Positions 1 through 42,107 of a stretch of DNA of 42,107 bases are shown here, one piece after another. The notes beneath the pieces were generated by a model that worked only from the letters and a program-made list of their open reading frames with translations, was not told where the DNA came from and did not search any database. Origin of the DNA: an uncultured Clostridia bacterium (GTDB taxonomy: Bacteria > Bacillota > Clostridia > Oscillospirales > Ruminococcaceae); NCBI GenBank assembly GCA_947589035.1, contig CANPYZ010000023.1, positions 1-42,107 of the forward strand, in the 5' to 3' direction. The number at the start of each line of letters is the position of its first letter. The first letter of the stretch is position 1. The position numbers and the translations under genes are program-made.

Positions 1-64
1 TTTATATTATCCATTTTATCACCCTAATTTATTATATCACTTTTGACCAGGTTTGTCAAGGTTA

Positions 65-805
65 TTAAACAGGTCTAATAATCCATTCGCCTAAAGTTAC
101 ATCATTGTGTTTCAGTACTGTTTTTGCCCAGTATTCAGCGATAGTTTCTGCGTATTTCATAGCGAATCTATTATCAGAAAGATTGATTTTCTGCAAATCT
201 TCATCAGAAACATTCGTCTTACAATGAAGCAGAGACCATATCTTCTGAACCTTCTCTTCGGATAAATCCGCTTTTTTGATGTCGGTCACAGCCTGAAACT
301 CTTTCCAGGTCATAATCTCTGAGAACATCTCCTTCAGGAACAAGTCAGTAATCTTCTGAGGAACAGTTTCTTCCCTCTGATAGTCATATGTGACCTTTTT
401 CATATCTTCTATTTCGGCTATGATATGGCTTGAAATCAGCATATTGTAGAACGTGTCAATAATGCTCTCGTTCAGTCGCTGCAACTGATTTATCTTATCT
501 TTATCAAGAAAGTCAAGAATAGATTTCAGACGTCCATTGATTTTCTGCAAAGTGTTTTGAGGCATTTGTATTTCTTCCAGCACAGTAAGCCCGATATTGA
601 CATGCATTTGTTCCCATAGCCCGTAAATCCAGTCTACAGTTTCTTCCTTGTCATCAGCATGATTTACTGCTGGTCGAATTCCTTCAATGATACTGCTGAA
701 ATGTTTCTGATATACAGAATTATCCGCATCTGTATGTTCCAGAGAATGCTTTGCCATCAGATTGATGACAGAAACAGTTTGCTTCATATTCGCAATAAAA
801 TACAA
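65..805 (-). CDS. Hypothetical protein, about 240-246 aa, mostly helical
   Basis: I do not recognise this protein. It is rich in charged residues and looks wholly helical, without a signal peptide or membrane segment, so it is probably a soluble cytoplasmic protein. Two starts are possible: TTG at 805, preceded by GAGAAG five bases upstream, and ATG at 787. The ATG shares an ATGA overlap with the stop of an open reading stretch just upstream (784-1008), the usual sign of translational coupling, so the gene was probably the second member of a small operon whose first gene is now truncated. No terminator hairpin is visible in the 64 bases after it. Function unknown. Confidence 0.6.
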   Translation of the reverse strand: MYFIANMKQTVSVINLMAKHSLEHTDADNSVYQKHFSSIIEGIRPAVNHADDKEETVDWIYGLWEQMHVNIGLTVLEEIQMPQNTLQKINGRLKSILDFLDKDKINQLQRLNESIIDTFYNMLISSHIIAEIEDMKKVTYDYQREETVPQKITDLFLKEMFSEIMTWKEFQAVTDIKKADLSEEKVQKIWSLLHCKTNVSDEDLQKINLSDNRFAMKYAETIAEYWAKTVLKHNDVTLGEWIIRPV

Positions 806-1008
806 TTGAACTTCTCTAAATTACTTTTATCGGCATAAGCCTTAATATCAAGATGAAGCTGATTTTTCAGTTTTGACCTGATGCTGCTTTTATCTTTTCC
901 AATAATCATATCCCCTATTTTAAGGGTTTCGTCTTTTATAAAATCAGTATAGTCACTATGCACAAATATTGCTGCTGATTTGTCTGTAAATAGAAGAATG
1001 CAAGTGTC
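784..1008 (-). pseudogene. Truncated reading frame, C-terminal remnant of an upstream partner gene
   Basis: On the minus strand a frame of about 74 codons stays open from just after a TAA at 1011-1009 to a TGA at 786-784. The encoded peptide (ILLFTDKSAAIFVHSDYTDF near its start, NQLHLDIKAYADKSNLEKF near its end) has normal protein composition, but there is no start codon with a Shine-Dalgarno at its 5' end. Its stop overlaps the ATG at 787 of the next gene. The likeliest reading is the 3' end of a gene that has lost its 5' part; a 16-bp inverted repeat (954-969 with 1030-1045) lies at the broken end. The family is not recognised. Confidence 0.35.
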
Positions 1009-1045
1009 TTATGTATTTGTATAAAGGACATATTTGTGCATAGTG
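954..1045. repeat. 16-bp perfect inverted repeat with 60-base spacer
   Basis: The 16-mer CACTATGCACAAATAT at 954-969 is repeated exactly in reverse complement at 1030-1045. One arm lies within the truncated frame 784-1008 and the other in non-coding DNA upstream of it. The 60-base spacer holds no promoter that I can see. It could be the scar of a rearrangement that broke the upstream gene, or the ends of a very small element. Confidence 0.6.
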
Positions 1046-1221
1046 CTGTATCTGACTTTTACAATTCATCATTAAAATACGCTGATTTTTTAATTTGTTA
1101 GCCTGTACAACATAAAATTGAACGAAATATCACATAATATTCCCTATTCTTCAAGATTTTTGGCTCAATAAGGTGTACGGTAAGGGTATTTTCACTGTCT
1201 GTCCGTTGCACAAGCAAAACG

Positions 1222-1253
1222 AACGCCTATGTTTTCAATGAAACATAGGCGTT
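1222..1253 (-). terminator. Intrinsic terminator of the tRNA-Met gene
   Basis: A 12-bp perfect stem (ACGCCTATGTTT at 1223-1234 paired with 1241-1252) closes a six-base loop. On the minus strand it starts a few bases after the CCA end of the tRNA and is followed by a short T-rich stretch. Confidence 0.75.
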
Positions 1254-1256
1254 TTC

Positions 1257-1333
<77 letters not shown>

Positions 1334-1377
1334 GAGGGAATGTTATACTCATAATTTTTTCTTCAGGTTACTTGTAT

Positions 1378-1406
1378 AGTATACCACAAAAATTTTATTT
1401 TGTCAA
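1378..1406 (-). promoter_or_regulatory. Promoter of the initiator tRNA gene
   Basis: On the minus strand TTGACA (1406-1401) and TATACT (1383-1378) are separated by exactly 17 bases. The tRNA 5' end lies 44 bases past the -10, leaving a leader of about 38 bases for RNase P to remove. Confidence 0.8.
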
Positions 1407-1593
1407 GAGATTTTTCATTTTTTGAGAGATTATTTTTTCAATATAAAATAAAATATTTTAGTCAACCAACACAAATGAATTAAAAAATAAAATTTTATTA
1501 AAATTTTTATTTTTTCAGATTAGGGGTATCATTTTCACTAAATTTATCAAATGATTTTTGGTAACATTTACAAGTTATTTTTATGTCGAAATA

Positions 1594-1622
1594 TTGACTA
1601 TTTGCGCAAAATGTGTTATAAT
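1594..1622 (+). promoter_or_regulatory. Promoter upstream of the two-component system
   Basis: TTGACT (1594-1599) and TATAAT (1617-1622) with a 17-base spacer and an extended -10 (TGTTATAAT). It drives the small broken frame at 1668 and probably the response regulator at 1891, since no better promoter lies between them. Confidence 0.75.
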
Positions 1623-1667
1623 TTATATGTTATTCAGAAGAAATATTGCTTTAAAAGGTTTGATTAT

Positions 1668-1846
1668 ATGAATGATAATAACATTTTAACTGTTTTCTCA
1701 ACAGGGCTTAAATTGTTGAATTGCAGAATAATCCTGATGCGATTTCAAAAGCAGGACATATTGAACAAGAAATGGAACATAAAAGTTTATTTTACGGCTT
1801 TTTATCAGTTTTCAGTAATGGAATAATAAATATGGAGAAAAGTTGA
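1668..1846 (+). pseudogene. Small gene of about 60 codons with an apparent frameshift
   Basis: An ATG at 1668 has a good Shine-Dalgarno (AAAAGG, nine bases upstream) and sits 45 bases after a strong promoter. The first 15 or so codons (MNDNNILTVFSTGLK) read well, but the same frame then turns into an unlikely composition and stops at 1826. Moving to the -1 frame near 1712 gives a convincing protein continuation (VELQNNPDAISKAGHIEQEM... ending FSNGIINMEKS) with a stop at 1846. The simplest explanation is a one-base indel in a small gene that precedes the response regulator. No canonical slippery heptamer is present at the junction. Family not recognised. Confidence 0.4.
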
Positions 1847-1860
1847 TAAAAAGTTGATAA
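1841..1860 (+). promoter_or_regulatory. Candidate response-regulator operator (tandem 11-bp repeat)
   Basis: AGTTGATAA occurs at 1841-1849 and again at 1852-1860, an exact 11-bp period, 31 bases before the response regulator start. OmpR/PhoB-family regulators typically bind tandem half-sites one helical turn apart. A near copy lies at 3750-3769, before the ABC exporter. Autoregulation is inferred. Confidence 0.45.
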
Positions 1861-1890
1861 TTATGCTGTAAACTTAAAAAGGGTGATAAT

Positions 1891-2562
1891 ATGTATAAAA
1901 TTCTGGTGGCAGATGATGAAAAAGATGTTGTCAGCTTGCTAAAAGATTATTTTGAAATGAATGACTATCTTGTCATCACAGCATATTCCGGTGCGGAAGC
2001 AATTGAAAAAACTGCACAGAATCCGGATATTATTCTACTTGATGTGAATATGCCGGACGGTGACGGTTTATCCGTATGCCGTAAAATTCGTCATTATGTA
2101 GCATGTCCGATTTTATTTTTAACCGCAAGAATTGAAGATAGTGATAAAATTTCCGGTTTTGCTTCCGGCGGTGATGATTATATCATAAAGCCATTTTCCA
2201 TTGATGAACTCGGTGCGAGAGTGGCTGCACATATTCGGCGTGACCACAGAATAAAAGCACAGGCGAATGTGCGGTATTTCGGGAATTTAACCATTGATTA
2301 CACAGGTAAAACAATTATCATTGACGAAAAAATACTTGACATTGCCAAAAAGGAATTTCAGATTATTGAATTACTTTCTGTTAATTGCGGGCAGGTTTTC
2401 GATAAAGAACGCATTTATGAAAAAATATGGGGCTATGATTCAGAAGGCAGCAGTGCGGTCATTGCTGAACATATCCGCCGCATTCGTGCAAAATTAGCGA
2501 AATTCGGCGAAGAATACCATATTGAAACAGTCTGGGGAATGGGTTACAAATGGAGAAAGTGA
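1891..2562 (+). CDS. OmpR/PhoB-family response regulator
   Basis: A 223-residue two-domain response regulator. The receiver domain (about 1-120) has the acidic pair D8-D9, phosphoacceptor D51 (in LLDVNMPD), T78 and K100 (IKPF), the full catalytic set. The C-terminal winged-helix DNA-binding domain (about 128-220) ends with the typical WGMGYKW. The start has a strong Shine-Dalgarno (AAAGGGTG). Its stop overlaps the following histidine kinase gene by 13 bases, so the two are translationally coupled and are cognate partners. The exporter genes directly downstream, and the shared 11-bp-period repeats before both units, suggest that the exporter is its target. The inducing signal is unknown; such pairs beside ABC-2 exporters often answer to antimicrobial peptides or cell-envelope stress. 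Confidence 0.93.
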   Translation: MYKILVADDEKDVVSLLKDYFEMNDYLVITAYSGAEAIEKTAQNPDIILLDVNMPDGDGLSVCRKIRHYVACPILFLTARIEDSDKISGFASGGDDYIIKPFSIDELGARVAAHIRRDHRIKAQANVRYFGNLTIDYTGKTIIIDEKILDIAKKEFQIIELLSVNCGQVFDKERIYEKIWGYDSEGSSAVIAEHIRRIRAKLAKFGEEYHIETVWGMGYKWRK

Positions 2563-3758
2563 AATTATTTCATTCCCTGAAATGGTCACTGATGAAATAT
2601 GTACCGATAAGTGTCATTTTAGCCGTGATAGGTATAGCGTGCATAGGTTTCGGCACTAACGAACTTCAGGAGAACTACGAAGAAAAATACGGAAATTTTT
2701 CAGACAGTATCACATATGTAATTCAAGAGAGTCGGGAAAATAATACATTTGAAGTTTGGCAAAAAGACGACAAACTCGTGCCATTCAATAGGAGTACCGC
2801 CACTTTGCACTTCGGCTACTGGGTAATCAGCTATGCACAGTATATTCTAATGCCGTTGTGGATGTTGGTGTGCGTATATGTACCAGGTATAATTTTTTAC
2901 AAAAGAGAGCTGAAAAAGCCGATTTCAATTCTCATGGACGCATCACGGAAAATTGCGGAAAATCAGCTTGATTTCAGGATTGAGTACGACAAAGAAGATG
3001 AACTCAGTACGCTGTGTAATGCATTTGAAGAAATGCGCTGGCAGTTAGATAAAAATAACCGTGAAATGTGGCGTTCTCTTGAGGAGCGAAAACGCCTTAA
3101 TTCTGCATTTTCACATGATTTGCGAACGCCTTTGACCGTGCTGAAAGGCTATGCGGAATTTCTCGAAAAATATGTCCCTTCCGGGAAAGTTTCTGAAGAA
3201 AAATTATTATCCGTTCTGGCAATGATGAACGGACAAATTACCCGACTTGAACATTACACGCAAAAAATGAATGCCGTGCAGAAACTGGAAGATATTACCC
3301 CCGACAGGAAAAAATTTCAACCCGAAAAATTATTTTCCATGTTTGAAGAAACAGGTAATTTTATTTGCAGTGAAAAATTCAAGAGTAATTATTTTTCTGA
3401 TAATGAAACAATTTTCATTGATATAGAACTTGTTATGCAGGTTTATGAAAATTTAATTTCAAATGCAATGAGATATGCGGAATATTCCGTTTCAGTGGAA
3501 GTTAATCTTATTGAAAATCTTCTGAAAATTGCCGTTTATGATGACGGGAAAGGCTTTTCAGAAGAGGCATTAAAAAACGCTGTACAACCATTTTACAGAG
3601 ATGAAAAAGAACCTGATAAACTTCATTTCGGGCTGGGTTTATATATCTGCAAAATAATTTGTGAAAAATGCGGAGGTAAACTTACATTGGAAAATACCGA
3701 AAATGGCGGAAAAGTGACAGCTGAATTTATATGCAAAAAAATTTCAGAAAGTAGATAA
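2550..3758 (+). CDS. Membrane sensor histidine kinase, partner of the upstream regulator
   Basis: A 402-residue sensor kinase. Two membrane helices (about 17-36 and 92-117) flank a short extracytoplasmic loop of about 55 residues, too small for a standard ligand-binding fold. Then come a HAMP linker (about 118-170), the HisKA dimerisation helix with H189 in FSHDLRTPLT, and a HATPase domain with N-box (NLISNAMRY, 301-309), DDGKGF (331-336) and GLGL (361-364). All catalytic motifs are intact. The short loop fits intramembrane-type sensing, as in kinases that work with exporters. Its end is followed by a repeat like that before the regulator and then by a terminator, so the exporter genes are probably a separately controlled unit. 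Confidence 0.93.
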   Translation: MEKVKLFHSLKWSLMKYVPISVILAVIGIACIGFGTNELQENYEEKYGNFSDSITYVIQESRENNTFEVWQKDDKLVPFNRSTATLHFGYWVISYAQYILMPLWMLVCVYVPGIIFYKRELKKPISILMDASRKIAENQLDFRIEYDKEDELSTLCNAFEEMRWQLDKNNREMWRSLEERKRLNSAFSHDLRTPLTVLKGYAEFLEKYVPSGKVSEEKLLSVLAMMNGQITRLEHYTQKMNAVQKLEDITPDRKKFQPEKLFSMFEETGNFICSEKFKSNYFSDNETIFIDIELVMQVYENLISNAMRYAEYSVSVEVNLIENLLKIAVYDDGKGFSEEALKNAVQPFYRDEKEPDKLHFGLGLYICKIICEKCGGKLTLENTENGGKVTAEFICKKISESR

Positions 3759-3769
3759 AAAGTTGAAAA
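3750..3769 (+). promoter_or_regulatory. Second copy of the tandem 11-bp repeat, before the ABC exporter
   Basis: AGTAGATAA (3750-3758, covering the kinase stop codon) and AGTTGAAAA (3761-3769) repeat the pattern seen at 1841-1860 with the same 11-bp spacing. A weak promoter follows: TTGAAA (3763-3768), 16 bases, TATAGC (3784-3789). This fits an activator site overlapping a poor -35, but it is inferred from pattern only. Confidence 0.4.
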
Positions 3770-3785
3770 ATAGGATTTATCATTA

Positions 3786-3819
3786 TAGCATAGCCTGAAA
3801 GGCTGTGCTAATTTTTTTT
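3786..3819 (+). terminator. Intrinsic terminator after the histidine kinase
   Basis: A 10-bp stem with one G-T pair (3786-3795 with 3801-3810) and a TGAAA loop is followed by eight T residues (3812-3819). It separates the kinase gene from the exporter genes, whose Shine-Dalgarno begins directly after the T run. Confidence 0.75.
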
Positions 3820-3835
3820 GAAAGGATTTTGCATT

Positions 3836-4726
3836 ATGATGAACAAAATTGAAATCAGTCATGTTGACAAATTTTATGGCAGAAAAAAAGCTCTGAAAAA
3901 TGTAACACTCACCATCAATCAGGGAATGTTCGGTTTGTTAGGGCGTAACGGCGCAGGGAAAACAACGTTAATGAAATGCCTTGCAACACTCCACACAATT
4001 CAGGAAGGCAGCATTGAAATTTGTGGTATTCCGATTGAAAACGCAAAGGAAATCCGGAGTATTACAGGTTATCTTCCGCAGGATTTTTCCATGTATCCTA
4101 CAATGACAGTGCAGGAAAGTCTTGATTACCTCGGTTTACTTTCGGGAATGGAAAATTCCTTCCGCAAAAAGCGTGCAGAAACGTTATTAAAACGTGTGAA
4201 TCTCACAGAACACCAGCACAAAAAAGTAAAAGCCTTATCCGGCGGAATGAAACGCCGTCTTGGTATTGCACAGGCACTTTTACATGACCCGAAAGTGTTA
4301 ATTGTTGATGAACCTACTGCCGGACTTGACCCTGAAGAAAGAATACGTTTCCGGAATTTACTTTGTGAAGTTGCTGATGAACGAATTGTTATTCTTTCAA
4401 CGCATATTGTCGGTGATATTGAGGCAACCTGTGAAGACATTGCCATTATGAACAGTGGAGAAATTCTCTGGCAAGGTACAGTTTCAGAACTTCTTGAACA
4501 TGCCTATGGAAAAGTTTTCACCGTGAATGTAGATAAAAAATATCTTACAGAAATAAAAAAGCAATTCATTGTGACGGGAATGCTTGTGCAGAATGAATAT
4601 GCAACAGTAAGAATGATTTCAGAACATTTGCCGGAAATCGGCGCAAAACCAACTGAACCGAATCTTGAAGATGCGTACATGTATTGCCTTTACAGTAATG
4701 GCTGTGATATTTCGGGAGGTGTGTAA
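3836..4726 (+). CDS. ABC transporter ATP-binding subunit (ABC-2 exporter type)
   Basis: A 296-residue cytoplasmic ATPase that should power the two membrane proteins encoded next. Walker A GRNGAGKTT (36-44), ABC signature LSGGM (134-138), Walker B VLIVDEP (154-160), D-loop and switch H190 (STH) are all intact. A C-terminal extension of about 80 residues follows, as in ATPases of the drug and peptide exporter class. ATG 3836 is preferred because AAAGGA lies nine bases upstream; an upstream TTG at 3818 would fall inside the terminator T run. The next gene begins one base after its stop. Substrate unknown; the linked two-component system suggests peptide antibiotic resistance or envelope maintenance. 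Confidence 0.92.
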   Translation: MMNKIEISHVDKFYGRKKALKNVTLTINQGMFGLLGRNGAGKTTLMKCLATLHTIQEGSIEICGIPIENAKEIRSITGYLPQDFSMYPTMTVQESLDYLGLLSGMENSFRKKRAETLLKRVNLTEHQHKKVKALSGGMKRRLGIAQALLHDPKVLIVDEPTAGLDPEERIRFRNLLCEVADERIVILSTHIVGDIEATCEDIAIMNSGEILWQGTVSELLEHAYGKVFTVNVDKKYLTEIKKQFIVTGMLVQNEYATVRMISEHLPEIGAKPTEPNLEDAYMYCLYSNGCDISGGV

Positions 4727-4727
4727 A

Positions 4728-5975
4728 ATGTTATTTTTCAAAGAGTGTAAAAAAATCATCTTTTCGCTGATTTTCGTGATTTATTGCATCGTTCTGTTCG
4801 GATTTTATTTCACGCAATTTGCGAATGATTGTGAATACCCACTTGAAAAACCTCATGAAGGGCAAGCAGATTACGGCACAATTGCAAAAGAAATTCCTGA
4901 AATCATGATGCCTTCTGCAATTGAAGGTCTTGTCAGTGAATATCTTTCTGGAGAATTTTCAGCGTATCCCTATGGGTTTTACAAGTGCGTGAAATTAAAA
5001 GACAAAGACAAGAAAAAACTTGCGGAAATTATTACAGAATTATCAGGTATTTCTGCCGAAATACTGGAAAATTTTGACGATTATGCGCCAAGCGGTTACA
5101 TTATGGGGGAGAATGGAAGTCTTGTTTACACAGACGGAAATATTCCTGAAATACATATTCCGGAAACGCTTACTTACGAAAAGTTCAGGGAACTAATGAG
5201 AAAAGCAGATAAAATTATTGGTGGCGGTTCAAAATACAGTGATGAAAATATTGTCGGCAATTTTTCAAGGATTCCGAAAACGTATGAAGACGCACTCGCA
5301 GAATATGAACAATTCTGCAAAGAAGATAAAATTACAGGAGCTTATGCAAGGTTATTCTGTGATTATATGGGCATTGACCTGTCAATATTACCTGTATTTG
5401 TAGCGGTATTCCTTGCGGAACGTGATAAAAAATCAAGAATGGAACAGCTGATTTATTCAAGAAAAATCTCTTCTGCAAAATTAATTTTCACAAGATATAT
5501 TTCCCTTATATTTACAATGATGATACCTGTATTAATTACTTCATTGCTTGCTTATGCAAATGTAAAAAATATTTATCCAGATAATGAACTTGACAAATTC
5601 GTAATACTGAAAACGGCGGTTTATTGGCTCATTCCTAATATTATGGCATCTTCTGCCGTGGGAATGTTTGTCACTGAAATGACATCAGGCTTAATTGCCA
5701 TTTTTGTTCAAGGTGCATGGTGGTTTGCAAGTATTTTTGCATCATCTGAACTTACGGGAAGTATTAAAAATTTTACTTTTGTTATGCGCCATAATTCACT
5801 TTTAAAATATGACACTTTTCAAAATGAATGGCATACAATTGTATTCAATCGGCTATTTTTCACAATAATTTCTATACTTGTTATTTTATTGACTGCTGTT
5901 ATTTTCGAAATGAAAAGGAGAGGTGTTTTCAATGGCAAATTATTTGAACATCACAGCCATAAATCTGAAACATAA
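4728..5975 (+). CDS. ABC-2 type permease with a large external domain
   Basis: A 415-residue membrane protein. One N-terminal helix (about 10-30) is followed by a hydrophilic domain of about 190 residues, which by topology should lie outside the cell, and then by about five further helices (from about residue 225 to the end). This is a common layout for ABC-2 exporter permeases. The start ATG 4728 follows GGAGGTG, and the gene is one base from the ATPase. Its last 44 bases overlap the second permease gene, pointing to coupled synthesis of a heterodimeric membrane complex. The external domain could bind substrate or a partner; no motif identifies it. Confidence 0.8.
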   Translation: MLFFKECKKIIFSLIFVIYCIVLFGFYFTQFANDCEYPLEKPHEGQADYGTIAKEIPEIMMPSAIEGLVSEYLSGEFSAYPYGFYKCVKLKDKDKKKLAEIITELSGISAEILENFDDYAPSGYIMGENGSLVYTDGNIPEIHIPETLTYEKFRELMRKADKIIGGGSKYSDENIVGNFSRIPKTYEDALAEYEQFCKEDKITGAYARLFCDYMGIDLSILPVFVAVFLAERDKKSRMEQLIYSRKISSAKLIFTRYISLIFTMMIPVLITSLLAYANVKNIYPDNELDKFVILKTAVYWLIPNIMASSAVGMFVTEMTSGLIAIFVQGAWWFASIFASSELTGSIKNFTFVMRHNSLLKYDTFQNEWHTIVFNRLFFTIISILVILLTAVIFEMKRRGVFNGKLFEHHSHKSET

Positions 5976-6549
5976 TTCCGCACCACATTTACTGCTTGCC
6001 ATGATTATTGCATTGCTTACACCTGTCATTTTCGGCATATCTTCCCTGAATGCACAGGAAGCCGCACAGCCTTTGGAAATGTTTTTGTCATTGACAGGAA
6101 TTGTATTACTTACGCCAATTTTTCTTCCGGAACAAAATGAAAACATTCGTGATTTGGTGCGTTCAAAGCGTATTGATTATCTGGCAATATGCCTGATCAG
6201 ACTGGTATATTCTGTTAGTTTTCTCGCTTGTATTTTCGGAATATTTACAATCATCATGCAAAATTCCGAAAGCGATGTCACAGTACAGCATTTTGCAGGC
6301 GGATTAGCAAGCGGAATGTTTCTCGGTGCATTAGGATTTTTCTTTGCAGGAGTAACTGGTAACAGCATTATTGGCTATATGATTTCAATGATGTATTACA
6401 TTTGCAATTTTATGGTAAAAGATAAACTGAAACACTGGTATCTTTTTTCAATGTCATTAGGCAGTTTTGAAGAAAAATATTGGCTTTTAGCAAGTTCAGC
6501 AGTGCTATTTTTTATGGCTTTTGTAATAATCCAAAAATTCAGGAAATAA
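5932..6549 (+). CDS. Second, small ABC exporter permease subunit
   Basis: A 205-residue protein with about six predicted membrane helices and almost no soluble part. ATG 5932 has AGGAGAGG eight bases upstream, inside the end of the preceding permease gene. A 9-bp longer frame begins at 5923 but has no Shine-Dalgarno of its own. It is the last gene of the exporter unit and is followed by a terminator. It probably pairs with the larger permease and the ATPase to form the exporter; no substrate can be inferred from the sequence. Confidence 0.75.
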   Translation: MANYLNITAINLKHNSAPHLLLAMIIALLTPVIFGISSLNAQEAAQPLEMFLSLTGIVLLTPIFLPEQNENIRDLVRSKRIDYLAICLIRLVYSVSFLACIFGIFTIIMQNSESDVTVQHFAGGLASGMFLGALGFFFAGVTGNSIIGYMISMMYYICNFMVKDKLKHWYLFSMSLGSFEEKYWLLASSAVLFFMAFVIIQKFRK

Positions 6550-6576
6550 ATCTGTTTTATGATTATTTTGTAATAT

Positions 6577-6617
6577 CAGCACCGAGCAATAATGCCTGGT
6601 GCTGCTTTTAATTTTTA
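6577..6617 (+). terminator. Intrinsic terminator after the ABC exporter genes
   Basis: CAGCACC (6577-6583) pairs with GGTGCTG (6598-6604), with an inner GCA/TGC pairing around ATAA, followed by a T-rich tract. Confidence 0.7.
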
Positions 6618-7060
6618 TTTACCATTTAATTATGCACTATTTAAAAAAGCAAAGCTATTATCAAATAAATTCATAATAAAATAAACATATAAATAATATA
6701 AGGTATGCATTTTCTTTTTGAATAATATCTTTTTTGAATTTTCCGTATAGGAAATTTCAGTTTCATATTCCGCAAAACGTAATTCCTGTAAACAGATAAT
6801 TTTTTCTGTCTTTGTTATTCATGAATTACCTCTTCTGAAAAAATCTGATAATTTTCTTTGTGGCTGATTCTTCATCAGGTTCATATTGGCATCTTCACTG
6901 TTTTTTAAGTGTAACCACTCAATTGAAAATATAAAACCAAGTCTGCTTCTCTTGCAGTCTGTCTTAATTTTTCAAAATCTTCTTTGTTTATTATGAGATT
7001 TCCTTGAAAATGAATTTTGAAAATCATGATGATGATTCTTTTCAAAAAAATTTCAATTTT
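6618..7060. other. Intergenic stretch with gene debris, no intact gene
   Basis: About 440 AT-rich bases. On the minus strand several short stretches read like protein but are broken by stops and frame changes: for example EPDEESATKKIIRFFQKR ending near 6825, and a frame ending at a TAA at 6632-6630 that contains IICLQELRFAEYETEISY. They may be the decayed end of one or two lost genes. I could not assign a family and see no RNA gene. Confidence 0.3.
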
Positions 7061-7063
7061 CTA

Positions 7064-7092
7064 TTGATTTTTTGCTCCAAATGTGGTATAAT
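7064..7092 (+). promoter_or_regulatory. Promoter of the Rpn-like nuclease gene
   Basis: TTGATT (7064-7069), 17 bases, TATAAT (7087-7092). The surrounding bases closely match the phoB promoter at 12142-12170: both have TTGATTTTTT and AAATGTGGTAT-ATAGAA in register. The promoter shows that start codons upstream of about 7100 cannot be used. Confidence 0.75.
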
Positions 7093-7126
7093 AGAAGTAA
7101 ACCACAGGAAACAAGGGGTGATTCCA

Positions 7127-7948
7127 TTGGCACAGTTGAAAACTCAGCTTACGCCTGAAGAAGAACATCAGCAGAATCTAAGAATGCTTGCGAATTATCG
7201 TCCGCTTGATGATGATTTCATGCGTGAACTTTTCCGCAATAATCTTGAATTGGCACAATATGTTCTCCGCATCATCATCGACAAACCCGACTTAAAACTA
7301 ATTAAAGAAGAAACGCAGTATGATTTACAGCATCTTTTCGGAGAACGCTCTATTTGCCTTGATGTGTTTGGTGTGGACAGCGATGGCAAACAATATGACC
7401 TTGAAATTCAGCGAAGTGATGAAGGTGCTGACCCACACAGGGCAAGATACCATTCTGGGGCAATGGACGTGGATAACTTGAAAATCGGAAAGAGTTTCAA
7501 GTCACTTCCGGATACATATGTCATTTTCATTACAGAAAATGATTACTTTGGAAAAGGAAAGGCAATTTATCCGATAGAACGCATGAATCTTGCAACAGGT
7601 GAACCGTTCAGTGACGGCGAACATATCATTTACATCAATGGTGCATACAATAATCAAGAGGACAAATCCGAACTCGCTAAACTGATTCATGATTTCAGAT
7701 GCAGCAGTGCAGATGAAATGCTTTTACCACCTTTAGCTGAAAGAACACGGTATTTTAAGGAAACACCGGAAGGAGTGGAGTATATGTGCAAGGCTATGGA
7801 AGAAAGAATCAACGATGAAAAGGTCAGAATTGCCTACAACTTTTTATTGTTGGGTACTGTTTCAAAGGAAGACATTGCTAAAGCAACTAATCTTCCTATT
7901 GAAACAATCAATGAAATTGAAAAAAATATGAAATCTGTTTCCGCATAA
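7127..7948 (+). CDS. Rpn/PD-(D/E)XK nuclease family protein
   Basis: A 273-residue protein of the Rpn group (often annotated as a PD-(D/E)XK nuclease family transposase), known to promote RecA-independent recombination and in some cases linked to phage defence. The nuclease core is visible in the LDVFGVD...YDLEIQ segment, where an Asp and the Glu and Gln of ExQ are the expected metal and active-site residues, followed by RARYHSGAMD. The C-terminal part (SKEDIAKATNLPIETINEIE) resembles a small helix-turn-helix. TTG 7127 is chosen because AAGGGGTG lies six bases upstream and the promoter rules out an earlier start. It stands alone, between its own promoter and terminator. Such genes are multicopy in many gut Clostridia. 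Confidence 0.85.
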   Translation: MAQLKTQLTPEEEHQQNLRMLANYRPLDDDFMRELFRNNLELAQYVLRIIIDKPDLKLIKEETQYDLQHLFGERSICLDVFGVDSDGKQYDLEIQRSDEGADPHRARYHSGAMDVDNLKIGKSFKSLPDTYVIFITENDYFGKGKAIYPIERMNLATGEPFSDGEHIIYINGAYNNQEDKSELAKLIHDFRCSSADEMLLPPLAERTRYFKETPEGVEYMCKAMEERINDEKVRIAYNFLLLGTVSKEDIAKATNLPIETINEIEKNMKSVSA

Positions 7949-7959
7949 AATCAACCACT

Positions 7960-7999
7960 AAAGCACATTCCTTATTTTGGAGTGTGCTTTTTATTTTTC
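7960..7999 (+). terminator. Intrinsic terminator after the nuclease gene
   Basis: AAAGCACATTCC pairs with GGAGTGTGCTTT around a TTATTTT loop (one mismatch), followed by a T-rich stretch. Confidence 0.8.
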
Positions 8000-8068
8000 T
8001 TCTTTGCTTTGAGAAGTTCCACATAATTACAAAATTTCAGCATGACGAGATGGAACTTTTCTTAATAT

Positions 8069-8124
8069 TTTACATACAATTTACATCACTGTGGTTTCAG
8101 ACTTTACATTGGGTATGCTATACT
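8069..8124 (+). promoter_or_regulatory. Pho-box-like repeats and -10 element before pstS
   Basis: TTTACA occurs at 8069-8074 and 8080-8085, exactly 11 bp apart, and again at 8103-8108. This matches the spaced TTAACA-like half-sites bound by PhoP/PhoB regulators. A -10 TATACT (8119-8124) follows, but the -35 position (TTCAGA, about 8096) is poor, as expected for an activator-dependent promoter. The phoB-phoR pair lies in the same cluster. Phosphate-starvation control is inferred. Confidence 0.65.
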
Positions 8125-8176
8125 GAATTTGTCAGATGAAGAAAAGTCTGAAAATTCAGAAAAAGGGAGTGCTTTG

Positions 8177-8986
8177 ATGAAAATTATCAAAAAAGCAATG
8201 ATTGGAGCAGCAGCTGTGGCGGTGCTTTTCAGTATAGCGGGTTGTAGTGATAAATCCGAACAGACTGTTTCAACGGACGGCTCAACATCAATGGAATCTG
8301 TAATTGGATTTCTGAGTGAAGCCTATCAGGAGAAAACCGGCGTAAAAGTCACCTATAATCCGACAGGCTCGGGGGCAGGGATTCAGGCGGTACAGGAAAA
8401 CCGTTGTGACATCGGGCTTTCAAGCCGTGTTCTCAAAGATGAAGAATCGGAAACGTTGAATGGCACTGTTATCGCCTATGACGGCATTGCAATAATTGTC
8501 AATCCTGAAAATTCCGTTGCGGATATGTCCGTAGAACAAATTGCACAAATTTATACAGGTGAAATTGACAATTGGCAAGACGTTGGCGGTAATGATTCAC
8601 CAATAGTCTGTATCGGACGTGAAGCGGCATCAGGTACAAGAGATGGTTTTGAATCCGTAACAGGTACGGAGAGCAAGTGCAAATACGCACAGGAATTGAC
8701 TTCTACAGGCGATGTCATTCAGACTGTTGCATCAAATCCGAATGCAATCGGTTACGCCTCTCTTGCGTCAGTCGGGGATTCTGTAAAAATTTTAAGTGTA
8801 GATGGCATTATTCCCTCAGAAGAAACAATTTTAAGCGGTGCTTATCCTGTTCAGAGAGGTTTCCTGCTTGTCACGCCAAAAGACAGAAATTTGTCCGAAA
8901 CAGCACAGAATTTCTATGATTTCTGCATGAGTAGTGAAGCGGACGAATTGATCAGAAAGGCAGGTGCGGTTCCCGTTGAAAAGTGA
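8177..8986 (+). CDS. pstS: Phosphate-binding lipoprotein PstS
   Basis: A 269-residue extracytoplasmic phosphate receptor for the Pst high-affinity ABC importer. A signal peptide ends in the lipobox SIAGC, whose Cys becomes the lipidated N-terminus, so the protein is membrane-anchored outside the cell. The mature part is a type II periplasmic-binding-protein fold with the phosphate-binding motifs DGSTSM near the N-terminus and ASGTRDGF in the middle. ATG 8177 has AAAGGGAG upstream; a longer in-frame TTG at 8129 lies at the transcription start region and can be discounted. It is the first gene of pstSCAB-phoU, behind Pho-box-like repeats. Its 3' end overlaps pstC. Confidence 0.96.
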   Translation: MKIIKKAMIGAAAVAVLFSIAGCSDKSEQTVSTDGSTSMESVIGFLSEAYQEKTGVKVTYNPTGSGAGIQAVQENRCDIGLSSRVLKDEESETLNGTVIAYDGIAIIVNPENSVADMSVEQIAQIYTGEIDNWQDVGGNDSPIVCIGREAASGTRDGFESVTGTESKCKYAQELTSTGDVIQTVASNPNAIGYASLASVGDSVKILSVDGIIPSEETILSGAYPVQRGFLLVTPKDRNLSETAQNFYDFCMSSEADELIRKAGAVPVEK

Positions 8987-9893
8987 AACAATTCAGACAG
9001 TACGCATTCAGCAGAAAGCACCTCGCAGAAATTTTTCAGCGGAAATTTTTGAAAAGATAATGCGTGTTCTGTTCAGTGTTTGCGGATTTATTGCAGTTGG
9101 ATTTGTCATTGTGATAACAATATTCTTAATTATATCCGGCGTTCCCGCAATAAAAGAAATTGGTATTACTAAATTTCTTTTCGGAACAAAATGGATTCCG
9201 ACTGCTGATTCTCCGGAATTTGGCATAATGCCGTTTATTTTAGCTTCGTTTTATGGCACTTTCGGAGCAATTTTAATCGGTGTGCCGTTGGGAATTTTAT
9301 GTGCAGTATTTCTCACAAAAATTTCTGGAAAACGTATCAGTGAAGTAGTGAGTGGTGCGGTAAATCTCATGGCAGGCATTCCGTCTGTTGTTTATGGACT
9401 TGTGGGAATGATTGTCATTGTGCCGGCAGTACGTGAAATTTTCGGACTTCCGGACGGTGCAAACCTGTTTTCAGCAATTCTTGTTTTAGCTGTAATGATT
9501 CTTCCGTCAGTAATTTCCGTTTCTGAAACGGCATTGAACGCCGTTCCGAAAGAATTTGAAGAAGCATCTCTTGCACTCGGTGCAACAAAGACAGAAACTA
9601 TCTTCAAAGTTACAGTTCCAGCGGCAAAAAGCGGAATTTTAGCTGCTGTAGTTCTTGGTGTCGGCAGGGCAATTGGTGAAGCAATGGCAGTTATGATGGT
9701 TTCGGGAAATGTTGCCAATATGCCGAAGATTTTCGGCAGTGTCAGATTTTTAACAACGGCAGTGGCAAGCGAAATGTCCTATTCATCAGGATTGCAAAGA
9801 CAAGCACTGTTTTCCATTGCACTTGTGCTGTTCATATTCATCATGGCGATAAATCTTGTACTGAATCTTGTGATAAAGAGGGAAAAGAAATGA
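8976..9893 (+). CDS. pstC: Phosphate ABC transporter permease PstC
   Basis: A 305-residue membrane subunit of the phosphate importer. It has about six helices, with the conserved permease loop near its middle (IPSVVYGLVGM) and the EAA-like loop (LGATKTETIFKVTVPAAKSG) that contacts PstB. The start is uncertain: TTG 8976 is preferred because AGGTG lies nine bases upstream, while GTG 8964 has AAAGG only three bases before it. Either start lies inside the end of pstS, so the two are coupled. Its stop overlaps pstA by ATGA. It pairs with PstA to form the channel. Confidence 0.95.
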   Translation: MKSETIQTVRIQQKAPRRNFSAEIFEKIMRVLFSVCGFIAVGFVIVITIFLIISGVPAIKEIGITKFLFGTKWIPTADSPEFGIMPFILASFYGTFGAILIGVPLGILCAVFLTKISGKRISEVVSGAVNLMAGIPSVVYGLVGMIVIVPAVREIFGLPDGANLFSAILVLAVMILPSVISVSETALNAVPKEFEEASLALGATKTETIFKVTVPAAKSGILAAVVLGVGRAIGEAMAVMMVSGNVANMPKIFGSVRFLTTAVASEMSYSSGLQRQALFSIALVLFIFIMAINLVLNLVIKREKK

Positions 9894-10756
9894 ATGAAAA
9901 AATTTCAAACACTCGGAAAATCAGGGATTTCATTCTGAAAAGCCTTGTATGGCTTTCAGCAGTGATTATTTGCCTGTTACTTTTGGGAATGCTCTGTTTT
10001 ATTTTGATAAAGGGACTTCCGCACATTTCATTAAAATTATTGACAACAAAACCAAGCCTGTTGAATGATACTGCCGGAATACTTCCAAATTTACTGAACA
10101 CGCTGTATATCATTATGATAACGTTGTTAATTGTTTTGCCTTTGGGAGTTGGTTCAGCGGTCTATCTGAATGAATACGCAAAAAATAAAAAAGCCGTCCA
10201 GCTTATTGAACTTGCCACGGAAACGCTTGCCGGAATACCGTCAATTATCTATGGACTTGTGGGAATGCTGATATTTGTACAGTTCTGCTCACTCGGAACA
10301 AGCCTTCTCGCAGGAGCATTCACACTTGTCATCATGACTTTGCCAACAATTATTAGAACAACGCAGGAAAGCCTGAAAACTGTTCCTGACAGTTATAGGG
10401 AAGGTTCTTTAGGACTTGGTGCGGGAAAGTGGTATATGATAAGGACTGCCGTTCTTCCTTCAGCAATTGACGGAATTGTAACAGGTTGTATTTTATCAGT
10501 CGGCAGAATCGTTGGTGAAAGTGCAGCATTACTTTTCACGGCAGGCATGGCAAATGAAATTCTAAATCCAGTACAGGCTGTTTCCAAAGGCGGAGCAGGT
10601 TCAACGCTTACAGTGTCAATGTATATGTACGCAAAGGAACGTGGCGATTTTGATACTGCTTTTGCCATTGCGGCAATATTGCTGATACTTACACTTTTGC
10701 TGAATATTTCGGCAAAATTCACCGCAAAATTACTGAAAAGAGGAGATAAACAATGA
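9890..10756 (+). CDS. pstA: Phosphate ABC transporter permease PstA
   Basis: A 288-residue membrane subunit with about six helices, partner of PstC. The conserved [11 protein letters not shown] segment and the EAA-like loop ([20 protein letters not shown]) are intact. The ATG overlaps the pstC stop (ATGA), and its own stop overlaps the pstB start in the same way, giving tight equimolar translation of the importer. Length is normal for the family. Confidence 0.95.
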
Positions 10757-11502
10757 ACGCAATTGAAGCAAAAAATATGAATCTCTGGTACGGTACACAT
10801 CAGGCGTTGATGAATATCAATTTAACTCTCCCTGCACGTCAAATTACTGCTCTGATTGGTCCGTCAGGGTGCGGAAAATCCACATTTCTGAAGTCGCTGA
10901 ACCGTATGAATGATTTAGTTGAAGGTTGCCGCATTGAGGGAGAAATTACCCTTGACGGTGTGAATATTTATCAAAATTATGACGTGAACCAGCTTCGCAA
11001 ATGTGTAGGAATGGTATTTCAGAAACCGAATCCGTTTCCCATGAGCATTTACGACAATATCGCCTATGGACCTCGTATTCACGGTATCCGTTCACGAAAA
11101 AAATTAGACGAAATTGTGGAAACATCGCTGAAAAAAGCGGCAATCTGGGACGAGTGCAAAGACCGCTTGAAAAAAAGTGCTTTGGGTATGAGCGGCGGAC
11201 AACAGCAGAGATTGTGCATTGCTCGTGCGTTGGCGGTTGAACCGGAAGTGCTTTTAATGGACGAGCCGACTTCCGCACTTGACCCGATTTCCACTTCTAA
11301 AATTGAAGATTTAGCTGTGGAATTAAGTGAAAAATATACAATCGTCATGGTCACGCACAATATGCAACAGGCGGTGAGAATTGCCGATAAAACAGCATTT
11401 TTTCTGCTTGGTGAACTGATTGAATCCGGCGATACGGATAAAATGTTTTCCACGCCGAAAGATAAACGCACAGAAGATTATATTACAGGAAGGTTTGGTT
11501 GA
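10753..11502 (+). CDS. pstB: Phosphate ABC transporter ATPase PstB
   Basis: A 249-residue ATPase that drives phosphate import. Walker [10 protein letters not shown], signature LSGGQ-type motif (here MSGGQQQR), Walker [14 protein letters not shown] and switch His (VTHNM) are intact. The wording of the Walker A and the [14 protein letters not shown] segment is characteristic of PstB as opposed to other importers. It overlaps pstA by ATGA, and phoU starts one base after its stop. Confidence 0.97.
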
Positions 11503-11503
11503 T

Positions 11504-12145
11504 ATGCGTAATCGTTATGAAGAACAGCTCCGTCTTCTGAATAGAGAATTGACGGAAATGGGTGCATTGTGTGAGGAATCAATTGCTTGTGCTGTGAAGT
11601 ATCTCACAGAAAACAAGCCCGAAATGAAACAGAATGCAGAAGAATGTGAAAAACAAATTGACCGCATGGAACGTGACATTGAAACACTTTGCATGAGACT
11701 GTTAATGCATCAACAACCACTTGCAACGGATTTCCGACTGATTACCGCAGCGTTGAAAATGATTTCCGATATGGAGCGTATCGGAGACCATGCGGAAGAT
11801 ATTGTAGAAATCGGCGGTTATATTACAGAAACAGATATGCACTTAAGGGCGCATATTGCCGAAATGGCACAGTCTGCCGTGAAAATGCTGACAGCAAGTG
11901 TTGACTCCTATATTCAGCGGAATGAAAAACTTGCGCAGTCTGTCATTCTTATGGATGATACAATTGATGAATTATTTATTCAGCTGAAACAAAAGCTAAT
12001 TTCTGTAATTTGCAATGAAAAAGAAAATGCGGAATCTGTTTTGGATTTGTTGATGATTGCGAAATATTTTGAACGTATAGGCGACCATGCGGAAAATATT
12101 GCGGAATGGGTAATTTATGCCGTTACTGGACAGCATAAAACTTGA
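11504..12145 (+). CDS. phoU: Phosphate signalling protein PhoU
   Basis: A 213-residue all-helical protein with the two PhoU repeats, each carrying the conserved metal-binding ERIGDHAE motif (MERIGDHAEDI and FERIGDHAENI). PhoU links the Pst importer to the PhoR kinase and keeps the pathway off when phosphate is plentiful. ATG 11504 follows GGAAGG. The phoB promoter begins at the phoU stop, so phoB-phoR can also be transcribed independently. Confidence 0.96.
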   Translation: MRNRYEEQLRLLNRELTEMGALCEESIACAVKYLTENKPEMKQNAEECEKQIDRMERDIETLCMRLLMHQQPLATDFRLITAALKMISDMERIGDHAEDIVEIGGYITETDMHLRAHIAEMAQSAVKMLTASVDSYIQRNEKLAQSVILMDDTIDELFIQLKQKLISVICNEKENAESVLDLLMIAKYFERIGDHAENIAEWVIYAVTGQHKT

Positions 12146-12170
12146 TTTTTTCGGTGAAATGTGGTATCAT
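12142..12170 (+). promoter_or_regulatory. Promoter of phoB-phoR
   Basis: TTGATT (12142-12147) overlaps the phoU stop, followed after 17 bases by TATCAT (12165-12170). It is nearly the same sequence as the nuclease-gene promoter at 7064-7092. It implies a basal supply of PhoB and PhoR independent of pst induction, and a very short leader. Confidence 0.65.
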
Positions 12171-12186
12171 AGAAACGGTGATGATT

Positions 12187-12861
12187 ATGGAAAGGATTTA
12201 CATTGTAGAAGATGATGACAATATTCGTAAACTTGTTTGCTATGCACTGAATCGAGAAAATTATACTGCACAGGGGTTTGCATTGCCTTCTGAATTTTAC
12301 AGAGAATTTAAAAATACAAAACCGGATTTAATCCTGCTTGACATTATGCTGCCGGAAGAAGACGGACTTGAAATTTTACAGAAAATCAGAAATCATTCTC
12401 CTGATATGCCTGTGATTATGCTGACGGCAAAAGGCAGTGAATTTGACAAAGTAACAGGGCTTGACATGGGAGCAGATGATTACATTGCAAAACCTTTCGG
12501 AATTACGGAATTGATTTCCCGTGTGCGTGCGGTTCTGCGGAGAAGTAACAGAGGAAATTCCCGAAAAATTTATCAATTCGGCATATTGGCAATTGACACG
12601 GAAAAACATATTGTGACTGTTTCGGAAAAGCCTGTTACACTCTCTTTCAAAGAATTTTCCTTGTTGGAAATTCTTCTCAAAGCGGACGGAAAAGTTGTCA
12701 CCCGTGAAGAATTGTTCACAAAAATATGGGGCGATTTTTACGGCGAATCAAGAACACTTGACGTACACATCAAAAATCTTCGTAAAAAACTCGGCAGTGC
12801 AGGAAATTATATCAAAACAGTAAAAAATATCGGCTACAGAATCGGTGAAGAAAATGAATAA
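12187..12861 (+). CDS. phoB: Phosphate regulon response regulator PhoB (PhoP type)
   Basis: A 224-residue OmpR-family regulator with receiver residues E8-D9-D10, phosphoacceptor D52 (LLDIMLP), T80 and K102, and a winged-helix domain ending in NIGYRI. Position next to pst and phoU gives the assignment; the sequence alone would say only OmpR family. Start: ATG 12187, after GGTG; the frame extends upstream through the promoter, which cannot be translated from this transcript, and ATG 12181 is an alternative. The likely targets are the 11-bp-spaced TTTACA repeats before pstS. Its stop overlaps phoR. Confidence 0.92.
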   Translation: MERIYIVEDDDNIRKLVCYALNRENYTAQGFALPSEFYREFKNTKPDLILLDIMLPEEDGLEILQKIRNHSPDMPVIMLTAKGSEFDKVTGLDMGADDYIAKPFGITELISRVRAVLRRSNRGNSRKIYQFGILAIDTEKHIVTVSEKPVTLSFKEFSLLEILLKADGKVVTREELFTKIWGDFYGESRTLDVHIKNLRKKLGSAGNYIKTVKNIGYRIGEENE

Positions 12862-14083
12862 GAAAATTTTCCGCTATTCACTAATCATTTCATTTTCATT
12901 ACTTCTGATAAGTGTTATACTGATTATGGGTATTCTTTACGAATATTTTCAGAATCAATTAAAATTAGAATTAGAGAAAGAGGCTGATTATATCAGCACG
13001 GCAATTCTGACAGAGGGCATTTCTTATTTTGATAAAATAAACTCCGATGAAAGAATTACACTGATTGCCCCTGACGGAACTGTTCTTGCAGATACAGACA
13101 CAGATTCCGAAAAACTCGAAAATCATCTTGACCGAAAAGAAATTCAGCTTGCATTGAAAAACGGAACAGGCACAAGTGTACGGTATTCCAAAACATTCAT
13201 GGAACGAACAATTTATTATGCCGTAACACTCGAAAACGGCAATATACTGAGAGTTTCTGAAAAACAATATACAGTCATCACAATTTTGTTAGGGCTTGCT
13301 CAACCTATAGTTATGATTATCTTGCTGACCATTCTTTCTTCGGCAATTCTCACAGCGAAAATTTCAAAAAATATTATTGACAGTGAAGAACAGAAAAAGC
13401 GTGAAATTATGCGACGTGAATTTACTTCAAATGTTTCCCATGAACTGAAAACACCATTGACTTCAATTTCAGGGTTTGCAGAAATGCTGATGCAAGGTGA
13501 TGCCACAAATGAAACTGTTGTTGACTTTTCAAAATCAATTTACGACGAATCACAAAGAATGATAACGCTTGTACAAGATATTCTCCGCATTTCAGAATTG
13601 GACGAAAAAACAGAATTTGAACAGGAAGAAATTGACCTTTATGCCCTCGCTGAAAACGTAGCAGAACGTTTACAATCTGAGGCTGAAAAAATGCAGGTGC
13701 AGTTGCGTGTTATTGGTGAACATTGCCATGTATATGGTGTGCGAAAAATTCTTGATGAAATAGTACACAATCTTTGTGACAATGCAATAAAATACAATCA
13801 TCCGAATGGGCTTGCGGAAATCGGTATTCATGAAATTGAAGATTCGATTCTGTTGTCTGTTCGTGACACTGGTATCGGCATTGCAAAAGAAGAACAGGAA
13901 CGCATTTTTGAACGTTTCTATCGTGTGGACAAGGCACGTTCAAAGGCAATCGGTGGAACAGGTCTTGGGCTATCAATTGTAAAACATGGAGCGATATATC
14001 ATCATGCACAGATTCACATTGAAAGTGATATTGGAAAAGGTACAATCATTACGATTTCTTTTCCCATATCTGAGAACAAATAA
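12854..14083 (+). CDS. phoR: Phosphate regulon sensor kinase PhoR
   Basis: A 409-residue sensor kinase. It has an N-terminal membrane helix (about 8-29), an external segment of about 110 residues, a second helix (about 143-168), then HisKA with H196 (SNVSHELKTPLT) and HATPase with the N-box CDNAIKYN, DTGIGIAKEE, FERFYRVDKARS and GGTGLGLSIVKH. No cytoplasmic PAS domain is evident between the second helix and HisKA, making it shorter than the Bacillus PhoR. ATG 12854 follows GGTG six bases upstream and overlaps the phoB stop; GTG 12845 is an alternative. Followed by a strong terminator. Confidence 0.92.
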   Translation: MNKKIFRYSLIISFSLLLISVILIMGILYEYFQNQLKLELEKEADYISTAILTEGISYFDKINSDERITLIAPDGTVLADTDTDSEKLENHLDRKEIQLALKNGTGTSVRYSKTFMERTIYYAVTLENGNILRVSEKQYTVITILLGLAQPIVMIILLTILSSAILTAKISKNIIDSEEQKKREIMRREFTSNVSHELKTPLTSISGFAEMLMQGDATNETVVDFSKSIYDESQRMITLVQDILRISELDEKTEFEQEEIDLYALAENVAERLQSEAEKMQVQLRVIGEHCHVYGVRKILDEIVHNLCDNAIKYNHPNGLAEIGIHEIEDSILLSVRDTGIGIAKEEQERIFERFYRVDKARSKAIGGTGLGLSIVKHGAIYHHAQIHIESDIGKGTIITISFPISENK

Positions 14084-14115
14084 CAGAACATTTTCATAAA
14101 TTTTCTTTTCAATCT

Positions 14116-14140
14116 GACCGCCTTGGCGGTCTTTTTCTTT
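14116..14140 (+). terminator. Intrinsic terminator after phoR
   Basis: GACCGC (14116-14121) pairs with GCGGTC (14126-14131) around CTTG, followed by a T-rich run to 14140. It closes the pst-pho cluster. Confidence 0.85.
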
Positions 14141-14400
14141 CGAGGATTTTAGAGAGAATTTTTCCCCCTTTTCCGAAAAGTGGCGCAAAATACTGTGCTT
14201 GTTAAATTTGAACGGACATATCTGCCCATTTCTATTTTTAGTCGTTTTTACAGCCGTTTTCACGCTTCTACATGGATTTTATTTTAATCCGGTTCGGCAC
14301 AGTTATTGCATAGTCTGGCGGCAGTTTGATGAAATTTTTAGAAGTGGACAAAATACGAATATTGATATAATAAAAGAAAAAGTACAAGGAGATGCTGTAG
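14141..14400. other. Spacer before the decayed IS1-type transposase
   Basis: About 260 bases with no credible gene. A -10-like TATAAT at about 14366-14371 and the Shine-Dalgarno AAGGAG (14386-14391) belong to the transposase remnant that starts at 14401. I could not identify an insertion-sequence terminal repeat here. Confidence 0.35.
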
Positions 14401-15200
14401 ATGAGAAAAGCAACAATAGAAAAAGGAAAGATATGTCCGAATTGTAAGAAATAAGAAAATCAAATCAAGATAGGATATAATAGGTCAGGAACTCAGCGAT
14501 GCAGATATAAAGATTGTAGCATAAGGTTATACAATTGATCCCAAAAAACATGAATATCCTGAAGAAATGAAAAAACTGGCAATGAAAATGTATGATTCAG
14601 GAGTAAGCGGACGTGGAGTAGGTAAAATTTTAGGTATGAATAAGACTAATGTCTATAACTGGATAAAAACTAAATCTTGACGTTGAGATTGAAATTGGAA
14701 ATTTGCCATCAGAGCGTGAATTAGATGAACTTTATTGGTTTATAGGTAAAAAGAGTAATTTCAAAACTCGTGAAAATGTTTATTTAATCACGATGATCAG
14801 CCGAAATCCACATTTGATTGTCAGTTTTGATGTTGTGTCTGATCAATCAAGTGAACGAATACAAAATATTGTTGACAGTTCACCAGAAGCTGATTTTTAT
14901 TATACTAATGGATATTTATAGTACATTGATGTCCTTTATCTGGACAAACACATTCGCAATGTATGAGATAAAAAAGATACACATCATGTTGAAAGCATAA
15001 ATGCTGATTTACGTCATGATATCCCTGTTCTCGCAAGAAAAAGCAGCTGTTTTTTCCGAAAAATTGAAACACTTTATGCTGTTGTAGTTGTATTTATTGA
15101 TGCTTTTAATTGCTTTGGCTTGGCTAAATATAAATATCGTCAACGTAAAAAACCTGGTGAACTTCCTTTTTCTGTTGTTGATTTTTTAGCCAACCCAGAA
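14401..15200 (+). mobile_element. Decayed IS1-family transposase (InsA- and InsB-like parts)
   Basis: The first part (ATG 14401, good Shine-Dalgarno) encodes a zinc-ribbon start (ICPNCKK, then GTQRCRYKDCSIR) and a helix-turn-helix region (GVGKILGMNKTNVYNWIKTK), like InsA of IS1. It is broken by an in-frame TAA at 14452 and a one-base shift near 14515. The second part reads LPSERELDELYWFIGKK, ENVYLITMISR, then HHVESINADLRHDIPVLARK and FIDAFNCFGLAKYK, the IS1 catalytic domain, with internal stops TAG at 14919 and TGA near 14964. It is therefore inactive. The right end runs into the glf fragment at about 15190-15210, suggesting insertion into, or recombination with, that copy of glf. Terminal repeats were not found, so the outer limits are approximate. 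Confidence 0.75.
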
Positions 15201-15530
15201 AAATACTCATGGCTGATTACCATTTTCGGCAAATTATTGCCATTTTCATCTTTCCCAAATTCAAAAGCATTACCTTGAAAATTTGGTATATCAAGTAACT
15301 CTGTTTCAAAATGAACAGAACAATATTCAAGTGTGCCAAGCTTGAAATCAAAATATGCATCGATTGAACCTGTATAAATTACTTTTTCTGTCAAAGCATC
15401 CAATTCCGCTTTATGCTCCAGATAATCCATATTCAGATGAACCTCAATGCCTTCCAGTATATTCACAACTATCTGCACATAACCGCTGGTAAGGATATCC
15501 TAATAAAGAGCATTGAAATAGTTATTATCA
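15190..15530 (-). pseudogene. Fragment of a second, diverged glf copy
   Basis: The minus strand encodes a peptide clearly homologous to the middle of the intact glf product (16541-17665): DNNYFNALY, then ILEGIEVHLNMDYLEHKAEL against MLDGIEVRLGVDYLEHKSEL, TGSIDAYFDFKLGTLEY against TGAIDAYFGYQLGTLEY, and ENGNNLPKMVISHE against KNGNDLPKTVISRE. Compared with glf it has a TAG after NALY and lacks about 18 codons after FQGNA (the part matching VNYTDRETPW), and both ends are missing. It sits directly behind the last gene of the EPS operon and next to the IS1 remnant. It is not functional. Confidence 0.85.
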
Positions 15531-16544
15531 TCAGCTTTTATTCTGTTTTTTGATTTTGGAAAGATATATTTTTCTTGGTTTGAATGGAAAATCTAACAGC
15601 CATATTTTTGTTGTGAGCCAGTAATAGTCCAATGCACCTATCACTCCACCACAGAAGAGTACTACAAGCCAAACAAATATTACTGAGATATGAAGTTTGA
15701 GCAGACATACACGTATCACATTAAGAATTATCGGGTGAAGAATATATATGTATATTGATATTTGTCCAAGGAACGAGATAAAGTTCTTTTTGTTGCTGCT
15801 GCATCTTATTTTATAAAATAAGGATGCTATCATGGTTATGCTTGATACATTTATCAGAATGACTAAGAACATATTGCTGCGGTGGTTGAATACGAGACAC
15901 CAACATACAATGCTGATTGTCATGGACAATATCACTGAGATATTCTTCTTCAAAACGTCCCTGTATTTATAGAACATCAATCCAGCAGTATAGCAAATCG
16001 GATAATAGAGTACTCTATCAACAAGCTTTATATTTGTTGTTATAAAGCATCTCGAAAATGCCATCAGAACTGTTATACTGAAAATTATTTCAGTTTTATA
16101 CTTTGTTGTTTTATCTAATCCCGCAATTATAATCTCTATAAAGAATAGGATATATATGAACCACAGAAATGCTATAGGATTAAGTAAAATCATAAAAAGA
16201 TCCTTTACTTCGACCTGTCGTGTTACCCATTTTGAAAATACAAATTTGCCCAGCCAGATAGGTACTGCAAAAATAAGATACGGAACAAAGAGATCAAAGA
16301 ATTTCTTTTTTACGAAACTGCTATACTTGGAGTTCCTGAGCGTATTCCTTTCGTGCATAGCATAAATATATCCAGAAGCAAGAAAGAATAGGGGCATATG
16401 AAATGTTTTTATAAAAAAATCAAGATTATTCAGCAAAAATGAATTTAGATTAAGTCCCGCAACCGTTCTTGCTATTGTATGCTCAAATACTACAAACAGA
16501 ATTGCAATACCCTTTAATTCATCGATCCAGTATTCTCTTTTCAT
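15531..16544 (-). CDS. Acyltransferase family 3 membrane protein
   Basis: A 337-residue polytopic membrane protein (about ten helices) of the acyltransferase-3 group, which O-acetylates or otherwise acylates surface sugars. The N-terminus has the family pattern WIDELKGIAILFVVFEHT with the conserved His in the first helix region, and FHMPLFFLASGY. It is the last gene of the minus-strand EPS operon and starts with an ATGA overlap with the glf stop. A role in acetylating the polysaccharide is inferred from family and position. Its stop adjoins the glf pseudogene fragment, so the operon end has been rearranged. Confidence 0.85.
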   Translation of the reverse strand: MKREYWIDELKGIAILFVVFEHTIARTVAGLNLNSFLLNNLDFFIKTFHMPLFFLASGYIYAMHERNTLRNSKYSSFVKKKFFDLFVPYLIFAVPIWLGKFVFSKWVTRQVEVKDLFMILLNPIAFLWFIYILFFIEIIIAGLDKTTKYKTEIIFSITVLMAFSRCFITTNIKLVDRVLYYPICYTAGLMFYKYRDVLKKNISVILSMTISIVCWCLVFNHRSNMFLVILINVSSITMIASLFYKIRCSSNKKNFISFLGQISIYIYILHPIILNVIRVCLLKLHISVIFVWLVVLFCGGVIGALDYYWLTTKIWLLDFPFKPRKIYLSKIKKQNKS

Positions 16545-17665
16545 ACATTCACCTTCGAAAGCTCGTTTTTTACCTTAATAAGAGCATTATCTATAACAGC
16601 ATCCATATCATAATATTTATATTCGCCAAGTCTACCACCGAAGATGACCTTGCTTTCTTCTTCGGCAAGCTTTTTATATTCTGCATATAAAGCAGAATTT
16701 TTCTCATCATTGACTGGATAATATGGTTCATCGCCAGGCTTCCACTCAGAACTAAATTCACGGCTGATGACGGTTTTCGGCAAATCATTGCCGTTTTTGT
16801 CTTTGCCAAATTCAAACCATTTATGTTCAATAATTCTTGTCCACGGTGTTTCTCTGTCAGTATAATTAACTGCGGCATTTCCCTGAAAATTTGGCATATC
16901 CAAAATTTCTGTCTCAAAGCGAACAGAACGATATTCCAGAGTTCCCAACTGATACCCGAAATATGCATCAATTGCACCAGTGTAAACAACCTTTTCAGCA
17001 AGTGCATCTAATTCCGATTTATGCTCCAAATAATCAACACCAAGGCGGACTTCAATTCCATCCAGCATATTGGCAATCATCTGCGTATAGCCGCCGATTG
17101 GAATGCCCTGATAAAGCGCATTGAAATAATTATTATCAAATGTCAGCCGGACGGGCAGACGTTTAATAATAAATGCAGGCAAATCCTTACAATCCCGTCC
17201 CCATTGTTTTTCTGTGTAGCCTTTAATCAATTTTTCGTAAATATCCCGACCGACAAGCGAAATTGCCTGTTCTTCCAAATTTTTTGGCTCACCAGTAATC
17301 TCTTTACGCTGTTCAGCAATTTTTGCAGCAGCTTCTTCTGGTGTCACAACACCCCACATTTTATTGAACGTGTACATATTGAACGGCAAGGAAAATAATT
17401 CACCTTTATAATTCGCAACAGGGGAGTTGGTGAATCTGTTGAAAGTTGCAAGTTGTGTGATGTAATTCCACACTTCAATATTGTTGGTATGGAAAATGTG
17501 TGCGCCGTATTTGTGGACGTGAATGCCTTCAACGGTTTCAGTATACACATTTCCAGCGATATTTGGACGCTTGTCGATGACAAGCACACGCTTGCCTGCT
17601 TTTTTCGCTTCGTGTGCGAAAACTGCTCCATACAAGCCAGAGCCTACAATCAGATAATCGTACAT
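16541..17665 (-). CDS. glf: UDP-galactopyranose mutase
   Basis: A 374-residue flavoenzyme that converts UDP-galactopyranose to UDP-galactofuranose in the cytoplasm, supplying Galf for surface polysaccharides. The N-terminal Rossmann motif GSGLYGAVFA (8-17), IDKRPNIAGN and the HKYGAHIFHT segment are typical. KQWGRDCKDLP and the C-terminal GRLGEYKYYDMD are also conserved. Length is normal. Shine-Dalgarno GGAGG lies before ATG 17665. It implies that the left-operon polysaccharide contains Galf. A broken relative of part of this gene lies at 15190-15530. Confidence 0.96.
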   Translation of the reverse strand: MYDYLIVGSGLYGAVFAHEAKKAGKRVLVIDKRPNIAGNVYTETVEGIHVHKYGAHIFHTNNIEVWNYITQLATFNRFTNSPVANYKGELFSLPFNMYTFNKMWGVVTPEEAAAKIAEQRKEITGEPKNLEEQAISLVGRDIYEKLIKGYTEKQWGRDCKDLPAFIIKRLPVRLTFDNNYFNALYQGIPIGGYTQMIANMLDGIEVRLGVDYLEHKSELDALAEKVVYTGAIDAYFGYQLGTLEYRSVRFETEILDMPNFQGNAAVNYTDRETPWTRIIEHKWFEFGKDKNGNDLPKTVISREFSSEWKPGDEPYYPVNDEKNSALYAEYKKLAEEESKVIFGGRLGEYKYYDMDAVIDNALIKVKNELSKVNV

Positions 17666-17706
17666 AATTTACCTCCATATAGATATATTCATTTATTTTT
17701 GTATTA

Positions 17707-18780
17707 TCAAAAGCTTGATTTTATCTGTTTTACTATTTTTATGATATTTTCCGGCAAAAGTTTTTTCACTTTATCTTTGAAAAGTCCTTTTTTATACTGT
17801 TTATATCCTTTGTTATTGACAACTGCATAATGTAGACCATGCAATTTCAAGTCTTTTTCAAATTGTTGATACTGTTCCTTGTTTTGCATTCGTCTACGAT
17901 AGTAATTTGTGTTGTTTTGAAGTGCAAACATAACATCAGCAGGAAAAACAGAAAAATTATCATGCGATTTCAACATATTCATCATTTGCTGACCTTTATC
18001 AGTTTTACAAAAAATAATAGAAACCCCCATTGGATTATAACTATCCATCCCTTTTTTACAACCCCAAAAATCACCTACTGTTAAATCAGAGTAATGCATA
18101 TCGCCCTTGAATTGACACTGATAACATGATAAGCGAGAATATTTTTTAAATGCAAATCCAAAATCAGAATGATAAAACAATTCCTCAAAAACCTTTCCAT
18201 TGTCAAATTCAGCGTGAATATAGGGTGGTTCCCATCCTCTTTTTTTGTAACGAACGGAAAATGAGTTTACTTTAGCATCAAATTTCCTTTCCAGTCTCTC
18301 TACATATTGCTTTTGTATTTCAGGAAAAGTAGGACCATGACAAATCAAATCAATGGTGTAAAGTAGTGTACGATTCACATTGTGTTTTTCTAAGATTTTT
18401 ATCAAAGCTCCAACCTCACAGCCCAGACCAATAAACAAAACCTTTTTTCCAGAGTTTAATAATCTTTCAACTTCTTCAAAAACAGAAACCCATTTTTTAC
18501 CGTTATATATCTTTTTTTCAGCATAAATGTATTTGGATGATCTGAACTTGATAAGTCCCTCTTTAGTTTCAGCACATGCAAATACTGCACTTTTAAAATC
18601 ATCTGTATAGCATACGCCTATCACAACACCGCCATCTTCAATGATTTTTTCAGACAAGGCAGATGCCGCTCCTCCTGATGCACACGCAAATAAACTTGAC
18701 TTATCTTTATAATATCCTGCATATGCACTGCTGATTGTTGAAACATCAAAGCCAAACTTCTCTGATAATTTTGTATGCAT
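17707..18780 (-). CDS. F420-hydrogenase/dehydrogenase beta-subunit family protein without ferredoxin domain
   Basis: A 357-residue protein of the coenzyme F420 hydrogenase/dehydrogenase beta-subunit group that is common in EPS loci beside pyruvyltransferase-family genes. It keeps the core motifs ACASGGAASAL, DLICHGPTFPEI and the cysteine region CYQCQFKGDMHYSDLTVGDF. The homologue at 39738-40934 begins with two 4Fe-4S motifs (CTGCGACMQICPRHC and a second CxxCxxC set); this one has none, since it starts close to the core. Upstream there is no room for a lost domain in another frame. Its biochemical role in EPS synthesis is not established; it may act as a redox or sugar-modifying enzyme. Confidence 0.8.
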   Translation of the reverse strand: MHTKLSEKFGFDVSTISSAYAGYYKDKSSLFACASGGAASALSEKIIEDGGVVIGVCYTDDFKSAVFACAETKEGLIKFRSSKYIYAEKKIYNGKKWVSVFEEVERLLNSGKKVLFIGLGCEVGALIKILEKHNVNRTLLYTIDLICHGPTFPEIQKQYVERLERKFDAKVNSFSVRYKKRGWEPPYIHAEFDNGKVFEELFYHSDFGFAFKKYSRLSCYQCQFKGDMHYSDLTVGDFWGCKKGMDSYNPMGVSIIFCKTDKGQQMMNMLKSHDNFSVFPADVMFALQNNTNYYRRRMQNKEQYQQFEKDLKLHGLHYAVVNNKGYKQYKKGLFKDKVKKLLPENIIKIVKQIKSSF

Positions 18781-18833
18781 AGTTTCACCCCATTACTTGT
18801 TAAATTCATATGATAATGAGAATATGAAAAACA

Positions 18834-20237
18834 TCATATTTTAAATATAGATTTCATTTTCCGTAGAATGCCTAATACCATTTCCTTGTTAAATAAGATA
18901 CAAACAGAAAAACCAAACACAGCAGTTATAAAATAGAAAAGTATTGTCTGCTGATAAGACAAAATTGTCTCTGTTATCATAATACATTGCAAAATTAGAA
19001 ATTGTTTCATATCCATTTTTATCTTAGAAAATTTTTGTACATCAATCAAGCGATAGGTAAAAAGTACAATATAACTCACAAGAGTAGATATAGATGCAGC
19101 AAAAATACCAATTTTATGGATTAATAAGAGATTTACAATCAGATTTACTGCAGCTGAACCAATAGAAGTTATGCCAACAGACTTAATTTTCTTTTTAGCC
19201 ACATAGATTCCACCCAGATAAAGTGCCAATCCTTGAAAAAAAATAGCATAGCAAAGTATAGGCATTTGATTATATGCTTCCATATAATCTCCATTAATCA
19301 ACAACTTGAAAAGAATCGGCATAGCAGCTATAACAACACTGAACACACCCATTTGCAGATTCAGCATCATTCTCATCATAACTGTGTAATATTCATCAGA
19401 ATCCTTATCATTAACTGAAAGTGATGCATTTTCAGTCCATGCCAGATTCAAAGCCGACTGTGCCAGATTGATAATGGATGGAATCTTTGTAGATGCTGCA
19501 TATACAGCATTTACAGCAACACCTAAAACCTTTGAAACAACTAATCGATCTGACACCTGCATAACCCACATTGACATGTCATTCGGAACCATTGGCCACG
19601 AGTAAGTCAGCATTTCTTTTATTATTTTCTTATTAATCAGTTTAAAATCAATAAACTTAAAAATTTTAATATGAATAGAGATGTATACCATTGACAGAAA
19701 AGACCCCATACCAAGTGCAATTACTGCTCCCGTCAGCCCCATTTTTAATATACTTACTAATAAAACAGCGAATATCATCTTTCCAATAGCACTAATTATT
19801 GCACTAACAGAATAAGGCAGGTTTTTTCCAATTCCACGGGAAATCTGCCGAACGGTGTTTACTATGATGTCTGCTAAATAATAGAAGCAGATACACAATC
19901 TTATGGTCGTACTACCCGGAAGCAAAAAAAACAAAACAAGCAAAGCAATTAATGAAATAGGTAAAGTAACAATAAAGATATTAGTTACGATTTCCTTTTG
20001 CTTATCCAGATTCGCTCTGACATCTAACATAAATCTAAAGGCTGCACTTTTAATTTGAAGTGTCAGCTGTGGAAGATATAATGAAATCAATACTGTAATG
20101 AGGTCATATGTACCATATTCCGCTTTGGAGAGATATCCTGTCAGAATCGGTAGTGTAATAAAACCAGCAAGCTTGGGGAGAAACGTTCCTATAGAGAGAA
20201 TCAGTGTATTTTTGGCGAGTTCCGTTTTTTTGCTCAT
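18834..20237 (-). CDS. Wzx-type polysaccharide flippase (MOP superfamily)
   Basis: A 467-residue protein with about 12-14 membrane helices. The N-terminus (TELAKNTLILSIGTFLPKLA, then GYLSKAEYGTYDL) is typical of flippases that move lipid-linked repeat units across the membrane. With the Wzy-like protein at 21397-22626 it indicates a Wzx/Wzy-dependent pathway. Shine-Dalgarno AGAGG precedes ATG 20237, which overlaps the preceding gene stop by ATGA. A second flippase gene begins at 41919 in the other EPS operon. Confidence 0.9.
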   Translation of the reverse strand: MSKKTELAKNTLILSIGTFLPKLAGFITLPILTGYLSKAEYGTYDLITVLISLYLPQLTLQIKSAAFRFMLDVRANLDKQKEIVTNIFIVTLPISLIALLVLFFLLPGSTTIRLCICFYYLADIIVNTVRQISRGIGKNLPYSVSAIISAIGKMIFAVLLVSILKMGLTGAVIALGMGSFLSMVYISIHIKIFKFIDFKLINKKIIKEMLTYSWPMVPNDMSMWVMQVSDRLVVSKVLGVAVNAVYAASTKIPSIINLAQSALNLAWTENASLSVNDKDSDEYYTVMMRMMLNLQMGVFSVVIAAMPILFKLLINGDYMEAYNQMPILCYAIFFQGLALYLGGIYVAKKKIKSVGITSIGSAAVNLIVNLLLIHKIGIFAASISTLVSYIVLFTYRLIDVQKFSKIKMDMKQFLILQCIMITETILSYQQTILFYFITAVFGFSVCILFNKEMVLGILRKMKSIFKI

Positions 20238-21379
20238 TGCTTCAACCTCTTTTCATCACCCAAATTGAGGGCTCTATCAAGGAAACGATAAGCAAATCCC
20301 CTATCTTTGTTTAGAACTTTTTTCCCTTCAGTGTAATCAATATTTGTATTTCTTATAAATGCTGTTTCATCAGACACAAATCTATGATTAAGACTATACT
20401 TATTCATCAAGTCATTGAATTTTTCGTCTTCATCTGATCTGATTCTTTTTAGCACGTAAAATTCTTTATCATAAATAAATGAAAATACAGCAGCATGGAA
20501 TGAATCAGTAATAATAAATTCTGAATTTTTGATGAGACTGATAAATTCATATGCAGTACCATTTTTAAGAACAGTATATTCGTTTTTTTCATCAGAATAA
20601 TGCATAGGAAGGACAATTATTTCAGCATCTTTATGCATATGAGCTGCTTTTTTGACATAACTCCAATATCTTTGGTCTTCCATAACAAAATAGCAAAGAA
20701 TATATTTTTTGCCTGTAATATCTCCAAGTTGCGCTTTTGCAGCGAAATTATCCCAAAAATCCTTATCATGCAGAAGAGTCGGATCGATGACTTTATACAC
20801 CTTGCGACCAAGTAACTCTGAAAAAAAGTCTGCCGAATTTTTTTCTCTCGTACTTATAGCACGAAATCCTTTAAGTAATTTTTTATAATTTTTATAATAT
20901 TTTTCAGGAAGTTTTTTTGCACCTGTACTGGAAGCGTATGCTATTCTTGTAAGGTTTTCAAACATTGCGAAATCAAGAAACATTTTATTTGGCGAACCAA
21001 GAGCAGGTTGCCATATAATATCACTTCCTGTAATAAATATCCATTTTTCTGCAATTATTTTTTTCCATTGAGACATTGTAATTATATCCAGCGGTTTAAA
21101 ATTATCGCTGATATATTTGTCTATATTCTGTTGTTGTTCAGGAGTTACTTCATATGAAACTGGATGGAAAAATTTTTGCTTTTCTTTTGCATTAAGTTTC
21201 ATTTTTATTCTGGAAATCAGCAAACTTGGATGTTGAATCAAGTATTCTTTTACTTTGAAACTGTGAAGGATATACACATCAAATCCTTTTTCTTTCAAAT
21301 AACTACAAAGAGATGCGGACTGAAGCTGAGTACCATAATTTGGACTTTTATACCATGTTACTACACAAATTTTTTTCAT
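20234..21379 (-). CDS. Polysaccharide pyruvyl transferase family protein
   Basis: A 381-residue cytoplasmic protein of the CsaB-like group, which adds pyruvate ketals or other groups to polysaccharides. Family marks are the N-terminal WYKSPNYGTQLQS, the GSDIIWQPALG motif, the STREKNSADF segment, DPTLLHD and ITDSFHAAVFS. It has a counterpart at 38614-39732 in the other EPS operon, again near an F420-beta-like gene. The exact acceptor sugar cannot be told. It overlaps the flippase gene by four bases. Confidence 0.88.
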   Translation of the reverse strand: MKKICVVTWYKSPNYGTQLQSASLCSYLKEKGFDVYILHSFKVKEYLIQHPSLLISRIKMKLNAKEKQKFFHPVSYEVTPEQQQNIDKYISDNFKPLDIITMSQWKKIIAEKWIFITGSDIIWQPALGSPNKMFLDFAMFENLTRIAYASSTGAKKLPEKYYKNYKKLLKGFRAISTREKNSADFFSELLGRKVYKVIDPTLLHDKDFWDNFAAKAQLGDITGKKYILCYFVMEDQRYWSYVKKAAHMHKDAEIIVLPMHYSDEKNEYTVLKNGTAYEFISLIKNSEFIITDSFHAAVFSFIYDKEFYVLKRIRSDEDEKFNDLMNKYSLNHRFVSDETAFIRNTNIDYTEGKKVLNKDRGFAYRFLDRALNLGDEKRLKQ

Positions 21380-21396
21380 AATATGACCCCCATTAT

Positions 21397-22626
21397 TTAG
21401 TAGGCAATTTTTAGTTTTTTGAACGCTTTTATAATTGTTGGATTTTCTTTAATGCTTTTTTGTTTATATAAAAGAACATAACTTATCATAAACCAGAACG
21501 TATTATAATAAATATAGAAAGACAAATTATCAATAATACATTTAAAGGCTATGAGTGCTATAATTATCAGAGCATACATATCTTTATTTTTTCTGCACTT
21601 ATATAACATAAAGGTGTTAATGATAATATACACAGAAAAAAATATCAACCCATAGCGTTGCATTACTTGTATATACATATTATCAACATAAAAATAATTC
21701 GCATATACATTGTTTGCAACACCGCCAGAATCATCCGTTCCAAAACCTACCCATGGAATTTTTTCTCCCAAAAGGGTAACACCATATTCTTTTAGTGATT
21801 TATTTGCAAAAAATATCCTGTCTTCGAAAAAGCGATTGATTGCTCTCATCCAAGCAATTTTATAATCATATGTCAAAGCAGCAACCAATGATATTATCAA
21901 TGCTATAAAAAATGAAAAAGTTATAACATATGTTATAATTTTTCTGTTACAAATAAAATCATAGTGATATTTAAGCACAATTCCTACAAAAATCACCACA
22001 ACAGATGACACAAAAGCGAGTTTTGAATCTGTTTTGATGTAAATAAATACATTCATTCCAAGCAAAACAATATTCTCCCACCATTTAATTTTTCTTTTTT
22101 TATAATAGACCCACAGTGCACTTATGTTAAATGAAAGTGTTGCTGGGTTCAATGGAAATCTGAAACCGAGAAATTCACGATGTCTTCCATTAAAAGATAT
22201 AATCGTTATATTATCAATTATATTTATTTTGGCAGATAGCATTACAAACAGCATAATAAACAGAAATATAAAAGCACTGAAATAAGCAATCTTGTTAAAA
22301 TCAATCTTTCTTGCTGAAAACAGCAGTATAGGTATCATTCCTACTGTTGTGAAGAAACTTTCGCTTGTATACGAAATAATAGCATATATAGTAAACGATA
22401 TGATCAAAGCTATCAGCTGTTTTTTATTATATTGGCTCTCAATAAAAATCTCTCCTGCCACAACTATGCCCATACACATGAACATAATGCATGAATAGAT
22501 TGCACCACTTGTATATTGATAATACAAAGAGGTACTTAATACTGAAAACAGCAGAAATAATCCATATGCCAGAAAGAATGGCAATTCTTTTACATTTATC
22601 TTCAGATTTGAAGCGAAGTATTTCAT
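21397..22626 (-). CDS. Wzy-like O-antigen/EPS polymerase
   Basis: A 409-residue protein with about 11-12 membrane helices and a large external loop in its second half (roughly 240-330), the usual layout of Wzy polymerases and O-antigen ligases. Sequence conservation in this family is low, so the call rests on topology and position between pyruvyltransferase, glycosyltransferase and flippase genes. AAAGGAT precedes ATG 22626. It would join repeat units outside the membrane. Confidence 0.75.
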   Translation of the reverse strand: MKYFASNLKINVKELPFFLAYGLFLLFSVLSTSLYYQYTSGAIYSCIMFMCMGIVVAGEIFIESQYNKKQLIALIISFTIYAIISYTSESFFTTVGMIPILLFSARKIDFNKIAYFSAFIFLFIMLFVMLSAKINIIDNITIISFNGRHREFLGFRFPLNPATLSFNISALWVYYKKRKIKWWENIVLLGMNVFIYIKTDSKLAFVSSVVVIFVGIVLKYHYDFICNRKIITYVITFSFFIALIISLVAALTYDYKIAWMRAINRFFEDRIFFANKSLKEYGVTLLGEKIPWVGFGTDDSGGVANNVYANYFYVDNMYIQVMQRYGLIFFSVYIIINTFMLYKCRKNKDMYALIIIALIAFKCIIDNLSFYIYYNTFWFMISYVLLYKQKSIKENPTIIKAFKKLKIAY

Positions 22627-22651
22627 TGATTATATCCTTTCTGCCTGTCTT

Positions 22652-23614
22652 TTATATTACTTTATAAGCAAGATAATTTGATTTTCTGAGAAGTGACAAT
22701 TTTTTTGCAGCAAAAGAAGCTTCATAAATATCTGGAAATGTTTCCTTAGTTTTCTTTTCCCAATCTATGATAAGTTTTTTATTATCATTATTTTTTTCAA
22801 GCTTGAGAAGCATCACAATAGAATTAGAATAATAAGCCGCAGCTCTTTTCAGCATATATTTTTGATTTCTTGCATTACCGATAGTTTTAAACTTCGCAAA
22901 AAAAGTGTTTATCATATCAGAAACATCAATAATTTCCTGATAATGCTTATGTATACTGTTTACATTGTTGCTCTGTTCATTACGTCCTATACGCCAATTG
23001 TAGATAACTTCACCGAAATACTCTATTGTTTTTACTCCGCTCAGAGAATACATAACAAAAAGCTGATCAGTATAAAGCATATGGAGCGGAAGAGGTCTGA
23101 AATTCTCTTTAACAATGGCTGTCTTGAAAGCATAAGCCCACATTGCGACAACAGGATTATTTTCAGCCTCATTTATGAACATTTTTTTTCCGTCAAGAGG
23201 ACGTATGAAATCATACATATCATGGCTACCCTCTTTTTCGACAACCTGAGCTGTATTTGTAACAAATGCATCCGCATCAGAGTTTTCCATTCTGCGAATA
23301 AGCATAGGCAAATTCTTGGTTGTAAACCAGTCATCTCCATCAAGCAGCTTGAAATACTTTCCGTTTGCGTGTTCAACGCTCCATGTTACAGTTGAACCAT
23401 ATCCGCCGTTTTCCTTATGTACAGGGATTATTGTATCAGGATACTTTTCAGCGTATTTTTCAGCAATACTTAATGTATCGTCGTTTCCACCATCATCAAT
23501 TACAAAAATCTCTATCTTATCTATAACTTCGGGAATAAGAAGCGAATCAAGAGACTGACTTATATATTTTTCAACATTATAAGCGGCAATAGAAACAGTT
23601 AATACTTTTTCCAT
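22652..23614 (-). CDS. Family 2 glycosyltransferase
   Basis: A 320-residue GT-A enzyme. VSIAAYNVEKYISQSLDSLL at the N-terminus, VIDDGGNDDT and the metal-binding LLDGDDWF are typical of GT2. No membrane segment is visible, so it should be a cytoplasmic enzyme building the lipid-linked repeat unit. ATG 23614 is preferred because GGAGG lies seven bases upstream; ATG 23620 has no spacing to that site. The gene follows the SDR gene directly. Donor and acceptor are unknown. Confidence 0.9.
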   Translation of the reverse strand: MEKVLTVSIAAYNVEKYISQSLDSLLIPEVIDKIEIFVIDDGGNDDTLSIAEKYAEKYPDTIIPVHKENGGYGSTVTWSVEHANGKYFKLLDGDDWFTTKNLPMLIRRMENSDADAFVTNTAQVVEKEGSHDMYDFIRPLDGKKMFINEAENNPVVAMWAYAFKTAIVKENFRPLPLHMLYTDQLFVMYSLSGVKTIEYFGEVIYNWRIGRNEQSNNVNSIHKHYQEIIDVSDMINTFFAKFKTIGNARNQKYMLKRAAAYYSNSIVMLLKLEKNNDNKKLIIDWEKKTKETFPDIYEASFAAKKLSLLRKSNYLAYKVI

Positions 23615-23616
23615 AA

Positions 23617-24681
23617 TCATTCCTCCAAAGATCTCATTATATCGATTGTATGAGCTATTCCTTTGTGAATATCAAAATTTGCTTTCCATCCAAGTTTTTC
23701 AAGCTTTGAACTATCAAGCACAGCCTTTGTTACGACGGAGAAGCCCGCTGCTTCTATAGCCTCAGGAATATCAAATACCACCTTAGTTCCAGCATAATCT
23801 GCAATAGCCTGAGCAAGGTCTTTAAGTGTAATATTGCATGAAGCTGTAGCAATATTATAGGCTTCACCCTTTTCTCCCTCAGTGAGACAACACAGGACAC
23901 CAGTAACTGCATCGGCTACATAAGTAAATGAATAGAACTGGTTTCCTGCACTTTTCAGAACAATGTCCTCACTGTTAATTCCTTTTTTAAGGAACTGTGA
24001 GATAGCTTTTGTATCTGAGCTAAGAAGCGTTGCTCCGAAAGAACGTGTAAGACGTGGTATAACTATATCCATATCATACTGTTTGATATAAGCCTGACAA
24101 AGAGCCTCTGAGACTCTTTTACTTTCGGGATAACCTGCTCTTAAAGTATTACAATTGATATACCCGCAGTAATCTTCAGCAAATTTCTCAGTATCCCCTC
24201 TGTTTTCACCATATATCTCATTTGATGAAGCGAAGAGAAAACGTTTGGAATTATGTTGGCGTGCAATTTCAAGAAAATTATAAAGTCCTATAACATTAAC
24301 AACAATAGTTCCTATCGGATCTGTTACATAAGCTACAGGATGTGTATTGCTTGCAGCATGAAAAAAATAGTCCACATTACCACTGATATTGATTGTATTT
24401 TTATCGCATATATCACATTCAACAAATTGAAAATATGCCTTATTCATATACTCTTTGAATCTTTTTTCAGCCTTAGATATACTTCTACCCAAAGCGATTA
24501 TTTTGCAATTAAGATTGAAATTATCATTTTTATACATAATCACATCAATAAGAAAAGTTCCGATAAGTCCGGTAGCTCCTGAAACAGCAATCGATGAATC
24601 TTTCAACTTATCCCAATTTATACCACATTCCGCAGTAACTGCAATATCTTTTCTGTAAAGTTCATTTTCAAGTAATCTCAT
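23617..24681 (-). CDS. NAD-dependent epimerase/dehydratase (extended SDR)
   Basis: A 354-residue extended short-chain dehydrogenase acting on a nucleotide-activated sugar or polyol. The Rossmann motif GATGLIGT, the active-site SS(N)EIYG serine segment and YPESK (the YxxxK pair) are intact. ATG 24681 is chosen for its GTGAGGT Shine-Dalgarno; an in-frame start at 24702 would overlap the IspD-like gene. It lies between a CTP-using cytidylyltransferase and a GT2. Its substrate could be the CDP-activated compound made next door or a UDP-sugar; the sequence does not decide. Confidence 0.88.
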   Translation of the reverse strand: MRLLENELYRKDIAVTAECGINWDKLKDSSIAVSGATGLIGTFLIDVIMYKNDNFNLNCKIIALGRSISKAEKRFKEYMNKAYFQFVECDICDKNTINISGNVDYFFHAASNTHPVAYVTDPIGTIVVNVIGLYNFLEIARQHNSKRFLFASSNEIYGENRGDTEKFAEDYCGYINCNTLRAGYPESKRVSEALCQAYIKQYDMDIVIPRLTRSFGATLLSSDTKAISQFLKKGINSEDIVLKSAGNQFYSFTYVADAVTGVLCCLTEGEKGEAYNIATASCNITLKDLAQAIADYAGTKVVFDIPEAIEAAGFSVVTKAVLDSSKLEKLGWKANFDIHKGIAHTIDIMRSLEE

Positions 24682-24689
24682 AACATACC

Positions 24690-25406
24690 TCACTTCAGCC
24701 ATGTACTTTTGTCAGCTTTTATATAAGCCTTGAATAGTTCAAGGTCATCTTTTGTAGTAAGCTTTATGTTTTTATCAGAACCGGCAGCAAAATACAGGCG
24801 TTCACCAAGCTCAACCATCATTGTATTGGCATAAGATGAACCATAAATACCTATGCCTTTTTCAAAAGCTTCATGATAGGCAGAATCAAGTCTGCCAAAT
24901 TTATAAGCCTGAGGAGTTGAAACTCTTCTGAGGGTTTCTCTTGGTATATACTGAACTGTGGATATTTCGTTATCTACAACAAATATCTGCTCATTATAAG
25001 GTAGAGATGTTACTGCATTGCCATATTTTTGACATTTTACAATAACATCTGAAAGAACGGCATCTTCAACTAAAGGTCTTATTCCGTCGTGAATAATAAC
25101 AATATCATCCTCAGAAGCAATTTTTTCAAGGTTGTATACGCCATTTCGAATAGACTCCTGACCGGTTTCTCCGCCGGAAATGACCCATTTGAGCTTTGTG
25201 ATATTGAATTGCTTTGCATATGCCCACAGGATATCATGCCATCCGTCTATGCATACTACCTCTATCGCATCAATTCGGGCATGTCTTTGAAAGCTTTCAA
25301 GAGTGTATATAAGCACAGGCTTATCATAGACGTTTATAAACTGTTTAGGGATATCCTGCCCCATTCTTTGACCGGAACCACCAGCAATGATAATTGCAAT
25401 ATTCAT
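24690..25406 (-). CDS. IspD/TarI-family cytidylyltransferase
   Basis: A 238-residue nucleotidyltransferase with the CTP-binding loop AGGSGQRMG and K21 (IPKQF), DGIRPLV in the middle and KNIKLTTKDDLELFKAY at the end. The family includes IspD (methylerythritol phosphate) and TarI/Bcs1 (ribitol phosphate). Here it sits in an EPS operon beside an SDR and a CDP-alcohol phosphotransferase, so a CDP-polyol product (CDP-ribitol or similar) is more likely than isoprenoid synthesis; this is inferred from context. It starts four bases after the phosphotransferase stop with a strong Shine-Dalgarno (AAAGGAG). Confidence 0.85.
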   Translation of the reverse strand: MNIAIIIAGGSGQRMGQDIPKQFINVYDKPVLIYTLESFQRHARIDAIEVVCIDGWHDILWAYAKQFNITKLKWVISGGETGQESIRNGVYNLEKIASEDDIVIIHDGIRPLVEDAVLSDVIVKCQKYGNAVTSLPYNEQIFVVDNEISTVQYIPRETLRRVSTPQAYKFGRLDSAYHEAFEKGIGIYGSSYANTMMVELGERLYFAAGSDKNIKLTTKDDLELFKAYIKADKSTWLK

Positions 25407-25410
25407 ATTC

Positions 25411-26142
25411 TCATTTCTCCTTTAATATTGATCTCAGGGATGCCAGCATTACAAGGGTGTTGAACAGAAAGTAAAACATCGTAAATGCATCAGAAATACC
25501 GCATATAACTGCAACAAGCATCAGTGCCTGCGCTCCGCCGGTAGTTGATTTAAGATTTAAAGCAATAGTTTTTACAAGTCCAAAATTAGCCCTGTCTGCG
25601 ACATCATTTACTACCTCTTTCTCCATAAGAGTTGATATAGTCTTATGCATTATCAGTCTCGGAAAGAGTGTGAACAGTGCGGAAAGACCTCCGAGGACGA
25701 TGTACAAATCTTTATTGAACGGGATGTATGTGTCAAAGAAGCAGTCAAAATGTGCTGCTACAATTCCGATTGAAAAGAATGAAAACGCAGATGCGAGATA
25801 TCCGCTCATTGCATCATAAACACTTCCCAACTTAGAGAATTGTTTCTTATATCGTGCAACATTTCCATCAACTCCATCAAGAAGATTCCACAGAAAAAAC
25901 ATGAACCATGCAATGACGAGTGTAGTCTTACTGTTTGCGAAATAGAAAACAATGAATCCTATTACCTGTGGTATTATAGAAATAAGAGTAATAGTATTTG
26001 GCTTGATATTCATATAAAGGAAAGGGATAGTAAGAACATATGATAATGGTCGACCGATATAAAAGGCAATCAAATCATTTTTAGCTGTTGCTTTCTTTTC
26101 CTTTGACATAGTTATATCTGCTATCTGTTTAGGTGTAATCAT
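25411..26142 (-). CDS. CDP-alcohol phosphotransferase family membrane protein
   Basis: A 243-residue protein with about six membrane helices. It carries the family signature from D89 (DGVDGNVAR, then eight residues, G106 and D110). The fourth conserved Asp, expected at 114, is a Gly in DAMSGY. That Asp is the presumed catalytic base in characterised members, so the enzyme may use another residue, belong to a divergent subfamily, or be weakly active. The family transfers a phospho-alcohol from or to a CDP-alcohol at the membrane. With the cytidylyltransferase encoded next, it could load a phospho-polyol onto a lipid or polysaccharide carrier; this is inference. Confidence 0.85.
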   Translation of the reverse strand: MITPKQIADITMSKEKKATAKNDLIAFYIGRPLSYVLTIPFLYMNIKPNTITLISIIPQVIGFIVFYFANSKTTLVIAWFMFFLWNLLDGVDGNVARYKKQFSKLGSVYDAMSGYLASAFSFFSIGIVAAHFDCFFDTYIPFNKDLYIVLGGLSALFTLFPRLIMHKTISTLMEKEVVNDVADRANFGLVKTIALNLKSTTGGAQALMLVAVICGISDAFTMFYFLFNTLVMLASLRSILKEK

Positions 26143-26146
26143 TTTC

Positions 26147-27169
26147 TTAGCTCCCTGACTTTAAAAATTTCTTTTTTTTGTGTTCAAACATAATCGGTCT
26201 GAAATAATTGTATACGATGGATAATAGCCTTAGCACCAATCTTTTCGGAAGTTTGAGGCATATATCCTGACCCAACCTGGTCAATTTTCCTTTGCTTGCA
26301 TTCATAAGAAGAGCATCTGCCCATGGAGTCATCTGCCTATATTTCATATATGCATTCAGATAGGGGTGAGTACTTCCTTTTTCCCATGGTCTGTATGGAA
26401 TCATAAAGAAACCGGTATAGTGAACGATTTTGGGCGATTTTCTGGCATTCAGATACTGTGCTTCAGTGTATGAATACCTTCTTGGCATTCTTAGTATGTG
26501 CATTTCATCATATTCAAGTGCGAAAACAATAGTAACTGTATTGTATTCCGGAGGAAGTATCAGTATCTTTCCAGCAAAGATATGGTTGAGAATACTTTGT
26601 TCATTGAATACGAAGTATCCTTTTTTCTCATAGATATAGTTAATAAAAATTTGCTTGATATTATCCTCACGCCATTTTTTCAGGTTCATAAGAAGAACAC
26701 CGGAATTACAGTATGTACCATTTGAAGGAAGGTCTACCAGTTTTGCATATCTTCTGCTCAAACAGTCATCAACTCCAGCAATATAGTTATCCTTGAAATC
26801 GATATTCCAAAGCTTTGTAAGGTCGCCCTCGATAATGGTATCAGAATCAAGATAGAGAACCCTGTTTACATTTTCGGGAACGAGTTCAGTGATAAATAAT
26901 CTATTATAGCCAAATCCGAGCCAGCCCTTTTTTGTTGTTGAAAGCTTAATGTTAAGTTTCTCTGACCAGTTTGGCATAGAAACAAATTCTATGGTTCTTC
27001 TGTATTTTTTTGTGATTTTTCTAAGTTTCTCTTTTGATTTTTCAGTCATATCCTTCTCTATATAAAGAACATGAATATCTTTGAAATTTTTGTTGTTCTC
27101 AAAGAGAGAAACTATTGAAACGGCAGAGACCTCAGCGAATTTATCGCTGCTGTGATAAATTACCCACAT
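26147..27169 (-). CDS. Family 8 glycosyltransferase
   Basis: A 340-residue GT8 enzyme. The family marks are IYHSSDKFAEVSAVSIVSLF at the start, the metal-binding DXD in RVLYLDSDTI, the SGVLLMNLKKW segment and the HYTGF...RPWEKG motif near the C-terminus. Such enzymes add glucose or galactose from UDP donors. It is homologous along its length to the GT8 at 33741-34748 that opens the other EPS operon. AAAGG precedes ATG 27169. Confidence 0.92.
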   Translation of the reverse strand: MWVIYHSSDKFAEVSAVSIVSLFENNKNFKDIHVLYIEKDMTEKSKEKLRKITKKYRRTIEFVSMPNWSEKLNIKLSTTKKGWLGFGYNRLFITELVPENVNRVLYLDSDTIIEGDLTKLWNIDFKDNYIAGVDDCLSRRYAKLVDLPSNGTYCNSGVLLMNLKKWREDNIKQIFINYIYEKKGYFVFNEQSILNHIFAGKILILPPEYNTVTIVFALEYDEMHILRMPRRYSYTEAQYLNARKSPKIVHYTGFFMIPYRPWEKGSTHPYLNAYMKYRQMTPWADALLMNASKGKLTRLGQDICLKLPKRLVLRLLSIVYNYFRPIMFEHKKKKFLKSGS

Positions 27170-27184
27170 ATATGATGCCTTTCA

Positions 27185-28273
27185 TTATTCATAGAAATTT
27201 TTTAAGAAACTGATTTTTCCGGAAAGTGCTATAAGCATTGCGGAAAAAATAAATGTACAGGCAGTTATCCAACAAAGACCAATTATCCAATTCTTTTCGT
27301 CAAGCATAACTGCAAAAACTGTTTCCGTCAGCAATTTCGGAAGAGCGGTAAGAAATATTCTTTGTGAGAGGAATATTGCTGTACTCATTCTTCTCATATA
27401 TAATGATGTTTCGCTGCTGATAACTGGCTGTGTGCTGATGATGCACCAATAAACTGCACAAAATGTGAAAGGGAAAAGTGCTATTATTGTATTTGAGTTA
27501 TGAGCTTCCAACCTAAGCTTTGAGATAACCGCTTCTACAATAAATAAACAACAGAGAACAACAGAAGCCCAGAAATATCTGTTGAAAACGGGAGAATACT
27601 CCTTCTTGTCATTGCGCTGTTTATATGCGACCATTGCTCCGACTGCGATATAAGGAAATCCGTTGAACACACCATTTCGAGTGGTTATAAATATTACCCT
27701 GTAGGCGGCGAATAACTGTCCAATGACAGGTATCTTTTCTGTTAAATTGTAATAGCAATCACCCATAGCTCCAATAATGCAGAAGGCAGTTGCGATACAG
27801 AACATTTTCTTGTCACCGAAATACTTCCTGAGAACAACTGCGAGTACAGCTCCGACTGCTGTTGCAGGAAGAAACCAAATCGTATTATATGTTGAATAAA
27901 CCAATGCACGGTGAATGTAGCTGAGCACTTCCGTTGAGGAGGGTGTGAACCTTATCCACGTGATGACCTGAAAGAATATATATATCAATGACCAGATCCC
28001 ATAAAGTCTCATAGTTTTAAGGCAATAATTTTTAGTGAATTCCTTATGATTTGAAGAATCACTGCTATATATTTTTTTAAAAAGGAAATAACCGCTGAAA
28101 GCAAAATACATGGGTACTGCGATGATATATATGGATACTGCAAGATCAAGCACTTTCGGCAGCTTGCCATTAGCGTGTTCATTCAGAAAATGACTGAATA
28201 GTATAAGAAAAGCAAGCATCAGTTTCACGATATCAATAAGGGTATATGCCTTTTTAGTAACTGAACTATTCAT
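27185..28273 (-). CDS. Acyltransferase family 3 membrane protein
   Basis: A 362-residue polytopic protein with about ten helices, resembling acyltransferase-3 members (LIDIVKLMLAFLILFSHFLN with the conserved His at the end of helix 1, then IYIIAVPMYFAFSGYFLF). It may acylate the EPS, as may the gene at 15531-16544; the two proteins are not close to each other. The ATG overlaps the aldolase stop (ATGA). Confidence 0.8.
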   Translation of the reverse strand: MNSSVTKKAYTLIDIVKLMLAFLILFSHFLNEHANGKLPKVLDLAVSIYIIAVPMYFAFSGYFLFKKIYSSDSSNHKEFTKNYCLKTMRLYGIWSLIYIFFQVITWIRFTPSSTEVLSYIHRALVYSTYNTIWFLPATAVGAVLAVVLRKYFGDKKMFCIATAFCIIGAMGDCYYNLTEKIPVIGQLFAAYRVIFITTRNGVFNGFPYIAVGAMVAYKQRNDKKEYSPVFNRYFWASVVLCCLFIVEAVISKLRLEAHNSNTIIALFPFTFCAVYWCIISTQPVISSETSLYMRRMSTAIFLSQRIFLTALPKLLTETVFAVMLDEKNWIIGLCWITACTFIFSAMLIALSGKISFLKNFYE

Positions 28274-29286
28274 CTCCCCGCTCCCTTGATTAACGCCCTG
28301 TATAAGTCTTCAGCCTTTTTGTCACTGTAAAGAAATTTATCATCTCCTGAGATGCTTTTGATAACTCTGCTGTAATCGGCAATACTCATATTCTTATTCA
28401 TTAAATATGTAGCATAATTGGGGTTGCACTGATTTACAGCTGCAATAAAGTATTCAAGATTATAGCCCCAAGGAAACCTCGAATATATCTCCTTCAGACA
28501 TTCGTCCCATATCTCGAAAGCATGATGAATGTTAAAAGAAGTGTTGTGAAAGGAGTTGAGGTAATTACATATCATTTCAAGATTAAGATTGCCAGCACCT
28601 CTGCCCATTCCATATACACTTGCATCAATCACGATATCATGCTTGAGGTCAAGCTCGGCAAATGTTGTGGCATTTGAGAAAGCCTGCTGCATATTATTAT
28701 GAGCATGATAGCCTATACGTATTCCTTCGCCAACGTGTTCATCAGCAATTCTTGCATATTTTATCAACTGCTCCTTGGAGAGAAGACCAAAGGTATCAAC
28801 TATATAAATTGCGTAGGGTCTTAGCTTACTGAAGCGTTCACACATAGAAGCATACTGGCTCTCTGAATACTGTTCAACTCTTGTGGGCTGAACTCCGAGG
28901 TTATAGCCCATGTCAACTATCTGTGAAGCATACTCATATGCCTCATCCAGACATTTCATCCAAAAGGAATAACGAATAAAATCAAGTCCTCCGGTAGTTC
29001 TTGGGGTAAGCATTTCAGGAGGAAAATAATTAGCCATTTCGATGAGAACTGCATAGAGAGTGCCATTCTTTTTTTTCCCTATTATATCTGTAACTTGCTC
29101 GACTGAATTGAAGATAGATCTGTGCGGATGATATGGTTCATTTCGCATAAATCCCAGTTCAATAATATTGACATTAAGTTTATCAAGCTCACTTCTGATA
29201 AAGCGAATGTTGTTTTCACCAAATTCCCAGTTATTAACATATCCACCGTCTCTCAATGTACAATCCAGAATGCTTACTTTATTCAT
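28270..29286 (-). CDS. DRE-TIM (HMGL-like) aldolase-type enzyme
   Basis: A 338-residue enzyme of the DRE-TIM metallolyase superfamily, which includes 4-hydroxy-2-oxovalerate aldolase and isopropylmalate synthase. The N-terminal SILDCTLRDGGYVNNW carries the divalent-metal Asp and the catalytic Arg-Asp pair, and GYHAHNNMQQA supplies the two metal-binding His residues. The GGY after LRD differs from the classical synthases and is typical of members in capsule and EPS loci, whose substrate is not firmly established. Followed by an acyltransferase and preceded by a hydroxyacid dehydrogenase. ATG 29286 is preferred to GTG 29292 for spacing to AAAGGA. A C-C bond-forming step on a sugar or small acid is inferred. 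Confidence 0.85.
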   Translation of the reverse strand: MNKVSILDCTLRDGGYVNNWEFGENNIRFIRSELDKLNVNIIELGFMRNEPYHPHRSIFNSVEQVTDIIGKKKNGTLYAVLIEMANYFPPEMLTPRTTGGLDFIRYSFWMKCLDEAYEYASQIVDMGYNLGVQPTRVEQYSESQYASMCERFSKLRPYAIYIVDTFGLLSKEQLIKYARIADEHVGEGIRIGYHAHNNMQQAFSNATTFAELDLKHDIVIDASVYGMGRGAGNLNLEMICNYLNSFHNTSFNIHHAFEIWDECLKEIYSRFPWGYNLEYFIAAVNQCNPNYATYLMNKNMSIADYSRVIKSISGDDKFLYSDKKAEDLYRALIKGAGR

Positions 29287-29288
29287 TA

Positions 29289-30203
29289 TCACTGTTTCCT
29301 TTCATCGATAAATTCCTTTAGATTGTGCAATATTACATTCCATATTCTTTCGTTATTTTTATCCGATACAAACGAATTATGCGGAGTAATAATGACATTC
29401 TTCATCTTCCAAAAACTATCACTTTCAGGTAAAGGTTCTTCAGCAAACACATCAAGGACTGCACCGTATAATCGAGATGAAAGTGCTTCTTTCAAAGCTT
29501 TTTCATCAATAATACCACCTCTTGCTATATTGACTATCACTGCATCTTTTTTTATACAGTTGATTTTATCCTTCCCGAACATTCCTTTTGTTTTTTCAGT
29601 CAAAGGTAAAGTCAAAATAACAACATCACTTTCAGCGAGTACAGCATCAAGATTTTCCAGTGGCAATACATCATTAAAATACGGCTGATTGCGTGGAAAA
29701 AGGTCGATGCCAATAATATTGTCTGTAAAAGCACTGAATCTTTTAGCAGTTTCCTGTCCAACATTTCCGGCTCCTACAATGCACACTTGAGAGCCATCCA
29801 GCTCACGGAGCGAACGTTCTTTCTCCCATTTGCACGACTTCTGATTTTCAAAGAACGTGAAATTTTTCTTAAAAAGTGCAAGTACTCCACTTAATGCAAA
29901 TTCTGCCATGGGAATACTGTATATACCGCTTGCATTGTACAACCTTATGCCTTTTAATTTGATATATTCGAGAGGAACACGGTCGAGACCGGCACTCAAA
30001 AGCTGTATACATTTCAGATTAGTGAACTCATTTATATCATGCTTCACAAATAACCAGTTACAGATAACAGCATCTATATCCCGAATATATTCGCCAAGCT
30101 TAGAATCCTCTCTGGGAGATACAATGATTTCATATCCCATCTCTTCCAGCTTTGTTCGGTATTGTTCTTTAAGCTCAAGCAAACCTGTTATCAATAGCTT
30201 CAT
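29289..30203 (-). CDS. D-2-hydroxyacid dehydrogenase family protein
   Basis: A 304-residue NAD(P)-dependent oxidoreductase. The cofactor-binding motif GAGNVG (144-149) is followed by D167 (NAD preference likely), the catalytic R228 (ARGGIID), the Glu in VFAEEPLP (about 256) and H275 (TPHNS), all present. It reduces a 2-keto acid to a D-hydroxy acid or the reverse. It lies between rfbG and an aldolase-type enzyme, so its substrate may be a pyruvate-derived or aldolase-derived acid destined for the polysaccharide; this is inference. Its start lies 29 bases inside the end of rfbG. Confidence 0.88.
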   Translation of the reverse strand: MKLLITGLLELKEQYRTKLEEMGYEIIVSPREDSKLGEYIRDIDAVICNWLFVKHDINEFTNLKCIQLLSAGLDRVPLEYIKLKGIRLYNASGIYSIPMAEFALSGVLALFKKNFTFFENQKSCKWEKERSLRELDGSQVCIVGAGNVGQETAKRFSAFTDNIIGIDLFPRNQPYFNDVLPLENLDAVLAESDVVILTLPLTEKTKGMFGKDKINCIKKDAVIVNIARGGIIDEKALKEALSSRLYGAVLDVFAEEPLPESDSFWKMKNVIITPHNSFVSDKNNERIWNVILHNLKEFIDERKQ

Positions 30204-31263
30204 AGTTATCCCCCATAAGGAAGAGATTTATCTCTTCGTCCATTTCAGCAGATATGTCTCCGCCTTCGAGAAGTATTTTGCAAAAACGACAGGTCATTTC
30301 CATACATTTATCAATATGCCATCTCGGTTTCCAGCCGAACATGGATTTAATTTTACTACAGTCAAGCTTGAGAAAATTTGCTTCATGGGGTGCGTTAGCC
30401 TCAGCAACGTTTTTCCACTTTGCATCAGGTCCCCAGTATTTGCAGAATAAATCAACAAGATTGCCTGTAGTTACACAGTCACAGTCGTCGGGACCAACAT
30501 TATAATATCCTGCATATGAGGAATCCTCATACTGCTTTTGGGCGATTGTAAGATATACAGAAAGCGGCTCAAGAACATGCTGATAAGGTCTTGTAGAAAA
30601 AGGATTCCTTACAATAATATCATTCCTGCTCTGTACAGCTCTTATACAGTCAGGAATGATCCTGTCGTTGGCGAAATCTCCTCCACCAATAACGTTTCCG
30701 GCTCTTGCAGTTGAAACAGCTACCTTATTATCACTAAAAAAGCTGTTTTTATAGCTGTGAGTGACAAGCTCAGAGCAACTTTTACTGTTTGAATATGGAT
30801 CAAAACCATCAAGAGACTCGTCCTCTCTGTAACCCCAACACCACTCATTATTATGATACACTTTATCTGTAGTAATATTGAGAATGCTCTTTACGCTTGA
30901 AGAAAATCTTACACATTCAAGCAGATTCACGGTTCCCATTACATTTGTTTCATAGGTATATCTTGGACTTTTATAGCTATCACGAACTATAGGCTGAGCA
31001 GCAAGATGAAAAACTATTTCAGGCTGAACCTTGTCAAATACGCCTTTTAATTTTTCGAAATGTCTTATATCGTCGATTATATTGTCCATTTTATCAGCAA
31101 TACCTGAAATTGAGAAGAGATTTGGATCTGTAGGAGGTTCGAGACTATATCCTGTCACTTCAGCTCCGGCATTTACAAGAATCTTACACAGCCATGTACC
31201 CTTGAATCCGGTATGACCTGTAACAAGCACTTTTTTGCCCTTATAAAATGAATAGTCAAACAT
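30175..31263 (-). CDS. rfbG: CDP-glucose 4,6-dehydratase
   Basis: A 362-residue extended SDR that turns CDP-glucose into CDP-4-keto-6-deoxyglucose. The Rossmann motif GHTGFKG (16-22) is the wording specific to RfbG, followed by NITTDKVY, CWGYREDESLDGFDPYSNSK (with YxxxK) and RAGNVIGGGDFANDRIIPD. ATG 31263 shares its A with the rfbF stop (TAATG), so the two are coupled; an in-frame start at 31305 would run far into rfbF. No RfbH-type dehydratase follows, so the product probably does not enter the usual 3,6-dideoxyhexose route. Confidence 0.95.
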   Translation of the reverse strand: MFDYSFYKGKKVLVTGHTGFKGTWLCKILVNAGAEVTGYSLEPPTDPNLFSISGIADKMDNIIDDIRHFEKLKGVFDKVQPEIVFHLAAQPIVRDSYKSPRYTYETNVMGTVNLLECVRFSSSVKSILNITTDKVYHNNEWCWGYREDESLDGFDPYSNSKSCSELVTHSYKNSFFSDNKVAVSTARAGNVIGGGDFANDRIIPDCIRAVQSRNDIIVRNPFSTRPYQHVLEPLSVYLTIAQKQYEDSSYAGYYNVGPDDCDCVTTGNLVDLFCKYWGPDAKWKNVAEANAPHEANFLKLDCSKIKSMFGWKPRWHIDKCMEMTCRFCKILLEGGDISAEMDEEINLFLMGDNYEAIDNRFA

Positions 31264-32045
31264 TAGTCTTTCCACACCTTCCACGGAGCATTGCCCGTAC
31301 TCCACATTTTTTCAAGAATATCTTTTTCTCTCTTTGTGTCCATACACTGCCAGAAACCTTTGTGCTTATAGGACATAAGCTCTCCTTCTTTTGCGAGTCT
31401 TTGGAGAGGCGATTTTTCAAAAACACAGTCATCACCGTCAAGATATTCAAACACCCGTGGTTCGAGTACCATAAACCCAGCATTAATCAAAGCACCATCA
31501 TTATGGCTTTTTTCTCTGAATGAGCGAACTGCGTTGTTACCACCAACATCGAGAACTCCTTTTTCCTGAGCTTGTATAACAGCAGTTAATGTAGCTATTT
31601 TTTTACGAGTTCTATGAAATTCAACTAAATTTTCGATATTCACGTCACACACGGCATCACCGTATGTCATCAGGAATGTGTTATTTCCGATATATGGCTG
31701 TATTCTTTTTATTCTGCCACCAGTCATAGTGTTTAGTCCTGTATCCACGACCGTGATCTTCCAAGGCTCACAGTGCTGGTTATGGATAAGCATATCATTC
31801 CTGCCTTTAGTAAAATCGAAAGTTATGTCGCTGTTATGGAGAAAATAATCTGCGAACCATTCTTTGATAATATGCTGCTTATAGCCTGCACATATTACAA
31901 ATTCATTGAATCCATAATTAGAAAAACCTTTCATAATATGCCAAATTATCGGTTTTCCACCAATCTCAACCATAGGTTTCGGTTTATATTGAGATTCTTC
32001 AGATATACGTGTTCCAAAGCCCCCAGCAAGCAAAACCACTTTCAT
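31263..32045 (-). CDS. rfbF: Glucose-1-phosphate cytidylyltransferase
   Basis: A 260-residue nucleotidyltransferase that makes CDP-glucose from CTP and glucose 1-phosphate. LAGGFGTRISEESQYKPKPM is the nucleotide-binding loop with the catalytic Lys. YGDAVCDVNI carries the metal Asp, and the CMDTKREKDILEKMW ending is typical of RfbF. It is the first gene of the minus-strand EPS operon. AAGGAG lies eight bases before ATG 32045. Upstream are 320 bases and then the left inverted repeat of the invertible segment, which in the opposite orientation would aim a strong promoter at this gene. Confidence 0.96.
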   Translation of the reverse strand: MKVVLLAGGFGTRISEESQYKPKPMVEIGGKPIIWHIMKGFSNYGFNEFVICAGYKQHIIKEWFADYFLHNSDITFDFTKGRNDMLIHNQHCEPWKITVVDTGLNTMTGGRIKRIQPYIGNNTFLMTYGDAVCDVNIENLVEFHRTRKKIATLTAVIQAQEKGVLDVGGNNAVRSFREKSHNDGALINAGFMVLEPRVFEYLDGDDCVFEKSPLQRLAKEGELMSYKHKGFWQCMDTKREKDILEKMWSTGNAPWKVWKD

Positions 32046-32083
32046 TCCAACAACTCCTTATAATTTAATTCGGTTCAAAAATC

Positions 32084-32114
32084 ATTATATAATAAATAAT
32101 AACTCAAAAATCAA
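32084..32114 (-). promoter_or_regulatory. Candidate weak promoter of the rfbF operon
   Basis: On the minus strand TTGATT (32114-32109) is followed after 17 bases by TATATA (32091-32086), or after 19 by TATAAT (32089-32084). It is weaker than the invertible promoter. If active, it would give the left operon a basal level in either orientation. Confidence 0.4.
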
Positions 32115-32364
32115 GAATGAAAAATTATTTAAATTTTTTAAATTGTTAAGTCATGTGTCAGCACGATAGAGCTTATTTTCTGAGTCAGCATTTTTCATAT
32201 TGAATCAAGTATAATCCTACATTTAGACTTCACATGTTCCATGTCTCGCCTAACAATTTACATAAACAAGATAATCAATACGAATTTATATACTAAATCT
32301 CAACTATCTCCTCAACACTTAAAAAAATCTCATCATATAGAAACGATAATTTTATCAACCTCTT
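32115..32364. other. Spacer between the rfbF promoter and the left inverted repeat
   Basis: About 250 AT-rich bases without a credible gene. No terminator facing rfbF is visible, so a leftward transcript that starts inside the invertible segment could reach rfbF. The resulting leader would be about 420 bases long. Confidence 0.4.
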
Positions 32365-32391
32365 CTTCGTTTAAGTGAATATTTCACGAAA
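32365..32391. repeat. Left inverted repeat (IR-L) of the invertible segment
   Basis: The core TTAAGTGAATATTTCACGAA (32371-32390) recurs in reverse complement at 33701-33720; CTTCG and one flanking A extend the match to 27 bp, with a single T/C difference at 32370. The core contains the near-palindrome GTGAA-TAT-TTCAC, as expected for two recombinase-binding arms around a short crossover region. Confidence 0.9.
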
Positions 32392-32440
32392 TATGACAGC
32401 ATATCATATTCAATTGTCAAGGTGCTTATTTTTTAAATTT

Positions 32441-32460
32441 TTCAGTCAAACTGAATTTTT
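32441..32460 (+). terminator. Weak hairpin with T run at the recombinase 3' end
   Basis: TTCAGT (32441-32446) pairs with ACTGAA (32450-32455), followed by six T residues on the plus strand. It contains the recombinase stop codon. As a terminator it faces transcription entering the recombinase gene from the left. On the minus strand it is followed by AAAAATTTAAAA, so it should stop recombinase transcripts only poorly. Confidence 0.35.
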
Positions 32461-33515
32461 TGCATATAGGCTTGTTTTATTGAAAAATCGGGATGCACAT
32501 ATCTTTCCAACGTAATTTTTACGTTGGAATGCCCAAGAATTTCACTTAATGCCTTGATGTCAAAGCCGAGTTTCACGCAATTTGAGGCAAACATATGGCG
32601 CAGAGCATGAAAATGCACTGACGGCAAATTTACGTTTTTCAAAATTTTTGCAAACCGGTACTGCATTGTCCGTGGTTCAACCGGTTTAGTTTTTCCGGAA
32701 CAGAGAAATTCTTCTTCTTTTCCCTGAAAACGGCGTAATAAAGGCATTATGCATTCCGGAATGGGAATACATCTTTTAGAAGTTTCACTTTTCGGTTCAG
32801 TAATGACAAGTTTTGTTCTATGTATTTGGTCAAAAATCTGGATTCGCTGTAAAGTTTTCCTGACGGTCAGAATCCGTTTTTCCAGATCAATATCTTTCCA
32901 CTGCAAGGCACAAAGTTCACCGATACGAATGCCTGTTGTCATAGCAAGACTGATGCCGAAACTGGATAAATCAGAATGCTCCGACAAATAATTCCGGAGT
33001 TTTTTCTGTTCTGTCTCATCGAATAAAGCGATTTCAGGGGCTTTTTTCTTCGGCATTATGATACCGTCTAAAGGATTTTCAATATGATATTGCTTTACAG
33101 CATATTTAAACACTGATTTCATCAATACAATCATATCTGAAATATACCGATTGGACAGTCCTTCCTGCTGCTTTTCCGTAATAAACGCATAAATTTCTTT
33201 TGTCCGGATTGCAGAAACTGCAAAATTTCCGAATTTTGGACAAATATGCTTGTTCCACTTCAGCTGATAATTCGCATAGGTAGATGCTTTGATTCTGCAC
33301 TGCATTCCCTGTATCCAGTCAGCGTAAATATCTTTCAGCAAAATATCGCATTTCTGGCTGAAATTCTTATATTTGAATTGTTCCATTCTTGTCAGAACCA
33401 GTTCACGGGTACGCCCTAAAAAATAGTGGAAACTTTTCTTTTCTCCCTTTTTCTGCTCTTTGGGGATTCGTCCTTCCCAGCGACCATCTTTACGATGATA
33501 AATATTCATTTTCAT
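32442..33515 (-). CDS. Tyrosine recombinase / site-specific integrase (putative DNA invertase)
   Basis: A 357-residue phage-integrase-family recombinase. It has a basic N-terminal part (NIYHRKDGRWEGRIPKE, an arm-type DNA-binding region), a SAM-like core-binding domain (about 70-155), then the catalytic domain with R in TTGIRIGELCALQW, H-x-x-R in HALRH, H in LGHSN and the nucleophilic Tyr in LERYVH, a complete R-H-R-H-Y set. ATG 33515 has AAGGAGGA seven bases upstream; a longer frame to 33548 has no such site. The gene is flanked by 27-bp inverted repeats and has its own promoter back to back with the EPS promoter. Family members act in transposition, phage integration or DNA inversion; the flanking inverted repeats and the absence of other mobile genes favour inversion. 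Confidence 0.9.
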   Translation of the reverse strand: MKMNIYHRKDGRWEGRIPKEQKKGEKKSFHYFLGRTRELVLTRMEQFKYKNFSQKCDILLKDIYADWIQGMQCRIKASTYANYQLKWNKHICPKFGNFAVSAIRTKEIYAFITEKQQEGLSNRYISDMIVLMKSVFKYAVKQYHIENPLDGIIMPKKKAPEIALFDETEQKKLRNYLSEHSDLSSFGISLAMTTGIRIGELCALQWKDIDLEKRILTVRKTLQRIQIFDQIHRTKLVITEPKSETSKRCIPIPECIMPLLRRFQGKEEEFLCSGKTKPVEPRTMQYRFAKILKNVNLPSVHFHALRHMFASNCVKLGFDIKALSEILGHSNVKITLERYVHPDFSIKQAYMQKIQFD

Positions 33516-33572
33516 TGTGTTGTCCTCCTTTTTGTGCAGTATCCACAAAATTAAGAAATTAAATTTTGTCTT

Positions 33573-33602
33573 ATTTTAAAAAAATATCAATTGACAAGTC
33601 AA
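33573..33602 (-). promoter_or_regulatory. Candidate promoter of the recombinase gene
   Basis: On the minus strand TTGACT (33602-33597) is followed after 18 bases by TAAAAT (33578-33573). Its -35 is immediately back to back with the -35 of the EPS promoter, so two RNA polymerases could hardly bind at once. Confidence 0.5.
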
Positions 33603-33604
33603 TT
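33589..33604. promoter_or_regulatory. Palindrome spanning both -35 elements
   Basis: AATTGAC (33589-33595), AA, GTCAATT (33598-33604): a perfect 7-bp inverted repeat with a two-base centre. Each arm carries most of one -35 hexamer, TTGACA rightward and TTGACT leftward. It may be an operator, or simply the result of two facing -35 boxes. Confidence 0.5.
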
Positions 33605-33620
33605 AAAACTGTGATATAAT
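33591..33620 (+). promoter_or_regulatory. Invertible promoter, now driving the right EPS operon
   Basis: TTGACA (33591-33596), 18 bases, TATAAT (33615-33620), with extended -10 (TGATATAAT). This is one of the best promoters in the window. It lies inside the inverted repeats, about 80 bases from the right one, and points to the GT8 gene at 33741. Confidence 0.85.
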
Positions 33621-33699
33621 AAAAGCGTAGTTAAAGTGTGTATTTATCATAGTGCAACATTACTGATTATACCATATTTGACAAACAATTTAATTAACT

Positions 33700-33726
33700 T
33701 TTCGTGAAATATTCACTTAAGCGAAG
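33700..33726. repeat. Right inverted repeat (IR-R) of the invertible segment
   Basis: Reverse complement of IR-L with one difference (G at 33721). Its outer end overlaps the Shine-Dalgarno AAGGTGAGG (33724-33732) of the first right-operon gene, leaving no room for a promoter between repeat and gene. In RNA it could form a short hairpin (GTGAA/TTCAC) in the leader. Confidence 0.9.
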
Positions 33727-33740
33727 GTGAGGATTGATGT

Positions 33741-34748
33741 ATGATTGCAAATCGTGCTGTTCATATTGTTTATGCAGCTGATGATCGTTTTGCCGAGATA
33801 TTAGGCGTGTCTTTGGTGTCACTTTTGGACAATAATCAAGATGTGCAGGATATGCACATTTATATTCTTGACAATGATATCAAAAAAATAAACAAGTGCA
33901 AGCTCTTGCAAATTACAAATAATTATCACAGGCATCTTCATTTTATTTCTGCAACAAACATCAACCAGGAACTTTCAATGAATGTGAAGACAGACAGGGG
34001 GTCTTTAAGCCAGTATTCCAGATTATTTATTTCAAAAAATTTGCCATCGGAAGTTGAACGTGTATTATATTTGGATTGTGATATTATTGTCAATGGTTCT
34101 ATCATAGAGCTTTGGAATTTAGATATGCATGGGAAAACAATTGCTGCACTGAAAGATGCGTTCAGCAAACAATACAGAAAAAATATCGGTCTTGCTGAAC
34201 ATGATGTGATGTTTAATTCAGGTGTGATGCTGATTGATTTGAAGCAATGGGAAGAAAGAAAAATTGAGAAGAAGTTGCTAAAATTTATTAAAATTCATAA
34301 TGGTGTGATTCAACAAGGCGATCAAGGCGCATTAAATGCAATTTTATCAAAAGATACTTATTGCTTTCATCCGAAATTTAATTCCGTGACGATTTTCTAT
34401 GATTTTACATATCAGGAAATTCTTACTTACAGAAAACCAGTAGATTTTTATACCGAGCAAGAAGTGAATGAAGCAAAAAAAAATCCAGTAATCATTCATT
34501 TCACAACAAGTTTTCTAAGTGTTCGTCCATGGATAAAAGGATGTGAGCATCCATGTGTATCACTTTGGCTAAAATATAAAGAAAAAAGTCCTTGGGCAGA
34601 ACAGCCTTTATGGGAAATGCCTAAGCAAAAGGGATTAAAAGAAGTTTATACAAAAATCTCAAAAGCATTGCCAAGAAAATTGTGTATAGCTGTATCAAGT
34701 GTATTGCAGGTATACGGAAGACCTTTTTTATATGGCATGAAAAGGTGA
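33741..34748 (+). CDS. Family 8 glycosyltransferase, first gene of the right EPS operon
   Basis: A 335-residue GT8 enzyme: HIVYAADDRFAEILGVSLVS at the start, RVLYLDCDIIV with the metal-binding DXD, NSGVMLIDLKQW, and HFTTSF...RPWIKG near the end. It is a homologue of the left-operon GT8 (26147-27169) with the same domain order and C-terminal tail, though clearly diverged. AAGGTGAGG lies eight bases before ATG 33741 and touches the right inverted repeat. Transcription must therefore start inside the invertible segment, or come through it. Confidence 0.92.
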   Translation: MIANRAVHIVYAADDRFAEILGVSLVSLLDNNQDVQDMHIYILDNDIKKINKCKLLQITNNYHRHLHFISATNINQELSMNVKTDRGSLSQYSRLFISKNLPSEVERVLYLDCDIIVNGSIIELWNLDMHGKTIAALKDAFSKQYRKNIGLAEHDVMFNSGVMLIDLKQWEERKIEKKLLKFIKIHNGVIQQGDQGALNAILSKDTYCFHPKFNSVTIFYDFTYQEILTYRKPVDFYTEQEVNEAKKNPVIIHFTTSFLSVRPWIKGCEHPCVSLWLKYKEKSPWAEQPLWEMPKQKGLKEVYTKISKALPRKLCIAVSSVLQVYGRPFLYGMKR

Positions 34749-34753
34749 TTAAC

Positions 34754-34915
34754 ATGCTTATAAATGAAAATAGGATATGGGATGTAATACGTGACGATAA
34801 GAAACGTAATATAATCCTCATAACAGAAAATTTATATTTCTATTCCGCTGGGAAAGTTATTTTTATCACACAAGAGGTTGGCTTTTGCCACTATCATTAT
34901 TATTTCGTTTATTGA
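34754..34915 (+). CDS. Doubtful 53-codon reading frame, possible gene remnant
   Basis: An open frame from ATG 34754 to TGA 34915, six bases after the GT8 stop. No clear Shine-Dalgarno except the end of the GT8 gene (AAAGGTG, about seven bases upstream). The peptide (ENRIWDVIRDDKKRNIILIT, then YFYSAGKVIFITQEVGF) has fair protein character but matches no family I know. It may be a small gene or debris of a lost one, as short open stretches continue to about 35050. Confidence 0.25.
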   Translation: MLINENRIWDVIRDDKKRNIILITENLYFYSAGKVIFITQEVGFCHYHYYFVY

Positions 34916-35058
34916 TTAAGCTGACGATTAACAGAAATAATCGTTTTCCTTAAGTGATAATTGGCGTAAATGATGATGATGTTACTATAATGGGGTATAA
35001 CAAGATTATTCAATGAAGAAGGGCAGCAAAAGAAATTTATCATAAACGGAGGGACAGT
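34916..35058. other. Non-coding gap or gene debris within the right EPS operon
   Basis: About 140 bases. One stretch reads NDDDVTIMGYNKIIQ before a stop at about 35018. No terminator or promoter is convincing, so the operon is probably continuous across it. The Shine-Dalgarno CGGAGGG for the next gene lies at its end. Confidence 0.3.
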
Positions 35059-35550
35059 ATGATAGTTTTTAAATTATTTTACCATATACAAGCAAATATA
35101 TTTAAATTTATCCTAAAAATAATTTATGGTAAAAAAATCATATTTCATAAAAAAATTACATGGAGAAAAGGGTTTGTAGTAATGATAGGAAAATCAGGTA
35201 AAGTGCAAATTGGAGATGGCTGCTTTTTTAACAATAACTGCTCCCTTGATTGTACAAAATATATCGAAATAGGAGAAAATTCAATTTTTGGGGAAAATGT
35301 AAAAATATATGACCACAATCATTGCTTTCGAAGTAGTACAATACCCATAAAAAAACAAGGCTATAGTAATGGTATGGTTATCATTGGGAAAAATTGTTGG
35401 ATTGGAAGCAATGTTGTTATTTTAAAAAATTCCAAAATAGGAGATCATTGTGTAATTGGCGCAGGATGTTGCATTTCTGGTGAAGTTCCTTCACATACTA
35501 TTGTAAAACAAGATTCAGGTAATCTATTGTACAAAAAAATGATTGTGTAA
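35059..35550 (+). CDS. Left-handed beta-helix acyltransferase
   Basis: A 163-residue hexapeptide-repeat acetyltransferase of the maltose/WcaF-type group. Repeating turns such as IEIGENSIFGENVKI and IIGKNCWIGSNVVILKNSKI build the beta-helix, and the His in YDHNHCF is the expected catalytic residue. It should transfer an acetyl group to a sugar hydroxyl or amine in the cytoplasm. The N-terminal 45 residues are basic and hydrophobic, possibly membrane-associated. GGAGGG precedes ATG 35059. Confidence 0.85.
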   Translation: MIVFKLFYHIQANIFKFILKIIYGKKIIFHKKITWRKGFVVMIGKSGKVQIGDGCFFNNNCSLDCTKYIEIGENSIFGENVKIYDHNHCFRSSTIPIKKQGYSNGMVIIGKNCWIGSNVVILKNSKIGDHCVIGAGCCISGEVPSHTIVKQDSGNLLYKKMIV

Positions 35551-35611
35551 TTGGTATAGAATGAAGTATTTATGATTATTCACTATTTAAGAAAGAATTG
35601 GTTTAAAAAAT

Positions 35612-36703
35612 ATGAAAAAAATTAGTGTTCTTCATATAGGCATTGCTTGTGAAAAAGGCGGAATAGAATCATTTATAGTAAATGTCTGTTCACACCTTGA
35701 TCAAAGCCGTTATCTTTTAAGCATAATTGCAGATTGTAAAAATTCTCCGGTTGAACAGGAATTAAAACAGATAGGTGGTAAAGTGTTGCATATTCCTTCA
35801 GCAGTAGAAGATAAAATTGGATATATAAAAGGATTATGGACTATAATCGATAAAAATCGATATGATGTTGTACATATCCATAAAAACTCACTTGCAAATC
35901 CTGTGGCAATTTATATCTGTTATTTGAAAGGAATAAAGAAAATTATTTTGCATTCACACAATACACAACCTACAAATGCAAATAGCAACGTAAAAGTACA
36001 TGAAGTGTTTAAAAAAATGACAGCTAAAATTCCCATGATTCGTCTTGCTTGCTCAAAACAAGCAGCAGAATGGATGTATCCGGAAAATGTAGCTTATGAA
36101 ATACTTCATAATGGAATACAGACTGCTCAATATCAATTAGACTCCCAAAAACGTCAGAAAAAACGGCATGAATTGGGTATTGAAAATGATATGACTGCTT
36201 TTTGTGCGATTGGCAGATTGACAAAACAGAAAAATCCCATTTTCCTTGTTGATATTTTTACACAAATCCGGAAGAGAAAAGAAAATTGCCGATTATATTT
36301 TGTTGGTAATGGAGTCATGGCACATGAAGTAAAACTATATGCAAAAAAGTCTGAATTTTACAAAGATATTTATTTTCTTGGTACGAGAAATGATATACCC
36401 GATTTATTACAGGCTTTTGATTTGTTACTTATGCCGTCATTATATGAAGGACTACCAATTGCAGCAATTGAAGCACAGGCAGCAGGATTACCGTTACTGA
36501 TTTCAGATAATGTAGACAAAGATGTAAAACTTACACCATTTACAGAATATGAATCTATTGAAAAGTCACCAGAAATATGGGCTGAACATACCTTGGAATT
36601 ATTGAAAAAATCAGAAAGAAATAATTCAACAGATTTGATTGTAAAATCTGGATATGATATTATGAATACTGTAGTTAAAATACAGCAGATTTATTCTGAA
36701 TAA
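35612..36703 (+). CDS. Family 4 glycosyltransferase (GT-B fold)
   Basis: A 363-residue GT4 (glycosyltransferase group 1) enzyme. The N-terminal acceptor domain starts KKISVLHIGIACEKGGIESF. The C-terminal donor domain has IGRLTKQKNP, FLGTRNDIPDLLQAFD and the nucleotide-sugar motif MPSLYEGLPIAAIEAQAAGL (the E-x7-E pair). Cytoplasmic, retaining. It builds part of the right-operon repeat unit. A 61-base gap precedes it; the Shine-Dalgarno is weak, which may lower its translation. Confidence 0.93.
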   Translation: MKKISVLHIGIACEKGGIESFIVNVCSHLDQSRYLLSIIADCKNSPVEQELKQIGGKVLHIPSAVEDKIGYIKGLWTIIDKNRYDVVHIHKNSLANPVAIYICYLKGIKKIILHSHNTQPTNANSNVKVHEVFKKMTAKIPMIRLACSKQAAEWMYPENVAYEILHNGIQTAQYQLDSQKRQKKRHELGIENDMTAFCAIGRLTKQKNPIFLVDIFTQIRKRKENCRLYFVGNGVMAHEVKLYAKKSEFYKDIYFLGTRNDIPDLLQAFDLLLMPSLYEGLPIAAIEAQAAGLPLLISDNVDKDVKLTPFTEYESIEKSPEIWAEHTLELLKKSERNNSTDLIVKSGYDIMNTVVKIQQIYSE

Positions 36704-36716
36704 ATAAGGTTGGTTA

Positions 36717-37841
36717 ATGATGATATATATTTTTTCGTTTACAGTCTCCTGTTTGTTTCTATCATGTTCTGAAAAAAAATGGTGCAAAAATAAATTATTT
36801 GGCTACATTTTAATTTTGCTTGCATTGTTAATCCCATCAGTCCTTGCCGGATTAAGAGATTTTTCTATAGGTACAGATGTAGAATTATATGGAAATATAT
36901 GGTTTGCAGATGCATGTAAAATGGATTTTATTTCTTATATTGAATCGGCATCAACATCTTCAATAGGTGTTTTATATGCACTATTGAATTATCTTACAGC
37001 ACTTGTTACAGATGATGTAAAGATTTTTTATTTTTTTCTTTCTTTTATAGAAACACTTTTGGTTTATATGGGGTTAAAGGGATTTGATAAACAAATTTCA
37101 GTTCCATTTGGAATGTTTGCCTACTATACATTGTTCTATAATAATACCTTAAATTTGTTAAGGCAATTTTTGGCATTTTCTATTGTTTTGTTTTCATATC
37201 AATTTTTAGTGAAAAAAAAATATTTTATATTTATTATCTTAACATTAGTGGCAATAACTGCACATTCATCTTCTTTTGTAGCTTTTGGTTTATTAATTCT
37301 ATTTCTTATTAGTGATAAAATTAAGTTAAAATTTTCTGTATTGATTTTTGATTTATTTGTACTTTTTTCTACAGTAATCTTATCTTTGTTTTATCAGAAA
37401 ATTCTAATCTTAGGAACAAATAATGGCTGGCTGTCTGAACGATATGATACATATATGGAAAATACCGTTGTCGGTGGTAGAATGATTCGCATATTTTTTT
37501 GGATGATAATTCTTGTATTAGCATTGATTGCTTTTTATCAATTTTTAAGAATTTCAAAAGATAATCGTTTGTTAATAACTTGTACAATAATGTCCTTTGC
37601 GATGTCTTTCTTATTGTTTATGGGAAACGTTTACACAATCAGAATTGCATACTACTATGATGCTGGTTCAATTATTCTGATTTCCAAATTACCTGAAATA
37701 TATAAAGCAGAATTTTATGGGAAAAGATCCAGATATTGTATTTATTTTGTCTTGATTTTACTTTTATTAATACGATGGTATCTTGAATATGTTCGTTCTC
37801 TTAATGGACAAACATATCCATATAAATTTGCATCATTTTAA
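36717..37841 (+). CDS. EpsG-type polysaccharide polymerase
   Basis: A 374-residue polytopic protein (about 11-12 helices) of the EpsG/Wzy group. The early motif SVLAGLRDFSIGTDVELYGN, with its Arg-Asp and GTD, is characteristic. It should polymerise the repeat units outside the membrane. It differs in type from the Wzy-like protein of the left operon (21397-22626), so each operon has its own polymerase. Confidence 0.88.
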   Translation: MMIYIFSFTVSCLFLSCSEKKWCKNKLFGYILILLALLIPSVLAGLRDFSIGTDVELYGNIWFADACKMDFISYIESASTSSIGVLYALLNYLTALVTDDVKIFYFFLSFIETLLVYMGLKGFDKQISVPFGMFAYYTLFYNNTLNLLRQFLAFSIVLFSYQFLVKKKYFIFIILTLVAITAHSSSFVAFGLLILFLISDKIKLKFSVLIFDLFVLFSTVILSLFYQKILILGTNNGWLSERYDTYMENTVVGGRMIRIFFWMIILVLALIAFYQFLRISKDNRLLITCTIMSFAMSFLLFMGNVYTIRIAYYYDAGSIILISKLPEIYKAEFYGKRSRYCIYFVLILLLLIRWYLEYVRSLNGQTYPYKFASF

Positions 37842-37852
37842 GGAGTGGTAAA

Positions 37853-38614
37853 ATGTCGATATATATTGTAACACATAAAAAGTACCCAATGGCTGATATG
37901 GAAGAATATATTCCCATTCAAGTTGGAGCCAGTCTTCATCCGCATTTAGGATATATGACGGATGATAAAGGTGATCATATATCAGAAAAAAATCCAAATT
38001 TTTGTGAATTAACGGCATTGTATTATATCTGGAAAAACAGAAAAAATGATAGCATTGTCGGGTTGGTTCACTACAGGCGTTTCTTTTATAGGAAAAAAAC
38101 TTTAGATTGTAAAAAAAATATTCTTTCTTATCAGGAGGCAAAAATCCTTTTGAACGAATATGACATCATTCTCCCCTATAAAAACTATCGTAAAGGTTTG
38201 ACAATGCAAGAGGATTATACTAAATTTCATCATTTTAGTGATTATAGTGAGTGCAGAAACATTATAAAAGAAAAGTACCCTGAATATATTGCAGCATTTG
38301 ACACCTTTTCCAAATCAAAAGAACTTTTCCAATACAATATGTTTATATCCACATATTCAATCCTTGATTCATATTGTCATTGGCTATTCGATATTCTTTT
38401 TGAGTTAGAACGTCGTGTTGATATTAGCAACTATGATGATTATAATAAAAGAATATTTGGATTTTTGTCAGAGCGTTTATTTAATGTATGGCTCATACAT
38501 AATCATCTGAAAATTAAAAAATTAGAAGTGTATAATATTGAAGAAAGTAAAATTGGATTACTTGCTACAAATGTAAAAAATTTGATTAAACCTATATTGG
38601 GAGTGAAACGATAA
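37853..38614 (+). CDS. DUF4422 protein, probable glycosyltransferase
   Basis: A 253-residue soluble protein. IYIVTHKKY at the start, IPIQVGA, NPNFCELTALYYIWKN and the LVHYRRFF motif are the signature of DUF4422, a family found in capsule and EPS clusters and regarded as a glycosyltransferase (galactofuranosyl- or related). GGAGTGG precedes ATG 37853. Its stop overlaps the start of the next gene (TAATG). Confidence 0.88.
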   Translation: MSIYIVTHKKYPMADMEEYIPIQVGASLHPHLGYMTDDKGDHISEKNPNFCELTALYYIWKNRKNDSIVGLVHYRRFFYRKKTLDCKKNILSYQEAKILLNEYDIILPYKNYRKGLTMQEDYTKFHHFSDYSECRNIIKEKYPEYIAAFDTFSKSKELFQYNMFISTYSILDSYCHWLFDILFELERRVDISNYDDYNKRIFGFLSERLFNVWLIHNHLKIKKLEVYNIEESKIGLLATNVKNLIKPILGVKR

Positions 38615-39732
38615 TGGAAAAGCGAGTGGGAATTATTACTTTTCATTCAGCCTATAATTATGGCTCAGTGTTGCAGGCATATGCTACACAAGAAGCGATT
38701 ATTCAACTTGGATATAACGCTGAAATCATAAATTATAGACCTGCAAAACAAAAAGAAGCTTATTCTAATTTTCACTTTCATCAGGGAATAAAAACAATGT
38801 TGAGGGATATAACATTACTTCCCATTTATTCTGACAGAAAAATGAAATATGAAAAATTTGAAGAGTTTTTAGAAAAAAGACTTCATTTGACAGAAGTAAG
38901 AGAAAATGCAGAACGTGTAAATGAACTTTGGTCATCATTCCCTATTATGGTAAGTGGAAGTGATCAAATATGGAATCAACATTCTTTGGAACTTGAAGGC
39001 ACAGATATGAAAAAAATGTATCCTTATTTATTACATGGATATTGTGGAAAGAAAATATCTTATGCTTCTTCTATTGCAAGCAAAAACGATAATGAGCTAA
39101 AAAAATTACAACCTTTTCTTGAAAAATTTTCTCATATTTCAATGCGTGAAAAATCCAGTGCCGATATAATGTCAAATCTTCTTCAAAGCGAAATTCCTCA
39201 TGTGCTTGATCCGACATTTTTATTAACAAGAAATGATTGGATTGAACGATTCAATTTATCTCAAAAAAATACTCGCTATATTCTTTATTATTCGTTGCGT
39301 AGTATGAAATATTTCAATTCAATAAAAAATGACCTGATTCGCATTGCTAAAGAAAATCAATGTAAAATGATATTAGTTATGCCATTTTGTTATGTACCAA
39401 CAACAGAATATTTTGAACCTCATCCGGAATGTGGACCAATAGAATTTCTGAATCTGATTTATAATGCAAAATTGGTTGTGACAGATTCTTATCATGGAAC
39501 AATATTATCAGTGAATTTTGGAAAAAATGTTTTTTCTGTATGCAAAAATAAAAATGCATCGGAATACAGAAAAATAGATATTCTTAGGTTGCTTGGCATA
39601 GAGAATAGAATTGTGTTTAACATTAATGATATTTCATGTAAAAATTTGATTGATTATCATGCAGTATATGAAAGATTGGCATTATTAAGAAAAAACAGTT
39701 TAACTTATTTACAAAATGCATTATTGGAGTGA
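38614..39732 (+). CDS. Polysaccharide pyruvyl transferase family protein
   Basis: A 372-residue protein of the CsaB-like group: GIITFHSAYNYGSVLQAYAT, then SGSDQIWN, SMREKSSADI, VLDPTFLL and VTDSYHGTILSVNFGK. It is the counterpart of the left-operon gene at 20234-21379, and is likewise associated with an F420-beta-like gene, here directly downstream. It probably adds a pyruvyl or related group to a sugar of the repeat unit. Coupled by overlap to the DUF4422 gene. Confidence 0.9.
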   Translation: MEKRVGIITFHSAYNYGSVLQAYATQEAIIQLGYNAEIINYRPAKQKEAYSNFHFHQGIKTMLRDITLLPIYSDRKMKYEKFEEFLEKRLHLTEVRENAERVNELWSSFPIMVSGSDQIWNQHSLELEGTDMKKMYPYLLHGYCGKKISYASSIASKNDNELKKLQPFLEKFSHISMREKSSADIMSNLLQSEIPHVLDPTFLLTRNDWIERFNLSQKNTRYILYYSLRSMKYFNSIKNDLIRIAKENQCKMILVMPFCYVPTTEYFEPHPECGPIEFLNLIYNAKLVVTDSYHGTILSVNFGKNVFSVCKNKNASEYRKIDILRLLGIENRIVFNINDISCKNLIDYHAVYERLALLRKNSLTYLQNALLE

Positions 39733-39737
39733 TGAAA

Positions 39738-40934
39738 ATGCATAAAACAATTTGTGAAATAAATAGTTGCACAGGCTGCGGAGCATGTATGCAAATATGT
39801 CCTCGACATTGTATTGCCATGGTGGAAAATAACGAGGGCTTTTTATACCCTCAAATCGATACTACTCAATGCATCAATTGCAATTTGTGTAAAAAGACTT
39901 GTCATGTTAATAGCAATCTCCAAAAAAATTCAGCTGAATTTTATATGTGTTGGAATAATGACAAAACCGTTTTGAAAAATAGTTCATCAGGTGGTGCATT
40001 TTCTGCCATAGCAAAATGTGTATTTGATCAAAATGGAATTGTTTTTGGTGCTTATCAGGACTTTATAAAACGTGAAGTATATCATATCAGAATAGATACT
40101 TACAACGATTTGCATAAAATTCGCATGAGTAAGTATAGCCAAAGTGATATTGATGATGTATATCAGCAAATAAAACTGCTTCTTTTAAATGATAGAATTG
40201 TTTTATTTTGTGGAACAGCCTGTCAAGTTGCCGGATTATACAATTATCTTAATCATACATCAGCGAAATCTAAATTGAAACTGCTGTACACTATCGATGT
40301 ACTATGTCATGGAGTAACAAGCAATAAAGTAGTCAAAGCCTTTCTTGAAAGTAAAGAAAATAGTAAACATAAAAAAATTAATCAGTATTATTATCGATGG
40401 AAATTCCCAAATAAACCATGGATATGTGGACAAATGCTTTTAAAGTTTTGTGATGAGAAAAAATATATCTCAAAATTAGGAACAGATACATTTTTTCTTG
40501 GATTTAATCATAATATTTTTTTGCGTGAATCATGTTATCAATGCAGATACTGTGGAACAGAGAGAATTTCTGATTTTACCCTTGCAGACTATTGGGGATG
40601 TCCAAAAAATAGCGTTCCAAAAGAACAGATGTATATGGGTGTTTCTATTATACTTTTCAATACTCTGAAAGCAAATTCGCTTTTCAATGCCTTACAAAAA
40701 TATATGCATATTGAAAAAATTAAACCCGACATTGCAGTTGCAAATAATCTTGCATTGACAAGACCACAAAAACGTCCTAAAATCAGAGATTCTTTTTTTG
40801 AAATGTTGCAAAAAGAAGATTATGATAAACTAATAAAAAGAATATTCAAAAATGAAATAATAAAAGCTAAGATAAAAAACATGTTTGGGGAGCGCAATAT
40901 TAAATACTTAAAAAAGGTACTGAGGAGAGGATAG
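39738..40934 (+). CDS. F420-hydrogenase/dehydrogenase beta-subunit family protein with 4Fe-4S domain
   Basis: A 398-residue protein. The N-terminal ferredoxin-like domain has two cysteine sets, CTGCGACMQICPRHC and CINCNLCKKTC, for two 4Fe-4S clusters. The core follows with SSSGGAFSAIAKC, GTACQVAGLYNYL, DVLCHGVTSNKVV and CYQCRYCGTERISDFTLADY. It pairs with the preceding pyruvyltransferase-family gene. ATG 39738 is preferred because GGAG lies eight bases upstream; two earlier in-frame starts are too close to that site. Electron-transfer function is likely; the reaction in EPS synthesis is not known. The left-operon relative (17707-18780) lacks the cluster domain. Confidence 0.87.
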   Translation: MHKTICEINSCTGCGACMQICPRHCIAMVENNEGFLYPQIDTTQCINCNLCKKTCHVNSNLQKNSAEFYMCWNNDKTVLKNSSSGGAFSAIAKCVFDQNGIVFGAYQDFIKREVYHIRIDTYNDLHKIRMSKYSQSDIDDVYQQIKLLLLNDRIVLFCGTACQVAGLYNYLNHTSAKSKLKLLYTIDVLCHGVTSNKVVKAFLESKENSKHKKINQYYYRWKFPNKPWICGQMLLKFCDEKKYISKLGTDTFFLGFNHNIFLRESCYQCRYCGTERISDFTLADYWGCPKNSVPKEQMYMGVSIILFNTLKANSLFNALQKYMHIEKIKPDIAVANNLALTRPQKRPKIRDSFFEMLQKEDYDKLIKRIFKNEIIKAKIKNMFGERNIKYLKKVLRRG

Positions 40935-40937
40935 ATT

Positions 40938-41900
40938 TTGTTTCAGGAATATCTTGTTGCTGTGAAATGTGCTGCGTATAATCATGAAAAAACCATACGT
41001 CAGACGTTGGAGGGATTTGTAAAGCAAGAAACCGACTTTCCGTTTGTTGTTATCGTAAACGATGATGCTTCTTTAGATCATACGGCAGATATTATTAAAG
41101 AATTTGAAAAGAAATATCCCAATATAATAATGCCAATTTATCAGACAGAAAATCAATATTCAAAAAAAACATTGGGAAAAATCATGCAAGATAAAGTTGA
41201 TGCCTTTCCATCAATAAAGTATGTTGCCATTTGTGAAGGAGATGATTATTGGATTTCGAAAGATAAACTTCAGAAACAAGTGGAATTTTTGGAAGCTCAT
41301 TCAGAATATTCTATGTGCTGTTCTAATTGTGTTGTGATAACTCCAAATGGTGAGGAAGATTGGTCTATTTCGCAAACAGATATTGATTTATCGCTTGAAA
41401 ATCTGATAAAAAAAGGTGGTCTTTATATTCCTACTGCGAGCATCGTTTATAGGAAAGAAGTTAAGGAAAATTATCCAGAATGCTGTAAACAATGCAAAGT
41501 CGGAGACCATCCACTTCAAATTATGTGTGGATTAAAAGGAAAAGTACGATATTTTTCTGAAAAAATGGTTGCCTATAGATTTTCATTTTCTAATTCATGG
41601 ACTGGTTCAAGAAATACGGTGAATATTAATAAATTAATTCAATCGTGGAAAAGTTCTCTTATCATGTTAGAGGGCTTGAATAAATACAGTCATTATCAAT
41701 ATAACACTTTTTTTAAAGAAGGGGAAGCAAATATCATCATTAAAAACATTGGAAATCATCTTGAATATGCGGACTTTATTTTTAATGAATGTATACAAAT
41801 ATGTCCAGATTGTATGAAATTCGCAGATTTAAAAACAAAATTCAAATTATTTTTACTAAAACATCATCTTAAATTTATTTGGAAATTTCTGAAAAAATAA
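40938..41900 (+). CDS. Family 2 glycosyltransferase
   Basis: A 320-residue GT2 enzyme: VAVKCAAYNHEKTIRQTLEG, then IVNDDASLDHT and the metal-site EGDDYW, and HPLQIMCGLKGKV further on. The start is TTG 40938, with AGGAGAGG seven bases upstream. Cytoplasmic; it adds a sugar to the lipid-linked intermediate. It lies between the F420-beta-like gene and a flippase. Confidence 0.9.
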   Translation: MFQEYLVAVKCAAYNHEKTIRQTLEGFVKQETDFPFVVIVNDDASLDHTADIIKEFEKKYPNIIMPIYQTENQYSKKTLGKIMQDKVDAFPSIKYVAICEGDDYWISKDKLQKQVEFLEAHSEYSMCCSNCVVITPNGEEDWSISQTDIDLSLENLIKKGGLYIPTASIVYRKEVKENYPECCKQCKVGDHPLQIMCGLKGKVRYFSEKMVAYRFSFSNSWTGSRNTVNINKLIQSWKSSLIMLEGLNKYSHYQYNTFFKEGEANIIIKNIGNHLEYADFIFNECIQICPDCMKFADLKTKFKLFLLKHHLKFIWKFLKK

Positions 41901-41918
41901 TGTAGGTGAAATAGCGAT

Positions 41919-42107
41919 ATGAATAATAAAGTGGTGACAAATCTTTTATGGCGTTTTTTAGAACGATGTGGCGCACAAGGTGTGACTTTCATTGTATCCA
42001 TTGTACTTGCGAGATTGCTTAATCCGGAAGTTTATGGAACAGTAGCACTTGTGACTGTATTCACTACAATCATGCAGGTATTTGTAGACAGTGGAATGGG
42101 AAATGCT
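41919..42107 (+). CDS. Wzx-type flippase, N-terminal part (cut by window end)
   Basis: ATG 41919 has AGGTGA nine bases upstream. The 63 codons in the window read MNNKVVTNLLWRFLERCGAQ and LARLLNPEVYGTVALVTVFT, the start of a WzxC/MOP-type polysaccharide flippase. It continues beyond the window. It gives the right operon its own exporter of repeat units, distinct from the left-operon flippase. Confidence 0.85.
   Translation, partial: MNNKVVTNLLWRFLERCGAQGVTFIVSIVLARLLNPEVYGTVALVTVFTTIMQVFVDSGMGNA

Follow-up and report, generated by a model that had tools for sequence, protein, structure and literature searches.

The window analysed here, a 42,107-nt stretch of DNA from an uncultured, Ruminococcus-like gut bacterium of the Clostridia, carries a 1362-bp cassette (32365–33726) that, judged from its family, is strongly supported as a self-contained inversion switch and that probably acts as a two-way selector between two polysaccharide operons. 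A sequence-only reading had proposed an inversion switch, and the opposite orientations seen in relatives and the expected anatomy of the recombination sites bear this out for the family, whereas inversion of the window cassette itself was not seen and is a step that we infer. The same reading had placed the cassette between a 16-gene operon on the minus strand and a polysaccharide operon on the plus strand, which the layout of open reading frames (ORFs) and the domains confirm; it had also described a recombinase and a promoter between 27-bp inverted repeats identical at 26 of 27 positions, and we find them so, with ends that are unique in the assembly. The features are as follows.

15531–32045, minus strand: polysaccharide operon of 16 ORFs, first gene rfbF, with gaps of -43 to 53 nt.
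32046–32364, minus strand: rfbF leader of 319 nt, from the left end to rfbF; the best promoter at 16–18 spacing matches 9/12.
32365–32391, minus strand: left inverted end, a predicted recombination site, with the spacer TATTCAC at 32375–32381.
32407–32421, minus strand: motif CTTGACAATTGAATA, conserved at the left inner end in many relatives.
32442–33515, minus strand: tyrosine recombinase of 357 aa (PF00589 and PF14659), with R197, K242, H303, R306, H329 and Y339, which we take to be its catalytic residues.
33573–33602, minus strand: candidate recombinase promoter, 10/12 by consensus match only, its -35 region shared with the outward promoter.
33591–33620, plus strand: predicted outward promoter TTGACA-N18-TATAAT with an extended -10 (TG before the -10), a 12/12 consensus match.
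33700–33726, plus strand: right inverted end, a predicted recombination site, with the spacer TATTCAC at 33710–33716.
33741–41900, plus strand: second polysaccharide gene cluster of 8 ORFs, truncated where the contig stops (42107).

The left operon contains rfbF, rfbG, glf, a Wzx-type flippase, glycosyltransferases and an acyltransferase, its enzymes including glucose-1-phosphate cytidylyltransferase, CDP-glucose 4,6-dehydratase and UDP-galactopyranose mutase; an ORF of 409 aa at 21397–22626 had no Pfam match and is, by its hydrophobic look only, a candidate polymerase. The families of the right cluster are GT8, hexapeptide transferase, GT, EpsG, DUF4422, pyruvyl transferase, FrhB and GT2. Its first gene begins 14 nt beyond the right end of the cassette, with AGGTGAGG at the repeat edge, and because a gap of 310 nt follows that gene, the continuity of the right operon across the gap is an assumption. 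Between the two clusters, the recombinase gene sits inside the inverted-end segment and is intact, encoding 357 aa from its ATG or 368 aa if an upstream TTG is used; all of the R, K, H, R, H and Y of a tyrosine recombinase are present, and the domain search matched PF00589 and no serine-recombinase family. The similarity of the cassette ends continues to 33 nt at 91%, and none of 1780 shuffled flank pairs reached an inverted-repeat score of 20, against 24 in the window. Searched with up to three mismatches, the window's own assembly (2.4 Mb, 72 contigs, 95.9% complete) has the end sequence at the two ends only, and a control with the reversed pattern gave 0 matches.

With a cutoff of E 1e-30, homologous recombinases are present in 31 of the 38 genus genomes, the window's own included, and the best 80 of 583 relatives in named genomes belong mostly to Ruminococcus and other gut Clostridia MAGs, with few isolates among them, for example R. 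albus 8. Recombinase matches shorter than 300 aa were left out, giving 100 distinct genes, and the exclusion of 11 without 300 bp on both sides left 89 for comparison. R/K/H/R are conserved in all 89 and H/Y in 88, the remaining one having a gap. Inverted ends with a score of at least 17 bracket the recombinase in 77 of the 89 homologues, against 2 of 1780 shuffles; strong ends are missing in the other 12, and these we count against our best explanation. Ranked by identity to the window protein, the bracketed loci are 28/29 at 55% or more, 22/26 at 49–55%, 10/12 at 45–49%, 16/20 at 40–45% and 1/2 below 40%, and the segments of the family are 1164–1593 bp long. The counts of promoters, of terminators and layout, and of the motif CTTGAAAATTGAATA refer to the 77 loci with a score of at least 17, the comparison of orientations to the 81 loci with a score of at least 14; the loci are related, and all the counts are of sequences, not of independent events.

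Alignment of the family sites reveals 10-bp arms like TTTCGCAAAA and TTTTGCGAAA with a 7-bp spacer between them. In a site profile that took in 73 of the 77 loci, the arms of partner sites are often unequal, and the spacers are always equal except for one N. Because these 73 loci had been selected for their repeats, a fairer test was made in which the sites at 89 loci were picked by arm score alone: the spacers within a locus were identical in 74 of the 89, compared with a mean of 1.54 and a maximum of 6 under permutation, the arm consensus being derived from the same loci and the spacer left outside it. Different loci have different spacers, 58 in all. The family sites have the two arms, with a short overlap identical between partners, by which tyrosine-recombinase sites are recognised, and an overlap that is identical within a locus and variable between loci is what such an enzyme is expected to need. 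In the window's own genome, two other intact paralogous cassettes have the spacers GGGCTTC and GGCAGAA beside the window's TATTCAC, and because the spacers differ, the three should not recombine with one another. A small palindrome within the end repeat, GTGAATATTTCAC, was rejected as a family-wide feature, as it is not common to the sites of relatives.

Opposite orientations were found by comparing loci that share their flanks. In one MAG, Ruminococcus sp. UBA7013, L042 and L043 lie on separate contigs and are one locus at 94–96%, with the cassette reversed relative to both flanks; variants in the inner arms travel with the cassette and those in the outer arms with the flanks, a pattern that puts the exchange at the centre of the site. 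The two contigs may represent two strains or two copies, and both orientations exist either way. Further opposite pairs sharing both flanks are formed by L075 with L079 and L080 and by L085 with L088 and L165; altogether, 5 both-flank pairs from three locus groups are opposite versus 24 in the same orientation, and we counted the latter against our best explanation. Because shared flanking gene families could produce them, the 41 opposite pairs matching on one flank were excluded as evidence, except that L059 and L060, which have a 2500-bp flank in common at 96%, starting from the first base beyond the site and lying on opposite sides, were kept as support only. Seven pairs involving L039 are mixed, because both sides of L039 are alike. 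The inverted pairs also weigh on the notion that the cassette is a small integrative element, excising or moving rather than switching, which we find extremely improbable: the solved structures nearest to the recombinase by sequence are Int proteins (6en0, 6emy and 6emz), and relatives are found in many settings, contigs classed as viral included, yet the same-locus pairs are inverted with their flanks kept and the cassette has no second mobility gene. As the sites are inverted, recombination between them inverts the DNA and does not excise it.

For the window cassette, the assembly has one orientation and no inverted copy was seen. A search with the DNA of 31263–34748 gave partial matches in 89 of the 297 genomes of the bacterial family, the locus being spanned in its own genome only; homologues of the first right gene and of rfbF occur in 4 of the 38 genus genomes each, own included, and eight stretches surrounding homologues of these flanking genes showed no homologous recombinase. 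The single orientation, together with one arm mismatch, would suit a cassette locked in the source strain, a former switch with its recombinase or promoter out of use, and decayed relatives do exist, such as a recombinase relative of 41% identity with six in-frame stops in the same genome (C9:65477–66529). Such a state is nevertheless very unlikely for the window cassette, whose ORF is intact, active-site residues conserved, spacers identical and promoter a 12/12 match.

The window has the arrangement of an invertible promoter, inverted repeats around a segment with a predicted promoter directed outward. A local scan gave 14 promoter-like sites versus 12.6 in shuffles, with a second 12/12 site within the GT8 gene, and because this is not above the shuffles, our claim of an outward promoter relies on conservation at the same place in relatives. 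There, it reaches at least 11/12 in 49 of the 77 loci, against 2/77 on the opposite strand and 5/1540 in shuffles, and the extended -10 is present in 52 of the 62 loci whose outward promoter reaches 10/12. Over the -35 of both the outward and the candidate divergent recombinase promoters, at 33589–33604, lies AATTGACAAGTCAATT, with 7-bp inverted arms around AA; this palindrome may be an operator or may make the two promoters compete. In 39 of the 77 loci, versus 1 of 770 shuffled, the motif CTTGAAAATTGAATA lies on the outward strand immediately inward of the left site, and at the right inner end it is present in 2 of the 77; we take it to resemble the boxA antitermination element of Gram-positive rRNA operons, and it could alternatively be an accessory recombinase site. 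Antisense pairing was considered for an inverted pair at 33492–33512 and 33633–33653, which joins the start of the recombinase gene to the outward leader, and was dropped, because both transcripts would bear similar, not complementary, sequence.

In the layout of the 77 loci, 43 have an outward gene on one side and a terminator-like hairpin on the other, 24 fall into further classes, and 10 have outward genes on both sides, a class that includes the window and in which L063 and L103 possibly rest on doubtful ORFs, L063 having a terminator-like hairpin within its first left ORF. Terminator-like sites lie beyond at least one end in 52 of the 77 loci versus 27 of 231 shuffled, the window's match in that count falling inside the GT8 gene. 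Outward genes without preceding terminators on both sides, as in the window, are the layout of a selector. Among the 12 loci examined gene by gene, only the window has polysaccharide genes on both sides; the 11 others (L059, L060, L062, L063, L064, L071, L072, L090, L104, L114 and L120) have polysaccharide-type genes on one side only, with Pfam applied among them to L060, L064, L071 and L114 only and the flanks of the remaining loci judged from ORF direction and the beginnings of translations.

The prevalence of the gene/terminator layout speaks for an alternative in which the cassette turns the right operon alone on and off, the left operon being driven from its own 319-nt leader and the left side serving to park the promoter. 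The leader is long, and it has 10/12 promoter-like sites, poorly spaced at 19 and 15, which may act as weak promoters and which we count against a selector. An 11/12 promoter stands immediately before the gene in two rfbF homologues (75%), a point in favour of a selector; in another homologue (60%) no promoter of at least 10/12 was found either, which is also counted against a selector. We nonetheless regard a switch of the right operon alone as unlikely, if the most serious competitor: no terminator was found between the left end and rfbF (32046–32364), the leader reaches no more than 9/12, at two sites, with 16–18 spacing, and a flipped promoter would read into rfbF anyway. The folding of the leader is not unusual (z -0.58), and an Rfam scan of 31000–36000 gave one chance-level match (E 2.4).

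Elsewhere in the same genome, L039 (contig C48, 2668–4260) is a paralogous cassette within whose 181-bp ends two large, divergent and homologous genes begin, of 912 aa (open) and 2079 aa, one with a Laminin_G_3 domain, an arrangement that fits a selector. In L031, L032 and L033, from three genus genomes, recombinase relatives at 36–38% lie between two divergent pilin-motif genes, with PF07963 (type IV pilin N-terminal motif) on both sides in 3/3 and inverted ends of 154–253 bp that include the pilin starts; these look like a pilin selector. For the window cassette, two-way selection, as the sequence-only reading had it, is retained as the best and, from the sequence, a probable reading, because of the geometry, the lack of terminators before the first genes, the absence of a good fixed promoter from the leader of rfbF and the L039 paralogue; most relatives, in contrast, are on/off by layout, and the family alone therefore does not imply a selector.

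Under two-way selection, the recombinase would bind the arms of both end sites, and strand exchange within the identical 7-bp spacer TATTCAC would reverse the 1.36-kb segment. As assembled, the right polysaccharide operon would be driven by the outward promoter; after a flip, transcripts from this promoter would cross the 319-nt leader, which they would gain ahead of rfbF, and continue into the left operon of 16 genes, and the right operon would be deprived of the promoter. The net outcome would be the exchange of one surface polysaccharide for another. In this scheme we infer that the promoter is active, that the left operon depends on it and that the two states are exclusive; the recombinase gene faces the operon opposite to that of the outward promoter, and weak read-through could thus blur the exclusivity.

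Whether the window cassette belongs to a portable family of the following kind we consider evenly balanced: cassettes of about 1.2–1.6 kb, each equipped with a tyrosine recombinase of its own, a promoter directed outward and a 7-bp spacer private to the locus that prevents cross-recombination, would stand before genes for polysaccharides, surface proteins, helicases and other products. Most would be on/off switches, with a terminator where the promoter is parked, and fewer would be two-way selectors; those sharing a spacer within one genome may swap whole operons. Of four loci from rabbit-gut MAGs, L060, L062 and L063 share the spacer GATTTAC, L060 and L063 having it within one MAG, and L059 has GTTTTAC; in these four, unlike gene clusters adjoin shared flanks, as an exchange of operons from locus to locus would produce. 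Of 73 loci returned from IMG/VR, 8 were checked, and inverted-end cassettes were present in 6 (L178–L182 and L185), on contigs classed as viral, L180 and L181 looking identical. At L111, L113, L115 and L120, an apparent second tyrosine recombinase gene, directed outward, begins 30–67 bp beyond the left site; the call was made from translation, and flank matches support homology. A helicase-like gene closely follows the cassette in L085, L088, L109, L114, L134 and L135, with ResIII, Helicase_C and HA domains in both of those tested (L114 and L134), and in L114 it is followed by sugar transferase and UDP-sugar dehydrogenase genes.

Polysaccharide switching through promoter inversion is best known in Bacteroides. 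If our reading is true, a self-contained switch that swaps operons would give Ruminococcus-like bacteria a change of coat comparable to that of Bacteroides, and coat switching bears on phages, host immunity and colonisation. The 7-bp spacer would be a readable code for which sites can recombine, and the layout would provide a rule, a far-side terminator or a second gene, by which on/off switches and selectors are predictable from sequence.

In the accessible portions of the openly licensed literature, supplements aside (including PMC11892184, PMC5903667, PMC13343947 and PMC11868660), neither the cassette family nor a recombinase-carrying selector of two polysaccharide operons is described. The cassette may be compared with inverton group 139 of a 2025 survey, which comprises 33 invertons, 32 of them from Clostridia, called from read orientation and closely linked to a tyrosine recombinase family, invertase group 35 (PMC11892184). 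The window cassette is like that group in its Clostridia setting and the link to a tyrosine recombinase, a likeness of description, and unlike it in that the accessible part of the survey describes no in-segment recombinase and no two-operon arrangement (PMC11892184). In Salmonella Hin, as far as the available text describes it, the (serine) recombinase of an inversion switch lies inside the segment (PMC5903667), and the window cassette similarly has a recombinase gene and a promoter within the invertible segment and two surface structures that would alternate (PMC5903667, PMC11868660). The window cassette departs from Hin in that its enzyme belongs to the tyrosine recombinases and that the promoter would itself be turned to one operon or the other. 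Hin is a serine enzyme that works with a Fis-bound enhancer, and a repressor, not a promoter turned toward it, controls the second flagellin. The E. coli fim and C. difficile RecV switches, as far as their available descriptions go, are like the window cassette in their tyrosine recombinase, short inverted repeats and inverted promoter or leader; they have the recombinase gene outside the segment and turn one target on or off, whereas the recombinase gene of the window lies within the segment. The Bacteroides Mpi capsule promoters share with it, in the accessible accounts, invertible promoters ahead of polysaccharide operons, one master serine enzyme there acting on many scattered sites (PMC5903667, PMC11892184). 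Unlike in the Mpi system, each cassette of the family studied here brings a tyrosine enzyme and a spacer of its own.
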